A DNA stretch of 64,000 bases from Blastococcus sp. LR1. Its GTDB lineage: Bacteria > Actinomycetota > Actinomycetes > Mycobacteriales > Geodermatophilaceae. Under the pieces are notes generated by a model that was not told the DNA's origin, made no database searches, and was given only the letters and a program-made list of their open reading frames with translations. Where the stretch lies: the NCBI RefSeq assembly GCF_020166105.1, contig NZ_JAIUJY010000001.1, positions 620,001-684,000 of the forward strand. The letters run 5' to 3'. Of the stretch, positions 1 through 64,000 are shown in pieces. Made by a program: the position numbers and the translations under genes. How positions within the stretch are numbered: the first letter of the stretch is position 1; every line of letters begins with the position of its first letter.

Positions 1-705
1 CCGCGCGGGCAGGCGACCAACCTCGAGTCCTACCTCTTCGGCGCCATCACCACGACCAGCGGCGGGGACCTCGCCGTCTTCGCCGCGATCACCCTCGCCG
101 TGCTGCTCGTCGTCGGCCTGCTGGGCCAGCGGCTCTACGCGGTGAGCGACGACGAGGAGTACGCCCGGGCCGTCGGCCTGCCGGTGCTGGCCCTCAACAT
201 CGTGCTCGCCGCCCTGGTCGCCTCCACCGTCGTGCTGTCGATGCGAGTGGTCGGCCTGCTGCTGATCAGCGCGCTCATGATCGTGCCCAGCGCGGTGGCG
301 CAGCTCGTGGCCCGCAGCTTCCGCCAGGCGCTCTACCTGGCGTGCAGCATCGGCCTGGTCGTCAGCGTCTCGGGGACCACGGCGTCGTACTACACGGGCA
401 CTCCGTCGGGCGGCACGATCGTGCTGCTGGCGATCGCCCTGTTCCTGGTCGTGGCCGCGGCCGTGGCGCTCCGCGAGGCGACCGCCCGCCGTCGGCACCG
501 CCGTCGGGGCGACGTCCACGCCGCCCACCCGCACGAGCACGGACCGGGCTGCGGTCATCCGGCCGTCCGGCACGGCGACCACGTGGACTACGACCACGAC
601 GGACACCTGCACGCGCCGCACCTGACCGGGACCGGCGTGCACTACGACGAGCACGGCACCGACTCCGCACCGGCGGACCGGGCCGCGACGGAGGGCGCCC
701 GATGA
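1..705 (+). CDS. znuB: Zinc/manganese ABC transporter permease, C-terminal part (5' truncated)
   Basis: The reading frame is open from base 1, so the start lies outside the window. The visible 234 residues hold about five hydrophobic helices, with a conserved permease stretch around LLLISALMIVPSAVAQL, as in the ABC-3 family that imports zinc or manganese with a binding protein and an ATPase. The last 60 residues form a His/Asp/Glu-rich tail with many HxH pairs, likely a cytoplasmic metal-binding extension. The stop overlaps the zur start by 4 nt (ATGA), so the two are translationally coupled. This points to zinc rather than manganese. Confidence 0.88.
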   Translation, partial: PRGQATNLESYLFGAITTTSGGDLAVFAAITLAVLLVVGLLGQRLYAVSDDEEYARAVGLPVLALNIVLAALVASTVVLSMRVVGLLLISALMIVPSAVAQLVARSFRQALYLACSIGLVVSVSGTTASYYTGTPSGGTIVLLAIALFLVVAAAVALREATARRRHRRRGDVHAAHPHEHGPGCGHPAVRHGDHVDYDHDGHLHAPHLTGTGVHYDEHGTDSAPADRAATEGAR

Positions 706-1124
706 GCGTGACGGAGCAGCCGGAGGGCGGCGCCCGCCGCCAGAGCCGGCAGCGGAGCGCGGTGCTCACGCTGCTCGACGAGCTGGACGGGTTCCGCAGC
801 GCGCAGGACCTGCACGCGCTGCTGCGCGAGCGCGGGGACTCCGTGGGCCTGGCGACGGTCTACCGGGCGCTGCAGGCGCTGGTGGACGACGGCCAGCTGG
901 ACGTGCTGCGCAGCCCGGACGGCGAGGCCGCGTACCGGCGCTGCTCCCCCAGCCACCACCACCACCTGGTCTGCCGCTCCTGTGGCCGGACGGTGGAGGT
1001 CGCCGATCCGCCGGTGGAGCGCTGGGCGGCACGCGTCGCCGCCGAGCACGGCTTCGTCGACGTCCAGCACGACGTCGAGGTGTTCGGCACCTGCGCCGTC
1101 TGCGCGGCCACCCGCCAGGGCTGA
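702..1124 (+). CDS. zur: Fur-family zinc uptake regulator
   Basis: 140 residues, the usual size for Fur/Zur. An N-terminal winged helix (about 15-80) is followed by the metal-binding dimerisation domain. The regulatory site region SHHHHLVC and two CxxC pairs (CRSCG near 90 and CAVCA near 132), which hold the structural zinc in this family, are visible. With zinc bound, Zur represses zinc importers. Its position as the last gene of a zinc permease operon, overlapping it by 4 nt, supports Zur over Fur or PerR. The start is the ATG in the ATGA overlap; a longer frame upstream is a shadow of the permease gene. Confidence 0.9.
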   Translation: MSVTEQPEGGARRQSRQRSAVLTLLDELDGFRSAQDLHALLRERGDSVGLATVYRALQALVDDGQLDVLRSPDGEAAYRRCSPSHHHHLVCRSCGRTVEVADPPVERWAARVAAEHGFVDVQHDVEVFGTCAVCAATRQG

Positions 1125-1130
1125 CCGCGG

Positions 1131-1913
1131 TCAGTTGAGCGCCCGCGTGCCGGGCGGCAGGACACCTCCGGCGACCATCTCGACGGCGGCATCCTGCAGC
1201 GCGGTGAGCGCGACCCGCTGGCTGAACGGGCCGGTGGACACCCGGGCGACACCCAGTTCCTGCATCTCGCGCGCCGGGAGCGAGGCGCCCGGCACGCTGA
1301 TCAGCGTCAGCTTGTTGCGACCCAGACCCTCGACGACCGCAGCGATCTCGTCGTGGTCGACCAGACGCGGCACGAAGACCACCGGCGCTCCGGCCTCCAG
1401 GAAGGCACGCCCGCGCCGGATCGCCTCGGCCACCAGCTCGCCGCGGTCGGCGCCCTCGGCGGCGCGGACGAAGGCGTCGGTGCGGGCGTTGAGCACGAAC
1501 TCCATCCCGGCGTCGCGACCGGCACGCACGACCGCCTCCACGGCGGCCACCGCCTCGTCCAGCGGCTTCATCTGGTCCTCGAGGTTCCCCCCGACGACCC
1601 CCATCCCGATGGCGCGGCGTGCCGTCTCGCCGGGGTCGCCGTAACCGGCCTCCATGTCCATGCTCACCGGCAGGTCCACGGCCGCGGCGATCCGCCCGAC
1701 CATGTCCAGGTGCAGGTCCAGAGGGATGTGCTCGCCGTCGGGGTAACCGAAGGTGGAGGCGATGCCGTGGCTCGCGGTGGCGAGGGCCCGGACGCCGTCG
1801 GTGGCGGCGACCACCTGGGCGGAGACGACGTCCCAGACGTTCGTCAGGACGAGGATCTCCGGGGCGGTGTGGAGATCGAGGAGAGCGCGGGCGCGCGCCG
1901 CGAGGTCGGTCAT
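1131..1913 (-). CDS. Isocitrate lyase/PEP mutase family protein
   Basis: 260 residues forming a TIM-barrel of the ICL/PEPM superfamily. Visible signatures are the metal-binding strand SMDMEAGYG, the LNARTDAF strand and the gating-loop region after GNLEDQ. Members cleave or rearrange C-C or P-C bonds in 2-oxo-acid-like substrates (2-methylisocitrate, oxaloacetate, phosphonopyruvate). The short length and absence of the KKCGH motif argue against glyoxylate-cycle isocitrate lyase. The true substrate cannot be read from sequence. The start is an ATG 53 nt below the deformylase stop. It converges on zur with only 6 nt between stops. Confidence 0.85.
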   Translation of the reverse strand: MTDLAARARALLDLHTAPEILVLTNVWDVVSAQVVAATDGVRALATASHGIASTFGYPDGEHIPLDLHLDMVGRIAAAVDLPVSMDMEAGYGDPGETARRAIGMGVVGGNLEDQMKPLDEAVAAVEAVVRAGRDAGMEFVLNARTDAFVRAAEGADRGELVAEAIRRGRAFLEAGAPVVFVPRLVDHDEIAAVVEGLGRNKLTLISVPGASLPAREMQELGVARVSTGPFSQRVALTALQDAAVEMVAGGVLPPGTRALN

Positions 1914-1960
1914 GCCCGCGACCGTACGGCCCCGGGAGCACCTCCGCGGCCGGGCATCGT

Positions 1961-2443
1961 TCAGCGGTCGCGCAGCGCCCGCAGGGCCGACTTCCGCGCC
2001 TCGCCGGTGAGCCGGTCGAGGAAGAGCTTGCCGTCGAGGTGGTCCACCTCGTGCTGCAGGCAGCGGGCCATGAGGCCGCTGCCCTCGACGCGCACCGGCT
2101 TGCCGTGCACGTCCACACCCTCGACGACGGCGTGCATCGCCCGCACGGTGGGCGCCCAGATCCCGGGCACCGAGAGGCAGCCCTCGTCGCCGTCCTGGGT
2201 CTCCTCGGAGACCTCGACCAGCCGGGGGTTCACCACGTGTCCGATGACGCCGTCGATGTTGTAGGAGAACGCCCGCAGACCCACGCCGATCTGGTTCGCC
2301 GCGAGGCCGGCCCGGCCGGGGTGGTCGACGGTCTCCAGCAGGTCGCGCACGAGGGCGGAGAGGTCGCGGTCGAAGGACCGCACCTCGTCGCACGGGGTGC
2401 GCAGGACGGGGTCACCGACTTCGCGGATGGGGCGGATGGTCAC
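1961..2443 (-). CDS. def: Peptide deformylase
   Basis: 160 residues, typical for bacterial deformylase, which removes the formyl group from nascent N-terminal methionine. All three family motifs are present: GLAANQIGV at 46-54, EGCLS at 87-91 (metal-ligand Cys) and QHEVDH at 130-135 (HExxH, two His ligands and the catalytic Glu). The cytoplasmic enzyme is iron- or zinc-dependent and ribosome-associated. The gene reads in the same direction as proB upstream, 30 nt from its stop. The call is secure. Confidence 0.95.
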
Positions 2444-2473
2444 CCGCGCAGTCTCTCAGCCGCCCCCTGCGGG

Positions 2474-3613
2474 TCAGCGCAGGCGTCCGACCAGCACCAT
2501 CTCGTCGCGGTGCACGACCTCGCGGCGGTGCTCCGGCGGCAGGTCGCCGGTCTTGCGGCCGAGCAGCCCCGGCATCTCCCGCGCGTCATAGGCGACCAGC
2601 CCGCGGGCCACCACGGCGCCGTCGGGACCGACCAGCTCGACCGGGTCGTCGGCGAGGAACTCCCCCGTGACGCCGGTGATGCCAGCGGCCAGCAGCGAGG
2701 CGTGCCGCTCCCGCACGGCGGTCACCGCACCCTCGTCCAGGATCAGCCGGCCGCGCGGGCGGCTGGCGTAGCGCAGCCAGAACTGGCGGGCGCTGGGGCG
2801 CTTGCCCATGGCGGCGAACAGCGTGCCCACCCGCTCGCCGGCCAGCGCGCCGGCGGCCTGCGGTGTGGAGGTGACGACGACGGGCACCCCGGCGTGGGCG
2901 GCGATGAACGCGGCCTCCACCTTGGTGGCCATCCCGCCGGTGCCGACCCCGTTGCGGGTGGCCGACCCGAGCGTCACCGCCGCCAGGTCGGCCCGGTCCC
3001 GGACGGTGTCGACCAGCTGCGCCGGTCCGGTGCGCGGGTCGCCGTCGTAGACACCGTCGACGTCGGAGAGCAGCACCAGCGCCTCGGCGCGGGAGACGTG
3101 CGCGACCAGCGCGGCCAGCCGGTCGTTGTCGCCGAACCGGATCTCCTCGGTGGCCACCGTGTCGTTCTCGTTGACGACCGGCAGCACGCCCAGGTCCAGC
3201 AGCCGGTCGACCGTCTGCTGGGCGTTGCGGTAGTGGCTGCGGCGGGTCAGGTCGTCGGCGGTGAGCAGCACCTGGCCGACGGTGATCCCGTGCCGGGCGA
3301 AGGCGTCGGCGTAGGTCTGGACCAGCCGCAGCTGCCCGACGCTGGCCGCCGCCTGCGCGGTCGCGAGGTCCCGCGGGCGCCCGTCCAGGCCGAGCGGCGA
3401 GAGCCCGGCGGCGATGGCGCCCGAGGACACCAGCACCACCTCGCGACCCGAGGCCCGCACGGCCGCGAGGACGTCGACCAGCGCGGTCAGCCGCTCGACG
3501 TCCAGCCCACCGGGGAGGGTGGTCAGCGACGAGGAGCCGACCTTGACGACGACGCGGCCCGCACCGGCGATCTCCGGACGTGCGGGAACGGCGACGGGGG
3601 CCTGCGCGGTCAC
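2474..3613 (-). CDS. proB: Glutamate 5-kinase with PUA domain
   Basis: 379 residues. The amino-acid-kinase fold (about 20-265) begins with [11 protein letters not shown] and includes the ENDT substrate loop and GTGGMATK stretch. A C-terminal PUA domain (about 285-365) follows, as in the long form of ProB. It phosphorylates glutamate in the first step of proline synthesis, a step normally feedback-inhibited by proline. The GTG start overlaps the obgE stop by 4 nt, so it is the distal gene of the rplU-rpmA-obgE-proB operon, a common actinobacterial order. Confidence 0.95.
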
Positions 3614-5160
3614 CGCTCGCCGTCCACCAGCACGTCCGCTTCCTCGGTCACGCCCGCGTCGTCAGCCTCCTCGGCGAGACCGTCGACGGCCTCGAGATCC
3701 TCGTCGGTCCAGCCGTCGTCACTCACCTCGAACGGCATCCGGCGGGCCTGCTTGGCGGCCAGCCGCTCGGCGGCGCCGATCCGGTTGTTGTCCTCGAGGC
3801 GGTTGTCCGTGCCTCGACCACCCAGGCCGGCTGCCTCCTCGATGGTGAGGCTGCCCGCGGGCAGGGTGGGCGACCAGTCGAAGGTGACGCCACCGATGGT
3901 GACGGCGTCGCCCTCGCGGGCGCCGGCCTTGGCCAGCTGGTCCTCGACGCCGAGCCGGTTGAGCCGGTCGGCGAGGAAGCCGACGGCCTCGTCGTTGGTG
4001 AAGTCGGTCTGGCGCACCCAGCGCTCGGGCTTGACGCCGCGGACCACGAAGCCACCCGCGTAGTCGGGGTCGGGCTCCACGGTGAAACCGGAGTCGTCGA
4101 CCGCACGCGGGGTCAGCGTGATGCGCACGGGCTCCGGCGCGGGCAGCGAGGCGCGGTGCTCCTCGACGGCGGCGGCCATGGCGTAGCCGAACGCGCTCAG
4201 CCCCTCCCCCGTCACTGCGCTGATCGGGAAGACCGCCAGGCCGCGGGCCTCGAGCGTCTCGCGGACCAGGTCGACCAGCTCGCGGGCGTCGGGCACGTCG
4301 ATCTTGTTGAGGACGGCGATCCGCAGCCGGCCGACGAGGTCGAGCTCGTCGCCGCCGTACTCGGCCAGCTCGTGCTCGAGCGCCGCGATGTCGGTCTCGG
4401 GGTCGCGGCCGGGCTCCATCGTCGCCATGTCGATGACGTGCACCAGGACGGCGCAGCGCTCGACGTGGCGCAGGAACTGCACGCCCAGGCCCTTGCCGGT
4501 GGAGGCGCCGGGGATCAGGCCCGGGACGTCGGCCATCGTGTAGACGGTGTCGCCGGAGCGGATCACGCCGAGGTTGGGCACCAGCGTGGTGAACGGGTAG
4601 TCGGCGATCTTCGGCCGGGCCGCGGACATCGACGCGACCAGCGACGACTTGCCGGCCGAGGGGAACCCGACCAGGCCGACGTCGGCGATGCTCTTCAGCT
4701 CGAAGACGGCGTCGAGCTCCTCGCCGGGCTCGCCGAGCAGGGCGAAGCCGGGTGCCTTGCGGCGGGAGTTGGCCAAGGCGGCGTTGCCGAGCCCGCCCTT
4801 GCCGCCGTGCGCCAGGACGACGCGGGTGCCGGCGCCCATGAGGTCGGCGATGACGCGCCCGCCCGCGCTGACGACGGTGCCCTCGGGAACCCGCAGCACG
4901 CGGTCCTCACCGCGGGCGCCGTGCCGGTTGCTGCCGGCGCCGGGGCGGCCGTTGGCGGCCTTCTGGTGCGGCCGGTGGTGGAAGTCCAGCAGCGTGTGCA
5001 CGCTGGGATCGACCTCGAGGACGACGTCGCCGCCGTCCCCTCCGTTGCCTCCGTCGGGACCACCGAGCGGCTTGAACTTCTCGCGGTGCACCGATGACAC
5101 GCCGTGCCCGCCGTTACCGGCGGCGACGTGGATGGTGACGCGATCGACGAATGCGGCCAT
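3610..5160 (-). CDS. obgE: Obg/CgtA family GTPase
   Basis: 516 residues. An N-terminal glycine-rich Obg fold (1-158) precedes a G domain with P-loop GFPSAGKSS (165-173), DVPGLI (211-216), NKID (285-288) and SAV. A C-terminal OCT domain (about 355-430) and an acidic tail follow. Obg is a ribosome-associated GTPase acting in 50S maturation and the stringent response. The acidic extension after the OCT domain is usual in actinobacteria. The gene follows rpmA after a strong hairpin, so transcription into obgE may be attenuated there. Confidence 0.96.
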
Positions 5161-5182
5161 GTGTCAGCTACTCCAGAAACGC

Positions 5183-5216
5183 CTCGAGCGCACGGGCCTC
5201 AGCCCGTGCGCTCGAG
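5183..5216 (-). terminator. Strong hairpin between rpmA and obgE
   Basis: A perfect 15-bp inverted repeat (CTCGAGCGCACGGGC and its complement) with a 4-nt loop lies between the rpmA stop and the obgE start. There is no clear U-run. It probably acts as a partial terminator or an mRNA-processing/stability element that lowers obgE-proB expression relative to the ribosomal protein genes. Confidence 0.75.
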
Positions 5217-5234
5217 AGCGGATCGTTCGAGTGC

Positions 5235-5492
5235 TCAGGCCTCGACCGCAGCGATGGAGATGGTCTTGCGACCCCGTCGCGTGCCGAACGTGACCGCACC
5301 GGCCGCGAGCGCGAACAGCGTGTCGTCGCTGCCGCGACCGACACCCAGGCCCGGGTGGAAGTGGGTCCCGCGCTGGCGGACGATGATCTCGCCGGCCTTC
5401 ACCACCTGACCACCGAAGCGCTTCACGCCGAGGCGCTGCGCGTTCGAGTCGCGACCGTTGCGGGACGACGATGCGCCCTTCTTGTGTGCCAT
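5235..5492 (-). CDS. rpmA: 50S ribosomal protein L27
   Basis: 85 residues, full length. It begins [20 protein letters not shown], the diagnostic L27 N-terminus, and continues with the conserved [17 protein letters not shown] core. The flexible N-terminal arm reaches toward the peptidyl-transferase centre. No N-terminal cleavage extension of the Firmicutes type is present. It sits 7 nt after rplU. Confidence 0.97.
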
Positions 5493-5499
5493 GTCGAGG

Positions 5500-5811
5500 T
5501 CAGCCCTTCGAGATGTCGCGGACCACGACGCTGGTCAGGGGCTGACGGTGCCCCTGCCGCTTGTGGTACCCGGTCTTGTTCTTGAACTTGTGGATGTGGA
5601 TCTTCGGGCCCTTGCCGTGCTCGACGATCTCACCGGTCACGGTCACCTTGGCCAGGGCCGCCGCGTCGCTGGTGACGGTCTCGCCGTCGACCAGGAGGAT
5701 GGCCGGGAGAGCGACCTTGTCGCCCGCCGCACCAGCAAGCCGGTTGATCGTGAACGTGTCGCCCACGGCCACCTTGTGCTGGCTGCCGCCGGCCTTCACC
5801 ACTGCGTACAC
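5500..5811 (-). CDS. rplU: 50S ribosomal protein L21
   Basis: 103 residues from the GTG at 5811, matching the normal L21 length and the usual start [14 protein letters not shown]. The conserved [18 protein letters not shown] segment near the C-terminus binds 23S rRNA. An upstream frame open to 5946 was rejected: AGGAG lies 6 nt before this GTG and the extra residues match no L21. It is the first gene of the rplU-rpmA-obgE-proB operon. Confidence 0.96.
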
Positions 5812-5927
5812 CACTGACTCCTCGTTTTGCTTCGTCACGTCAAGCTCTGTGTCCGGCGCGCACGACCGGGGGGCGCCGGGTGCTTGGACGGAGCTGCGCA
5901 CGCCGACCCGGCGGCACCCGAAAGCGC

Positions 5928-5983
5928 CTGCGCGGGGGCGCAGCAACCCGTCCAGCGTACCCGAGCCGTCCCCGGCCGGTCGA
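5928..5983 (-). promoter_or_regulatory. Candidate promoter and leader hairpin of the rplU operon
   Basis: On the minus strand a possible -35 TCGACC (5978-5983) is followed after 18 nt by TACGCT (5954-5959). Just downstream lies a 6-bp hairpin CTGCGC/GCGCAG (5928-5943). The leader to the rplU start would be about 135 nt, long enough for ribosomal-protein autoregulation. Only the sequence elements are seen; promoter activity is inferred. Confidence 0.35.
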
Positions 5984-6021
5984 CGCGCCCCGGCTGTGGT
6001 CCTGCTGACCCGGTCCTTCTC

Positions 6022-9000
6022 CTAGGCCGGCGGTCCGGCGGGGCGGCTGGCCGCCCGCCGACGACGCGGACGGGTCGCCACGACGGGCGCCTCGTCCTCG
6101 TCCACCGCCGGGGCCACGGAGGCCTCGGCGCCGGCGTCGGAGCTGTGGGCGACCCCGTCGGGGGTCACGTCGGCAGCCGTCGTCGCCGGGGTGATCGGCA
6201 TCGCGTCCTGCTCCGGCGCCTCCACCATCGCGACCTCGCCGGCGGGCAGCACGTCGTCGAACCCGGTCTCCTCGACCGGCGCGGGCGCCACATCGGGAAG
6301 GGGCTCGGCGGCGGGCGCGACAGGCTCGATCGCCGTCACCGGCGGAGCGACGTCCTCCACGGTCTCCGCGGAGCCGTCGGCGGTCGGCTCGGCCGGCGCC
6401 TCGTCCTCGGCACGGACCCCGGCGAGCACGGCGGCGTCCTCGGCCACGCGGTCCTCCCCCGACTGGCCACGGTTGCGACGGCCACGGTTCCGGCGGCCGC
6501 TGCGCGTGCCCTCGGGCTGCTCGGTGTCCTGCTCCGGAGCGGCCGTGGCGGGAGCGTCGGCGCTCTCGTCGGTCGCCGGCTCCGAGGCTGCGTCCTTGCC
6601 GCCGTCGCGGGACTGGTCCCGGCCGCCGCGGTTCCGGCCGCCGGAGTCCTTGTTGCCCGAGTCCTTGCCGCCGCCGCCGCCGGAGTTGCCACCACCGGAG
6701 TTGCCGCCGCCGGAGTTGCCGCCGGACTCCTTGCCGCCGCCGCCACCGTTCCCGCGGCGCTTCTCGTCCACCGGGTCGGTGCTCACGATGATCCCGCGCC
6801 CGCGGCAGTGCTCGCAGTTCTCCGAGAAGACCTCGAGCAGACCCTGGCCGACGCGTTTGCGGGTCATCTGGACCAGGCCCAGCGAGGTGACCTCGGCGAC
6901 CTGGTGCTTCGTGCGGTCCCGGCCGAGGCACTCGGTGAGCCGCCGCAGCACGAGGTCGCGGTTGCTCTCGAGGACCATGTCGATGAAGTCGATGACGATG
7001 ATGCCGCCGATGTCGCGCAGCCGGAGCTGGCGGACGATCTCCTCCGCCGCCTCCATGTTGTTGCGCGTGACGGTCTGCTCGAGGTTGCCGCCGGAGCCGG
7101 TGAACTTGCCGGTGTTGACGTCGACCACGGTCATGGCCTCGGTGCGGTCGATCACCAGCGAGCCACCCGAGGGCAGCCACACCTTGCGGTCGAGCGCCTT
7201 CGCCAGCTGCTCGTCGATGCGCAGGTCGTGGAAGACGTCGCCCTGGCCGGTGTACCGGCTCAGCCGCTGGGTGAGCTCGGGGCTGACGTGCGCGACGTAG
7301 GCCTCGACGGTGTCCCACGCGTCGTCGCCCTGGACGACCAGATCCTTGAAGTCCTCGTTGAAGACGTCGCGGATGACGCGGATCGCCAGGTCGGGCTCGC
7401 CGTAGAGCAGGGTCGGCGCGCTCGAGGTCGACTCCGACTTCTGCTTGATGACCTCCCACTGCGCGGTCAGCCGGTTGACGTCGCGGGTGAGCTCCTCCTC
7501 CGAGGCGCCCTCCGCCGCGGTCCGGATGATGACGCCGGCGTCCTCGGGGACGATCCGCTTGAGGATGTCCTTGAGCCGCTGGCGCTCGGTGTCGGGCAGC
7601 TTGCGGCTGATCCCGGTCATCGAGCCACCGGGCACGTAGACCAGGAAGCGGCCGGGCAGGTTGATCTGCTGGGTCAGCCGGGCGCCCTTGTGGCCGATCG
7701 GGTCCTTGGTGACCTGGACCAGGATCTTGTCGCCGGACTTGAAGGCGGTCTCGATCGAGCGCTGCTTGCCGGAGAGGCCGGCGGCGTCCCAGTTGACCTC
7801 GCCGGCGTACAGGACGGCGTTGCGGCCCTTGCCGATGTCGACGAACGCCGCCTCCATGCTGGGCAGCACGTTCTGCACCCGGCCGAGGTAGACGTTGCCG
7901 GCGAACGACGTCGCCTGCGCCTGGGTCACGTAGTGCTCGACGAGCACGTCGTCCTCGAGGACGGCGATCTGGGTCCGCTCGCCGCGCTGCCGGATGACCA
8001 TCTTGCGGTCCACGGCCTCGCGCCGGGCGAGGAACTCCGACTCGGTCAGGATCGGCTGGCGACGGCGACCGGTGTCCCGGCCGTCCCGGCGGCGCTGGCG
8101 CTTGGCCTCGAGCCGGGTGGAGCCGGTGATGCCGCGGACGTCGTCGTCGCTGGTGGCGCGGCCGTTGCGGCCGGCGCGCTCGGGACGGTCGTCGTCCTCG
8201 CCGTCGTCGGAGGAGTCCTCACCGGAGGCACTGCCGCTGCGACGGCGACGGCGGCGACGCCGGCGCGTGCTCGAGCCGCCGGTGGAGTCGTCGCCCTCGG
8301 TGTCCTCGTCGGAGTCGGTCGACTCCTCGGCGCCCTCGGCGTCGTCGTCCTCGTCGGACTCGGTGTCGGCGGGGCGCTCGTCGGTCTCGTCGTCGGAGTC
8401 CGCGGAGTCCTCACCGCTGCGTCCGCGACCGCGGCCACGACGGCCGCGGCGACGGCGCCGGCTGCCCGCGGAGCCGCCGTCCTCGCGGTCCTCGCCGGAG
8501 TCACGGTCCTCGGCGTCGTCGTCCTGCTCCTCGTCGACGACCTCGACCTCGGCCTCGGGCTGCTCCTCGGCCGGACGGCGACCGCGCGAGCGGCTCCGGC
8601 GGCTGCGGGGCGCCTCGACGGCGGCCTCGTCCCGGTCGTCGTCGCGGGTGTCGGCGACCTCGTCCACGACCTCGGGGTCGGGCGACTCGGCGGGGCGACG
8701 GCTGCGACGCCGGGGCGCCGGGGCCTCGGCGGGCGGTGCCACGAAGCTGATGAAGGCCGGAGCCGCGGCCACAGGGGCCGGCGGGGCCACCGGCTCGACG
8801 GAGTCCGGGTCGGGCGCGGCGACCGGACGGGTGGCCCGCCGGCGGGGACGGGCGACGACGGCGGTGGGCTCGGGCGAGCTGAACTGCGCGCCGAACGGCG
8901 AACCGACGTGCTCGTCGGTCTCCTCGGCCGCCGCCGGGGGCGGCGTCACGACGGCCTGAACGGCGTCCTCGGCCTCGGTCGGCTCCTCGGGAACGGCATC

Positions 9001-9138
9001 CTCGTCGGGCGCGCCCTCCTCGCGGGTGGCCGGCATCCCGGTCGCCTCGGCCTCGGCCGGCTGCGGGGTGTCCGCCGGGAAGCCGGCCCCCGAGTCGGTC
9101 GTGTCGGTCTCGCTGGGGGTGTGGTCGGTGTCAGCCAC
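6022..9138 (-). CDS. rne: Ribonuclease E/G family endoribonuclease
   Basis: 1038 residues from the GTG at 9138, which has AGGAGG upstream; a frame extending to 9234 adds no recognisable sequence. Residues 1-375 are a low-complexity arm of acidic runs alternating with arginine clusters, including nine consecutive Arg near 292-300. An S1-like RNA-binding domain (about 400-480) and the catalytic core follow. The core has Asp673 in VVDVNTG, Asp717 in VIDFID and the zinc-link cysteines CEHC (775-778). The C-terminal arm is Gly/Asn/Arg-rich, then Ala/Pro/Glu-rich. It initiates mRNA decay and rRNA processing; the arms probably scaffold a degradosome. Confidence 0.95.
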   Translation of the reverse strand: MADTDHTPSETDTTDSGAGFPADTPQPAEAEATGMPATREEGAPDEDAVPEEPTEAEDAVQAVVTPPPAAAEETDEHVGSPFGAQFSSPEPTAVVARPRRRATRPVAAPDPDSVEPVAPPAPVAAAPAFISFVAPPAEAPAPRRRSRRPAESPDPEVVDEVADTRDDDRDEAAVEAPRSRRSRSRGRRPAEEQPEAEVEVVDEEQDDDAEDRDSGEDREDGGSAGSRRRRRGRRGRGRGRSGEDSADSDDETDERPADTESDEDDDAEGAEESTDSDEDTEGDDSTGGSSTRRRRRRRRRSGSASGEDSSDDGEDDDRPERAGRNGRATSDDDVRGITGSTRLEAKRQRRRDGRDTGRRRQPILTESEFLARREAVDRKMVIRQRGERTQIAVLEDDVLVEHYVTQAQATSFAGNVYLGRVQNVLPSMEAAFVDIGKGRNAVLYAGEVNWDAAGLSGKQRSIETAFKSGDKILVQVTKDPIGHKGARLTQQINLPGRFLVYVPGGSMTGISRKLPDTERQRLKDILKRIVPEDAGVIIRTAAEGASEEELTRDVNRLTAQWEVIKQKSESTSSAPTLLYGEPDLAIRVIRDVFNEDFKDLVVQGDDAWDTVEAYVAHVSPELTQRLSRYTGQGDVFHDLRIDEQLAKALDRKVWLPSGGSLVIDRTEAMTVVDVNTGKFTGSGGNLEQTVTRNNMEAAEEIVRQLRLRDIGGIIVIDFIDMVLESNRDLVLRRLTECLGRDRTKHQVAEVTSLGLVQMTRKRVGQGLLEVFSENCEHCRGRGIIVSTDPVDEKRRGNGGGGGKESGGNSGGGNSGGGNSGGGGGKDSGNKDSGGRNRGGRDQSRDGGKDAASEPATDESADAPATAAPEQDTEQPEGTRSGRRNRGRRNRGQSGEDRVAEDAAVLAGVRAEDEAPAEPTADGSAETVEDVAPPVTAIEPVAPAAEPLPDVAPAPVEETGFDDVLPAGEVAMVEAPEQDAMPITPATTAADVTPDGVAHSSDAGAEASVAPAVDEDEAPVVATRPRRRRAASRPAGPPA

Positions 9139-9481
9139 GAGGGCTCTCGCCTCCTGTGTGGTGCTCCCGGGCGCCGATCCGTGAGGACTGGCGGCCGCGC
9201 AGGAACACGGGTTGGGCGGAACGAGCCGTCGCACGGGGTACGGCGGGGGTGGCTCGTCCTGCGGAAGTCTGATGTCGATCGCCGCGCGACGGTTGCCGCG
9301 GCGGAGACCGCAGTGCTGTGGTGCGCGTCCCGGCAGGGCCGGGGCGATGGTGCTGGTCTTCGGTGGTTCGAGTCTTCGGTGGAGCAGGGTCTGCGTGGTC
9401 CGGACCGGCTGGCCCGGATCGGTGCGTCACGCCTGGCAGCCGTGGCGCTCGACGGCGCCCGGCCTCCGGGGACCCACCTGG
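9139..9481. other. Intergenic stretch upstream of rne
   Basis: These 343 bases lie between the rne start and the stop of the DUF2344 gene, both read leftward. The part nearest rne must hold its promoter and leader, as rne levels are usually set in a long 5' leader. I see the AGGAGG ribosome site for rne but no clear promoter hexamers, and no convincing gene in either strand. Confidence 0.4.
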
Positions 9482-10243
9482 TCAGATCGCTGCGTGCTCC
9501 TGGAGGGGGCGCGCCTCGCGGTCGGGACCGAGCGGATCGGCCACGGTCCCGGTGTCGTCGAGCCGGCCCTGCGCCACACGCACGGCCCGGGGGGGCGACG
9601 GCGGGCGCAGGTCGGCGACGGCAGCCAGGGCGGCCAACACGTCGTCCGGTCGTACAGCGGGCGTTCCCTGCCGGACGACCATGTGCAGTATGGCACAACC
9701 GGCCTCGTCGCCCACCCACGCGCTGGCCACCGCCGGGCGTGCGTCGATGTCCTTCAGCCCGTTCTTCGTGCGCTTCGCGATGGTGACGACGTCGGCGGCG
9801 AGGAACTTCTCCACGGCCGGCGCGAGCTCGGTCAGGCTCAGGCCGGGAAGCTCCAGCCGCCAGACCGAGGTGTCGATCCGGTCGGCGAGCGAACCGGTGC
9901 CCGGCGCGGCCTCCACGGCCTCGAGGACGGCGATGTCCTCCGGCAGTGCGGCGTCCAGCCCGGCCCGTACGGCCTCGGGGTCGCAGCGCACCGCCAGCCC
10001 GATCTCCACGTACTCCGCCTCGCTGGCCGCGCCCGTGGGTGCCGCCCCCAGGTAGGAGATCTTCGGGTGCGGGCTGAACCCGGCCGAGAACGCCATCGGC
10101 ACCTGGGCGCGGCGCAGCGCGCGCTCCAGGGCGCGGGCGAGGTCGCGGTGGCTCGCGAAGCGCAGGCGACCCCGCTTGGCGTACCGGATCCGCAGCTTCT
10201 GGACCGTCGGGGGCGGCGGCGGGCCGTCGGGCTGACGGGCCAT
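9482..10243 (-). CDS. Radical SAM-linked DUF2344 protein (TIGR03936 type)
   Basis: 253 residues. The conserved opening VQKLRIRYAKRGRLRFASHRDLARAL and the FSAGFSPHPKISYL motif identify the DUF2344 family, which always travels with a B12-binding radical SAM protein, here directly upstream. The start ATG shares one base with the upstream stop (TGATG), so the pair is translationally coupled. A ribosome or tRNA modification role has been suggested for such pairs, but the reaction is not established. The start near 10243 is well supported by the overlap. Confidence 0.88.
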   Translation of the reverse strand: MARQPDGPPPPPTVQKLRIRYAKRGRLRFASHRDLARALERALRRAQVPMAFSAGFSPHPKISYLGAAPTGAASEAEYVEIGLAVRCDPEAVRAGLDAALPEDIAVLEAVEAAPGTGSLADRIDTSVWRLELPGLSLTELAPAVEKFLAADVVTIAKRTKNGLKDIDARPAVASAWVGDEAGCAILHMVVRQGTPAVRPDDVLAALAAVADLRPPSPPRAVRVAQGRLDDTGTVADPLGPDREARPLQEHAAI

Positions 10244-12186
10244 CAGACGACCGTCAGCGGGATCAGGCTGCGCCCGGTGGGGCCGATCTGGATCTCGGTG
10301 CCCATGGTCGGGCAGACACCGCAGTCGTAGCAGGGGGTCCACCGGCAGTCGGCGACCTCCTCCTCGGAGATGGCGTCCTGCCAGTCGTCCCAGAGCCACT
10401 CCTTGTCCAGCCCGGAGTCCAGGTGGTCCCAGGGCAGGATCTCGTGCTCGGTGCGCTCGCGGGTGGTGTACCAGTCGAGGTCGACGCCGAAGGCCGCGAG
10501 CTCCTCGGCCGCGGACTGCGTCCAGCGGTCGTAGGAGAAGTGCTCGCTCCAGCCGTCGAACTTGCCGCCCTCGCGCCAGACCCGCTCGATGACCCGGCCG
10601 ACGCGGCGGTCGCCGCGGGAGAGCAGGCCTTCGATCGCTCCCGGCTTGCCGTCGTGGTAGCGCAGCCCGATGGAGCGGCCGATCTTGCGGTCCTCGTTGA
10701 TCTTCTGCCGGAGCAGCCGGAGCCGGTTGTCGATGACCTCGGGGCTGGCCTGGCTCGCCCACTGGAACGGGGTGTGCGGCTTGGGCACGAAGCCGCCGAT
10801 GGAGACGGTGCAGCGGATGTCCTTGCGGCCGCTGGCCTCGCGGCCGGCGCGGATGACCTCGACCGCGAGGTCCGCGATCTCCAGGACGTCCTCGTCGGTC
10901 TCGGTGGGCAGACCGCACATGAAGTAGAGCTTCACCTGGGTCCAGCCGTTGGCGTACGCCGTCGTCACCGTGCGGACGAGGTCCTCCTTGGACACCGTCT
11001 TGTTGATGACCCGGCGGATCCGCTCGCTGCCGCCCTCGGGGGCGAAGGTGAGGCCGGAGCGACGTCCGTTGCGGGACAGCTCGTTGGCCAGCGTGACGTT
11101 GAAGGCGTCGACGCGGGTGCTGGGCAGGCTCAGGCCGGTGTTGGTGCCCTCGTAGCGGTCGGCGAGCTCCTTGGCGACCTGGCCGATCTCGGAGTGGTCG
11201 GCGCTCGACAGCGAGAGCAGCCCCACCTCCTCGTAGCCGGTCGCCTTGAGGCCCTGCTCGACCATGGAGCCGATGCCGGTGATCGTCCGCTCGCGGACCG
11301 GGCGGGTGATCATGCCGGCCTGGCAGAAGCGGCAACCCCGGGTGCAGCCGCGGAAGATCTCCACGCTCATGCGCTCGTGCACCGACTCGGCCAGCGGCAC
11401 CAGCGGCGTCTTCGGGTAGGGCCACTCGTCGAGGTCCATGACGGTGCGCTTGCCGACGCGCTCGGGCACGTCGTCCCGGGTGCGGGTGACGGCGGCGATC
11501 GTGCCGTCCGGGCCGTAGGAGACGGCGTAGAAGCGCGGGACGTAGACGCCGTCGATGCGGGCCAGCCGGGCGAGCAGCTCCTCGCGGCCGCCGGGGCGGC
11601 CCTGGGCCTTCCACGCCTTGACGACGTCGGTGATGTCGCCGACGGCCTGCTCGCCGTCGCCCAGCACGGCGCAGTCGACGAAGTCGGCCACCGGCTCGGG
11701 GTTGAAGGCGGCGTGCCCGCCGGCGACGACGACCGGGTGGCTCTCGTCGCGGTCGACGACGTGCAGCGGGATGCCGGCGAGGTCGAGCGCCTCGAGCAGG
11801 TTCGTGTACCCGAGCTCGGTGGCGAAGCTGACGCCGAGCAGGTCGAAGTCCCGGACGGCGCGGTGGCCGTCGACGGTGAACTGGCCGACGCCGGCCTCGC
11901 GCATCAGGGCGGCGAGGTCGGGCCACACGGCGTAAGTGCGCTCGGCGAGAGTGTCCGGGCGCTCGTTGAGCACCTCGTACAGGATCATGAGGCCCTGGTT
12001 GGGCAGGCCGACCTCGTAGGCGTCGGGGTACATCAGCGCCCAGTGCACGTCCGCGGTCTCCCACGGCTTCAGCTGGGCGTTGAGTTCACCGCCGACGTAC
12101 TGGATCGGCTTCTGGATCTGGGCCAGCAGCGGCTCGAGTCGCGGGTAGAGCGACTCCCCTGCGGTGGTGCGGAGATCAGCAGTCAT
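10243..12186 (-). CDS. B12-binding-domain radical SAM protein (TIGR03960 type)
   Basis: 647 residues. A cobalamin-binding-like Rossmann domain (about 45-200, with VVVAGGHAAFNPEP) precedes the radical SAM barrel. The 4Fe-4S motif CTRGCRFC is at 281-288 (CxxxCxxC). The C-terminus holds a second cysteine group, PCYDCGVCP, possibly an auxiliary cluster. It would generate a 5'-deoxyadenosyl radical; the substrate is unknown. The ATG at 12186 is chosen because residues upstream are low-complexity Arg/Pro. It forms a two-gene operon with the DUF2344 protein. Confidence 0.9.
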   Translation of the reverse strand: MTADLRTTAGESLYPRLEPLLAQIQKPIQYVGGELNAQLKPWETADVHWALMYPDAYEVGLPNQGLMILYEVLNERPDTLAERTYAVWPDLAALMREAGVGQFTVDGHRAVRDFDLLGVSFATELGYTNLLEALDLAGIPLHVVDRDESHPVVVAGGHAAFNPEPVADFVDCAVLGDGEQAVGDITDVVKAWKAQGRPGGREELLARLARIDGVYVPRFYAVSYGPDGTIAAVTRTRDDVPERVGKRTVMDLDEWPYPKTPLVPLAESVHERMSVEIFRGCTRGCRFCQAGMITRPVRERTITGIGSMVEQGLKATGYEEVGLLSLSSADHSEIGQVAKELADRYEGTNTGLSLPSTRVDAFNVTLANELSRNGRRSGLTFAPEGGSERIRRVINKTVSKEDLVRTVTTAYANGWTQVKLYFMCGLPTETDEDVLEIADLAVEVIRAGREASGRKDIRCTVSIGGFVPKPHTPFQWASQASPEVIDNRLRLLRQKINEDRKIGRSIGLRYHDGKPGAIEGLLSRGDRRVGRVIERVWREGGKFDGWSEHFSYDRWTQSAAEELAAFGVDLDWYTTRERTEHEILPWDHLDSGLDKEWLWDDWQDAISEEEVADCRWTPCYDCGVCPTMGTEIQIGPTGRSLIPLTVV

Positions 12187-12320
12187 GACCGGTCCAGGGT
12201 AGACGGCGCTCTGCGCCACCCCTCTCCCTCGGCCGCCGGACGGCGGTTCTCCCCGGCGCGGCGTGGCCCTGGGTGCGGGAGGCAGACTGGCTGTCCGGAA
12301 CGCCAGACGAGGAGAACCCG

Positions 12321-12527
12321 GTGGAACAGCGGACATCGACGAACGGCGCGCTCGGGCTGGCAGGCGGCGTCCTCGCCCTGCTCTCACTGCTGGGCCTGGT
12401 GCTCATCGGCGTGTTCCTCGAGTCGACGCCGGGCGGGGCCGAGGGCACCCTCCTGCTGCTCTGCTGGGCCGGTCTCGTCGCCGGGATCGTGCTGGCGGCC
12501 GTCGCGGTCGTGCGCTCCACGCGCTGA
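12321..12527 (+). CDS. Small two-helix membrane protein
   Basis: 68 residues from the GTG at 12321, preceded by GAGGAG at a good distance. After a short polar N-terminus there are two hydrophobic helices (about 12-33 and 42-62) joined by a short Glu/Pro/Gly loop, ending in a basic tail. No family is recognised. It is divergent from the radical SAM operon and reads toward the XRE gene. It could be a small stress or envelope protein; the function is unknown. Confidence 0.55.
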   Translation: MEQRTSTNGALGLAGGVLALLSLLGLVLIGVFLESTPGGAEGTLLLLCWAGLVAGIVLAAVAVVRSTR

Positions 12528-12564
12528 CCCCTCCCCGAAACGGCGGTCGGCGCTTCCCTGAGGT

Positions 12565-12580
12565 GTAGCAATAATGCTAC
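12565..12580 (+). promoter_or_regulatory. Palindromic operator over the promoter of the XRE gene
   Basis: GTAGCA-ATAA-TGCTAC is a perfect 6-bp inverted repeat ending 10 nt before the regulator's ATG. It contains AATAAT, a plausible -10. A small XRE repressor directly downstream makes autoregulation at this site likely. Confidence 0.5.
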
Positions 12581-12590
12581 GTTTCGTCGC

Positions 12591-12857
12591 ATGGGACGAC
12601 AGCCCCGCTCCGAGGCGGACAAGGTGCACGACCGCATCGCCGTCCTGCGCGCCGACCGCGGCGTGAGCCGCAAGGAACTCGCCGACGCCGTCGGCGTCCA
12701 CCCGCAGACGATCGGCTACGTGGAGCGCGGCGAGTACAGCCCCTCGCTGGCGCTCGCCCTGCGCATCGCCCGCTTCTTCGACGTCCCCGTGGAAGCGGTC
12801 TTCTCCCTCGACCCGCTGCCCTCGCTCAGCGAGGAACTCCTCAGGAGGACGACGTGA
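12591..12857 (+). CDS. Small XRE-family transcriptional regulator
   Basis: 88 residues. A five-helix HTH (about 15-70) with SRKELADAVGVHPQTIGYVERG matches the YozG/XRE type that is often encoded beside a small membrane protein. It is cytoplasmic and DNA-binding. Its stop overlaps the next gene by 4 nt (GTGA), so regulator and membrane protein are coupled. A 16-bp palindrome immediately upstream is a likely binding site. Confidence 0.85.
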   Translation: MGRQPRSEADKVHDRIAVLRADRGVSRKELADAVGVHPQTIGYVERGEYSPSLALALRIARFFDVPVEAVFSLDPLPSLSEELLRRTT

Positions 12858-13357
12858 GCACCTCTCCCGAGCAGACCTACCTGGCCCGCGCCTTCGACGA
12901 CGGCCGCTACGACTGGGCGCGCGCCCGGCGGATCCGCCGCCGCGTCGTCGTCGCCCAGGTCGTGCTGCTGACCGGACTGGTCGCCGCGGTCGTGGCCGCG
13001 GCGACGACCGACGACGGCTGGCCGGGATGGTTCTTCATCGCCTGGACGGTCGGTCTGCTGGTCTTCATCCCGCTGCACTCGGTGCTGAACCTGGGCATCC
13101 GGGGCGTCTTCGACCGCAGCGACCGGTCGCTCGACGAGCACCAGCAGACGCTCCGCGAGCGGTCGTTCCTGGCGATGGCCTGGCCGGCGACGGCGTTGCA
13201 CTTCCTCGCGTGGACGGGTGCGGTCACCGTCGTCGCGACCAGCGGGCACGTGGCGCCGGCCCTGTGCTGGGGCTTCCTGCTGTGGTTCGCCGCGGGCCTG
13301 ACGGCCTACTGGCACCTCGCCTGGACCGCACCCGACGAGCCCGCCGACCTCTGCTGA
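12854..13357 (+). CDS. Integral membrane protein coupled to XRE regulator
   Basis: 167 residues with about four membrane helices (near 32-52, 58-80, 108-128, 133-155) and an Arg-rich N-terminal cytoplasmic segment (DWARARRIRRR). The layout resembles the DUF2178-like membrane partners found next to YozG-type regulators, but I cannot assign it firmly. The GTG start overlaps the regulator stop. A strong bidirectional hairpin follows. Function unknown; probably a regulated envelope component. Confidence 0.75.
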   Translation: MSTSPEQTYLARAFDDGRYDWARARRIRRRVVVAQVVLLTGLVAAVVAAATTDDGWPGWFFIAWTVGLLVFIPLHSVLNLGIRGVFDRSDRSLDEHQQTLRERSFLAMAWPATALHFLAWTGAVTVVATSGHVAPALCWGFLLWFAAGLTAYWHLAWTAPDEPADLC

Positions 13358-13386
13358 AGGACCCCCTCGTCCCCCACCACTCGCGA

Positions 13387-13422
13387 GCTCGTGGCGGGCC
13401 CCACGAGGGGCCCGCCACGAGC
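13387..13422. terminator. Bidirectional terminator hairpin between convergent genes
   Basis: A perfect 16-bp inverted repeat, GCTCGTGGCGGGCCCC and its complement, with a 4-nt loop, sits between the convergent membrane-protein gene (+) and ndk (-). It can terminate both transcripts. Confidence 0.85.
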
Positions 13423-13428
13423 CGAGTA

Positions 13429-13839
13429 CTAGGCGAGGCCGGGGAAGAAGATGCCGATCTCGCGCTCGGCGGACTCGGGCGAGTCGGAGCCGTGCACGAT
13501 GTTGTTCTGCACCTCGAGGGCGAAGTCGCCGCGGATCGTGCCCGGAGCGGCCTTCACCGGGTCGGTGGCGCCGGCCAGTGCGCGGAAGGCCTCGATGGCG
13601 CGCGGGCCCTCGACCACGAGCGCGAGCAGCGGGCCGCCGGTGATGAACTCGACGAGGTCCCCGAAGAAGGGCCGCTCGCTGTGCTCGGCGTAGTGGGTCT
13701 CGGCGACCTCACGGGGCAGGGTGCGCAGCTCGGCGGCGACGAGACGCAGGCCCTTGCGCTCCAGGCGGGTGATCACCTCGCCCACGAGGCCACGGGCAAC
13801 ACCGTCGGGCTTGACGAGGACGAGAGAGCGTTCGGTCAC
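13429..13839 (-). CDS. ndk: Nucleoside diphosphate kinase
   Basis: 136 residues, normal for the bacterial hexameric or tetrameric enzyme. It starts [13 protein letters not shown] and has the active-site NNIVHGSDS, whose His is transiently phosphorylated while the gamma-phosphate moves from ATP to an NDP. The C-terminal [10 protein letters not shown] is standard. It lies downstream of folC and DUF4233, a conserved actinobacterial arrangement. Confidence 0.97.
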
Positions 13840-13850
13840 GGGGCCGGAGC

Positions 13851-14258
13851 CTACGTGGTGGGCGTGGCCTCGCCGTCCGCGTCACTCGTCCGGGGCTCCG
13901 CGACGGCGCCGAACCGGCTGCCGACGAGCTCCTTGCGCACCTGCAGCAGATAGAGCCAGATGAGCACGAAGCCGCCGCCGACGAACCACATCACGCTGTT
14001 CATCAGGCCGGTGAGCAGCAGCGGGACCTGCAGCGCAGTGCCGATCGCCAGTCCGCGCTCGCGTCGCTGGACGCCGCTGGACAGGATCAGGATCAGCGAG
14101 AGCGCCAGCAGCAGGCCGAGCCGGACCCCGCCCAGCCCCTCCTCCGTCTGCGCGATGCCCCGCGGCACGAAGAGGACGGCGAGACCTTCCAGCACGAGGA
14201 CGCCGGCGGCAGCGCCGCGCAGCGCCTTCGCCGCCCGCAGCGGATCGGGCGAGGTCAC
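13851..14258 (-). CDS. DUF4233 membrane protein
   Basis: 135 residues with about four hydrophobic helices: [45 protein letters not shown] and [12 protein letters not shown]. This family is found between folC and ndk in many actinobacteria, as here, and its function is unknown. The GTG start overlaps the folC stop by 4 nt. The last 20 residues are polar and cytoplasmic. The gap to ndk is only 11 nt, so folC, this gene and ndk probably form one transcript. Confidence 0.85.
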
Positions 14259-15610
14259 GCGGCACCGCCGGCGAAGAGGGTGCGGGCCTCCCCGGCGGTG
14301 ATGACGCTGCCGGTCACCAGCACGCCCGAGCCACCGAGCGCGTCGTCCGGACCGGCCTCTGCCAGCTCGATCGCCTCGGTCACCGCCTCGGAGAGCCGGG
14401 GCGAGACGCTGACCCGGTCGGCGCCGAAGATCTCCACGGCCAGCGCGCCGAGCTCGTCGGCCGGGATCGACCGGGCCGAGCTGTTCTGCGTGACCACCAG
14501 CTCGGCGCAGACGTCCTCCAGCGCGGCGAGCATGCCGGCGACGTCCTTGCCCTGGACCGCCCCGACGACACCGACGAGCCGGGTGAAGTCGAAGGACTCC
14601 CGGATCGCCTCGACCGTCGCCGTCATCCCGGCCGGGTTGTGGGCGGCGTCGACCAGGACCGTCGGGCTGGTGCGCACCTTCTCCAGCCGGCCGGGCGAGC
14701 GGACGCCGGCGAACGCGGCGCGCACAGTCTCCTGCTCGATCGGCCCGGTGGCGGACCCGGCGCCGAGGAACGCCTCGACCGCGGCCAGCGCCGTCGCCGC
14801 GTTCTGCGCCTGGTGCTGGCCGAACAGCGGGAGGAAAACCTCGTCGTACTCGCCGCCGAGGCCCTGCAACCGGACCTGCTGACCGCCGACGGCGACCTTG
14901 CGCTCCAGCACGCCGAACTCGGTGCCCTCGCGGGCGACGACCGCCTCGACCTCGACCGCGCGGCGGACCAGGGCGTCGAGGCCCCCGGGCTGCTGGTGGG
15001 CGAGCACGGCGATGGAGTCGGCCTTGATGATCCCGGCCTTCTCCCCCGCGATCGTCGGGACGTCGGGGCCGAGGTACTCGGAGTGGTCCATCGACACCGG
15101 GGTGACGACGGCGACCCGCGCGTCGACGACGTTGGTCGCGTCCCAGGTGCCGCCCATGCCGACCTCGATGACGGCGACGTCGACCGGCGCGTCGGCGAAG
15201 AGGGCGTACGCCATCCCGACCATCACCTCGAAGAACGACATCGGGATCTCGCCGGCGGCGTCGACCATCTGCACGTAGGGCTCGATGTCGCGGTAGGTCT
15301 CGACGAAGCGCTCGGGGCTCACCGGCTGGCCGTCGAGCACGATGCGCTCGCGCATGGACTGCAGGTGCGGGCTGGTGAAGCGGCCGACCCTCAGGCCGAA
15401 GCCACGCAGCAGCTCGTCGATCATGCGCGCCGTCGTCGTCTTGCCGTTGGTGCCCGCCACCTGGATCACCGGCATCGCCCGGTGCGGTGACCCGAGGAGG
15501 TCGACCAGGGCGTTGATGCGGGTGAGCGAGGGCTCCAACCGGCTCTCCGGCCACCGCGCCAGGAGCTCGTTCTCCACCCGGGCGAGGTCACCGGTGCTGC
15601 CGTTGCTCAT
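14255..15610 (-). CDS. folC: Bifunctional folylpolyglutamate/dihydrofolate synthase
   Basis: 451 residues. The Mur-ligase fold is shown by the P-loop [15 protein letters not shown] (about 50-64), the SPHL motif, SMDHSEYLG, and the C-terminal DAAHNPAG substrate loop. It adds glutamates to folates and may also join dihydropteroate and glutamate. The ATG at 15610 is preceded by a GAGCAGG site and lies only 42 bp from the divergent valS start. The long frame continuing upstream of this ATG is antisense to valS and was ignored. Confidence 0.94.
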
Positions 15611-15639
15611 CCTGCTCAGGATGCCAGTCCCGTTGTTCC

Positions 15640-15652
15640 TAGACTGAGCCCC
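15640..15652 (+). promoter_or_regulatory. Extremely short divergent promoter; valS probably leaderless
   Basis: TAGACT (15640-15645) lies 7 nt before the valS ATG. With this as the -10 element, transcription would begin at or next to the ATG, giving a leaderless mRNA, a common state in actinobacteria. The whole folC/valS divergent gap is 42 bp. Confidence 0.4.
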
Positions 15653-18238
15653 ATGGCTAGCGATATGGCGACCTCCGACACTGCTGCCCCGGCTGCGACC
15701 GTCGCCGTACCCGAGAAGCCGACCATCGACGGCCTCGAGGAGAAGTGGATCGCCCGCTGGGCGGAGCAGGACACCTACGGGTTCGACCGCGACGCCGCGC
15801 TGCAGGCCCCGCGCGAGCAGATCTACTCGATCGACACTCCCCCGCCGACGGCCAGCGGCTCGCTGCACGTGGGGCACGTCTTCAGCTACACCCACACCGA
15901 CATCGTCGCCCGCTACCAGCGGATGCTCGGCAAGCACGTCTACTACCCGATGGGCTGGGACGACAACGGCCTGCCGACCGAGCGCCGGGTGCAGAACTAC
16001 TACGGCGTGCGCTGCGACCCGGCCCTCCCCTACGACCCGTCGTTCGTGCCGCCGGAGAAGCCGGGCAAGGACCAGATCCCGGTCTCCCGCCGGAACTTCG
16101 TCGAGCTGTGCATGCAGCTCACCGAGGTCGACGAGGCCGAGTTCGAGAAGCTCTGGCGCCGGGTGGGCCTGTCGGTGGACTGGTCGAACGTCTACCGCAC
16201 GATCTCGGAGAGCTCCCGGGCCACGGCCCAGCGGATGTTCCTCAAGAACCTGGCGCGCGGTGAGGCCTACGCCCAGGAGGCACCGACCCTCTGGGACGTC
16301 ACCTTCCGCACCGCCGTCGCCCAGGCCGAGCTCGAGGACCGCGAGCGCCCCGGCGCCTACCACCGGATCGGTTTCGCCGGCCCGTCCGGACCGGTCTTCA
16401 TCGAGACCACCCGCCCCGAGCTGCTGCCGGCCTGCGTCGCCCTGGTCGCGCACCCCGACGACGAGCGCTACAAGCCGCTGTTCGGCAAGACGGTGACGAC
16501 GCCGCTGTTCGGCGTCGAGGTGCCGGTGGTCGCGCACCGCCTCGCCGAGCCGGACAAGGGCTCGGGCATCGCGATGATCTGCACCTTCGGCGACCTGAAC
16601 GACGTCACCTGGTGGCGCGAGCTGCAGCTGCCGACCCGCCCGATCATCGGCTGGGACGGCCGGCTGCTCGCCGAGCCGCCGGCCGGCGTCGGCGCCTCCC
16701 CCTACGACGAGCTGGCCGGCAAGACCGTGTTCAGCGCGCAGCAGCGGATCGTCGAGCTGCTCCGGGAGTCCGGCGACCTGAAGGGCGACCCGAAGCCGAT
16801 CACCCACCCGGTGAAGTTCTTCGAGAAGGGCGAGCGCCCGCTGGAGATCGTCACCACGCGCCAGTGGTACATCCGCAACGGCGGCCGGGACGCCGACCTG
16901 CGCGACGCCCTCATCGCCCGCGGCCGGGAGATCCAGTGGGTCCCCGAGCACATGCGGCACCGCTACGACAACTGGGTCGAGGGCCTCAACGGCGACTGGC
17001 TGATCAGCCGGCAGCGCTTCTTCGGCGTCCCCTTCCCGGTCTGGTACCGCCTCGACGCCGAGGGCGAGCCGATCCACGACGAGCCCCTGCTCGCGCCCGA
17101 GGCATCGCTGCCGGTCGACCCGTCGTCGGACGTCCCCGAGGGCTTCACCGAGGACCAGCGCGGCAAGCCGGGCGGCTTCATCGCCGACCCCGACGTCATG
17201 GACACCTGGGCGACGTCGTCGCTGTCGCCGCAGGTCTCCTCGGGCTGGGACATCGACCCGGAGCTCTTCGCCAAGGTCTTCCCGATGGACCAGCGGCCGC
17301 AGGCGCACGACATCATCCGCACCTGGCTGTTCTCCACGGTCGTCCGTGCGCACTTCGAGCACGGCGCCGTCCCGTGGACGCACGCCACCATCTCCGGCTT
17401 CGTGGTCGACCCCGACCGCAAGAAGATGTCGAAGTCCAAGGGCAACGCGACGACGCCGATCGACGTGCTGGAGCGCTACGGCACCGACGCGGTGCGCTGG
17501 CGCGCGGCCGGCGCCCGACCGGGTGCGGACTCGCCGTTCGACGAGGCGCAGATGAAGGTCGGCCGCCGGCTGGCCATGAAGATTCTCAACGTCGGGAAGT
17601 TCGTGCTGGGGCTGGGCGCCTCGGCGTCGCTGACCGCCGCCGACGTCACCGAGCCGATCGACCGGGCGCTGCTCGCCGGGCTGGCCCGCGTCGTGGAGGA
17701 GTCGACCGCCGCGCTGGACGCCTACAACTACACCCGCGCCCTCGAGGTCGCAGAGACGTTCTTCTGGTCGTTCTGCGACGACTACGTCGAGCTGGTGAAG
17801 ACCCGCGCCTACGGTTCCGGCCCCGAGGCCACCTCGGCGCAGGCCGCGCTGGCGGTGGCGCTGGACGTGCAGCTGCGGCTGTTCGCGCCAGTGCTGCCGT
17901 TCGTGACCGACGAGGTGTGGTCGTGGTGGCAGACCGGGTCGGTGCACCGCGCGCCGTGGCCCGTCGCCTCGTCGCTGCCTGGTGACGGCGACCCCGCGGT
18001 GGTGCCGGCCGTCGCCGCTGCCCTGGCGGGTGTGCGCAAGGCGAAGTCCGACGCCAAGCAGTCGATGCGCGCCGAGGTGGAGACCGCCACGGTGACCGCG
18101 CCGGCCGAGCAGGTGCCGCTGGTCGAGGCGGCTCGCGCCGACCTCGCCAACGCCGGGCGGATCAACTCGCTGGTGATCGAGGCCGGTGGGGGCGAGCTGC
18201 GGGTCGAGGTCGTGCTGGCGCCGGTCCCCGAGGCCTGA
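15653..18238 (+). CDS. valS: Valyl-tRNA synthetase
   Basis: 861 residues of a class I synthetase. HVGH (72-75) is the HIGH motif and KMSKS lies near 591. Between them is the CP1 editing insertion that hydrolyses mischarged Thr-tRNA(Val). The [18 protein letters not shown] stretch and the C-terminal anticodon-binding helices are present. It charges tRNA(Val) in the cytoplasm. The first 20 residues are a variable Ala/Thr-rich extension; an internal start at M5 is also possible. No T-box is possible in the short upstream gap. Confidence 0.96.
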
Positions 18239-18246
18239 CCGCCGGG

Positions 18247-19173
18247 TCAGACGGCGTCGACGGTCCAGGCCGGCGCGGGCCCCATGCCGAGCCGCCAGCG
18301 CGCGGCCTCCTCCGACGGGCTGAACGGGCCGAGCGCAAGGCCCAGTGCCCGGAGCTGGGCGCGGGTGACGGCCAGCTGCGCCGTGCCGCCGCTGCCGCGC
18401 CCCGGAACCCCGGCGCACCCGGCGATCGACGGCGACACCACGTAGGCAGCAGCGCCGGACAGCCCGCGGTAGACCACCCGCTCCGGCACGCTCAGGCCGG
18501 GCGGGGCAGCGAGGAACTCGCGCAGGGAGTCGGGCACGGGCCGGAGCTCGGGGCGGTGGGCGGCGAGGGCCTCGGCCAGCTCGGTAGCCGTCGTCGGCAG
18601 GTCGGTGGCGCCCAGCTGCGCCGCGGCGCGGGCCCACTCCCCCACGTAGGAGTCCGGCCAGCCGCGGCCGAAGCGTCGGGTCAGGTCCTTGCCGACAGCC
18701 TGCTGAGCTCCGAGGAACGCGTCGGTGAAGGCCAGGTGCACCCAGCGGAGCAGCGCGGGGTCCGACGCCGAGTAGGCCTGGCCGGCGACCCGGCCGCGGA
18801 CGACCGCGTGCATGCCCCGGACCCGCGCCGCCTCCCGCTCGGCGAGCTCGACGGAGCCGAACGTGCTGACCACCAGCCAGCGGGCCGTCCCGGCCAGCCG
18901 CTTCCACGGGTCCTCGCGGTAGGCGGAGTGCCGCTGGACGCCGGCCAGCGCGAGCGGGTGCGCGCCCTGGCCCAGGAGTGCTGCGACCCCACCCACCAGC
19001 GTGGAGAGATCGCCGTGCACGCGCCAGACGATCCCGTCGGGCTCGAACCAGCCGGGGCCGGTGCCCACGAGGGCGATGTCGCGGACCCAGTCCGGCGCGC
19101 CGGTCGGGTCACCGGAGACGCGGGCCCGGAAGGCTTTCCGCGCCTGCTCGGGCAGTGACGTCAGGGCGCGCAT
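18247..19173 (-). CDS. Oxygenase MpaB family protein (DUF2236)
   Basis: 308 residues. The DUF2236/MpaB signature includes an early DIALVGTGPGWF, the helical GMHAVVRGRVAGQAYSASDP region (the conserved R-G-x-x-x-G-x-x-Y-x-A-x-D-P pattern) and LRWVHLAFTDAFL, whose His is a proposed haem ligand. Relatives include the latex-cleaving oxygenase Lcp and the MpaB peroxisomal enzyme. The substrate here is unknown. No signal peptide is seen. It converges on valS with 8 nt between stops. Confidence 0.85.
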   Translation of the reverse strand: MRALTSLPEQARKAFRARVSGDPTGAPDWVRDIALVGTGPGWFEPDGIVWRVHGDLSTLVGGVAALLGQGAHPLALAGVQRHSAYREDPWKRLAGTARWLVVSTFGSVELAEREAARVRGMHAVVRGRVAGQAYSASDPALLRWVHLAFTDAFLGAQQAVGKDLTRRFGRGWPDSYVGEWARAAAQLGATDLPTTATELAEALAAHRPELRPVPDSLREFLAAPPGLSVPERVVYRGLSGAAAYVVSPSIAGCAGVPGRGSGGTAQLAVTRAQLRALGLALGPFSPSEEAARWRLGMGPAPAWTVDAV

Positions 19174-19218
19174 GCCCCGAATGTCCCACGCACGCCCCAG
19201 AACGGGCCCGCAGGTCGA

Positions 19219-19749
19219 TCAGCGGGTGAGCTCGACGAGCTTCGTCACCGTGTTCCAGTTGCGGTTGGTCCCGGCGACGCCGAGCACCCGGTCCCACTTC
19301 ACCCCGCCGACGCCGCTGTTCTGGAAGCCGCCGGGCAGCCACAGGTACAGCTCCCGGCCGCAGAGCACGGATTCGCCGCCCTCCGCCTTCGGCGCCGCCG
19401 CCACCCGGTCGGGGTCCGGCGCCTCGGGGAAGAACGTGACCGAGTAACGGGAGCGGTCGGTGGCGAGGTGTCCGAGCGGGTCCGCGGCGAGGACGTCGGC
19501 CATCTCGTCAGCGGTCCGGAGGACGACCGGGACGTCGAGGCCGAACTCCTCCTGGATCGCCGCGGCCAGCTCTGCGGCCAACCGCGCCTCGGCTAGCTCG
19601 CTGTCGAGCAGCACGTTTCCGCTGGCCAGATGCGTGCGGACGGCGCCGTAGCCGCGCTCGGTCAGCACCTCGCGCAGCCGCGGCATGGACACCCGGCGGG
19701 TGGCGCCCAGGTTGATGGCACGCAGCAGCGCCACGTATCGAGTGCTCAC
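19219..19749 (-). CDS. DUF1697 family protein
   Basis: 176 residues with the family's signature opening: RYVALLRAINLGATRRVSM, then the THLASGNVLLDS strand and the closing GTNRNWNTVTKLVEL. The fold is ferredoxin-like; no biochemical role is established. The protein is compact, cytoplasmic, and apparently monocistronic. The ATG at 19749 immediately precedes the first conserved strand. A short CCCCAG tandem repeat lies upstream. Confidence 0.9.
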   Translation of the reverse strand: MSTRYVALLRAINLGATRRVSMPRLREVLTERGYGAVRTHLASGNVLLDSELAEARLAAELAAAIQEEFGLDVPVVLRTADEMADVLAADPLGHLATDRSRYSVTFFPEAPDPDRVAAAPKAEGGESVLCGRELYLWLPGGFQNSGVGGVKWDRVLGVAGTNRNWNTVTKLVELTR

Positions 19750-19782
19750 GCCCGCACGCTAGCCCCGCCGCCCACGCCCCCG

Positions 19783-19806
19783 CCCCAGCCCCAGCCCCAG
19801 CCCCAG
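19783..19806. repeat. CCCCAG hexanucleotide tandem repeat
   Basis: Four perfect copies of CCCCAG follow one another, ending in a degenerate CCCGAG. This is simple-sequence DNA and a possible slippage site, in the gap between the DUF1697 start and the DUF559 gene. Confidence 0.8.
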
Positions 19807-19810
19807 CCCG

Positions 19811-19864
19811 AGCGATGTGCGTCCAGGGCGCGACCTGCGGCCCATCACGCGCCCTCCGCGCACA
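19811..19864. repeat. REP-like element, left copy beside the DUF559 gene
   Basis: AGCGATGTGC, 28 variable bases, then GCGCCCTCCGCGCACA. The same outer boxes with exactly the same 28-base spacing recur at 20852-20905 on the other side of the gene. The ends can pair partly (GTGC with GCAC). It resembles a short palindromic repetitive unit. Confidence 0.65.
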
Positions 19865-19936
19865 GTGCCCCAGCTCTCTGTCCACAGATATCGGCGACGT
19901 CAGCCAGGCCCTCCCGTGGCGAGGCACCGTTTCGCC

Positions 19937-20851
19937 ATGTCTCACGACCCGGCCGCGCTCCTCGGTCCCGACGGCGTGGCGCGAACCTCGGATCTGGTGA
20001 ACCGGGTTGACCGCCACACCATCAGTTCCTGGGTGGCACGCGGCCGGCTGCTCCGCCCCTTTCCGGGCGTGGTCGTCCTCCCCGACGCGTGGCCGGACTG
20101 GCACTGCCGCGCACTGGCCGCGGTGTTCGCAACGGACGGCGTCCTCAGTCACGGCTCGGCGCTGGGGCTGTGGCGCCTGGCTCCGCGCGAAGGAGCCATT
20201 CACGTCTCCGTGCCCGCGTCCCGTCGCGCTCTCCGGCGACGCGGCCTCGTCGTGCACCGCGTGACCGAGGTGCCGGCCGACCGGCTGGGACGTCTGCCAG
20301 TGACGCTCCTCCCCCGCAGCCTGGTCGACGCCTGGGGCTGGGCGCACTCAGCGCGCGGTTCGGGCCGCGCCGTCGAGACGGTGCGCGGCGCCGTCATCGA
20401 GGTGGCCCGTGATCGCCGGTTGCAGCCGTCGGCCCTCCTTCTCGAGCTGAGCAGACAGCCCGCCCTGCCCGGCCGCCGTGCGCTGGTCGAGCTCATCGAC
20501 CTGGTGGCGCAGGGCTGCGAGAGCGAGCTGGAGATCTGGGGCGTCCAGCGGGTGCTACGCGGCCCTGGCATGCCGATGTTCCGGCAGCAGCATCCGGTCC
20601 GGCTGCCGTTCGGCGAGGTGCGGCTCGACGCGGCGATCCCGGAGCTGAAGATCGCTGTGGAGATGGACGGCGCCGCGTTCCACGGCAGCTCGGAGGCCCG
20701 GGAGCGAGACCTCATGCGCGACGCGGCCCTCGCCGCCCGCGGCTGGGTGGTGCTGCGCTTCAGCTACCGCCGGCTGCGGCGGGATCCGGAGGGCTGTCGG
20801 CGGGAGATCCTCTCGGTGATCCGCGAACGGTCCGCGCTCCTGCTGCGCTGA
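19937..20851 (+). CDS. DUF559/Vsr-like nuclease-fold protein with AbiEi-like N-terminus
   Basis: 304 residues from the ATG at 19937. The N-terminal 60 residues form a wHTH like that of type IV AbiEi antitoxins (GVARTSDLVNRVDRHTISSW). The C-terminal 110 residues match the DUF559 restriction-endonuclease-like fold: a conserved ESELE glutamate, VRLDAAIPELKIAVEMDG with the catalytic-type D/E-x-K pattern, and an RDLMRDAALAARGW helix. Many actinobacterial genomes carry several such genes of unknown role. It is flanked on both sides by a palindromic repeat, suggesting it moves as a unit. Confidence 0.8.
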   Translation: MSHDPAALLGPDGVARTSDLVNRVDRHTISSWVARGRLLRPFPGVVVLPDAWPDWHCRALAAVFATDGVLSHGSALGLWRLAPREGAIHVSVPASRRALRRRGLVVHRVTEVPADRLGRLPVTLLPRSLVDAWGWAHSARGSGRAVETVRGAVIEVARDRRLQPSALLLELSRQPALPGRRALVELIDLVAQGCESELEIWGVQRVLRGPGMPMFRQQHPVRLPFGEVRLDAAIPELKIAVEMDGAAFHGSSEARERDLMRDAALAARGWVVLRFSYRRLRRDPEGCRREILSVIRERSALLLR

Positions 20852-20921
20852 AGCGATGTGCACTGACGGCGGATTCGGACCCCCACAATGCGCCCTGCGC
20901 GCACATCGCTTCGCAGGGCGC
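20851..20921. repeat. REP-like element, right copy, starting at the DUF559 stop codon
   Basis: AAGCGATGTGC (20851-20861) is the exact reverse complement of GCACATCGCTT (20901-20911). Nested with it, GCGCCCTGCG (20890-20899) pairs with CGCAGGGCGC (20912-20921). The first bases overlap the TGA of the DUF559 gene. Boxes and spacing match the copy at 19811-19864. Confidence 0.7.
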
Positions 20922-20942
20922 AGCGTGGCCCGAAAACGCAGC

Positions 20943-20971
20943 GAGCCCGCCCCCGGATCGGGGACGGGCTC
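20943..20971 (-). terminator. Terminator of clpX
   Basis: GAGCCCG-C-CCCC pairs with GGGG-A-CGGGCTC around a 5-nt loop (one mismatch), 15 nt beyond the clpX stop. The stem is strong and GC-rich without a U-run, typical of actinobacteria. Confidence 0.75.
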
Positions 20972-20985
20972 GGAGCGGGAAGTGC

Positions 20986-22257
<1,272 letters not shown>

Positions 22258-22502
22258 CTGCTGACCTCCACCTGAGAAGCGCTGGTCCTGGTGCCAGGTA
22301 CCTGCGGTTGGATGTGTGCTGCTTGTCGTGCCCCTGCTCGACCTCGCTGACAGGCTGCCCCGCGAGGCTCTCCTCCCGGCGCTGTGGTCCGGGGTTCGGG
22401 CGTTCGCCGAACGTACCTGCCGCCGTCCACGAGCTCGGGCAATGACTCACCCGGGTTCGTCCCGGCCGTCCCTCTTCTGTCTCGCAGCCCCCGGACCCCC
22501 GA

Positions 22503-22547
22503 CGGTACGGGCCGAGCACGCGTCACGCGCGCCCTCGGCCCGTACCG
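22503..22547 (-). terminator. Terminator hairpin after clpP2
   Basis: CGGTACGGGCCGAG and CTCGGCCCGTACCG form a perfect 14-bp stem with a 17-nt loop, 6 nt past the clpP2 stop. It separates the clpP1P2 transcript from clpX. Confidence 0.8.
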
Positions 22548-22552
22548 AAAGA

Positions 22553-23182
22553 TCAGACCGGGGGAAGAGCGTTGAGCTTCCTGCTCTGGATCACCTGGTC
22601 GACGATCCCGTACTCCTTGGCCTCCTCGGCCGTGAGGATCTTGTCGCGGTCGATGTCCTTGCGGACCTGCTCCTTCGTCCGGCCGGTGTGCCGCGCGAGG
22701 ATCTCCTCCATCTGCATGCGCACCCGCTCGATCTCCGCGGCGTGGATCTCCAGGTCGGAGACCTGGCCGCCGGCCTCGCCCGAGGGCTGGTGGATCAGCA
22801 CGCGGGAGTACGGCAGCGCCAGGCGCTTGCCGGGCGTCCCGGCCGCGAGCAGGACGGCGGCGGCGGAGGCCGCCTGGCCCATGCAGACGGTCTGGATGTC
22901 CGGGCGGACGAACATCATCGTGTCGTAGATGGCCATCAGCGAGGTGAAGGAGCCACCGGGCGAGTTGATGTAGATGGTGATGTCGCGGTCCGGGTCGGCC
23001 GACTCGAGCGTGATGAGCTGCGCCATCACGTCGTTCGCCGACGCGTCGTCGACCTGCACCCCGAGGAAGATGATGCGCTCCTCGAAGAGCTTGTTGTAGG
23101 GGTTGGACTCCTTCATGCCGTAGCTCGTGCGCTCCACGAAGGAGGGCAGGATGTAGCGGCTGGAGGGCATCTCGAAGCTCAT
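22553..23182 (-). CDS. clpP2: ATP-dependent Clp protease proteolytic subunit ClpP2
   Basis: 209 residues. The serine protease triad is visible: Ser in [11 protein letters not shown], His in LIHQPSG, and Asp in the DIDRDK segment. YINSPGG marks the oxyanion strand. The N-terminal [10 protein letters not shown] region forms the axial loop. Actinobacteria assemble mixed ClpP1P2 tetradecamers, and the two paralogues lie in tandem here, 17 nt apart. Which paralogue is called 1 or 2 follows gene order and is conventional. Confidence 0.95.
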
Positions 23183-23199
23183 CTGTTTGTCCTCAGGCC

Positions 23200-23838
23200 T
23201 CAGTTGTCGCTGACCGGGTTGGCGCTGTCGGTCATGGCCGCCCTGCTCACCACGTGGTCGACGAAGCCGTACTCGAGCGCCTGCTGCGCGGTGAACCAGC
23301 GGTCGCGGTCGGAGTCCTCGAGGATCCGCTCGACGGTCTGCCCGGTGAGCTCCGCCTGCAGCTCCGACAGCTCCTGCTTGGTCCGCCGGAACAGGTCGGC
23401 CTGGATGGCGATGTCGGAGGCGGTGCCGCCGACGCCGGCCGAGGGCTGGTGCATCAAGATCCGCGCGTGCGGCAGGGCGTAGCGCTTGCCCTTGGTGCCG
23501 GCGGTGAGCAGGAACTGGCCCATGGAGGCGGCCAGGCCCATGCCGTAGGTGGCGACGTCGCAGTCGATGAACTGCATCGTGTCGTAGATCGCCATGCCCG
23601 CGGTGACCGAGCCGCCGGGCGAGTTGATGTAGAGGTGGATGTCTGCCTTGGGGTCCTCGGCGGAGAGCAGCAGCATCTGGGCGACGAGCTGGTTGGCGAT
23701 GACGTCGTCCACCTGGGTGCCCAGGAAGATGATCCGCTCACGCAGCAGTCGCTCGTAGACCGAGTCGCCGAGGTTCATCATGCCGCCGGCGCCGCGCATC
23801 ATCGGCGCGCTCGCCAGGGTGGGGTCGGTAATGCTCAC
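23200..23838 (-). CDS. clpP1: ATP-dependent Clp protease proteolytic subunit ClpP1
   Basis: 212 residues from the GTG at 23838, with GGAGG upstream; a longer frame to 23910 adds unrelated residues and an internal ATG at MMRGAGG is also possible. The triad is Ser in [11 protein letters not shown], His in LMHQPSAG and Asp in DSDRDRWF. It is the first gene of the clpP1-clpP2 pair. The N-terminal 20 residues are a propeptide-like extension that may be processed. Confidence 0.93.
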
Positions 23839-23928
23839 GGGTGCGGTGACCTCCGTAGAACTGTCTGAGCAGTCGGTCTCGGTGGGTGGTGCGGGCTTCG
23901 AACGGCCCACCGGGGAGAGGTACCCCCC

Positions 23929-23938
23929 GGCGATCGCC
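23929..23938. promoter_or_regulatory. Palindrome upstream of clpP1
   Basis: GGCGATCGCC, a perfect 10-bp palindrome, lies about 90 bp before the clpP1 start. Clp operons of actinobacteria are commonly activated by ClgR, but the match to a known box is not good enough to claim. A regulatory role is only possible. Confidence 0.2.
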
Positions 23939-24032
23939 TGAGTCCTGTCGACCCTAACGCGGACCTCCGACGACTCAGTCCCGAACAGGGCGGTGTTCGC
24001 CGTCGGCGCAGCGAAGGGCCCAGGAAAACGAG

Positions 24033-24070
24033 CGACGCCGCCCCTCCCCTGCCGGGGAAGGACGGCGTCG
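24033..24070 (-). terminator. Terminator of tig
   Basis: A 17-bp stem with two mismatches (CGACGCCG paired with CGGCGTCG, then CCCC with GGGG, loop TGCC) lies 19 nt beyond the tig stop. It separates tig from the clpP1 promoter. Confidence 0.75.
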
Positions 24071-24089
24071 ACGATCGGCCGGGGGCTGA

Positions 24090-25487
24090 TCAGGCGTTCT
24101 CGGTCTCCTCGGCGGGAGCCTCGTCCTCGGCGGTCTCGGCGTCCTCGGCGGCGGGCGCCTGGATCGTCTTGGGCCGCATGGCCTCGAGGTCGACCTTGTT
24201 GCCCGAGGCGTCGGTGATCGTCGCCTGCTCGAGCAGCTGGGCCAGCGTCTTGGTCCGGCGCACGTCGGCGACGAACTCGGCGATGTTGTTCGACTGCTGC
24301 AGCTGCTGCGCGTACTGCTCCGGGCTCATCCGGTTGCGCTGCGCCTGCGCCATGATCTGCGCCGACAGGTCGTCGTTGTCGACGGTGACCTCACGGGCGT
24401 CGGCGATCGCGTCCAGGATGAACTGGGTCTTGACCGCCTCCTCGACCGTCTTCTTCTGGTCGGCGTCGTAGGCCTCACGGCTCTCGGCGCCGGTCATCTG
24501 GAGGAAGGCGTCCCAGTCCATGCCGGCCTGGCGCAGCTCGTTCTCGAAGGAGCGGTTGCGCCACTCGATCTCGCGCTCGACGAGGTTCTCCGGCATCGGC
24601 ACCTCGACGGTCTCGAGCAGCTGCTCGACGATCTTGTCGCGGGCCTGCGCGCCCTGCTGGATCACCTTGGTGCGGGCCAGGCGGGTGCGGACGTCCTCGC
24701 GGAGCTCGGCGAGGGTGTCGAACTCGCTGGAGGTCTGGGCGAACTCGTCGTCCAGCTCCGGCAGCTCCTTCTCCTTGACCGAGCGCACCGTCACGGTGAC
24801 GTCGGCCTGCTCGCCGGCGTTCGGGCCGGAGAGGAGGGCGGTCTGGAAGGTCTTCGACTCGTCGGCGGACAGGCCGACGACGGCGTCGTCCAGGCCCTCC
24901 ATGAGGTTCCCGGAGCCGATCTCGTAGGACATGCCCGTGGTGGAGCCGTCCTCCAGGATCTCGCCGTTGAGCTTGGCCTCGAGGTCGATCGAGACGAAGT
25001 CGCCCTGCTGGGCCGGGCGCTCGACGGCCTGGAGCATGCCGAAGCGCTCGCGGGTGACGGTGATCTGCTGGTCGATCTCCTCGTCGGTGACCTCGACGTC
25101 GTCGACGGTCACGGCGATGCTCTCGAGCTCCGGCAGCGTCAGCTGCGGGGCGACGTCGACCTCGGCGGTGAAGGCGAGGGACTCGTTGTCGTCGAGCCGG
25201 GTCACCTCGACCTCGGGCTGGCCGAGGACGCGGACCTGGTTCTCGCGGACGACCTCGGAGTAGATCTCCGGGATGGCGTGCTGGACGACCTGCTCCAGGA
25301 CGACGGGGCGGCCGATGCGCTGGTCGAGGACGCGGTGCGGCACCTTGCCGGGGCGGAAGCCGGGGACGCGGACCTGCTTGCCCAGCTCCTTGTAGACCTC
25401 ACCGAAGGCGTGGTCCAGGTCCCCCCAAGCCGCCTCGATCGCAATCCGGACCCGCGTGGGGCCCAGTTCCTCGATGGTGCTCTTCAC
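24090..25487 (-). CDS. tig: Trigger factor chaperone
   Basis: 465 residues from the GTG at 25487, which has GAGGAG 10 nt upstream. The ribosome-binding domain carries the [12 protein letters not shown] signature (about 45-56). A FKBP-type PPIase domain (about 155-240) and the long helical C-terminal chaperone arms follow, ending in an acidic Ala/Glu tail. It binds near the ribosomal exit tunnel and shields nascent chains. It lies beside the clp genes, the usual tig-clpP-clpX neighbourhood. Confidence 0.95.
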
Positions 25488-25618
25488 AGCGGCAGTGCTC
25501 CTCGGTAAGACAGCGGATGGGGCGCCAGAGTGCTCCGACGGCGCCGGTCGACCCCCGAGTCTACGGACGGCGGAGGCACGGGCGCGGGGGCGGGATGCGC
25601 CGCCCTCAGCGCCTGCGG

Positions 25619-25692
25619 TCGGGGTGACAGGATTTGAACCTGCGGCCCCCTGCTCCCAAAGCAGGTGCGCTACCAAGCTGCGCTACACCCCG
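25619..25692 (-). tRNA. tRNA-Pro(TGG)
   Basis: The 74-nt minus-strand sequence folds as a cloverleaf: acceptor CGGGGTG/CACCCCG, a D-loop with GCGCAGCTTGG, anticodon stem CCTGC/GCAGG around TTTGGGA (anticodon TGG), and T-arm with GGTTCAAATCC. Discriminator A follows. No CCA is encoded. Confidence 0.95.
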
Positions 25693-25756
25693 TAGCGAGC
25701 GTGAGTCTAGGCGCGTCGGCCGAGCGGCCCCGTGCGCGCGTCCCCGTCCGCCCTGC

Positions 25757-27211
25757 TCACGCCGAGACCCCGGGCCGGCGACCGGCCCACGGCGCTGCCT
25801 CCTCCAGAGCCGCCGCGACCCTCACCAGCACGTCTTCGCGCCCGTTGGCCGCGACGAGCTGGACGCCGATGGGGAGACCGTCGTCGGTCAGGTGCAGCGG
25901 CAGGCTGATCGCCGGCTGACCGGTGACGTTGAACTGCGAGGTGTAGGGCATCAGGCTGTTGATCCGACGTCCCTCCTCCTTGTCGCCGCCCGCGGTGAGC
26001 CAGCCCAGCTCGGGCGGCCGCGCGGCGATCGTCGGCGTCACCAGGAGGTCGAACCCCTGCCCGCCGAGCTCGGGCGTAGCCCACCAGCCGGCCATCCGCC
26101 TGGTCCACGCCCCGAGCCATGCACGCGCGCCGACGTAGTCCTCGGCGGAGAGCTTCCGCCCGACGGCGCGGTACAGGGCGTTGCGGGGCTCGAGCTCGGA
26201 GTCCTCGACCGGCCGGCCCAGCGCCGAGCGCTCGAGGGCGGAGAGGGTGAGGGCGATGTCGGCCGCGATGGTGGTGGTGAAGAACCGCGGGAAGAGCGGC
26301 TCGAACATGGCCTCCGGCGCTCCCGGAGCGACATCGCAGCCGATGCCCTCCAGCAGCCGGCCGGCCTGCGCCACCGCTTCCCGGCAGGCCGGGTCGTCGA
26401 GGTACTGCTCACCCGGGGCGGCGTCCAGCAGGCCGACGCGCAGCCGGCCGACGGGCGCACCCACCTCCGCCGCGAGCGGCCGCGGCAGCGGCGGAGCGGC
26501 GTAGGGGTCGCCGGGCATCGGCCCGGCGATGAGGTCCAGGACGGCGGCGGTGTCGCGTACGGACCGGGTGAGGACGCCGTCGATCGTGGCGCCGGCCCAG
26601 CCCTCCCCCACGTCGGGGCCCTGGCTGACCCGGGCCCTGGTCGGCTTCAGTCCGACCAGCCCGCACTCCGCGGCAGGGATGCGGATCGATCCCCCGCCGT
26701 CGTTCGCGTGGGCCAGAGGGACCAGACCGGCGGCCACCGCGGCTGCCGAACCGCCGCTGGAGCCCCCGGTCGAGCGGCTGGTGTCGTAGGGGTTGCGGGC
26801 CGGCGGGTTCGCGGCCGGCTCCGTGGTGATCGTGGTGCCGAACTCCGGCACGTTCGTCCGGCCGAGGACGACGAAGCCCGCCGCCCGGAACCGCTGCGCG
26901 AGATAGCTGTCGTTCGGCCACCGGACGCCGGCGTCCCGCAGGAACGACGTGCCGTAGTGGGTCTCTTCGCCGGCGACGTGGCAGCCGAGGTCCTTGAGCA
27001 GCAGCGGAACCCCGCGGAACGGGCCGTCCGGGAGCTCGCCGCGGGCTTCCGCGCGGGCGGCGTCGAAGCGCTCGCGCAGCACAGCGTCCAGCTGGGGGTT
27101 GACCCGTTGGATGCGCTCGATCGCCGCCTCGACGAGTTCCGCCGGCGTGGCCTCGCCGGTCCGGACGAGAGCTGCCTGCGCGGTGGCGTCCAGCCAAGTG
27201 GTGTCGGTCAC
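25757..27211 (-). CDS. Amidase signature family enzyme
   Basis: 484 residues from the GTG at 27211. The Ser-cisSer-Lys triad is visible: Lys73 in LLLKDLG, the cis-Ser in GGSSGGS (near 151) and the nucleophile Ser175 in DGGGSIRIP. Members hydrolyse linear amides; family members with similar length include 6-aminohexanoate-cyclic-dimer hydrolase-like enzymes, but the substrate cannot be assigned. Gat A is unlikely, as no gatB or gatC is near. The start overlaps the stop of the DUF2306 gene. Confidence 0.9.
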   Translation of the reverse strand: MTDTTWLDATAQAALVRTGEATPAELVEAAIERIQRVNPQLDAVLRERFDAARAEARGELPDGPFRGVPLLLKDLGCHVAGEETHYGTSFLRDAGVRWPNDSYLAQRFRAAGFVVLGRTNVPEFGTTITTEPAANPPARNPYDTSRSTGGSSGGSAAAVAAGLVPLAHANDGGGSIRIPAAECGLVGLKPTRARVSQGPDVGEGWAGATIDGVLTRSVRDTAAVLDLIAGPMPGDPYAAPPLPRPLAAEVGAPVGRLRVGLLDAAPGEQYLDDPACREAVAQAGRLLEGIGCDVAPGAPEAMFEPLFPRFFTTTIAADIALTLSALERSALGRPVEDSELEPRNALYRAVGRKLSAEDYVGARAWLGAWTRRMAGWWATPELGGQGFDLLVTPTIAARPPELGWLTAGGDKEEGRRINSLMPYTSQFNVTGQPAISLPLHLTDDGLPIGVQLVAANGREDVLVRVAAALEEAAPWAGRRPGVSA

Positions 27212-27888
27212 ACCCCGACCGTAGCGGCGGGCGCCGACGGAGATCGACGCGCACGCACGACCGCCCGGCGGCGGATGAGCCACTCGGCGACCGCCAGGTT
27301 GATCAGCCAGCCGGCACCCATGGGCCAGGCCTCGGTGGCCGAGCCGGTCCCCCCCACCACCGCGAGCCAGACGCCGGCCGTGATCACCTGCGTCCCGGCG
27401 CCCAGGCCCAGTGCGTAGCCGCGCAGCATCCAGGCGCGGTGCCGGGCGAGGTCCCGCCGCAGGACGGCGGCCACGCCCAGGACCAGCGATCCGGCCATCC
27501 CGATCCCGGCGGCCGCGCGGAACAGCGAGAGCAGGCCGCTGTCGGTCCCGATGATGACGACGGTCAGCCAGAGCCCGCTGAGCGCTGCGACCAGACCCGC
27601 CGGCGCGGCGATCCGACCGGTGAGCCGGTGCCAGCGTGGCCGCCGACCGCGGGTGCCGGGCACGAACTGGAACGCGCCCACCACCGTGAAGACGAGCGCG
27701 CTGAGGATGTGCACCACGAGAGGCACGGGCGCAGCTGCCGACCGCGGCTGCTCGGGGAGCGCCACTGCGCCGCCGGACAGCTCGACCAGCCGGGCAGCAC
27801 CGGCCGCGACCGGCACGAGGGCCAGGACGATGAGGGCGGCTGGCGCCAGCCACCGGGCGCGGGACGTTCCGGGCGCTGTTGCGGTCAT
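27208..27888 (-). CDS. DUF2306 integral membrane protein
   Basis: 226 residues with about six hydrophobic helices. Diagnostic features are VHILSALVFTVVGAFQF, the following basic loop RRPRWHRLTGR, and DLARHRAWMLRGYAL; the spaced His/Arg residues resemble cytochrome b561-like haem ligands proposed for DUF2306. Function unknown. The stop overlaps the amidase start by 4 nt, so they form an operon. No promoter is evident upstream. Confidence 0.85.
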   Translation of the reverse strand: MTATAPGTSRARWLAPAALIVLALVPVAAGAARLVELSGGAVALPEQPRSAAAPVPLVVHILSALVFTVVGAFQFVPGTRGRRPRWHRLTGRIAAPAGLVAALSGLWLTVVIIGTDSGLLSLFRAAAGIGMAGSLVLGVAAVLRRDLARHRAWMLRGYALGLGAGTQVITAGVWLAVVGGTGSATEAWPMGAGWLINLAVAEWLIRRRAVVRARRSPSAPAATVGV

Positions 27889-27967
27889 GCAGCGATCGTC
27901 GGGGACGGCAGAACGCCGGTCATCGGGCGAAAGGCCGGACCCGCACTCGTCCCAAGGTATGAGCCGG

Positions 27968-28630
27968 CTACCGGCCCGGCGCCACGCGGCGGGTGTCGTA
28001 CGCCCAGATGGCCAGCTCCACGCGGTTCCGGACGCCGAGCTTGGCCATGAGGCTGCCGACGTGGGTCTTCACCGTGCTCAGCGTGACGTGCAGCTCCCGG
28101 GCGATCTCGTCGTTCGAGCGGCCCCGTGCCACGGCGGCCAGGACCTCCTCCTCCCGGTCGGTCAACGGGACGACGGGCTGCGCCGCTGGAGGGGACGGCG
28201 CCGTGCCGGCGAAGGTGTCGAGCAGCCGGGCGGTGACGCTCGGAGCGATCAGGGCGTCCCCCCGGGCGGCGGCGTGCACCGCCTGGGCCAGCAGATCGGG
28301 GCCGGCGTCCTTGAGCAGGAAGCCCCGGGCCCCGGCACGCAGGGCGGCGTAGACGTACTCGTCCAGGTCGAACGTGGTGATGACGACGACGGCGATCGGT
28401 TCCGCGGCGTCGGGCCCGGCGAGCCGGCGGGTGGCCTCGAGCCCGTCGGTCCCGGGCATGCGGATGTCGAGCAGGCAGACGTCGGGACGCAGCCGGCGGG
28501 CGAGCTGGACGGCCTCCTCGCCGTCGGCGGCCTCGCCGACCACCTCGATGCCGGGCTGGGCGTCGAGGATCATCCGCAGCCCGGTCCGCACGATCTCCTG
28601 GTCGTCGGCGACCACCACCCGGACGGTCAT
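27968..28630 (-). CDS. NarL/LuxR-family response regulator
   Basis: 220 residues. The receiver domain (1-120) begins VRVVVADDQEIVRTGL and has the phospho-acceptor Asp in CLLDIRMPGTDG. The LuxR-type HTH (about 155-215) contains LTDREEEVLAAVARGRSNDEIA and STVKTHV. When phosphorylated by its kinase it binds promoter DNA. It overlaps the kinase stop by 4 nt, giving a cognate pair. The signal and target genes are unknown. Confidence 0.93.
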   Translation of the reverse strand: MTVRVVVADDQEIVRTGLRMILDAQPGIEVVGEAADGEEAVQLARRLRPDVCLLDIRMPGTDGLEATRRLAGPDAAEPIAVVVITTFDLDEYVYAALRAGARGFLLKDAGPDLLAQAVHAAARGDALIAPSVTARLLDTFAGTAPSPPAAQPVVPLTDREEEVLAAVARGRSNDEIARELHVTLSTVKTHVGSLMAKLGVRNRVELAIWAYDTRRVAPGR

Positions 28631-29754
28631 GCCGGCCCCCGCCGGGGCAGCACAGCGGTGACAGTCCAGCCGGAGTGGGCGTCCGGACCGGCCTGGAACG
28701 TGCCGCCGAGCAGGGAGGCGCGCTCGGCCATGCCGCGGAGGCCGAAGCCGGGCGGGGCCGGACGGGCGCTGTCGCCGTCGTCCCCGACCCGCAGGTGCAC
28801 GGAGTCCTCGTCGACGACGACGCGCACCTCGATGCGGGTCACGCGACGGGCGTGCCGGCGGGCGTTGGTGACCGACTCCTGCGCCAGCCGGTAGCCGGCG
28901 GCAGCCACCGAGGGAGAGACGGCGTCCGCGTCACCGACCACCTCGACGTCCACGACCGGCCCGTCCGCGGTCGCCAGCCGGTGCAGGTCGGCCAGCCCGG
29001 GGGTGGGCGAGAGCTCGGCGGGGTCGTCGCGGCGCAGCGTCCGCACCATGCTGCGCATCTCGGCCAGCGTGCTGGCCGCCTCGGCCTCGATCAGCCGCAG
29101 CGCCTCGGCCGCGGCCTCCGGGCGGGCGGTCGCGGTGGCCAGGCCGGCCTGCGCGCGGATGGCGATCGCCGAGACGTGGTGGGCGACGGTGTCGTGCAGG
29201 TCGCGGGCCAGGCCCTCGCGCTCCCGCGCCGCGACCTGGTCGAGCTCGCGCGCCCGGGCCCTCGCACGTGAGCGGGCAGCCGACCCCAGCGCCAGGGCCG
29301 TGAGCAGGATGGCGGACCCACCGATGGCGTCCCCCGTGGATGTCGTGCCCGCGAGCATCGACACGACTGCGCTGACGAGGAGGAACGCCAGCCCGCCGAG
29401 TGCCTCGCGCCCGGACCCCCAGCGGACGACGGCATAGGGCAGCACGAGGCCGACGACGGCCGAGTACAGACCGTTCTCGTCGCCGGTGACGACCGCGAGC
29501 ACGTCCAGCGCGAGGAACCAGCCGACGAGGACGAGCAGTGGGTGCGTCCGGCGCCAGAGCAGCAGCGGCACGAGCGCGCAGAGGACGGCGACCTGCAGCC
29601 AGGAGAAGGGCAGGTCGACGCGGAGCACGCCTTCCAGCACCGCGGCGGCCGGGGCCAGGGCGACCAGGGCCACGTCCCACCAGGCGCGCGACGGCGGGTC
29701 CGGTGGCCGGGGCTCGGACCACACCGAGCGCAGCAGCGCATGCACGCCGGTCAC
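28627..29754 (-). CDS. DesK/NarX-type sensor histidine kinase
   Basis: 375 residues from the GTG at 29754. The N-terminal half has five or six membrane helices with short loops, so the sensed signal is probably in or near the membrane. The HisKA_3 dimerisation helix contains the phospho-His in LARDLHDTVAHHVS. The ATPase domain shows the N-box ESVTNARRHA, DDG and GFGLRGM glycine motifs. It phosphorylates the overlapping NarL-type regulator. An in-frame extension to 29976 overlaps tRNA-Gly and is not credible. Confidence 0.9.
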   Translation of the reverse strand: MTGVHALLRSVWSEPRPPDPPSRAWWDVALVALAPAAAVLEGVLRVDLPFSWLQVAVLCALVPLLLWRRTHPLLVLVGWFLALDVLAVVTGDENGLYSAVVGLVLPYAVVRWGSGREALGGLAFLLVSAVVSMLAGTTSTGDAIGGSAILLTALALGSAARSRARARARELDQVAAREREGLARDLHDTVAHHVSAIAIRAQAGLATATARPEAAAEALRLIEAEAASTLAEMRSMVRTLRRDDPAELSPTPGLADLHRLATADGPVVDVEVVGDADAVSPSVAAAGYRLAQESVTNARRHARRVTRIEVRVVVDEDSVHLRVGDDGDSARPAPPGFGLRGMAERASLLGGTFQAGPDAHSGWTVTAVLPRRGPA

Positions 29755-29901
29755 CGTACGAGCCGGAACGGCGCAGGTGATCAGCCGTAAGTACGACTTG
29801 CCGAGTGCGGTCACCGACGCGGCGGACTCGGCGTTCCCGGGAGGCGCTACCCTCGACGCGAACTCCGGCCTGCCGATCTCCATCGGCAGGCGGGGCGTTC
29901 C

Positions 29902-29975
29902 GCGGGTGTAGCTCAATGGTAGAGCCCCAGCCTTCCAAGCTGGCCATGCCGGTTCGATCCCGGTCACCCGCTCCA
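29902..29975 (+). tRNA. tRNA-Gly(TCC), CCA encoded
   Basis: Acceptor GCGGGTG pairs with CACCCGC. The D-arm GTAGCTCAATGGTAGAGC, anticodon arm CCAGC-CTTCCAA-GCTGG (anticodon TCC) and T-arm GGTTCGATCC are standard. CCA is encoded at 29973-29975. The sequence beyond is island-like, so the 3' end may have served as an integration site. Confidence 0.96.
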
Positions 29976-30282
29976 CGTACTGACCAGCCTGTATGTCCGT
30001 CTGCGCAGCTCAGCGCGGCCTTGCGCCGCTCCCGTGCCTTAACGGTGCTGCCCCCTGCTGACCGCTGATCACCGGCTCTGGCCGATGCTTAAGGCACGGA
30101 TAAGGCACGCCCCGGCTGTGAATGACCTCGACGTCGTGCAGCTTCGTGCAGCTGCAGGGGCACGGGCCGCCAACCCACCAGCCACGCTGCGTATGGACCG
30201 CCAAGTGTCATCTCGTGGCTGGCCTGTCACGCATCGGGAGCGGCCGGCGCACCGTGATCGCGGCCTGACCGTCCCGTGTCGT
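29976..30282. other. Left edge of the island, no gene
   Basis: These 307 bases follow tRNA-Gly directly. They contain a cluster of short repeats (see 30032-30109) but no plausible gene. Base composition is visibly lower in GC than the core genes to the left. This is the likely left boundary of foreign DNA. Confidence 0.45.
30032..30109. repeat. Inverted and direct repeats of TTAAGGCACGG
   Basis: CCGTGCCTTAA (30032-30042) is the exact reverse complement of TTAAGGCACGG (30089-30099). A further direct copy of TAAGGCACG starts at 30101, 11 bp after the one at 30090. Spaced repeats about 60 bp from a tRNA 3' end could be integrase or excisionase arm sites; this is inference. Confidence 0.45.
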
Positions 30283-30849
30283 TCACGTGTCGTGGCGGAC
30301 ATCAAGCGCGGGCAGGGAGTCCACCGACCTAATCGTCTCCAAGGAGACGGTGACGATGCCTGCCAGCAGGTCAAGAATGTAGCGCGGATCGCCCACTTCG
30401 CGGGACCAGTCGTTGGGGTCGCTGACAATGCCCGAAGCCTTGTCGGTCTCCATTTAGTAGCGGTCGATGATCCACTCGATGGCCGAGCGGCTGCCCAACT
30501 TGTAGCGGTACGCCTCGGCCGGGACGCCGCGGAGGGTGATCCGGTCGTTGTAGTGGATAACCGACTTGTCGCCGCGCGCTCCTTCGGCCTTCTGCTCCGG
30601 AGTGGGCCTGCCGAAGCTCATCTTCTTGTCCCGGACGGCGAAGAATGCGTAGTCCGCCTCGCCACCGGGACCGGAGACGTCGCGGCCCTCCAGCGGGTAC
30701 GGCTCGACGGACTCGTACCCCAGGTGCAGCTCGGCCAGCCGCTTGCCCGCGTCGGCGAAGGCGCGAAAGTTGGCCGCGAAGGGGATGCGGGGCAACATCT
30801 TCTTCAGGTCCGCGGCATAGGTCTCCCGGTACTCCGGCGAGTGCAGGAG
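30283..30849 (-). pseudogene. Type ISP restriction-modification enzyme, C-terminal remnant with internal stop
   Basis: The minus-strand frame reads HSPEYRETYAADLKKMLPR, then RAFADAGKRLAELHLGYE, YNDRITLRGVPAEAYRY and SAIEWIIDRY, the C-terminal signature of large helicase/methylase type ISP enzymes. A TAA at 30454-30456 interrupts it. The same frame then continues, in register, with ETDKASGIVSDPNDWSREVG and closes with TGA at 30283, exactly as intact relatives do. The 5' part, which is over a thousand residues, is missing; a TAG lies immediately before residue one of the remnant. This is a dead fragment of a defence gene. Confidence 0.8.
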
Positions 30850-30851
30850 CT

Positions 30852-31070
30852 AAGGAGCTGTGGTTCAGCCCGGGGATGGCCAAGCGCCGCTACGACCTGT
30901 CCGAAGACACTCGCAGCGCGGGGGTACGGGAACTTGCCGACGCCGGACTGGTGAAGAACCTCCGGCGCAACCTGGACCCGGACCCCTTTGCACCCCTTCG
31001 ACTGCGCAACGTCTACAAGCTCGACCTCGACCAATTTGAGCAGGACGCAGTGGTCTACCCAGCGCGCTAG
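30852..31070 (+). pseudogene. Fragment of a winged-helix-like protein C-terminus
   Basis: From about 30852 the plus strand reads KELWFSPGMAKRRYDLSEDT and continues RSAGVRELADAGLVKNLRRN, closing with YKLDLDQFEQDAVVYPAR and a stop. The pattern looks like the recognition helices of a wHTH replication- or transcription-type protein, but I cannot name a family. No start codon or ribosome site fits, and the fragment abuts the broken end of the type ISP remnant, so it is probably the 3' end of a gene cut by a deletion. Confidence 0.45.
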
Positions 31071-31210
31071 CTCCTGGTTGTCTCGTCTCGCTTCGATCGG
31101 CGCCCCGGTCACCGCAACACGCCCCATGGCAATAGCCTCGTGCGCATCATCTGTGCAAAACTGAAGCTGACCGGGTCCGTAGGGGAGTCGGCTGAAGCTG
31201 GAGTGTGGCA

Positions 31211-32056
31211 GTGACTGTCTCCGCGTGGGCCCATGAGCTGTTTAATTCTTCGGCCCCGGCCGTGCAGGGCGCCGTCGTGGCAGCTATCCGGCACGCCCAC
31301 GATGACTCCGTGGCGGCACAGTTCGTCAGCGGCACCACCCGCCAGGACCCCTACGGGCACACGCTGAAGAACCGCCAGTACGAGTGCCTGGTCGACCACC
31401 TGCGCGACGCCGACATCCCCGGAATGGACCTCATCCACCCCGCCGGCGCCGCGTTCGACCTGGTCCGGCTCGATGCCGGCAACACCATCCTGTTCCCTTG
31501 GCGGTTCTCCTCCGACCAGCGAGTGCGGCACGACAACGCCCAGCTGCCCCTCGCGCGCGCCTCCACCATCCGCCGCGGCATGCTCACCGTCGCTCCCGGC
31601 GAGGACGACCAGCTGTCCCTCGAGGACGCCGCGGTCAGCGACGAAGAACTGCTCGCCCAGAGCGCCGAGCGCCGGGAGGTCGAGGCCCAACTGCGCAACC
31701 TGGCCCGGGTCATCACCATCGGTTACGCCAGCAACTCCACCGGCATCTTCGAGCTGGGCTGGGGCGAGGCATCCCTGCTCGACGACGGCACGGTCAGCTG
31801 GGCGTCCTGGCACCCCTTGACGCACCTGCTGGCCGCCACCCGACCCAGCAGCGACGCGGCCCCAGGCCCGCGGGCCGTCCCCGGTACCGGCGGCGCCGAC
31901 CCGGCCAACCGCGGCCCCCGGTTCGACGACGCACCCCTGAACACCGGGTTCGACCTGCAGCCCCGACACCCCCTGGCCGGCGAGCCGACCACCGAGCCCG
32001 GCGAGGACACCGGCAAGGACGCACAGGGCGACACGGGTGATGAGGCTCGGCCGTGA
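31211..32056 (+). CDS. Unrecognised protein coupled to an ImmA/IrrE protein
   Basis: 281 residues from the GTG at 31211, chosen because GGAG lies 7 nt before it; the GTG at 31205 is too close. Residues 1-110 look globular (HELFNSSAPAVQGAVVAAIR, and a HPAGAAFDLVRLD strand). Residues 110-210 continue with an acidic helix rich in Glu/Arg, and the last 70 are Pro/Gly/Asp-rich and likely disordered. No family is recognised. Its stop overlaps the HTH-ImmA gene by 4 nt. In such pairs the partner is often a toxin or a substrate of the peptidase; that role is inference. Confidence 0.7.
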   Translation: MTVSAWAHELFNSSAPAVQGAVVAAIRHAHDDSVAAQFVSGTTRQDPYGHTLKNRQYECLVDHLRDADIPGMDLIHPAGAAFDLVRLDAGNTILFPWRFSSDQRVRHDNAQLPLARASTIRRGMLTVAPGEDDQLSLEDAAVSDEELLAQSAERREVEAQLRNLARVITIGYASNSTGIFELGWGEASLLDDGTVSWASWHPLTHLLAATRPSSDAAPGPRAVPGTGGADPANRGPRFDDAPLNTGFDLQPRHPLAGEPTTEPGEDTGKDAQGDTGDEARP

Positions 32057-33252
32057 ACCCCCCGCACCTGTTCTCCCTCCCCGACGGCGAGCCCGGCCCT
32101 GGCGACCTTGGCCCTGGCGCTCCTGACGGCACGGAACTGCTCTCGGCGATCGCCGCCGCCTTCGACCCCTACCGGCTGCGGCAGGCCCGCTACCTGGCCG
32201 AGCTGACCAAACGGGCGATCGCCGACGCCGTCGGGGTATCGGCGGCCGCGGTCGGCCAATGGGAAGCCGGGGTCACCGCCCCCCGCCCTGACCACATCAC
32301 CCGCCTGGCCACGCTCCTGGACGTCCCGCCGGCGTTCTTCGCCGCCGGGCGACGCGCGGTGCGACTGGACGCTTCCCATGCCCACTTCCGCAGCCTGCGC
32401 TCCACTCCGGCAGCGCTCCGCCACAAGGCAGTCGTGTTCACCGAACAGCTCGGGGAACTGGCACACGCCTTGGAGAAGCGGGTCCAGTTCCCACCGGTCG
32501 ACCTCCCGGGCTTTGCCCCGGGCGACGTTCAGCCCAGCCCCTACAGCGGTGACCCGGCCGCAGCCGCGGCCGCGGTCCGCCAGCAGTGGGCCTTGGGGGA
32601 TGGACCCATCCCACACCTGATCCACACCCTGGAACGCCACGGGCTGATCGTCACCTTCCTGCCCTTCACGGAGCGGGAAACAAAGACCATCGACGCGTTC
32701 TCCACCTCCCACCTGCCGCGCCCGATCATCGTGCTCACCCCCGACCGGTCCACCGACGTCTACCGGCATCGGTTCACCGCCGCACACGAGCTCGGACACC
32801 TGATGCTGCACCCCGACACGGCCCCCGGGGACCCGCTGCAGGAGAAGGAAGCCGACCGCTTCGCCGCCGAGCTGCTCACCCCAGCCGAGACGATCGTGCC
32901 TCGCCTGCCCGCCCGGCTAGACCTTCATCTGCTCGAGCGACTGGGCCAAGAGTGGGGAGTCGCCGTGGAGAGCCTGATCTACCGCTGCCATGAGGTCGGC
33001 AGCATCTCCGACGCCACCTACCGCCGCGCATTTCAGCGGCTCAACCAGATGCGCAACCTCGGTCTCTTCCCGCCGAACGACGTGCACGGCTTCCCCGGGG
33101 AGCTGCCGACCCTGCTCACGAAGGCCTTCGACCTGGCGCAGAAGCACGGGCTCACCACCCCGGCCCTCGCCAAGGAGCTGAAATTCACCCTCCCGCGGGT
33201 CCGCCAGCTGCTCGGACAACCCGATACCCGCCCTCAGCTGCGCGTTCTGTGA
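32053..33252 (+). CDS. XRE-HTH/ImmA-IrrE metallopeptidase fusion
   Basis: 399 residues. An XRE HTH (about 38-95, with TKRAIADAVGVSAAAVGQWE) is fused to a zinc peptidase of the ImmA/IrrE (COG2856) type with HELGH at 245-249 and the downstream KEADRFAAELLTP (265-277), whose Glu is the third ligand. Such proteins cleave repressors or act as antitoxins in toxin-antitoxin and phage-response modules. The GTG start overlaps the upstream gene by 4 nt. All catalytic residues are intact, unlike many neighbours in this island. Confidence 0.88.
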   Translation: MNPPHLFSLPDGEPGPGDLGPGAPDGTELLSAIAAAFDPYRLRQARYLAELTKRAIADAVGVSAAAVGQWEAGVTAPRPDHITRLATLLDVPPAFFAAGRRAVRLDASHAHFRSLRSTPAALRHKAVVFTEQLGELAHALEKRVQFPPVDLPGFAPGDVQPSPYSGDPAAAAAAVRQQWALGDGPIPHLIHTLERHGLIVTFLPFTERETKTIDAFSTSHLPRPIIVLTPDRSTDVYRHRFTAAHELGHLMLHPDTAPGDPLQEKEADRFAAELLTPAETIVPRLPARLDLHLLERLGQEWGVAVESLIYRCHEVGSISDATYRRAFQRLNQMRNLGLFPPNDVHGFPGELPTLLTKAFDLAQKHGLTTPALAKELKFTLPRVRQLLGQPDTRPQLRVL

Positions 33253-33307
33253 GTCGGTCGCCGGGCAGCAGGGGTCACCTCGAGAATGCTCGAGCAGGGG
33301 CCGACGC

Positions 33308-34332
33308 TCAGAGACCCAGACCTGTTGCGGCGTTGTCGACCCAGGGCTGCTGGATCCGCACATAGGTGCCGATGGTGGCCAGCGACCGGTGGCGGGTCTG
33401 GTGGGCGATGGCGCGGTCGCTGGCGCCACGCAGGTGGGCGTAGGTAACAAAGCCGGCCCGCAGGCTGTGCGCGCTGAACCGCGTGGGGTCCGTGCCGCCG
33501 CGGGCGATCGCCTGCTGGACCAGGTTGTTCACCGTTTCCGGATGCAGGCCGCGGTGCAGGACGGTGTTGCCTTTGCTCACGGGGCGGAAGACCAGCCCCT
33601 CGGTGATACCAGACAGCTGCAGCCAGCGGCGCAGGGCGACAACCGGGCAACGGGCCGGGTTGCCGGCTCGGGGGAGGACGACCAGCTCGGCGGTTTGTCC
33701 GGTCTGGTTGGTCTTCGACCGGGGCAGGGTCAGCACCAGACCGTTGTCGTGCGCGGCCACGTCGGCGGCGGTGAGCGCGGCCAGCTCGCTGCGCCGAAGC
33801 GCGCCCACGAAGCCGACGAGCAGCAACGCGCGGTCCCGGACCCCGGCCAAATCGACTTCCTCGTCGCGGCCGGGGGTGCGCCAGGTGCGGATGATCGGGC
33901 AGGCGTCGACGACGTCGAAGAGCTCGGGCGCATGAGCGGAGCGGCCTGAGCCGAAGGTGCGCCGTGGGTGCGGCGGATGCCCTCCCACACGGCGACCACC
34001 CGGGCGTTGGTGGTCGGGTCGGGCAGGTCACGCAGCCGATGGGTGAAGCGGATCGCCGACAGGCGCCGGCTCATCGTGCCCACCTTCAGACCCCGGGCGG
34101 TCAGGGAGGTGAGGTAGCCGGTGATCATCGCTGGCGCGGCCGGCAGCGGCTCCACCACGGCGTTGGCGCACCAGGCGCTGAGCTCGGCCCAGTCGGCCCG
34201 GTAGCCGCGGACTGTGTTGGCCGCGCGGGCGGCGGCGACGTAGGCGGCCTCGGCGTCGCTCAGGCGTACGTCATTGAGCAGCTGCAGGGCCGGGTTCCGG
34301 TCGGCTGCAGGATCGGCCGGCAGGAGGGTCAC
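33308..34332 (-). pseudogene. Tyrosine recombinase/integrase, frameshifted
   Basis: The N-terminal SAM-like core-binding domain is read from the GTG at 34332 (RLSDAEAAYVAAARAANTVR, then GYRADWAELSAWC). It runs to APLM near 33925, where the frame fails. The catalytic domain continues in another frame from APELFDVVDACP to 33308. It has Arg in GALRRSELAAL, Lys in PRSKTNQTG, HSLRAGF, the HQTRHRS box and the Tyr in GTYVR. One missing base at about 33925 explains it. The GTG overlaps the stop of the upstream gene. Either decay or a sequencing error is possible. Confidence 0.8.
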
Positions 34333-35504
34333 CGGCTGCCGTTCTGCTCGTCGAGGAGCCGGTTGGTGAGGTCGATGGTGGCCAGGTACCACCAGAACAG
34401 CCAGTCCAGGAACGCCTCGCCGTAGTCGCCGCGCTGGCCGGGACGGCGGTGCCGCAGGTCGAACTCGTTGGCGATCTGGAACAGCGCGCCTTCATCTTTG
34501 CGCGGCAGCGTGTCCTTGAGCAGTGGTCGCCGGTGCTCGAGCACCCGGGCCAGGGCGACGACCGCGCTTCGCTTGTCCTCCCGGGTCGCGCCGCGGGCCC
34601 GGTACAGCGTCACGGCGTGCTGCACCTCGCTGCGGTCGGTGGCATCGGGCGTGGTCAGAGCCTGTTCCAGCAGCTCGTCGCGCGGGTCGCCGGTCACCTG
34701 CACCAGGTAGCCGGCGTCCGGGCCGGACCCGGCCAGCCGCAGGTTCACCTCCGACCGGGCGAGCAGCTCGTTGATTCGCCAGCGGTAGACCGCCTGGCCG
34801 GCGGAGCGGCTGAAGGTGTCGTAGTCGTGCTCGGCGTGGAACCCGTGCCAGTACCGACGGCGGGGTCGGGCTACCTGGTCGTGCAGCGCCTCGATCAGGT
34901 CGAGGAAGAGCTCATCGCCCCACTCGTCTTCGATGCTGCTCAGTCCGTCAGCGGCGTAGCTCAGCGGCCACAGGCGCTCGTCGTGCTGGTCGACGGCATC
35001 ACCGAGCAGCTGCTGCCCTCGAGCGTCGGGGTTGTCCCAGCGGTCCGGGCAGCGGCTGCCGAAGGCGTCCTCGAAGTACCCGGTGCCGTCCATGTCCCGC
35101 AGGGCGCGGACCACCACGACCTTGAGGTCAGCCATCGACCATCGGCGCGGCGCGGACGGGTTGCGCCGCTCGGAGTAGAGCCTCTTGCGCTCCCACCGGG
35201 GAAAATCCTCGGCTGCGCGCACGATGGCGTCGAACAGCTGCGCCTGTGGGGAGACGTAGGGCGCCGGCCGGTCCCCGGTCCCTATGGCGGTCACCGCCCC
35301 GGCGACCGCCGCCATCTGCGTGGCGCGCTCCCATTGGGCGTACTCCCGGTAGAGCTGCAGGGCGCGGCCGCCGTGGAACGCCTCGTCCAGCAGCCAGCCG
35401 ACGGTCTCTTCGTCCTGGGCCCCGGACTGCAGGAGTGCCTCGGCCTCTCGGCGGAACAGCTCCGGCGGCCACATCAGCCGCAGTTCGTTCCACTCCACCG
35501 GCAC
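34329..35504 (-). CDS. HEPN-like/AbiJ-like protein of unknown function
   Basis: 391 residues, soluble. The C-terminal 120 residues are helical, with DKRSAVVALARVLEHRRPLL and EGALFQIANEFDLRHRR, which resembles HEPN-type domains of abortive-infection (AbiJ-like) proteins. The middle part (LFLDLIEALHDQV, then a stretch ending RRINEL-like) resembles AbiJ N-terminal modules. This similarity is from memory of patterns and is not firm. It overlaps the frameshifted recombinase by 4 nt, so the two form an operon. A 26-bp inverted repeat lies upstream of its start. Confidence 0.65.
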   Translation of the reverse strand: MPVEWNELRLMWPPELFRREAEALLQSGAQDEETVGWLLDEAFHGGRALQLYREYAQWERATQMAAVAGAVTAIGTGDRPAPYVSPQAQLFDAIVRAAEDFPRWERKRLYSERRNPSAPRRWSMADLKVVVVRALRDMDGTGYFEDAFGSRCPDRWDNPDARGQQLLGDAVDQHDERLWPLSYAADGLSSIEDEWGDELFLDLIEALHDQVARPRRRYWHGFHAEHDYDTFSRSAGQAVYRWRINELLARSEVNLRLAGSGPDAGYLVQVTGDPRDELLEQALTTPDATDRSEVQHAVTLYRARGATREDKRSAVVALARVLEHRRPLLKDTLPRKDEGALFQIANEFDLRHRRPGQRGDYGEAFLDWLFWWYLATIDLTNRLLDEQNGSR

Positions 35505-35526
35505 GCAGGCAGCCTAGCGGTCAGCG

Positions 35527-35552
35527 CATGGGATTCCTTTTGTTATCCCATG
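35527..35552. promoter_or_regulatory. Inverted repeat upstream of the HEPN-like gene
   Basis: CATGGGAT, a 10-nt T-rich spacer, then ATCCCATG: a perfect 8-bp dyad starting 22 bp before the ATG of the minus-strand gene. It could be an operator or a short RNA hairpin. Confidence 0.4.
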
Positions 35553-35774
35553 TGCTGCCGAATCGCCCGGCGCGAGATCTTGAGCCACATCTGGACGCCA
35601 CTCAGATTGGGGAGGCACGCCGAGGTCGAAGACACGCGGTGACTATCGGCGCAAGGCTCTGGGGAGTCTTGCGTGTACGCCCTGTGACTGCCAAGGTCGT
35701 CGAATCAACGGCCACCTCTGGGCGGCGCCAACGTGCCGTCCTTCCCTGAGGCCGACTCCGGTGAAGGGATTTCC

Positions 35775-36305
35775 ATGAAACTGAACGTGCTCCGCGCGGC
35801 CAAGAAGGCACTACTCATCAGCACTCTGGTCGCCGGCCTGGTTGTGACAGGAGGAAACAGCGCGCTCGCCGGCCCGAGCGAAGGTGCCGCCTCGACCGCG
35901 ACTGTCGACGTGACAACAGGCTCCCTCAACGGCGCAAACCACAGCGAGGTCCTTCTGGATTCGGATACGGGTGCTGTCGTCTCCGTCACTGCAATTCCGA
36001 ACAAGAAGTCACGTGCGACCGGGACGATCGAGGCCTACGCCATCAGCAACCCTTGCGGTTCCAACGACGTCTGCTGGCAACCTAGTCGGATTCCCTACGC
36101 CCAGATCGGTTTCACGAGCCCAGGAACCTACTACGGTAGCTGGACTTATCGGGGCACGCTGTCCACTAGGTATCACACGGTGCAGGGCATCTGCTGGACC
36201 AGTGGAACCTCCACACAGCAGGTGTGCAACAACAACAGGTTCTACAACACGTCCATCGCCTTCACTGGGACGATCACCGGTAAAAAGGTCGTCGTCATCA
36301 GCTAG
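35775..36305 (+). CDS. Secreted cysteine-containing protein, unknown
   Basis: 176 residues from the ATG at 35775, preceded by GAAGGGA. A classical signal peptide is clear: basic KLNVLRAAKK, hydrophobic LLISTLVAGLVVTGG and a cleavage site near SALAG. The mature part has four cysteines (CGSNDVC, GICW, QVCNN), probably two disulfides, and many Tyr/Thr/Ser residues, as in extracellular beta-sheet proteins. The codon use is clearly lower in GC than its neighbours. No family is recognised. The product could be a small extracellular effector, inhibitor or surface protein. Confidence 0.75.
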   Translation: MKLNVLRAAKKALLISTLVAGLVVTGGNSALAGPSEGAASTATVDVTTGSLNGANHSEVLLDSDTGAVVSVTAIPNKKSRATGTIEAYAISNPCGSNDVCWQPSRIPYAQIGFTSPGTYYGSWTYRGTLSTRYHTVQGICWTSGTSTQQVCNNNRFYNTSIAFTGTITGKKVVVIS

Positions 36306-36438
36306 CAGGACCTCGACCTGCGCATGGGGACGTCGGCACGAATCGTCAGCGCCCCATGCGTTCGGCCGACATTCGAGCGTACTGGCGGACTCGTCGACAT
36401 TACCCCTGCCACGAGTCACGACCATCAGGAGGCACGCC

Positions 36439-37304
36439 GTTGAGAACTACAACGTGCACGTCGAGCTCGACGCGCGCCTGCCGATCAGCGACGACGACAT
36501 CGGTGCCGTCGTCGACCCGCTCATGGACCTGATCGAGCCGTTCGGCGGCTCGGTGGGCCGCACAGCCGACGGGCGGGTGAAGCTGATCTTCCCCGTGCCC
36601 GCCGAGAACGTCCGCAGGCCACCTCGGCCGGCCTGGCCCTGGTCACCGCCGAGGGCCACACCGCCTTCGCCGTCGATGCCATGCCGCAGGAGGAGTTCCT
36701 CCGGCGGTCCAGGCTGCAGCCAGTCCCCGAGCTCGTGTCGGTGCCGCAGGCCGCGGAGCTGCTCGGCATCAAGCGGCAGTCCGCCCTCGAGCTCGTCCAG
36801 CGCGGCAGCCTGACAGGCCGGAAGGTCGGCGACACCTGGGGTATCCCTCGCGCCGCCGTCGAGGACCGCGCCGGCGTCGACGGCCTACGTTGGGAAGGCG
36901 TCCTGATCCCAATGAACGTCGTCTCCGACCTCGGCCAGCTGGTCGAGCCTGACGCGATCGACTTCGACCTCCCTGTGCCCGTCCTCGACGAGCGCGGGCA
37001 GGTGATAGGTATCGCCCGCAGCATCAAGATGGACAGCGACGCCTGGACCGCCGACGGCATCGTGACCGGCCTGCCGCCCGGCGAGTACTCCATGGTTGTG
37101 CAAGTCGACCGACCGCGCTGGTCTCTGCAGGGTGAGGTCGACCATCTCAAGCGCGGTGACCTCACCGTCATCACCGTGCTGACCGGTGACGGCCGCGGGC
37201 CGGCGACGCTTCCCCAGGCGCGGATCCGGGTGTCCGAGGCAACCGGGCACATGAATCTAAGCCGGGTGCACCCACCGGCGCACATGGTTGTGAGCTACCC
37301 GTGA
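36439..37304 (+). pseudogene. HTH (excisionase-like) domain protein, frameshifted
   Basis: The first part reads NYNVHVELDARLPISDDDIG and GRVKLIFPVPAENVR up to about 36612. The frame then breaks, and the protein continues in another frame as ATSAGLALVTAEGHTAFAVD. After that comes a MerR/excisionase-like HTH (SVPQAAELLGIKRQSALELV) and an acidic C-terminal domain ending at 37304. Inserting one base near 36612 restores a single frame. AGGAGG lies at 36427-36432 but no proper start codon fits it, a second sign of damage. From ATG 36681 a 207-residue product could still be made. The original role is unknown. Confidence 0.6.
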
Positions 37305-37514
37305 GCTAGCTGTCGAGTCCTCTCGGAAACGCCCGCGCGTTCCCCTCTGGCACTCCCTCCAAGTGCTACTGGAGCCTTCAAGATCACGGGCCGTCACACG
37401 TCTTGCACTGCCCCTGCAGCCCTCCATGGGACAGGCGGCTGGCGCAGTGCCCGACGCCTACTTGGGTGGTCGCGTGGCGTGGAAATGTCGTCACCGGCTG
37501 ATAAACCGCCCGCC

Positions 37515-37727
37515 ATGGCTTACGACTTCTGGTTGACTGCCCGTAGCGGCTCGGCGGGAGACCGGCACGTGGTGACACCCGACAGCGCCCCCGGGGCGTT
37601 CACGACGTCGCTGTGCGGGCGCCTCGTCACCACCGAGCGAGGCAGCGTGCAGGTGGAGGACCTAACAACCGGCACGGTCGACCCCGTCTGTCCAACGTGC
37701 GTCGCCGAAGTTGTAAAGCCTGCTTGA
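37515..37727 (+). CDS. Small CxxC protein, unknown
   Basis: 70 residues from the ATG at 37515, which begins the conserved-looking YDFWLTARSGSAGDRHVVTP. One cysteine sits in SLCGRLV and two more in VCPTC near the C-terminus, a possible zinc site. Small proteins with this C...CxxC layout occur widely in actinobacteria without known role. The frame has good third-position GC bias. No clear ribosome site is visible. Confidence 0.5.
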   Translation: MAYDFWLTARSGSAGDRHVVTPDSAPGAFTTSLCGRLVTTERGSVQVEDLTTGTVDPVCPTCVAEVVKPA

Positions 37728-37904
37728 GTTCGCGCCCTACCGTCTGGCCGTGTCGACGCCAGCTTGAGCGAGGACCTCGCTGAGAATCTCTCAGACCGTA
37801 GGGCGACGCGACCTGGCCCCGCCGTGAGCGCGTCTGGGTGTCCCTGATGCCGCCCTCCGTCTTCTAGCGGCGAACTCCGGGTCACCCGTATGAGGCGCGC
37901 TGCC

Positions 37905-37940
37905 TGGTTGACCATGGTCAACCAGCCGTACAATCGTGGC
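37905..37940 (+). promoter_or_regulatory. Palindromic operator and leaderless promoter of the antitoxin-like gene
   Basis: TGGTTGACCATGGTCAACCA (37905-37924) is a perfect 20-bp palindrome. It contains TTGACC as a -35, and TACAAT (37929-37934) follows after 15 bp. The gene's ATG is 6 nt beyond TACAAT, so the transcript is probably leaderless. An operator across the -35 fits autoregulation of a toxin-antitoxin operon. Confidence 0.65.
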
Positions 37941-38159
37941 ATGGCGCCCAGGCACCGGTTCGTCACCGCGAAGGACCGGCACCCACAGAAGGTGCATCGT
38001 GTCCAGCGCGGTCGCGCCGCCGAGAGCACGCCGCCGGAGGCCGCTGACGCTGCCGAGGCCGTCGTCGCGGATCGGGTTGCGACAACGGACGAGGTTCGCA
38101 CGGCCGGTGAGCGCGCTTCTGCGCGCTGGGCCAGCTTGCTCCACCGCCTCGGCGGGTGA
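37941..38159 (+). CDS. Probable antitoxin partner of a broken Doc toxin
   Basis: 72 residues, small and highly charged, with a basic N-terminus (PRHRFVTAKDRHPQKVHR) and an Ala/Glu-rich helical middle. It matches no antitoxin family I can name. The case rests on position: directly downstream of a perfect palindrome and promoter, and overlapping by 4 nt (GTGA) a Doc/Fic coding sequence. The frame is intact. Antitoxins that bind DNA through a short basic N-terminus and neutralise Doc through the C-terminus are typical (Phd-Doc), although no Phd signature is seen. Confidence 0.55.
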   Translation: MAPRHRFVTAKDRHPQKVHRVQRGRAAESTPPEAADAAEAVVADRVATTDEVRTAGERASARWASLLHRLGG

Positions 38160-38565
38160 CCGTCTATCTCGACGTCGACCGAAAATCGAGCTGCACGATC
38201 TAGCAGCCGGGGCTGTCCCGGTCATCGACCGCGCGACGCTGGAGAGCGCGGTTGCCCGCTGCCAGGCGGGCTTCGGCGACGAGGACTCTTTCCCTCGCCG
38301 AGTTGACAAGGCTGCAGCCCTGCTGCACGGCATTGCCAGTACGCAGTGCTTTCAGGACGGCAACCTGTGAACCGCCTGGCTGGCCACGGTTGTGTTCCTC
38401 GAGCTTAACGGCCACGATCTCCTCGACATCACGGACATCGAGGCCGAAGCGTTCGTCATGCCCGTCGCCGTGAGCGCCTGGACCGATCGCACGGTCGAGA
38501 AGGCCGCCGAGTGGCTCCAGGTGCAGGTCGAGCGAAGCTCACGTCGCCACCCCAAGCTGGACTGA
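38156..38565 (+). pseudogene. Doc/Fic-family toxin, inactivated
   Basis: After a GTG that overlaps the antitoxin stop, the product MTVYLDVD is soon frameshifted. The rest reads in another frame: IDRATLESAVARCQAGFGDE, then DKAAALLHGIASTQCFQDGN, a TGA codon at 38368-38370, and TAWLATVVFLELNGHDLLDI to a stop at 38565. Doc toxins have the motif HPFxDGNKRTAW at this point. Here the catalytic His is lost (QCF), and the K/R pair of GNKRT is replaced by Leu and stop. Three separate lesions show real decay, not one sequencing error. Confidence 0.85.
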
Positions 38566-38589
38566 GTCCTCCTAGCGCGTGCTGAGACG

Positions 38590-38709
38590 ATGAGTGGCGA
38601 CGGCACCTTCACCGTGCTGGGCGCTGGCCCCGCTGCTGTCATCGTCTCGGACCTGCCGCGCCCGGTGACGCTGTGCTGCCTGCAGAGTCTTCGGGACGCC
38701 GACGGATGA
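38590..38709 (+). CDS. Possible 39-residue peptide
   Basis: An ATG frame encodes SGDGTFTVLGAGPAAVIVSD followed by LPRPVTLCCLQSLRDADG and a stop. It lies 25 nt after the end of the Doc pseudogene. The sequence is unremarkable, with a hydrophobic middle and a CC pair. There is no family match and no good ribosome site. It may not be a gene. Confidence 0.2.
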   Translation: MSGDGTFTVLGAGPAAVIVSDLPRPVTLCCLQSLRDADG

Positions 38710-38969
38710 GGGCCGCCCGCATTAGCTGTCGGCGGGACTGGTGCCTTATAGGCCGGCCCACTGTCCCTGAGCGGCCCACTCAGGGACGGTTCGGTCCATC
38801 AGGCGAATTGGCGTAAGCCTGCTGACAAAGCGGGCTAGCGGTGATCTTGGTATGCGGAGCGTGCTCAGATTGTCACCCGTTACACGGAAGGCGTCGTCAG
38901 GCGTTAGGGCGGCACGCGAACAACCCGCGCCTCCCCGCACCGGCTCCACTGCAGCGCCAAACTGCCGGG

Positions 38970-40024
38970 ATGGCGGAAGACCCGAAGGGTGCAGCCTCCC
39001 AGGCTGCGAGTTCGGCAACGGAGACGCTTTCGCAGCTCCTGGCGCGCATCTTGAATCAACTGGCATTGAGCGCATGGCTACCCTCAGCAGCCTTGACGCT
39101 GCTGTTTGCGTTCATGTTTCAACTTGGGTCTGTTTTGGACGGCGCCGAGCGTTCACTAAGCCCTGGTAGCGCGATCTCGCAGACGTTCCAGACATTAGGC
39201 AAGATGAGCATCGGCGCGTTGATTCTTCTAGTGGTAGTGATCATCGTCCTCACCATGTTGACACAAGCCTTCTCTTTCGAGGCGATCCGCATCCTAGAAG
39301 GCTATTGGGGCACTAGCCGCCTTGCTGAGGCCGTCGCCGGTTGGAGGTGTGAGCGCTTTCGTAGGAGACGAAGGCGGCTGGACGGAATGCTCCTGGAGCT
39401 GAACAAGCGGGCGTGGTTGCCGGCTGAAGCCCGAATCACAGAGATTCAGTAAGACTTGCTCAATCGCGGGAAGCCGGCACCTCTGACCCCAAATACCATC
39501 GCAGCACTCAAGGCCAAGGCGCTAGCGCTCAGACGGGGCGCTTCGCTGAACGACGACGGGAAGTCGCGCGTCGAACACACCGACTGGAAAGACTACGCGT
39601 CGCCCGAGTTGCTTCGGCGCCGTGTCAGCGTACAGAAGCGGCTCAGGGACTATCCCAAGATAGCCCATGTCATGCCTACTCGACTAGGCAATGTACTACG
39701 TCATCACGAAGACTTGACTGGCAGGGAGGAGGTGGAAAGCCTTGTTGATGACTTTTCGACAAACTGCCATTTACCCTACGGCTCAGCCATGATGAGCAAC
39801 GCAGCAGGCTGGATCTCTACTGCTCAATGGTCTTCATTCTACTTTTTACCGGGATGGTGGCAGTTGCCCGATTTTGGGCCGATCACTGGGAGTACGCAGT
39901 AGCCGCCGTCGTTCTGTGCACGGTAGGAGCACTCTTCCTGTACCGAGCCGCGGTCGCGAGCGCCCGGGCGTACGGCGCCACCCTGCTAACTATTTCCAGG
40001 TACAACAGCTCAACGGCAGCGTAA
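38970..40024 (+). pseudogene. Membrane protein gene split by a stop and a frameshift
   Basis: From the ATG at 38970 the frame encodes a helix pair (WLPSAALTLLFAFMFQLG and ALILLVVVIIVLTMLTQAF) and a basic cytoplasmic loop. A TAA stops it at 39450. The same frame continues for 149 codons (LTPNTIAALKAKALALRRGA, then SPELLRRRVSVQKRLRDYPK). Near 39775 the frame shifts, and the C-terminal helices follow as DEQRSRLDLYCSMVFILLFT and YAVAAVVLCTVGALFLYRAA, ending at 40024. Together these make one four-helix protein of about 350 residues. The function is unknown; a defence effector is only a guess. Confidence 0.6.
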
Positions 40025-40051
40025 GCGCAGGGGGCTCCGAGCGCGTAAAGC

Positions 40052-40174
40052 TCAGGCCTTATTTCGCGTCATCTTATCGAAGGGGTGATCGGGGCACGGC
40101 TCCGGCTGATCAATTGACTCAACCTGGTACTCGCAGTCACGGTCGGGGCAGTACCACGTGACCTCCCTTTGCAC
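40052..40174 (-). CDS. Zinc-ribbon-like 40-residue protein
   Basis: A GTG frame encodes QREVTWYCPDRDCEYQVES followed by IDQPEPCPDHPFDKMTRNKA. The spacing C-x4-C then C-x2-H, each in a turn-like Pro/Asp context, is that of a small zinc ribbon. Such tiny proteins are easily missed because of their length. It lies on the opposite strand to the broken membrane gene. No ribosome site is obvious upstream. No known family is claimed. Confidence 0.45.
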   Translation of the reverse strand: MQREVTWYCPDRDCEYQVESIDQPEPCPDHPFDKMTRNKA

Positions 40175-41908
40175 GGGGCTCGGCACGCGCCTGTCAACCA
40201 CACCTCAAGGATGATCCGGTCCGAGCGCCTTGTCGATACCTGTCCTCAGGCGGTGCTGGTGACTCGGTGAGAAGGTCGGCGCGCCGCCGGGCCCGGGGCC
40301 GGAACGTGAAGCCCCGCTGGACTGTCGGCGAGCCGCGCATCCTCGGTTCACTGAGTGACGGTCTGTTCCGGCTTCGTCCGCCCTCCGGACGGAGTCGCTT
40401 GCCCGTTGAGCACGACAGCAGCCACGAGCCCTTCTCGCGAGCCTCGCGGGGCGCCGCCGGGTCGCGGCTGTGCACGCCGTTTCGACGCTTATACCCAGGA
40501 CCGCGATCGGCGCGTCCCACGCAGCCGAAGTCCTATTCCGAGGTGGTGCTCCGCCGCTCCAGCCACCGCGGCCGGCGTGGTCAACAGCTAGAGCCTTCTT
40601 GACGTCACCCCCGCCGGGCTGCGGATGGCTGCGAACGCCTCGGTTCCCGGGCAACTCGACGGGCTCCACGCAATCCGCGCGCTCCTAGTCGACTTTAGCG
40701 ACGCGCTCCTTGGTCCTCCCGGGCATAGACCTGTCGGGCTCCTGGCTGTGATGGCTCGGCGACCCTGCGCGGAGAAGTGATCGGCAACCCTTGTCCCGGT
40801 GTCACCCCGCACGACTTGCCGATCGCCGGGCGACCGCACCCCTGTCACCCCGCGTCGCCGTCTACTCGTCAGGATGGATTGCATAGTCCTTGATGCATGA
40901 GGTGTGTCAGGTCGTGGTCTTCTCCGGTTCGACCGTCGAGATGGCCGGGCGAAGCGCTCAGGTGAGGACGCGCCTCCGTAGCCAGTCGGGTGCTCGCTGC
41001 GAAGTCCGCTGACGGGGTGACGTCGCGCCGTTCGCTGCGGCGCCCCCTGCCGGACGCGTGCACTGGACATCCCAGGGCGCTGGCGGCATCGATGACTAAC
41101 CCAGCGAGGGTCGTAGGCCCGTTCGCAATAGCGCGACTCGTGCGTGCGGTGTGCCCGCGCCCGCAATCGGAACGAGCAGTCCCTGGAAGCCTCCAGCCGT
41201 GCGGACCTCGTCGAGCGCGACGCCGTCCGTGCCCGCGCTAAGACCGGCGGACCGACTCGATTCGCTATGCCCGCGGGACGCTGCCCCAAGCCGTCGCCGG
41301 CCTGCAGAGGCTGCGGCAACCGTCGGGGCAGTCGACAGACGTCACCCTCGGCGACGGGCCCGGGCTGCCAGAGAACCGGAGGCAGCGAGACTTCCGCCGG
41401 TGATGTCACCAAACTTCCGAAAATGGCGCCTTCTCCGGGTGGGCACCCGGCGCCAGATGCCGGCGCACGGGGGCTACTGACGAGGAGGCCGAGATGGGCG
41501 GCGCGCAGCGACTGCGGGGGCCGACGTCCGGCGGTCCGCTGCTTCCTACCCGTCAGGAGGCTGCCCCAGTGCTCCGCTCTCGGCGCACCACGATCTACAA
41601 GCTGACGGAGGTCATAGGGACGCGGGCGCTCCGTTGGGGTGGAACCTGCCGTGGGAGACCGCCTGCTCGACGGTGTCGCCATCCAAGAATTGACTGTGGG
41701 GCGCCATTGGGTCGTCGTCTCAAGGCCACCGTTCTAGGTCGTGCGCCTGCAAGAGACCCCAGATGGAGCACCCGAAACCTCCCGGCCATGAAGCGCCCAG
41801 TTCACCCGCAGCCCGAACACTCCCCTCACCGGCCCCCGGTGCAGCCGTTCGGTGACTCCGGTGCACCGTCGGTGAAAGGGCTCCCGCGAGGTCGCCCGGG
41901 CGCCGTCC
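40175..41908. other. 1.7 kb without recognisable genes
   Basis: Open frames exist on both strands but all have random-looking composition (Arg/Pro/Ala-rich, no motifs, no ribosome sites) and overlap one another. I see no intact gene, rRNA or tRNA. The last 100 bases before the excisionase hold spaced CCGGTGCA/GGTGA boxes (about 41835-41880) that could be protein binding sites. The stretch is probably eroded element DNA or the element's origin/attachment region. Confidence 0.35.
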
Positions 41909-42127
41909 ATGCCTAGGACGAGCCCGCAAGGCCTGCCTCACGAGCAGCACGATCAGCTGCTGACCGTCGCGCAGGCCGGGGAATACCTGGGAACCGGAGA
42001 ACGATTCATCCGCCGGCTGATCGCACAACGGAGGATTACCTACGTCAAGCTCGGCAAGTACGTCAGGCTCCAGCGATCAACCCTCGACGACTTCATCGAG
42101 GCTGGACGTGTCGCCAGCGAGGGCTAG
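41909..42127 (+). CDS. xis: Excisionase-family DNA-binding protein
   Basis: 72 residues. The MerR-like HTH of excisionases is clear: LLTVAQAGEYLGTGERFIRR followed by AQRRITYVKLGKYVRLQRSTLDDFI. It would bind near the attachment sites and bias the integrase toward excision. The ATG at 41909 is the only good start. The integrase lies 297 bp downstream on the same strand, the usual xis-int order of actinobacterial integrative elements and prophages. Confidence 0.88.
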   Translation: MPRTSPQGLPHEQHDQLLTVAQAGEYLGTGERFIRRLIAQRRITYVKLGKYVRLQRSTLDDFIEAGRVASEG

Positions 42128-42424
42128 CCCGACTCGCGGGGCGCGGGAGGCCCGGGCAGCGGGGGATGCCGGCCCGGCCAACAGGTTCGCTAGGCCACTA
42201 GGGCGCCGACCGTCCCGTCGGCCAGACGACCGACCCCTGCGCGCAGCGAGCTCGCCGGCGCCGGCTATGGCCAATCCCCATGGTCTCCGGATAGCGACAC
42301 GGCTCCCGGAGGAAGTCAAGTCCCCTGTGGAACCGGTGGACGGTTGTCCGCCGATCGACGCAGCCGCCACAGCCCGAGTCGGCACCACCGCAATCTCGTG
42401 TCCGCGGAAAAAAAGGAGGTCGTC

Positions 42425-43558
42425 ATGGGTCGAAGGGCTTGGGGCACGGTCCGCCGGCTCCCCTCAGGCCGCTACCAGGCTCGGTACCCGGACGTCTCGG
42501 GCAAGCAGGTCTCGGCACCCCACACGTTCGCGACCAAGGCTGACGGCAATCGATGGCTCGCCAAGGTGCAGACCGAGTTGGACTCGGGCCGCTGGATCGA
42601 CCCGAAGGCGGGCAAGGAGACGCTCCAGGTCTATGCCGAGCGGTGGGTCGAGACCCGCCTCGTCCGCGGCCGACCGCTGGCCCCCCGCACAGCCGAGCTC
42701 TACCGGGCACAGCTCAGGAACCACATCGTCCCCGCGTTGGGTTCGACGCCACTGCGCCAGCTGGACGCGTCCACCGTCCGGGCCTGGTACGGGAAGCTCA
42801 GCGGTCTTGATGGACCTGGCCAGGTCACGGCAGCGAAGTGCTACCGACTGCTGCGCGCCATCTGCACCACGGCGGTCGACGACAACCTCATCGCTCGAAA
42901 CCCCTGCTCCATCCGTGGTGCGGGACAGGAACGATCGAGCGAACGACCGATGTTCACTGTTACTCAGGTCCAGGCGCTCGTCGATGCCGTCGAGGATCGC
43001 TGGCGAGCGCTGATCCTCCTGGCCGCCTGGACAGGCCTCCGCATAGGTGAGCTGTCGGCGCTTCGCCGAGTACACCTGGACTTAACGGCAGGCACCGTGA
43101 GCGTCCGGAGCTCCGTCGTCGACGTAATCGGGCAGGAACGCTCCTACGGACCGCCGAAGTCGGCCGCCGGCCGCCGAACGGTGGCCATCCCGCCGCACAT
43201 CATCGACAACCTGGAGCACCACCTCGCGACCTACGCGCAGCCCGGCGCACAAGGGCTGGTCTTCATAGGGCCCAAGGGTGGGCCGATCCGGCGCAACAAC
43301 TTCTCCGCACGGGTGTGGGGTCCAGCAGCAGCGGCCGCCGGACTCCCGGCCGGCGCCCATCTGCATGACCTCCGCGGCTGGAGCGCCACCGTCGCCGCCC
43401 GGCACGGCGCTACCACCAGGGAGTTAATGCACAGACTAGGGCACGCCTCCCCCGCCGCGGCCCTGCGCTACCAGCGTGCCGAGCAAGAGCGAGATGCCGC
43501 GCTCGCCGCCGCGATGAGCGCAACCCAGTCGTCATCGGCAGATGCGGACGCAACTTGA
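42425..43558 (+). CDS. int: Tyrosine-type site-specific integrase
   Basis: 377 residues from the ATG at 42425, with AAGGAGG 5 nt upstream. An AP2-like arm-binding domain (about 5-60) and SAM-like core-binding domain (65-165) precede the catalytic domain. Arg206 (TGLRIGEL), Lys245, His314/Arg317 (HDLRGW), His340 (HRLGHAS) and the nucleophile Tyr349 (LRYQ) are all present, so it should be active. It probably integrated this island. No duplicated tRNA end was found next to it. Confidence 0.93.
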   Translation: MGRRAWGTVRRLPSGRYQARYPDVSGKQVSAPHTFATKADGNRWLAKVQTELDSGRWIDPKAGKETLQVYAERWVETRLVRGRPLAPRTAELYRAQLRNHIVPALGSTPLRQLDASTVRAWYGKLSGLDGPGQVTAAKCYRLLRAICTTAVDDNLIARNPCSIRGAGQERSSERPMFTVTQVQALVDAVEDRWRALILLAAWTGLRIGELSALRRVHLDLTAGTVSVRSSVVDVIGQERSYGPPKSAAGRRTVAIPPHIIDNLEHHLATYAQPGAQGLVFIGPKGGPIRRNNFSARVWGPAAAAAGLPAGAHLHDLRGWSATVAARHGATTRELMHRLGHASPAAALRYQRAEQERDAALAAAMSATQSSSADADAT

Positions 43559-44130
43559 CACGGCGGTCCGCGAGTAGCTCGACCCTGGTCGACCCAGGAC
43601 CAGCACGTCAGACGGCTCCACGCGCGACGGCCGGTCCCGAGGCACCCCCCGGCCTCACGCTCACCGGCCCGGTCGCGAAGAGCTCCTCCCTCCGAGCTCT
43701 TGAAGTCCCAACTGCATGGCCGGGCGCTCAAGCGCGACCAACACGCTGCCGAGCCGGTGTTCTTCCTCGCCTACCCGGACGAGGGCTTCATCGCCGTCAG
43801 ATGCTCAGCGTCAACGGCGGCCTGCACATGAACTGACCCACAGGACATCCTGCGGAGGGTGCGCCTCGTCTGCGCGACACTTCCACGCGGTCGCAGACCA
43901 CCCCAGCACGCTGCTCGGCCAGGGGCCGGGCAAGCGAGCGCTCGAGCCGGCGGCTGCGGGACACGCCTAGCAATTCGAAAATCATCACCATGCGCTGCCT
44001 GACAGCCAGACTGCGCCCGGTGGTCGCGGACCCATGCTCGTGACGACCCCATCGAACCATCAGACTGCCAAGTCGACGGTGGGTACGACCCGGTTCCCAG
44101 CTAGTAGCGACGGCCAACGGAGGCGCGCGC
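43559..44130. other. Region after the integrase, no confident gene
   Basis: These 572 bases contain an 8-bp hairpin and a short frame (about 43690-43837) reading SQLHGRALKRDQHAAEPVFF then LAYPDEGFIAVRCSAS to a stop, which looks protein-like but has no proper start; it may be a gene remnant. Nothing else is recognisable. An attachment site would be expected here, but I found no copy of the tRNA-Gly 3' end. Confidence 0.35.
43678..43701. terminator. Hairpin downstream of the integrase
   Basis: AAGAGCTC, 8-nt loop CTCCCTCC, then GAGCTCTT: a perfect 8-bp dyad 120 bp after the int stop. The sequence ends with TT only. It is a possible terminator or recombination site. Confidence 0.35.
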
Positions 44131-44553
44131 GTGTACGAAGTGCTTTCCGCCCTGCTGTGCCACGGTTACACCGAACATGCTGTGGACTTTGATCTCCGGG
44201 GCGCTGGCATCCACGCCGTGCACGTGCACCTTCCGACGACGGGTCGGATGACCGTGATCGTGACCATCGCGCGTACTGACCGCGAGCCTTTCACCCCGCT
44301 CGAGTCGGCCAGAATCGATGTCGCACTTCGCTATCCCGACGGTCAAGCCCGGCCCACAGGATCTCACGCTTTCATCGAAGGCGAGAACGACGAGTCCGTG
44401 CGTCCGGTCGCGCTCACCTTGCCAATCAACCTTGAGATGACCGTTACCTCTACCGGGCTGCATGCGGTCGAGGTGTCGGTCAACCCCTCTCGAACCCCAA
44501 CGTTGCTCAGCCTTCCGCTGGCGGTTCGCCCCTGGTCAACGCAACGGTCTTAG
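44131..44553 (+). CDS. Hypothetical protein, beta-rich
   Basis: 140 residues from the GTG at 44131, with GGAGG 7 nt upstream. The sequence alternates hydrophobic and polar residues in strands (GIHAVHVHLPTTGRMTVIVT; ARIDVALRYPDG; VALTLPINLEMTVTSTGLH), like an immunoglobulin- or sandwich-type fold. No signal peptide or membrane segment is present. No family is recognised. GC content is lower than core genes. It has no obvious operon partner. Confidence 0.55.
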   Translation: MYEVLSALLCHGYTEHAVDFDLRGAGIHAVHVHLPTTGRMTVIVTIARTDREPFTPLESARIDVALRYPDGQARPTGSHAFIEGENDESVRPVALTLPINLEMTVTSTGLHAVEVSVNPSRTPTLLSLPLAVRPWSTQRS

Positions 44554-44803
44554 CGAATAGGTGCATTCAGTTAGCAGTGACCCTGTCGCTCCTTGACGGC
44601 GTCGTGCGACTAAGCCTTGCCACGCACGTGCTCGCCGCTCCGCCGACCGCACGGCATCTTAAGGAGACGACGCGGACCTCAGCACGGACTTCGCCGCCCC
44701 TGAACGTGCAGCTGCCTGTACTCGACTTGCATGCGTAGCACCTGGTCGTTTGCGGTGCATGGCAGCTGCGGTATGCCTCGGCGCCGTGAGCCGCAGCGCG
44801 GAG

Positions 44804-44998
44804 CTAACGCGGGTCGTCGGCTACCGCTACCCAATGTCCGTCGACCTGGCGCTCCAACGACAGATCGACGTGTCGGCTGAGATGCGCGCGGGATGCTCGC
44901 AGGTCCCGGGCATGTTTCACGGCGTCGGCGTCAGTAGTTGCGCCGAAAAACGCCACCGGACCCCCGTCCAGCGCGCGGCGCAGTCGGTAAAGGCCCAT
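44804..44998 (-). CDS. Small protein of a GLYRL-type family
   Basis: 64 residues, MGLYRLRRALDGGPVAFFGA continuing TDADAVKHARDLRASRAHLS. A strand-turn-strand-helix pattern with a conserved-looking ADAxxxARDL helix is visible. The 102-residue protein at 63323-63631 has the same plan (GLYRL, then FEADDEAKAARKARDW), so both may belong to one small alpha/beta family. The function is unknown. The frame has good codon bias but no strong ribosome site. Confidence 0.5.
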   Translation of the reverse strand: MGLYRLRRALDGGPVAFFGATTDADAVKHARDLRASRAHLSRHVDLSLERQVDGHWVAVADDPR

Positions 44999-45081
44999 CT
45001 GAATCGAATGTACGCCTCCAGTGCCACCGATTCATTCGACGGCCTTGACGTGCACTATCGGAGTTCAGCGCCGGAAGGTGG

Positions 45082-45873
45082 TCAGAGCACCTGGACCAGG
45101 CGGCCACCGTCCGCGCGCAGCGCGGCGCCGTTGGTGGCCGAGGAGAGCGGGCTGGCGAGGTAGGTGACCAGGCTCGCCAGCTCGGCAGGCTCGAGGAAGC
45201 GCTGCACGAGCGAGCTGGTGTTGCTCGCGGCGATGGCGGCCTTCATGTCCTCCTCGGACAGCCCCTGCACGTCAGCGACGTGGCGGACGGCGGACGCGAC
45301 GCCGTCGCTGTAGGTAGGGCCGCCCAGGACCGTGTTGACCGTGACCCCGGTCCCCCGCGTGAGCTTGGCGAGACCGTTGCTCAGCGCGAGCACCGCAGCC
45401 TTGCTCACCCCGTAGTGGATCATGTCCGCCGGGACGTCGACCCCGGATTCGCTGCTCACCATGACGATGCGCCCCCACCCCCGCTCGAGCATGCCCGGCA
45501 TCAGCTGTCGCGACAGCCGCACGGCGCTCATCAGGTTGACGTCGAGGACGCGCCGCCAGTCCGCGTCCGTTAGGGCCGCGAAGGGCCTGACCTCGAAGAC
45601 CCCGACGTTGTTCACCAGGACGTCGACGTCACCGACCGCCTCGAGCAGGCGGCCGAGCTCGTCGTCGTCCGCGACGTTACCGGCGATCCCCGACACCTCG
45701 GTTCCGTGCTCCTCCTCGCGCAGACGTCGGACGGCGGCCTGGACGCCGTCGGGCGTGCGGCCGTGGAGGACCACGGCCGCGCCCTCGGCCGCGAGCGCCC
45801 GCGCAACGGCGTAGCCGATGCCTTGCGTCGAGCCGCTGATGAACGCCCGCTTGCCGGTCAACCGCAGATCCAT
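45082..45873 (-). CDS. SDR-family oxidoreductase
   Basis: 263 residues of the classical short-chain dehydrogenase/reductase type. The cofactor motif is GSTQGIG (about 14-20), followed by NNVG, the catalytic Ser in VSSESG and YGVSK (YxxxK). An Arg in HGRTPDG after strand 2 suggests NADP(H). The substrate cannot be assigned. It is divergent from a MarR regulator, with two palindromic boxes between them, so it is probably the regulator's target. Confidence 0.92.
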   Translation of the reverse strand: MDLRLTGKRAFISGSTQGIGYAVARALAAEGAAVVLHGRTPDGVQAAVRRLREEEHGTEVSGIAGNVADDDELGRLLEAVGDVDVLVNNVGVFEVRPFAALTDADWRRVLDVNLMSAVRLSRQLMPGMLERGWGRIVMVSSESGVDVPADMIHYGVSKAAVLALSNGLAKLTRGTGVTVNTVLGGPTYSDGVASAVRHVADVQGLSEEDMKAAIAASNTSSLVQRFLEPAELASLVTYLASPLSSATNGAALRADGGRLVQVL

Positions 45874-45899
45874 GTCCGTCCACCCTCACCCGTGATGAC

Positions 45900-45940
45900 T
45901 TGCTTGAGCAAGCGAACGTACACGTGACTTGCCTGAGCAA
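45900..45940. promoter_or_regulatory. Paired operator between the SDR and MarR genes
   Basis: Two copies of TTGCyTGAGCAA (45900-45911 and 45929-45940), each an inverted repeat TTGC/GCAA, lie 29 bp apart in the divergent gap. This spacing places both on nearly the same helix face. MarR proteins bind such dyads; here they could repress both divergent genes. Confidence 0.65.
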
Positions 45941-45984
45941 CTGACCTAGCCTGCGTGCATGTCCTGCACCCGCCGTCCGCGACC

Positions 45985-46506
45985 ATGACCGAGCACCCCG
46001 ACCCGTCCCGGTTCGACGGCGACGAGCTCCTCACCTGGTCCGGTCTGGCAACGGTGCTGGAGTGGCTGCCGCCCCTGCTGGACGCCCAGCTGCAGCGCGA
46101 CGCCGGGCTCACCCACTTCGAGTACGGCCTGCTCTACGCGCTCTCCGCCGCGCCCGACCGGACCCTGCGCCTGAGCGTCCTGGCGGGCTACGCCAACAGC
46201 TCGCTCACCAAGCTCTCCCGCGGCATCACCCGGCTGGAGGGGCGGCAGTGGGTCCGCCGCACGATCGACCCCACCGACGGGCGCTACACACTGGCGACCC
46301 TGACCGACCTCGGGCAAACCACGGTCGAGCAGGCGACGCCGGGGCACGTCGCGGCCGTCCGGCAGCTGGTCCTCGCGCCCTTGACCGCGGCCCAGCGCCG
46401 GCAGCTCCGCGACATCACCCAGCGCATTGTGGGCGCCGCCGGATCCGTGCAGCCCTGGCGATCGCCCGCCGAGCAGCCCCCGGCCGACACGACCGAGCAC
46501 CGCTGA
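45985..46506 (+). CDS. MarR-family transcriptional regulator
   Basis: 173 residues from the ATG at 45985; in-frame starts at 45955-45958 are possible but lie close to the operator. The winged helix is clear: FEYGLLYALSAAPDRTLRLS, the recognition helix YANSSLTKLSRGITRL and the wing VRRTIDPTDGRYTLATLT. It probably represses itself and the divergent SDR gene via the two TTGCyTGAGCAA boxes, with release by a small ligand. The ligand is unknown. Confidence 0.9.
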   Translation: MTEHPDPSRFDGDELLTWSGLATVLEWLPPLLDAQLQRDAGLTHFEYGLLYALSAAPDRTLRLSVLAGYANSSLTKLSRGITRLEGRQWVRRTIDPTDGRYTLATLTDLGQTTVEQATPGHVAAVRQLVLAPLTAAQRRQLRDITQRIVGAAGSVQPWRSPAEQPPADTTEHR

Positions 46507-46584
46507 GTCCGGCGGCGGCTGCGCCCGCAAGGACGTCGGCAGCACGCAGGATCGACCTGGCAGGGGTCGGCTGCGCCGCGGGGG

Positions 46585-47037
46585 TCACAGCAGCTGCTTC
46601 TCGAACCAGTGATGCGCGAACGGTTCGTCGTTGAACGCCGGAACCTCCACGAACGCGGCGCTGCGGTACAGGCCGATCGCCTCCACCAGCGTCCTGTTCG
46701 TCTCCAGCCGCAGGGTGCGGACGCCCGCGTCCCGGGCCTGGTGCTCGAGCTCGTCGAGCAGCCGTCGACCCACACCCAGCCCCCGAACCGACGTCGACAC
46801 CCACATCCGCTTCACCTCCGCCGGTGCGTCGCCGTGGAACCTGAGCGCCACGCACCCCACCGGCTCAGCACCCGCCCGTGCGACCAGGAGCAGTCCGGCG
46901 GGGAGCCGCAGGTCCTCGTCCGTGGCAGGCAGGCTGGCGGCCGGGTCGAACCGGTCGTCCCGGCTCGCGAGCTCGGCGAAGTAGGCCGCGATGCACCACC
47001 GCGCATACGGGTGCGCCGGATCCTCGGGGGCGACGTC
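46585..47037 (-). CDS. GNAT-family N-acetyltransferase
   Basis: 150 residues from the GTG at 47037 (product begins VDVAPEDPAHPYARW); in-frame starts at 47076, 47085 and 47118 exist and the true one is uncertain. The acetyl-CoA pyrophosphate loop is VRGLGVGRRLLDELEHQARD, preceded by VKRMWVSTSVRG and followed by LRLETNRTLVEAIGLYRSA. Similar domains occur fused to MarR regulators, and a MarR gene lies next door convergently. The acetylated substrate is unknown. Confidence 0.85.
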   Translation of the reverse strand, partial: DVAPEDPAHPYARWCIAAYFAELASRDDRFDPAASLPATDEDLRLPAGLLLVARAGAEPVGCVALRFHGDAPAEVKRMWVSTSVRGLGVGRRLLDELEHQARDAGVRTLRLETNRTLVEAIGLYRSAAFVEVPAFNDEPFAHHWFEKQLL

Positions 47038-47427
47038 CACTGCCCGACGACCAGCCTGCCGTCCGGACTGCCCCACGAGCCGGACCCTACGTCGTCGATG
47101 CGACCGTTGGTGGGCCACCTCCTTCAGCCTCGTCGGTCATACGACGGCGGCGGACGCACTCGATGGCCCGGCGGCAGCCAGAGCCAGCTCTTGGGCGACT
47201 GCGTAGGGGGTTCGGCTGGCGAGATTGCGACTGGCAGCGCTTGCTCAGCGTGGCGGCGGCATTTCGCTGCGTGGGTCGCGGAGGACCTGCCCCGTCGTTG
47301 CCCGTCCGGCGAGGACGTTCAACCATCGGAAGGGATGACGGCAGCGGCTATCCCCCGGTCGAGGCAGACCGCCGCCCACTGAGCCAAGCCGGGAGTGCGA
47401 ACGGCCGATGTACGCGAGGTGAGTGAC
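47038..47427. other. Gap between the GNAT and LOV genes
   Basis: About 390 bases between divergent genes. It should contain both promoters. I see GAGGTGAG before the ATG at 47428 but no clear promoter boxes and no further gene. Part of this gap may belong to a longer GNAT N-terminus. Confidence 0.35.
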
Positions 47428-49671
47428 ATGCAAGCCGCCACGGATGACGGTATCGAGGACATCTTGGCCTCCGGAGACGTGCGCGGCGTCTTCCAGCCGA
47501 TCATCGACCTCGACAGCGGGCAGGTCGTGGCCTATGAAGCCCTCGCTCGCGGTCCCGAGGGTAGTCAGTTGGAGCGGCCCGACGTCATGTTTGCCGCGGC
47601 CCGTGCGGCCGGACGCCTAGCCGAGCTGGACGCCGTCTGCCGCAGCGCTGCTTTCTGCGGCGCGGTCGACTTGGGTCTCCTGGCCCCGCTCACCGTCTTC
47701 GTCAACGTCGAGCCGGAGGTGCTGGACTACGCGCCGTTGGACGACCTGCTGGCCATCGCGGCCAACGCGCCCACCGAGCTGCGCGTGGTCATGGAGATCA
47801 CCGAACGAGCCCTGGCCGCCCGCCCGGCGGAACTGTTGCGCACCGTCGAGAGGGTTCGCGAGCTGGGATGGGGGATCGCGCTGGACGATGTCGGCGCCGA
47901 CTCCATGTCGCTGGCCTTCATGCCGCTGCTGCGCCCGGACGTGGTCAAGCTCGACCTGCGGCTCGTGCAGGAACGGCCCGGGCCGGCGATCGCCGAGATC
48001 ACGAATGCCGTCAACGCCTACGCGGAGCGCAGCGGCGCAAGGGTGCTGGCGGAGGGCATCGAGACCGACGCCCACCTGCGTACCGCGAAGGCGCTCGGGG
48101 CGACCCTGGGCCAGGGGTGGCTGTTCGGTCGTCCCGCTGCGGGGCCCGCGGCCACTTACCCGATCGGCGCGTTGGCGCTGCCGCTGCCGACCGAGGTGTT
48201 GGGGGATGCGAGCGCGTCGCCGTTCGCTGCCCTGCCCGAGGGAACTCTGCTGCGTCGCTCTCCGAAGTCGCTGCTCATCGAGCTGTCCAAGCAGCTGGAG
48301 CGTGAGGGCATGCGACTCGGGGAGACGGCGGTCGTGGCCGCCACGTTCCAGGAGGCCCAGCACTTCACGCCCGCAACGGCCGCCCGCTACCGCGACCTCG
48401 TCGCCCGCACCGGGTTCGTCTGCGCGCTCGGCGAGGATCTTCCCGTCGAGCCCGTGCCGGGGGTCCGCGGCGCTGCGCTGCAGCCGGAGGACCCCGTCCG
48501 TGGCGAGTGGGACCTTGTCGTGCTCGCCCCGCACTTCAGCGCCGCACTACTCGCCCGCGATCTGGGCGACACCGGACCGGACCTGGAACGGACGTTCGAG
48601 TTCGCCCTCACCTACGAGCGGGAGACCGTCGCACGAGCGGCCCGCGCGCTGCTGTCCCGCGTCGCCCCCCGACCCGAAGGCGCCGTGACACAGCCTTCAT
48701 CGCTCGGGGTCGGCCCGACCGGTAGCGCACCGGCCCCGGCCGGCCCGGCAACGACCGAGGAGCTGCTGCACCGGGCGCTGTCGGCCACGACGAGCGGCGT
48801 CACGATCGCCGACATGCGACGGCCGGATGCCCCCCTCGTGTTCGTCAACTCCGCCTTTGAGCAGCTCTCGGGTTTTCGTCTCGAGGAAGTGCTCGGCCGC
48901 AACTGTCGATTCCTCCAGACCGCGGACACCGACGCTGCGGCGGTTGCCCGCATTCGCGATGCCATCGCCCGTGGTGGGGAAATCCGCGAGACCCTGCTCA
49001 ACGTGCGCGGCCCTGAGCGCACGCCGTGGTGGAACGAGATCTACCTGGCCCCGGTGACCGACGAGATGGGCGCCGTCGTCCAGTACATCGGCGTGCAGAA
49101 CGACGTGACCGCGCGGGTCGAGGCCGAGCGCGCGCTCATCGAGGAGCGAGACCGTGCCCGCAGCTACCTGACCCGGATCGAGCAGTTCGCCTTCACCGAC
49201 CCGCTGACCGGCTTGCTCAACCGCCGCCGGCTGGAGGAGCAGGCAGAGGCCATGCTGCTCGACGCCCAGCTCACGGGCTCTGCGCTGGCGCTGCTCTTCG
49301 TGGATCTGAACGGCTTCAAGGCAGTCAACGACCACCTCGGGCACGCGGCTGGAGATGACCTGTTGGTGACCATCGCCGGACGGCTACGGGGACGGCTTCG
49401 GCGCGGCGACCTGCTCGCCCGGCTCGGTGGCGACGAATTTCTCGTGATCCTGCCGGGGCTCGATCCGGCCACGGCGGTAGACGAGGCGGCTCAGGTCGCG
49501 GACGGCCTGACCGCTGCCGTCGCGGAACCTGTGGTGCTCGGCGAGCACCGGGCGACCGTCGGTGCCAGCATCGGGGTGAGCACCAGTCCCGCGGACGGCA
49601 CGCAGTTCGCCGGTCTGCTGCACGTGGCCGACGTGCGCATGTACGAGGTGAAGCGGAGCTCCGCCCGCTAA
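47428..49671 (+). CDS. EAL-DICT-LOV-GGDEF blue-light/c-di-GMP protein
   Basis: 747 residues, no membrane helix. EAL phosphodiesterase domain at 15-240: YEALAR at 36-41, plus EITER, ALDDVGAD, VKLDL and AEGIET metal/catalytic motifs. DICT sensory domain at about 270-412. LOV domain at about 445-565 with GRNCRFLQ, whose Cys493 would form the flavin adduct, and flavin contacts Asn525, Asn536 and Gln557. GGDEF cyclase at 585-747 with an RxxD inhibitory site (658-661) and GGDEF at 667-671. It can both make and break c-di-GMP, with blue light acting most directly on the cyclase. The start is the ATG after GAGGTGAG. Confidence 0.93.
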   Translation: MQAATDDGIEDILASGDVRGVFQPIIDLDSGQVVAYEALARGPEGSQLERPDVMFAAARAAGRLAELDAVCRSAAFCGAVDLGLLAPLTVFVNVEPEVLDYAPLDDLLAIAANAPTELRVVMEITERALAARPAELLRTVERVRELGWGIALDDVGADSMSLAFMPLLRPDVVKLDLRLVQERPGPAIAEITNAVNAYAERSGARVLAEGIETDAHLRTAKALGATLGQGWLFGRPAAGPAATYPIGALALPLPTEVLGDASASPFAALPEGTLLRRSPKSLLIELSKQLEREGMRLGETAVVAATFQEAQHFTPATAARYRDLVARTGFVCALGEDLPVEPVPGVRGAALQPEDPVRGEWDLVVLAPHFSAALLARDLGDTGPDLERTFEFALTYERETVARAARALLSRVAPRPEGAVTQPSSLGVGPTGSAPAPAGPATTEELLHRALSATTSGVTIADMRRPDAPLVFVNSAFEQLSGFRLEEVLGRNCRFLQTADTDAAAVARIRDAIARGGEIRETLLNVRGPERTPWWNEIYLAPVTDEMGAVVQYIGVQNDVTARVEAERALIEERDRARSYLTRIEQFAFTDPLTGLLNRRRLEEQAEAMLLDAQLTGSALALLFVDLNGFKAVNDHLGHAAGDDLLVTIAGRLRGRLRRGDLLARLGGDEFLVILPGLDPATAVDEAAQVADGLTAAVAEPVVLGEHRATVGASIGVSTSPADGTQFAGLLHVADVRMYEVKRSSAR

Positions 49672-49831
49672 CCTCGGGCGTTCCGTCGTTGGCCTCAGCC
49701 AGCTCGTGGCCGTGCAGGAAGATTGCCTCATCCGATGCGCGCGGTGCCAGGGAGTGAACGGCAGTTGCGTGCGTGGGCGCCGTCTCATCCACCGTGCCTG
49801 ACGGCCGCCGATGCACCTCGGCACCCAGGGG

Positions 49832-51385
49832 TCAGGAAGCCATGGCTTCGAAGGCTGCGGCCATGCTTGCCTGCTCCTCCAGAACGTCTCCGATGCGTGC
49901 CTGTACGGCGTCCAGTCGGCCGATGATGTGGCTGGTGGCACCGATGCCGGCGGTGACGGTCTGACTGGTCGCCTGGATTGCGGCGATCTGGTCGGCAACC
50001 CGCTGTGTTGCCTTCGCGGTTTCTCGGGCGAGGTCCTTGACCTCGCTGGCGACGACGGCGAACCCCTTACCGGCCTCCCCGGCGCGGGCGGCCTCGATCG
50101 TGGCGTTGAGTGCCAGCAAGTTGGTCTGCTCCGCGATGCCGGAGATGATCCGGATGACCTCGCCGATGGCCGTCGACGCCTGGGTGAGGGCGTCGACCTC
50201 GTCGCTCATGGTGGAGGCCTGCGTCACCGCCTGCTCGGCGACCCGGCCGGCCTCCCCAGCCGCGTCTCGCAGCCGGGCGACGGTGTCCAGCAGATCCCGG
50301 GCACTGTCGGCCGAGGACTCCGTGCGGCGCAGCACGTCCAGCCGCTGGGAGACCAGTTGCTGGACATTGCGCAGCGCAGCGGCCCGCGACTCGGACAGCT
50401 CGATCGTCTCGGTGACGAAGAAGTCCATCGTGCCGATCACCCGCCCGCCGACTACCAGGGGGAAACACACGCCTGAGCGGACCCCGGCGCGCTGCGCGGC
50501 AGGAGCGCGCACGCAGTCGGTCACCTCGGCCAGATCGCGGACGAAGTACAGGTCTCGCGCCCGCCACGCCCGGCCCGACAGCCCGACGCCTTCAGCGAAA
50601 CTGGCGGCCAGGGTGACCTCACGAAATTCCTCGCCGGCGGAGCCGGACTCCTGCTGGAAGCGCAGCAGCTGCGCGTCCTCATCAAGCTTCCAGTAGGAGC
50701 CGTAGGCCCAGCCGAAGGCGGTACGCACGGTGTCCAGTGCCACTCGTAGCGCCGCCTCAGCGGTCCCGGCGGACCCGATCTCGGTGACCACGGCGGTAAC
50801 GGCGGCCCGATCGTCGAGAGTTTCCCGCAGCGCGGCCTTGTCCAGGGCGGCGCGCCGTGCGTGGGCCACGAGCCGGTCCAGCGCCTCCCACTTCTCTTGA
50901 CGGGCACCGGCGAAGGTCATCGACCCAGCGTTGTAGTACTCCTTCAACGCCACCACCCGACCATCCTCGATCACCGGGACGAGCACTCCGTGCGTCGCCC
51001 CGGCGGCCTGCGCAGCCTGCCACCGCAGACACTCCGACGGATTGCTGCTGGCGTCCGTCAGCACCACCCGGCGCGTCCTGATCGCCTCGCCGCCGAACCC
51101 ATCTCCTGCCCGGAGACGCTCCACCCGCCGGCCGCCGAAGCTAGCCATCCCACCCGACAGCGGGCCCGACTCGCCCACCATGTGGAAGGCCCCGGCGTCG
51201 TCGGCCATCCACACCGCCCCGTAGCCGAGACCGAGAGCAGCCACCAGGGTTGCCCCCACGGTCTTAAATGCCGCGGTCCGATCTCGAACGCCGTCGAGGG
51301 CAGCGATCACCTTCTCGACCGCCTCCACGTCGCGTGGCATCTCAACGGCTGACGGGCCCGCACTGACCTGAGGACGACGACGCAT
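49832..51385 (-). CDS. Soluble GAF-GAF-MCP signalling protein
   Basis: 517 residues from the ATG at 51385, which has GGGAG upstream; an in-frame extension to 51547 is not protein-like. Two GAF domains (about 30-170, 180-330) precede a methyl-accepting signalling domain (about 345-517) with the conserved hairpin tip [20 protein letters not shown]. No membrane helix or HAMP is present, so this is a cytoplasmic receptor. The C-terminus is shorter than usual. The tip would contact CheA/CheW, encoded elsewhere. The GAF ligand is unknown. Confidence 0.9.
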
Positions 51386-51652
51386 CGAATTCTCCCGCAA
51401 AGCTTGGCGACGGGTCGCACGACAGCAGCAGCGCAGCCGAATCGCCCCGAACGCTTGGTAGTTCCAGCTGGTCATCGGCGACCACGGCTGGAGCTCAAGT
51501 CGAACTGCACCCGCCCGACACATATCACCATGTCGCGTTCGCGCCACGACGTTGCACGAGCGCGAATGTGCTGATCGGCGGGTGGCGAAGGGCCGTATCA
51601 GACGCCAGCAGGTTCTGGCCGCGAGCTGGGCAGTTGTCGGTTCGCCGATCCG

Positions 51653-52102
51653 CTACCGGCGGTACGCCGAGCACCAGCATGGGCTCGACAACTTTACGGA
51701 TCCGTGGCGGGCGTCCGTGCGGATGGCCGATCCCTGCGCCGGACCCGAGCCATCAACAGGAGGGGTTCGGACGAGGTCTGCGAGCCCGGCCAACCGCAGC
51801 AACCGCGTCAGCCAGGGGCTCGGGTCGAGCAGCCGCATCCCGAACCCGCGATCGCGCGCAAGGGCGCCGGCACGCGCCAGCGCACGAAGTCCCTCCACAT
51901 CGCAGAAGGTCAGCTTCGCCACGTCGACCACCAGCGTGCACCGGGTGGTGCGCGTCAGCGCCGCGACGGCGTCCGTCATGCGCTCCGCGCAGAAGCGGTC
52001 GAGCTCGCCGGCCAGCCGAGCAAGACCCGCCTGCGGGTCGACCGTCAGCGTCAGCGGCTGCAGGACGGATTGAGGCCACTGGAGGCCAGTTGGTGGTTGC
52101 AC
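51653..52102 (-). CDS. STAS-domain anti-sigma factor antagonist
   Basis: 149 residues from the GTG at 52102 with GGGAGAG upstream. A STAS fold is visible: LTLTVDPQAGLARLAGELDR, the central strand TLVVDVAKLTFCDVEGLRAL and helix ALARDRGFGMRLLDP. At the position where SpoIIAA-type antagonists have the phosphorylated Ser (DSSG), it has DVEG, so partner-switching by phosphorylation is doubtful. The C-terminal 30 residues are variable. It resembles standalone STAS proteins common in Geodermatophilaceae. Confidence 0.8.
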   Translation of the reverse strand: MQPPTGLQWPQSVLQPLTLTVDPQAGLARLAGELDRFCAERMTDAVAALTRTTRCTLVVDVAKLTFCDVEGLRALARAGALARDRGFGMRLLDPSPWLTRLLRLAGLADLVRTPPVDGSGPAQGSAIRTDARHGSVKLSSPCWCSAYRR

Positions 52103-52667
52103 TGCACTCTCCCGGCGAGCACGAAGATCGGCGGCGCAATCGCATCGCCGCGCCCACATTCGTGAAGCCCGGCCGGTGGTTCGACCAGTTGACGCTCCGG
52201 ATCTATGCCGAGACAGCACCGTCTTCAAACCCACTGCCCCTTCCGCGCGTGGCGTACGAGGACTCCCCGCCTCGCGCACCGACCATCACGCCTCGGGGAG
52301 GACACCGCCGACACAACGGTGCCGTCCAACTCTGTTAGTTGAGGCGGCCTGGTCAGGACCCGATGCGCCATGCGGTCGCTGCTGTCGTCGGAAGACGCTT
52401 GAGTCTTGGCGGCCCGGAGCCAAATCATGACCGCGCTGCTCTCAGCGGCCATGCTGCGCACCAACGCGCGGCCGGAGCGAGAACCGGTGTCGGGCCCGCC
52501 CGCGCTGCAGTGCAGTTCGCGACGGGGGTAGTAGCACCACGTCCCGATGGCGTGGAACCAAGCGGCTGTAGCCATCGACCGCATCGGCTGGGGTGGTGGA
52601 ACCACGAAAGGGTCCGGCACGCCGCTCCAGCGGCGTCGCGGACCACTGACCGGGCCACGGTGAGCGC
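52103..52667. other. Gap between the STAS and DUF1059 genes
   Basis: These 565 bases include the upstream region of the leftward STAS gene. Open frames on both strands lack motifs and ribosome sites. I see no supported gene or RNA. Confidence 0.35.
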
Positions 52668-52850
52668 TTACGCGACCGAACGGATGACGGCCCGAATTCG
52701 CGAAATCAGGTCGTCCGACATCTGCGGCTCGGTGAGCCCGTGGTCGTGCTGCGCGTGAACGGTGCAGACCGCCAACAACTCTTCCTCGCTGCTGACACGG
52801 AAGCTGGCGCCACAGCCAGGCACGACGTCGCCGCAGGCATATTCCTTCAT
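52668..52850 (-). CDS. DUF1059 family protein
   Basis: 60 residues with the family pattern: MKEYACGDVVPGCGASFRVS, then EEELLAVCTVHAQHDHGL and a C-terminal ISRIRAVIRSV helix. The conserved C-G-x(4)-G-C and H-x-x-x-x-H residues suggest a small metal site. Function unknown. It follows the EAL gene by 4 nt and is probably co-transcribed with it. Confidence 0.9.
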   Translation of the reverse strand: MKEYACGDVVPGCGASFRVSSEEELLAVCTVHAQHDHGLTEPQMSDDLISRIRAVIRSVA

Positions 52851-52854
52851 TGCC

Positions 52855-54099
52855 CTACTCCTCAGTCCTCACCGCAGCGCCGACCAGCCGCAGCTCTCGG
52901 TCTGGACTATCGGCACTCGCAGGCGCACTCGTGAGCTGAGCGAGACGCAACATCATGCGTTCGGGGCGGACGATGCCGGCGTAGCCGCCGAAGCTGTCCT
53001 CGCACACCACCGGGTCGAACCGCGTACCTGTCGGACGAGTCATGGCGCGCGTCGCCACGTCGGCGACGTCGGCGTCAGCGGAAGCCCGCAGGCTCACGGA
53101 GAGGACGTGGGTCTCACCGGGGGAATCGCCGCTTCGCAGCTGGCGGCGGACCAGGCAGACTGCCCGGTCGTTCCGGTCCAGTACCGCGACGAACTCCAGA
53201 CTTGGATCGGCGCAGAAGACGGTCGGAACCTGGCCCAGGTCGGAGTCGCTGATAGCCGTGGTCCGCTCCACCAAGCTGGCGATGCGGTCGACCCGGCTCC
53301 GGTCATCGGCAAGAGCGCGGATCCGCTCCCCCAGCTCGGGGGCCAGGCTGGTCCAAGTCGGTGACGGGCGACCGAACAGCCAGCCCTGCCCGAGCGGCAC
53401 GCCCATGCGGATGAACGCCTCGAGCTCCTCCGGGCGCTCGATACCTTCGGCGATGAGCGCGGCGTCGAGACGGCCGGCATAGCTACCCAGCAGCTCAGCA
53501 AGGGCCAGCTTTACCTCGTCACGATCGGCGTGGTCCACGAGCGCCCGATCGATCTTCACCAGTTCCGGGCGGACCAGAGCCAACTGCTGAAGACCGGAGT
53601 AGCCAGATCCCGCGTCGTCCAAAGCCACTGTCGCACCGACGGCGCGCAGCCGATCGAGGAGCGCAGTGAGCCGCGCGTGATCGTCGACCTGGACGTGCTC
53701 GGTCAGCTCCAGCACCAGCCGGCTGAGGTCAGGCGCCGCCGCAAGGACGTCGGCCAGCTCTGGTTGATGCATCAGGTGCGGACTGATGTTGACGGTGAGG
53801 AAACAGCCCGCGGGCAGTCGGTCCCGGGCCGCGATGGCTGCGGTCACGACCCTTGCTTCGAGCTGAGCGGCGAGGCCCAATCGGTCGGCGGCCGCGAACC
53901 ACACGTCGGGGGAAGCAGTCGGAGGGCCCGCGAAACGGGACAACGCCTCGTATCCAGCGACGACGCCGCGCCGAAGGTCGATGATGGGTTGAAACACGAG
54001 GGTCGGCTGGTCCGGGTCACCGAGCACCTTGTCGATGGCTGCGCGCCACACCGCATCACCCGACCTTCCCGGTGCAACGGCTTCGATCGTGCCCTCCAT
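52855..54099 (-). CDS. EAL-domain phosphodiesterase with CBS-like C-terminal domain
   Basis: 414 residues, soluble. EAL domain (about 30-265) with YEALSR (50-55), VNISPHL, LELTEH, ALDDAGSGYS, VKIDRALV and AEGIE, so all residues for c-di-GMP hydrolysis appear intact. The C-terminal 150 residues (PTVFCADPSLEFVAVLDRND, GTRFDPVVCEDSFGGYAGIV) resemble the paired CBS-like sensory module seen in some EAL proteins. GGAGG lies 9 nt before the ATG. It pairs with DUF1059 downstream and adds to the c-di-GMP enzymes in this region. Confidence 0.9.
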   Translation of the reverse strand: MEGTIEAVAPGRSGDAVWRAAIDKVLGDPDQPTLVFQPIIDLRRGVVAGYEALSRFAGPPTASPDVWFAAADRLGLAAQLEARVVTAAIAARDRLPAGCFLTVNISPHLMHQPELADVLAAAPDLSRLVLELTEHVQVDDHARLTALLDRLRAVGATVALDDAGSGYSGLQQLALVRPELVKIDRALVDHADRDEVKLALAELLGSYAGRLDAALIAEGIERPEELEAFIRMGVPLGQGWLFGRPSPTWTSLAPELGERIRALADDRSRVDRIASLVERTTAISDSDLGQVPTVFCADPSLEFVAVLDRNDRAVCLVRRQLRSGDSPGETHVLSVSLRASADADVADVATRAMTRPTGTRFDPVVCEDSFGGYAGIVRPERMMLRLAQLTSAPASADSPDRELRLVGAAVRTEE

Positions 54100-54424
54100 G
54101 CCTTAGCGCCTCCGTTTGCTGAATCGGACAGCGCACCTCGTCGGTGCAGTCCCTCTCGATATCGACAATGCGGTCGCTGAGCTTGACGACGACACAGCTG
54201 ACCACCCCATCGAGTCAGGCACCGGCGCTGCCGACGGTCCGCAGCGGTTACTGATCGCACTCGCTGCATCGGGTGGGGGCAACACCGTCGGCCGAGACAG
54301 GTGCCGCCCAAGTCAATTGGACGCAAGGCGGTTTCGAGTCAACTCCCCGAACGAGGTCCCGATGTTCAAGGCGACCTCCGGATGCAGGTCGCCTTCGCCG
54401 TCAGGGCGAGTTCGGCGACGGCGG
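54100..54424. other. Divergent gap between EAL and MCP genes
   Basis: These 325 bases separate two divergent signalling genes and must contain both promoters. A frame open through most of the gap leads into the MCP gene but is not protein-like. No clear promoter boxes or palindromes are seen. Confidence 0.3.
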
Positions 54425-56065
54425 ATGGATAGCCCTTCTCTTCGTGTGAGGCTCTCCGTGATCTCGCTTCTCCGCCGACTGCGTCTCGGGCCGCGGCTGA
54501 CGATCGCCTTCGCTGTTGTCCTGCTGCTCCTGGGCGGGGTACTGGCCGTCGGCATGCTCACCGCCGCGCGTCAGGACGCGGCGGCCGAGGCCATGGAGCG
54601 GGAGGAGCGTCTGGTCTCGGTGGCCCATGAGGCGAAGTTCGGCTCGGCCGACTTCAACGGCTGGCAGACGGCGTACGCGCTCGACGCCGTGCTGGGCAAC
54701 CCGCTACTCGACGAGACAGGGTCGCGACAGTCGTTTCTGCTCTCCACCGCGGGCTTCGAGCAGAGCTTGCGACGGATGGCGGACATGAGCCACACCGATG
54801 CTGTCGACGAGCACCTGGTGACGCTCGGCAACTTGTACGACCAATTCATGGCCCTCGACCAGCAGATCGCTTCTGATTACCAGTCCGGTGACGCGCAGCG
54901 GTTCCAGCGAGCCACCGAGGCGGTGCTCGGGCGAGCGATCGAGCTGTTCGACGCCATGGCGGGAGAGGTCCAGACGCTGGTCGACACCGCCGAGGCAGAC
55001 TTCGCGGCCGCCCGAGAGGATGCTGAGGCGGCGCGTCGCGACGGCGAACTGCTGATGTGGCTGATCGGTGGGGCCGCGCTCGTCATCGCAGCAGCGGTGG
55101 GCTTGGGCATCACTCGGTCGCTCACCGGACCGGTGAGCGCCGTACGTGAACGGCTGGACCTCCTCGCGGACGGGGACCTGGCGACGCCGCTCGAGGTGGG
55201 CGGCCGCGATGAGCTCGGTGACATGGCTCGCTCCTTGCACCGAACCCTGGGCACCCTGGCGGCGGCGATCACGGAGATCTCCGCCGGAGCCGTAACCTTG
55301 TCCGCCGCCGGCGAAGAGCTGACCGCGACTTCAGCGCAGCTCACCACGACCGCAGAACGCTCGGCAAACCAGTCCGGCATGGTCGCGGCCACCGCCGAGC
55401 AGGTGGCGGCCTCGGTGCAGACTGTCGCCGCCGGTACCGAGGAGATGGGCGCCAGCATCCGCGAGATCGCCAGCAACGCGGCTGGTGCTACCGAGGTGGC
55501 CAATCAGGCTGTCACCATGGCGGCCGACACCACCTCTGCGGTCGCCCGGCTCGGGGCTTCGTCGGCTGAGGTCGGCAACGTGGTCAAGGTCATCACCTCG
55601 ATCGCCGAGCAGACCAACCTGCTGGCGCTTAACGCCACCATCGAGGCCGCGCGCGCCGGCGAGGCCGGCAAGGGCTTCGCCGTGGTCGCCAATGAGGTCA
55701 AGGAATTGGCTCAGGAGACGGCGAAGGCCACCGAGGACATTGTCGTCCGGGTAGCGGCCATCCAGACCGACACAACCGCAGCAGTGGCGGCGATCTCCTC
55801 GATCAGCGACATCATCGGGCACATCAGCGACCGACAGACCACCATCGCCTCCGCGGTGGAAGAGCAGACGGCCACCACCAATGAGATGAGCCGGAGCGTC
55901 GCCGAGGCAGCCACCGGAGCCAGCCGGATCGCTGGGACTGTCGCCGAGGTCGCGGCGGCTGCGCAGGAGGCGACCCAAGGGGCCAGCGGCACAGCCTTGG
56001 CCGCGAACGAGCTGTCCCGCATGGCCGGTGAGCTTCAGCAACTCGTCGGCCGTTTCCGCTGCTGA
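54425..56065 (+). CDS. Membrane methyl-accepting chemotaxis protein
   Basis: 546 residues from the ATG at 54425; a GTG at 54459 with GAGG 8 nt upstream is a good alternative. TM1 is about 22-42 ([19 protein letters not shown]), then a periplasmic four-helix-bundle-like domain, TM2 about 215-235 ([17 protein letters not shown]), HAMP, and a methyl-accepting domain with the tip [20 protein letters not shown], identical to the soluble receptor at 49832. It signals to CheA/CheW encoded elsewhere. The ligand is unknown. Confidence 0.93.
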
Positions 56066-56450
56066 CTGCCTCCACGAGGGGGCCTGATGAAGAGCGTTGA
56101 GCCGGCGATGCGGCCTCGCATCGGCCCACAGCTCGGAGCCGCAACCTCTGCCACACCCAGTCCCCGAGCCGCCACGGCGACGAGTCACTGCGTCATGGCA
56201 GGGGCGCGGATCGGCGCGCTCGTCGTCATCAGCGCACGGTGGCGACCGCAACCTGACGCAGGCGAGAAGAGGCCGGAGCTCGGACGGCTGCCGACCCCGA
56301 TGGCGGTCGTCCGTGCTGACGCCGGGCACACGGTCAACCGCGGCCGCATCGCCGACCACGACAATCACGGTTGACGGGCGCCCTTCCGAGGTCGAGGCGA
56401 ATTTGGGATCCAGGGGTGTGGCACCGGCGGCGTTGCCGGACACAAGCAGG
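56066..56450. other. Gap before the sigma factor gene
   Basis: These 385 bases follow the MCP gene and precede the sigma factor. An in-frame upstream extension of the sigma gene covers most of it, but its sequence is Arg/Pro-rich and unlike region 2 of a sigma factor. The sigma promoter is expected here; none is recognisable. Confidence 0.3.
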
Positions 56451-56993
56451 ATGATGAGTAGCGACGAGGCGTTCGCCGACACATACCGGATCCACCATGC
56501 TGCGGTCTGCCGGTACGTCGCGCGGCGGCTGGGGTCCGCGCCGGACAACGAAGTGCACGACATCGCCTCCGAGGTCTTCGCTACCGCGTGGCGGCGGCGG
56601 GCCGTCGTACCTCCGGAGCCGTTGCCTTGGCTCTACGGTGTGGCCCGGCGGGTGCTGGCCAACGAACGCCGGGCGGCAGAGCGCCGGCGACGCCTGGTTG
56701 ACCGGCTCTTCACACAAGCGCCCGACCTCGTCGCGGGCGCCGTGGACGCCGACCGGCCCGTGATCCTCGACGCCTTGGACCGGCTCTCCCCCGCCGATCG
56801 CGAGGTGCTCGCGCTGGCAGCGTGGGAGGCCCTCGGACCCGCCGACATCGCTGTCGTGCTGCGGTGCTCGCGTTCAGCGGCCTCCATGCGGCTGCACCGG
56901 GCCCGCGTCCGTCTTCGCGAGGCGATGTCCGAGCTCGACCCACCACCGAGGACTGCCGTCCACCACGATCTCACCCCGGAGTCGATCCCGTGA
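56451..56993 (+). CDS. ECF-like RNA polymerase sigma-70 family factor
   Basis: 180 residues from tandem ATGs at 56451/56454. Region 2 is HHAAVCRYVARRLGSAPDNE and the core-binding EVFATAWRRRAVVP with PLPWLYGVARRVLANERR. Region 4 is LDRLSPADREVLALAAWEAL, then PADIAVVLRCSRSAASMRLH. It would direct RNA polymerase to a small regulon. Its stop overlaps the next gene by 4 nt (GTGA), and that membrane-anchored product is probably its regulator. Confidence 0.9.
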   Translation: MMSSDEAFADTYRIHHAAVCRYVARRLGSAPDNEVHDIASEVFATAWRRRAVVPPEPLPWLYGVARRVLANERRAAERRRRLVDRLFTQAPDLVAGAVDADRPVILDALDRLSPADREVLALAAWEALGPADIAVVLRCSRSAASMRLHRARVRLREAMSELDPPPRTAVHHDLTPESIP

Positions 56994-58000
56994 CCGATGA
57001 CCTGCAGCTCCTGGCCGCCGCCGACCCTGCACCGGCATCCCGCTGGCCCGATGGGCGGCTAGCGGCCAGCTCCGAGGAGCACCTGCTCCGTTTGCTGAAC
57101 GGAAGGCAGGACCACGCGCAGGCAACGCTCCGCCGCCGGGCCCTCCTCGTCGTAGCGGCCGCGGGTTTGGCCGCCACACTTCTGCTGGTGACCACCGGCG
57201 GGTCCGGGGAATCGCCGCGTCCGATCTCCCTGGCGGTCCAGCCGGTATCGGCGCCCGCGCCGCTCGCCGTCGATCCGGGGTCGGCCGTTCCCTCGCTGGC
57301 CGACCTGGCAGCCATCGCCGCCGAGCGAGCGACCGGCACTCCGCCGTCCGTCGTCAGGGGCAGTCATGTGCGCGCCTGGTACCTGGGCTTCGGCGTCGAG
57401 GGGGAAGGGTTCCCTGCCGTCGTGCTTCCCGAAGAGCGACTGTCCGTAGCTCGCGCCGACGGCAGCCTGCAGGTCACCACGGTCCCGGCCGATCCCAGCC
57501 GTCCCGCGGAGGTCAGGCTCGCCGCCGACGCTCCGGCGCCCGACGATGCGCAGTTGCAAGTGGTCGACCCGGCACAGCTGACGGAGGATTCCGCGGACCG
57601 GACTCCTCCGCCCGCGGAGCCGAGCGCGCTGGCAGCACACCTGGCCGTCGTCCGGGCCCCCTCACCGCCGACCCCCTCAGAGCTGCTGACCGGCCTCGAG
57701 CAGGTGTTGATCCGCTGGACGCCAGGGCCGGCGGAGGATGCCGCGATCGCCGGCTGGCTGGCCCAGCAGCCGTGGCTGGCCCCCCTCGGCACCGTCACCG
57801 ACCGCCTCGGCCGGCCGGGCGTGGCCTACGCCCTCGACGCCACTGCGGACGGGGCGACCTTCCAGACCCGGCACACCGTCGTCCTGGACCCGGCGACCGG
57901 CGCCGTCCTGTCCATCGAACTGGCCTTCATGGAGAACACCGGCGAGTGGGACGTCGAACCGCATGCAGTGATCAGCTACGTCGCTTACCGCGTCCGATAG
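56990..58000 (+). CDS. Membrane-anchored partner of the sigma factor (probable anti-sigma)
   Basis: 336 residues. A cytoplasmic N-terminus (1-42, DLQLLAAADPAPASRWPDGR) leads to one membrane helix at about 45-65 (ALLVVAAAGLAATLLLVTTG). A long extracytoplasmic Ala/Pro-rich domain follows with beta-like segments (AWYLGFGVEGEGFPAVVLPE; YALDATADGATFQTRHTVVL). The topology and 4-nt overlap with the sigma gene fit a transmembrane anti-sigma factor, although no zinc anti-sigma HxxxCxxC motif is present. It resembles CU044_5270-like proteins next to sigma genes in actinobacteria. Confidence 0.75.
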   Translation: MTDDLQLLAAADPAPASRWPDGRLAASSEEHLLRLLNGRQDHAQATLRRRALLVVAAAGLAATLLLVTTGGSGESPRPISLAVQPVSAPAPLAVDPGSAVPSLADLAAIAAERATGTPPSVVRGSHVRAWYLGFGVEGEGFPAVVLPEERLSVARADGSLQVTTVPADPSRPAEVRLAADAPAPDDAQLQVVDPAQLTEDSADRTPPPAEPSALAAHLAVVRAPSPPTPSELLTGLEQVLIRWTPGPAEDAAIAGWLAQQPWLAPLGTVTDRLGRPGVAYALDATADGATFQTRHTVVLDPATGAVLSIELAFMENTGEWDVEPHAVISYVAYRVR

Positions 58001-58874
58001 AGCCCGGACGCTCGGGCGGCGCTCTCCGTCGACCAATCGGCTGCTCATACCCAGCACGTCAGCAAGCCGCGCCCGCCGTCGCAACGGGACTTCTCTTGCC
58101 ATCACCGCCGGCGTCGCCGAGGGCTGGACGGGCGCGGAAGGGCCGACCTGGCTGGTCCTACGCCGAAGCTCTCACGGAGCCGGAAATTTCCAACTCCACC
58201 AGCTTGCCGATCGCGGGTTCCGATCGTCGCAAAGAGCACGACCCGTCGCGTCAACTCACCAGGACTGGTGCGACGAGCGTGCGCGAACATTCAGGCCGCG
58301 CTTCGTAGTGATGCAAGCGTGCGCACAGGGTCGGGTCCAGTCGTCTGAGCGTCGAGCGAGACAACCACAACGGCCGCGCGGTCGCCGCTCCATCTGTCTG
58401 GTGCGGCCCGCGGTCGGGCGCACGTTGTCGTGCTCGCAGGTGGCGGCCAACGTCCCTTTCGCCACGTTGTTCATGGTGGCCGCTGCGGCGTCTGCTGGCC
58501 TGATCGCGGCCGAGATCTCGCGCGTCGGCAACGTTGCCGCGATAGGCGCTCCCAGTCGATGAGCGATGAGGGGCGACAGCTGGAACGCGGTGTTGTCCGC
58601 CGCGCTGTCCTTGGGCACTTCTTGTCCCTCCGGATGGGCTGGACGGTGCGCGATCACATTGCAGATGACAGCGATCCTGGACGTTGTCCCGCTATCGCTC
58701 GCCGTCGCCCTCAGCCGATCCCGGCCGCCCCCGCTGAGCGCGGGCCTCGTATCGCCAAGAAGTGCCGAGGACCCGAAGCCGTCCCCTGCAGCCACCAGCC
58801 GGTTACGGGAACTGCTCGTGTAAGGACCTCTAAGAGGACACCGTCGGGTCGCATGCCGACGGCTCGCATGCGAC
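58001..58874. other. 874-bp stretch without a supported gene
   Basis: The stretch follows the anti-sigma-like gene. Frames on both strands up to about 215 codons lack conserved motifs and ribosome sites. One minus-strand stretch (NVIAHRPAHPEGQEV) and one plus-strand hydrophobic stretch (ANVPFATLFMVAAAASAGLI) look somewhat protein-like, so a decayed gene is possible. Confidence 0.3.
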
Positions 58875-59756
58875 CTACGTCCGGCGGCGCGCCTTATCGG
58901 CATACATCAACCCGTCTGCCTCGTGCAGGATTCGGCTGCGGTCGACATCGAGCGCCACTTCACTGGGCACGTGCGCAATTCCTGCAGAGAACTGGATGGG
59001 CTTGTCTGCCAGGCGGGCGTGCAAGGGTGCTGCCATCGCTGCTCGTAGCCGGACGACCAGTCCGCGCGCCCGCGCCGGGTCGCTGTCCTCAAGGACGACT
59101 GCGAACTCGTCTCCGCCGATTCGGGCAGCCGTGTCGCTGGTGCGAAGCACCGAGGTCAAGCGGTGGGCGAAGGCCACCAGCACAGCGTCGCCGAGCGAAT
59201 GACCGTAGTTGTCGTTGACCGACTTGAACTCATCCACGTCGATCATCAGTACGCATGTCGAGGTTCGCTGGCGGGCGCCGCGGTCGAGGGCGTGACGAAG
59301 TCGGTCCTCGAACAAGCGGCGATTGGCGAGGCCTGTAAGTGAGTCATGCAGCGCACGATGCTCAAGGTGCGCCTCGATAGCCTTCCGTTCGCTGATGTCA
59401 TCGACGACCATGACGAGTAGACCCACCTCGTCAGGCTCGTGGACCCACGAGGTGATGACCTGCACCGGCACGGCCTCCCCATCCACGCGCATCAGGCGGC
59501 ACTCGTGCCGCCACAGACGACTGCGGCGCTCGTTCAGGTCGACGCATGACTGCGTAGCTGCCGGCACGTCGTCCGGGTGAGTGAAGTCGAGCATTGACCG
59601 GCCGCGCAGCGCAGCCGGCTGGTCGCCGAGCAGCCGACACAGCGCGCCATTGACGTGCAACAGCACGCCGGACGTCGACGTGACCGCCATACCGACGGGG
59701 GCGAACTCAAAGCCGACGAGCTGGCTGGAATCGAGGCCGATGGGTGGGTCCAACAC
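58875..59756 (-). CDS. PAS-GGDEF diguanylate cyclase
   Basis: 293 residues. A PAS domain (about 10-125; FAPVGMAVTSTSGVLLHVNG, DFTHPDDVPAATQS) precedes the GGDEF domain (130-290), with DSLTGLANRRLFEDRL, IDVDEFKSVNDNYGHSLGD and IGGDEFAVVLED. The inhibitory RxxD site is present as RTSD five residues before the motif. It should make c-di-GMP and be product-inhibited. PAS lacks the LOV cysteine motif, so its signal is different. Soluble. The GTG start has only a weak GAG upstream. Confidence 0.92.
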   Translation of the reverse strand: MLDPPIGLDSSQLVGFEFAPVGMAVTSTSGVLLHVNGALCRLLGDQPAALRGRSMLDFTHPDDVPAATQSCVDLNERRSRLWRHECRLMRVDGEAVPVQVITSWVHEPDEVGLLVMVVDDISERKAIEAHLEHRALHDSLTGLANRRLFEDRLRHALDRGARQRTSTCVLMIDVDEFKSVNDNYGHSLGDAVLVAFAHRLTSVLRTSDTAARIGGDEFAVVLEDSDPARARGLVVRLRAAMAAPLHARLADKPIQFSAGIAHVPSEVALDVDRSRILHEADGLMYADKARRRT

Positions 59757-60076
59757 CTACTCAGTAATGCCCGAACCTCGGTCGATCTACGCCTTCGCCC
59801 CAGGAGCTGCCCCATACTCGTAGGTCTCCAGAGCCGCTCAGCTCTCATGCGCCGAGGCCGCCACCGCGCTCGAGCAAACCGTGACCGCTCGAGCCCCATG
59901 ACACTGCTGCGCTGATCCTGGCGCTCTGCGCAGCCTCGCGGGCCAACATCGTGACGGTATGAGCGAACGCGACCGGACGTCGGCGGCCGTGCCGGACCTC
60001 ACGCCTGGAAGAACATTGCGCTCGCACCCGGCTTATCGATCACACGCAGGGGTACGCCAACGGAAAACCGATACCA
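59757..60076. other. Divergent gap before the anti-sigma kinase
   Basis: These 320 bases lie between the PAS-GGDEF gene (leftward) and the HATPase gene (rightward). Both promoters should be here. I find no clear operator, RNA or further gene. Confidence 0.3.
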
Positions 60077-60550
60077 ATGGAAGTTGATGTGAGCGAGCAA
60101 GATTGGGCGCAGCAGCCGCCACCCGTCGTCAAAGGCAACATCTGGACCTGGCAACTAGAGAGCACCGGTCAACTACCTGCCGTGCGTGCGGAGCTTCGTG
60201 GCCTGCTCTCGCTGGTGAGCCGCCTCGATCCAGTCAGCGACACCGACTTCCAGGACGTGTTCCTGTTGGCCTTCGACGAGTTGGCGTCCAACGCACTACG
60301 CCACGGCGGCTGCCCCGTGCGCGCCCGGGTGACCGCTGGCTCCGACGGGGTACTGGTCGAGGTGAGTGACGCTGCAGCCACCTGTCCGCCGACGCCGGCC
60401 GTGGGCCGGGATCCATCCCAAGGTGGCCTAGGCCTCGGGCTGGTGGCTGCGTTGGCCTCTGCGCACGGATGGGCGACGCGGGCCGAGCGCAAGCACGTGT
60501 GGGCGTTCTGTCAGAGGTTGGCCTCGCCACCCCCCGGCTCATTCGGCTGA
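60077..60550 (+). CDS. Anti-sigma regulatory factor, GHKL ATPase (RsbW/SpoIIAB-like)
   Basis: 157 residues from the ATG at 60077; the GTG at 60089 has GGAAG at better spacing. The HATPase_c_2 fold shows the N-box FDELASNALRHGG, VEVSDAAATCP as G1 and GGLGLGLVAALASAHGW as G2. Such kinases bind sigma factors and phosphorylate STAS antagonists on Ser or Thr. A STAS gene with the phosphorylatable DSSG motif lies 187 bp downstream on the same strand, a likely substrate. Confidence 0.88.
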   Translation: MEVDVSEQDWAQQPPPVVKGNIWTWQLESTGQLPAVRAELRGLLSLVSRLDPVSDTDFQDVFLLAFDELASNALRHGGCPVRARVTAGSDGVLVEVSDAAATCPPTPAVGRDPSQGGLGLGLVAALASAHGWATRAERKHVWAFCQRLASPPPGSFG

Positions 60551-60736
60551 CCGCGCCGGGCGCCGGAGCGGTATGACGGCACCTCGTCGGGCGTGACCAC
60601 AGGGCAATCGCCGCTCGTCGGCCTCGCTCGCAGCATTGACACGCTCATCGGCCGGTGCACCGGCTTATCGAGCGGCTGTTTACGATGTACACGCAACGCT
60701 CCCACGAGCACGACTCCGTAGAAGGAAGCACGGTCC

Positions 60737-61075
60737 GTGAGTCCCGCACCCCCACATCCTCCAGGGTCCATCGTGGTCGACCACACGGAGTCAGGTCCTG
60801 TCCTTCAGCTAGATGGCGACATCGATATGGCTGTAGTTGCTGCATTCGAGGCCTTGGCGTCTGACGACATCGCAGCGCTGAGGAACGACACCCGCCTGTC
60901 AGTGAACGCGTCCGCGGTCACGTTCATGGATTCCAGCGGACTAGCGTTTCTGGTCCGCATGACGCTGCCGACCCGGGCCGATGGCGGTCGCCCTGCGCTG
61001 CACTCTCCTAGCAAGTCCGTGCGAAAGATCTTGGATCTGACCGGACTGCACGGTCTGTTCGACGTGAAGCTCTGA
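60737..61075 (+). CDS. STAS-domain anti-sigma factor antagonist
   Basis: 112 residues from the GTG at 60737, with AAGGAAG upstream. A full SpoIIAA-type STAS domain: GPVLQLDGDIDMAVVAAFEA, TRLSVNASAVTFMDSSGLAF with the phosphorylatable Ser in MDSSG, and KILDLTGLHGLFDV. When unphosphorylated it would sequester the anti-sigma kinase and release a sigma factor. It is the probable substrate of the GHKL protein just upstream. Confidence 0.9.
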   Translation: MSPAPPHPPGSIVVDHTESGPVLQLDGDIDMAVVAAFEALASDDIAALRNDTRLSVNASAVTFMDSSGLAFLVRMTLPTRADGGRPALHSPSKSVRKILDLTGLHGLFDVKL

Positions 61076-61415
61076 CAGAGGCGCCCCTCTCGCTAACGCG
61101 CTTGGCCTTCTGACGGTCACCCGGGCCTCATGAGCCACCGCTCCGATTCGGCGCGGCCTCGAACGCGCGTGTGCAACCACGTTGTCCTGATCCAGCGCGG
61201 GAGCTCCACCAGGCGTGCTTCTCCTTCAGTGGCGTGACGCGTGGTCGCGCGCGGTTGATCAGAGCACTCGATGCCGAGCGGGTGCCTCCGCTGGGGCAAC
61301 GGGCTCAAGTAGTGAACGGCCAGAGCCGATCTTCAAAGTTCGAGAAGAAACGAGCGCTGGAGGTGGGCAAGGTGGTCGACGAACGCTGCGTCGCACCCCC
61401 ACGACAGATCGCCAC
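61076..61415. other. Gap before the membrane GGDEF gene
   Basis: These 340 bases contain upstream in-frame extensions of the GGDEF gene, but the translated sequence is not protein-like and has no motif. No RNA or operator is recognisable. Confidence 0.3.
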
Positions 61416-62291
61416 ATGATCGACCCGATTCAGCAACGCGTACGCCGTGACGCAGGAGCGGTAGCACTGGCGACGGGAGTGCTTAGCTGCCTGAGCGTCA
61501 TTCTCGACCTGCCTGCGCGCATCACTACCTGGTCCGCCGCGCACTTCCCACTCGGCGACGACGTCGTTCTCGTGATCGCCGGCGCGCACGCCTTCATGCT
61601 TATCTTCGGTCTTCGACGCGCAAAGGACCTCAAGAGTCAGGCTGCGGAGCGGCAATCTGCGGTCGCGGAGCTGCGACATCGCGCAACCCACGATCCTCTG
61701 ACTGGCCTCTATAACCGGTCGGAGATCATCTCTCACCTCGAAGAGGTCCTGACGGGAACGGACCCATCCTGGCGCGGAGCTGCATTGCTCATCGACCTCG
61801 ATGGATTCAAAGCGGTCAACGACAGCTTCGGCCATCACGTGGGCGATCAGGTTCTGGTTGCGGTTGCCTTGCGCCTGTCCGGAGAGTTGCGCGCCGATGC
61901 CCGGGTCGGGCGGCTCGGCGGCGATGAGTTCGTCGTCGTGCTCCCAGAACCGAGCCTCGTGTTGGTGGCGGATATAGCACGCCGCCTCGTCGACGTCGTT
62001 CGGCAGCCCTACGCGGTGGACGACCTTCGCGTGACCATCGGCGCCAGCGTGGGAGTCGCGCGCGTGACCGGAGACGACGCGCCAGAGGCGACGGACCAGA
62101 CGTCTCGTCCCGAGCGGCCATCGGCTCGCGCTACGGCACTGCTGCGACAAGCCGACGCCGCTATGTATCACGCGAAGCGCACACGTGCAGGGCTTCATGT
62201 GCACGGCGCTATGGACCCAAACAGCTGGGGCTTGCCCTGCACCGAGAGTTCTGCACCCCAATACGGAACCGGTTCGGCTGGCAAGGTGTGA
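61416..62291 (+). CDS. Membrane GGDEF protein
   Basis: 291 residues from the ATG at 61416. Two hydrophobic helices (about 17-37 and 52-70) anchor the N-terminus, followed by a short coiled segment and a GGDEF domain with DPLTGLYNRSEIISHL, IDLDGFKAVNDSFGHHVGD and LGGDEFVVVLPE. The residues before the motif read RADA, so the RxxD inhibitory site is absent and feedback may be lost. It is probably an active cyclase with little sensory input beyond the membrane. No ribosome site is evident. Confidence 0.88.
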   Translation: MIDPIQQRVRRDAGAVALATGVLSCLSVILDLPARITTWSAAHFPLGDDVVLVIAGAHAFMLIFGLRRAKDLKSQAAERQSAVAELRHRATHDPLTGLYNRSEIISHLEEVLTGTDPSWRGAALLIDLDGFKAVNDSFGHHVGDQVLVAVALRLSGELRADARVGRLGGDEFVVVLPEPSLVLVADIARRLVDVVRQPYAVDDLRVTIGASVGVARVTGDDAPEATDQTSRPERPSARATALLRQADAAMYHAKRTRAGLHVHGAMDPNSWGLPCTESSAPQYGTGSAGKV

Positions 62292-62405
62292 CAGCTGCGG
62301 ATAAACTGAGGCACGGTCGAATCCCTGGCCTGTTCACCGTATACACGCAGTGGCCCGCGCATCGAATACTCCGTGGCGACCCGGCAGCTGCGCTGAGGTC
62401 GCCAT

Positions 62406-62861
62406 ATGCCCTTGCACCCCGTGTCCGCAGCTGAAGAAATTCGCCCCGAGTCAACGCTCCTCGGGGTGCACATCGATCTGACCGTCGGTCGACTGCAATT
62501 GGCCGGCTCACTCATCCGCAGCACCACATTCCTTTTCCATGACGCCATCACAATCCTGTTGTTGCAGGGCAACGCCGAGTGGCTCGTCGATGCAACCGAA
62601 CTCGACGCGTGCGACCTCGTCGGGGTTCGCTCAATCGGCACCGCCTACCGCCGAGCTCTTCGACATAACCGGCGAATGACCCTCGCAGGGGCATCGACGT
62701 CGCTCCGGCACGAGTTGACCCGCCTGCGCCTCGACCGCCATCTTCTCGAAGCGGTGACCACAACTGTTCGACGCCTCGGCGAGCCGGACGCCATGTCGAC
62801 CAGTCGCCCGACGCCGTCCACCGCCGCACCCTGCGGGAGTGAGACGAAGACTGCTCCGTAG
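62406..62861 (+). CDS. STAS-like antagonist protein
   Basis: 151 residues from the ATG at 62406, with GAGG 5 nt upstream. STAS-like strands and helices: VGRLQLAGSLIRSTTFLFHD, EWLVDATELDACDLVGVRSI and GTAYRRALRHNRRMTLAGAS. The usual phospho-Ser position reads DLVG, so it may not be phosphorylated. It resembles the STAS protein at 51653 in this respect. The C-terminal 30 residues are disordered. Its partner is unknown. Confidence 0.7.
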   Translation: MPLHPVSAAEEIRPESTLLGVHIDLTVGRLQLAGSLIRSTTFLFHDAITILLLQGNAEWLVDATELDACDLVGVRSIGTAYRRALRHNRRMTLAGASTSLRHELTRLRLDRHLLEAVTTTVRRLGEPDAMSTSRPTPSTAAPCGSETKTAP

Positions 62862-63008
62862 TGCACGAGCCCCGGCCGCCTCGTCGCTGCGATCCGAAGG
62901 CGCACGACGCGCCGACGCGAGAGCAGTCACTGGTTAGCGATGGAGCTGAGCGAGGAGTTGGTGCCGAATTCGATACGCCGACCACCACCCGCCGCGCCCC
63001 ACGGCCAC

Positions 63009-63317
63009 CTAGTTGGAGTCGTTCACGTACCGGTCGGCCGCTCGCTCGAGTGCTCCCGCGAGCTGACGTGCCGACTGGCACTCCACCCATGCACAGCGCT
63101 GCAAGACCAACAGCCGTCCACGCTCGGTCAATGCGAGGCTGTTTTCCTCGGGCCCGCCGGCGAGCAACCATGCGTCCACGTCGGGGAGGTCCCGCGGTAG
63201 CCCGGCCGCGGCCAACGCCTCGGCCGCAGCGCGGAGCCCCACCCGGAGCTCAGCGATGGCGGCCGCCTCGTTACGTATGCGACTGACAGCCGAGGACCAC
63301 AGATCCGGAACCGACAT
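63009..63317 (-). CDS. Hypothetical helical protein
   Basis: 102 residues. Mostly helical and Ala/Arg/Leu-rich: LWSSAVSRIRNEAAAIAELR, AAAEALAAAGLPRDL, ERGRLLVLQRCAWVECQSAR. No family is recognised. Codon use is typical of the genome. It lies 5 nt after the stop of the next gene on the same strand, so the two form an operon. Confidence 0.55.
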   Translation of the reverse strand: MSVPDLWSSAVSRIRNEAAAIAELRVGLRAAAEALAAAGLPRDLPDVDAWLLAGGPEENSLALTERGRLLVLQRCAWVECQSARQLAGALERAADRYVNDSN

Positions 63318-63322
63318 GAAGG

Positions 63323-63631
63323 TCAGAGGGCTTCAGTGGACGGCGGCGCGGCACCAGACTTCTTGGCGACCCTGCCGTCCGACCAGGCATTCGGCTCTTG
63401 CCACACCGGCTTCTGCGGACGGGGAACCCACGTGCGTATCCCGGCCCAGGCACCCACATCGCCCCGCTGCAGGGTGAACACCGCGGCGACACCTGTGCGC
63501 CCGCGCATCCAGTCCCGGGCCTTGCGGGCAGCCTTCGCCTCGTCGTCCGCCTCGAACGCGAACAGTTCACTGTCCTTATCGTCAACGAGCCGGTACAGCC
63601 CCACGGCCGCGCTCCCATCCCCCAGTGGCAA
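63323..63631 (-). CDS. GLYRL-type small protein
   Basis: 102 residues. It contains VGLYRLVDDKDSELFAFEAD followed by EAKAARKARDWMRGRTGVAA and a Trp/Pro-rich end. The core has the same plan as the 64-residue protein at 44804-44998. It is co-oriented and nearly contiguous with a helical hypothetical gene. Function unknown. An alternative start at the internal GTG before GLYRL would shorten it by about nine residues. Confidence 0.55.
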   Translation of the reverse strand: MPLGDGSAAVGLYRLVDDKDSELFAFEADDEAKAARKARDWMRGRTGVAAVFTLQRGDVGAWAGIRTWVPRPQKPVWQEPNAWSDGRVAKKSGAAPPSTEAL

Positions 63632-63662
63632 TTACGTTGCCCACAACCGATACGTGGAACGC

Positions 63663-63681
63663 GTGTCAGGTTACATGACAC
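63663..63681. promoter_or_regulatory. Dyad upstream of the MarR gene
   Basis: GTGTCA, 7 nt, TGACAC: a perfect 6-bp dyad about 70 bp before the ATG at 63752 and 32 bp before the divergent small gene. It may be the binding site of the downstream MarR protein. Confidence 0.4.
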
Positions 63682-63751
63682 ACGAGGCCTCTGACCGGGC
63701 AATTCGTGACCCGAGAAGGCTTTTTCGTCACGGATGCTTATGGTGGGAAAG

Positions 63752-64000
63752 ATGACGGCACGGCGATTCGGCGCACGGCCCCCACTCGCGCGACTGCTCC
63801 TTCTGGCCAGTCGCTGGTTCGACGAGCAGTCCCGCGCAGAACTCGAACGACGCGGCTGGCCGAAGCTGTCAGCAGCACAGACCGCCGTCTTCGCTCACCT
63901 CAGCGACTTCCCCGTCCCTCCCGCCGAGCTCGCGCGGCGACTGGGCAACACCAGGCAGGCCACCTCCGACCTCGTCCAGGGCCTGATCCGGCTCGGGCTG
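63752..64000 (+). CDS. MarR-like winged-helix regulator, N-terminal part (3' truncated)
   Basis: The frame opens with ATG at 63752 and runs off the right edge after 83 codons. It encodes RFGARPPLARLLLLASRWFD, LSAAQTAVFAHLSDFPVPPA and the recognition helix ELARRLGNTRQATSDLVQGL, the standard MarR wHTH layout. A GGTGGGAAAG stretch just before the ATG may serve as the ribosome site. Targets unknown. Confidence 0.8.
   Translation, partial: MTARRFGARPPLARLLLLASRWFDEQSRAELERRGWPKLSAAQTAVFAHLSDFPVPPAELARRLGNTRQATSDLVQGLIRLGL

Follow-up and report, generated by a model that had tools for sequence, protein, structure and literature searches.

The gene under study lies at 47428..49671 on the forward strand of the window, a 64,000-nucleotide stretch of the Blastococcus sp. 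LR1 genome, and encodes a chain of 747 residues. Read directly from the sequence, it starts with an ATG at 47428, ends with a stop codon at 49669-49671 and is preceded by a Shine-Dalgarno-like GAGG (47416..47419, +) spaced 8 nt from the ATG. Within this open reading frame, Pfam assigns four domains, all on the same strand: EAL (residues 13-236, 47464..48135; PF00563, E 3.6e-38), DICT (residues 264-412 as folded in an AlphaFold2 model, 48217..48663; PF10069 core 278-378, E 2.8e-12, 47.1 bits and thus above the curated cut-off of 23.8), LOV (residues 444-560, 48757..49107; PAS_9 466-562, E 2.9e-13, with LOV structures among the PDB matches) and a GGDEF diguanylate cyclase domain (residues 588-744, 49189..49659; PF00990, E 1e-40). 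The chain contains no transmembrane stretch, its top Kyte-Doolittle window being located inside the EAL barrel. Hence, the order of domains in one soluble chain given in a preliminary description of this DNA is borne out.

All metal and catalytic residues of the EAL domain are present (E37, N93, E123, E126, D153, D154, K174, E209 and Q229). In the LOV domain, the residues contacting the flavin or forming the adduct are complete (N492, C493, R494, Q497, R510, N525, N536 and Q557). The photoactive cysteine, whose codon at 48904..48906 falls within GRNCRFLQ, is Cys493, as had been numbered, and the flavin-binding Asn and Gln residues named with it are in place. The GGDEF domain carries its catalytic set (D626, K631, N634, D635, D643, G667-F671 and K742), with the active-site motif at residues 667-671 (49426..49440), as well as the RxxD inhibitory site, or I-site (R658/D661), in the form of RRGD at residues 658-661 (49399..49410), in agreement with the earlier view of an intact cyclase with its inhibitory site. 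In a PDB search, the closest solved relative was a LOV-GGDEF enzyme (8c05; E 2.4e-47, residues 439-684). Overall, the sequence gives good support to a soluble protein in which a LOV sensor is joined to a cyclase and to a probable phosphodiesterase, that is, to a predicted light-controlled bifunctional c-di-GMP protein.

Genomic setting and paralogues

The gene belongs to a cluster of signalling genes (45000-62300), in which GC3 is below that of the first 35 kb of the window. Downstream lie a GAF-GAF-MCP protein (49832-51547, -), a STAS protein (51653-52279, -), a second EAL protein with a near-canonical loop 6, DDAGSGYSG, and about 165 C-terminal residues beyond its assigned domains (52855-54099, -), a HAMP-MCP protein (54107-56062, +), a sigma-70 factor (56091-56990, +), a PAS-GGDEF protein (58878-59756, -) and a GGDEF protein (61215-62291, +). 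A phage-type tyrosine integrase (42194-43555, +) is encoded upstream of the cluster, about 4 kb from the gene; neither an adjoining tRNA nor the flanking direct repeats of an island were found there. No neighbour recurs beside the gene in relatives, which leaves it with no conserved operon partner. A recent plasmid transfer was rejected, no plasmid record containing a relative at E 1e-60.

Three members of the family are encoded in the genome: the window gene, a copy 66% identical to it (G000:C1:21989-24181) and a more distant one, 44% identical (G000:C3:389578-391764). A LOV search (E <= 1e-8) matched exactly these three, so all recognisable LOV input of the genome runs through the family, against a background of 29 EAL, 40 GGDEF and 2 PilZ matches. 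The 66% identical paralogue (also L034 9887-12205) has intact EAL, DICT and LOV domains, a 35-residue linker and a degenerate GGDEF (RRGDLVARWTRDSF) that keeps the RxxD. It occupies the usual locus of the family, which adjoins pheST and a SpoU rRNA methylase. The window gene was therefore rejected as the orthologue at this locus, its copy being elsewhere. Its place in the tree is, with weak support, among Klenkia, Kineococcus and LOV-less copies, not with the usual-site Blastococcus copies.

Couplings on either side of the LOV domain

The preliminary description had called the domain order unusual. This stands for the N-terminal EAL-DICT half, but a LOV domain directly before a GGDEF domain is the characterised arrangement of LadC (PMC10396304). 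Counted as in that work, from the D of D(I/V)(T/S) to the L of DxLT, the LOV-GGDEF linker extends over residues 559-593 (49102..49206, +), from the D of DVT to the L of DPLT, and is 35 residues long. LadC linkers fall into classes of 35 (long) and 21 residues (PMC10396304). The linker aligns with that of MsLadC without gaps; over a stretch that also takes in the start of the GGDEF domain, 13 of 37 positions are identical. Among relatives in which LOV and GGDEF are both recognisable, only lengths of 35 (82 rows) and 21 (5 rows), two heptads apart, were found; other lengths are confined to three rows in which one of the two domains has been lost. The third family member of the genome has the short-class linker of 21 residues. 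In the AlphaFold2 model, a helix at 561-588 is continuous into the GGDEF domain.

MsLadC is a long-linker switch whose cyclase is turned on more than 10,000-fold by blue light. Part of its inhibition in the dark comes from the RxxD loop, which then lies buried in the LOV groove (PMC12805367). The linker Arg reported for most LadC homologues (PMC10396304) is found in our protein as part of DVTAR. On the other hand, linker position 23 is a Leu, as compared to Lys140 in MsLadC; since a K140V substitution raises the dark activity of MsLadC (PMC10396304), the light switch is possibly leaky.

The connection on the other side of the LOV domain is of a different kind. Residues 416-441 (48673..48750, +) form a disordered DICT-LOV tether with AlphaFold2 pLDDT under 50, and in the rows with a 35-residue linker the tether, measured from R411 to A453, ranges from 37 to 79 residues with 21 different lengths. 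A fixed linker together with a variable, disordered tether argues for a rigid coupling of LOV to GGDEF and a loose tether to EAL-DICT. Most likely, light would thus act on the cyclase through a mechanical coupling, with only loose control of the EAL half. Blue light had been proposed to flip the net activity; the 35-residue linker does predict that the cyclase is switched on, but the tether offers no obvious way of passing the signal mechanically to the EAL domain.

The isolated DICT domain was modelled by AlphaFold2 with a pLDDT of 90.5 (best of five models). Foldseek matches to this model were mostly phospholipase D-like at the top, and weak (best E 2.1e-3; TM 0.39-0.50 for the top six); they included polyphosphate kinase 1, the TrmB sugar-binding domain, Tdp1 and PLD, which we take to share the PLD fold. 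The HKD motif is absent from the domain, and no solved relative of it was retrieved by sequence search. As a lead from this weak fold match, DICT may bind a ligand in the manner of TrmB and have no catalytic role; the earlier suggestion that it adds a second input is still a guess, and in a 2022 review DICT figures as a domain of unknown function (PMC8846402). In an even draw across the phylum, 23 of 396 genomes had a DICT profile match, so the domain type is uncommon outside the host groups of the family.

Taken together, we favour, with a probability of about 0.5, a soluble blue-light receptor made of two units, a LadC-type cyclase switch and a flexibly tethered EAL-DICT phosphodiesterase, on the basis of sequence, model and analogy. 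The C-terminal unit (443-747) would act as a LadC-type switch of the long-linker class. Without light, a LOV dimer would silence the pair of GGDEF domains by means of the I-site loop and the 35-residue linker, which is then folded back; in blue light, formation of the flavin-Cys493 adduct would straighten the linker into a coiled coil, allowing the two GGDEF domains to make c-di-GMP. The N-terminal unit (1-412), with EAL and DICT, would remove c-di-GMP continuously or under the control of a DICT ligand. The net effect would be breakdown of c-di-GMP in the dark and local synthesis in blue light. Here the motifs, the linker class and the conservation pattern are read from the sequence; from them we infer flavin binding and a photocycle, dimerisation, the direction of switching, both enzyme activities and any role of DICT.

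Family conservation and alternative readings

The EAL-DICT-LOV-GGDEF order is kept, beyond what chance would give, in about 100 relatives, the majority of which are full-length. Counting the window protein, 102 distinct members were aligned, most of them from Geodermatophilaceae and Kineosporiaceae; among named genomes, close relatives (57-73% identity) were found in Blastococcus, Geodermatophilus, Modestobacter, Klenkia, Kineococcus, Pseudokineococcus, Quadrisphaera, Cellulomonas and Motilibacter. EAL metal and catalytic residues are kept in 100-102 of the 102 members, E37 in 100, the N-terminus of the other two being apparently frameshifted. The LOV cysteine is retained by 90 of the 92 relatives that bear a LOV domain; the remaining two, both from Kineococcus, have lost the other parts of the flavin motif as well. 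The GGDEF active site, scored as intact when GG[D/E]EF or a close variant, the metal Asp/Glu and the Asn-Asp pair were present, is lost in 25 of 96, one of these failures (GGDEL) being borderline. A FastTree built from the EAL-DICT-LOV columns requires about 10 changes to account for the losses; the 25 are not independent, 12 forming one Blastococcus clade, and six have no LOV domain. An intact-GGDEF copy (L014 1450-3813, -) is nested in the degenerate-GGDEF Blastococcus clade of this tree, hinting at C-terminal recombination or parallel losses.

Because the active site was repeatedly lost in relatives that keep LOV and the linker length, the cyclase is not the sole reason to keep the light sensor. 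It is therefore conceivable, with a lesser yet real chance of being right, that light mainly controls the EAL domain, and that the GGDEF domain, whether or not it still catalyses, serves as a regulatory module binding GTP or, through RxxD, c-di-GMP, which relays the LOV state in the dimer. EAL and the LOV cysteine being maintained while the cyclase decays is consistent with this. A dead-GGDEF copy with intact LOV occurs in 12 Blastococcus genomes, in 9 of which no other full-length member was found, and two Modestobacter EAL-DICT-LOV copies end without a GGDEF (L130 6230-8806 and L132 6491-8848). There is also a precedent in SL2, a LOV-GGDEF-EAL protein whose phosphodiesterase is activated by light (PMC8846402). 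However, the EAL domain here is upstream of LOV, behind the length-variable tether, and the cyclase of the window protein itself is intact.

Retention of the I-site also bears on this reading. RxxD is present in all 71 intact rows and in 24 of the 25 degenerate ones, where it is among the best-kept columns of the GGDEF domain, as compared to Glu670 (24%), Asn634 (16%) and Lys631 (4%). LOV caging alone fails to explain this, because LOV-less copies keep RxxD too; c-di-GMP binding and plain structure are the alternatives, and a structural cause, like the shared ancestry of the 12 Blastococcus losses, would weaken the case for light control of EAL. Degenerate GGDEF proteins of the PopA and PelD type bind c-di-GMP at the I-site. 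They resemble the degenerate family members in having a lost active site and a kept RxxD, whereas the active site of the window protein is intact.

The EAL domain had been described as an apparently intact phosphodiesterase, which is right for its metal and catalytic residues, but its loop 6 is non-canonical. Residues 154-161 (47887..47910, +) read DVGADSMS and depart from DFG(T/A)GYSS, the motif associated with active EAL domains (PMC2994820), in missing the Phe, the second Gly and the Tyr-Ser. This variant is common to most of the family and could represent either a working form or a binding-only EAL. In the latter case, a light-gated cyclase would be combined with a trigger or receptor EAL that merely binds c-di-GMP; we consider this distinctly unlikely, as all metal and catalytic residues are retained, including the loop-6-anchoring E126, which is invariant in two family alignments. 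Pure receptor EALs have usually lost some of these residues. With every ligand invariant across the family, we favour an active EAL domain.

Flavin reduction is a possible mode of action for LOV-like PAS domains. A redox- or oxygen-sensing LOV, instead of or besides a light sensor (RmcA is discussed in PMC8846402), is very improbable here, the adduct Cys and Gln557 being intact and conserved and the Cys-less relatives having lost the whole flavin motif.

A broader and rather unlikely interpretation is that, through repeated decay of the cyclase, the LadC cage of LOV groove, 35-residue linker and I-site loop was preserved as a gate for c-di-GMP operated by light. Light would then control EAL across LOV; the window protein would be the two-way form, its dead-GGDEF paralogue the one-way form and DICT a ligand sensor with a PLD fold. 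The two-unit receptor, with a LadC-type switch and a loosely attached phosphodiesterase, is our preferred reading.

Comparison with known systems

LOV-controlled c-di-GMP enzymes are common, and in kind the protein is ordinary; GGDEF, alone or together with EAL, is present in about 18% of bacterial LOV proteins (PMC4844311). It is a clear new variant, with an evolutionary experiment readable in its family: a natural fusion, in Geodermatophilaceae and related actinobacteria, of a putative long-linker LOV cyclase switch with an opposing phosphodiesterase. Every LOV domain found in the genome (3/3) would report to c-di-GMP, and this single genome holds the intact 35-linker, dead-cyclase 35-linker and 21-linker forms. 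These three forms are a natural set for testing the targets of light in LOV-GGDEF/EAL proteins and the I-site as a light-gated element; the protein also yields a structural lead for DICT. A literature search, with the PNAS survey of LOV architectures outside its scope, returned no relevant paper on DICT with LOV or on c-di-GMP and light in Blastococcus.

The pairing of DICT with a c-di-GMP phosphodiesterase domain is shared with the DICT-HD-GYP protein of Microcystis (PF10069), which has HD-GYP where the window protein has EAL, plus LOV-GGDEF. SL2 of Synechococcus and other LOV-GGDEF-EAL proteins contain the same LOV, GGDEF and EAL parts. However, their EAL is C-terminal, after GGDEF, and they have no DICT, whereas in the window protein EAL comes first, followed by DICT and the disordered tether. 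In addition, the linker is 21 residues in the LOV-GGDEF-EAL proteins studied, as compared to 35 here, and LOV-GGDEF fragments of these short-linker proteins were reported not to be light-regulated cyclases (PMC10396304). The closest likeness is to the long-linker LadC class (MsLadC, PDB 8c05; SfLadC), with which the protein shares the passage from LOV to GGDEF, intact motifs, the 35-residue linker and RxxD. The LadC proteins studied consist of LOV-GGDEF alone, whereas EAL-DICT precedes LOV here. Judged by its sequence, the window protein contains a LadC-type module but is not itself a LadC protein, which has two domains.
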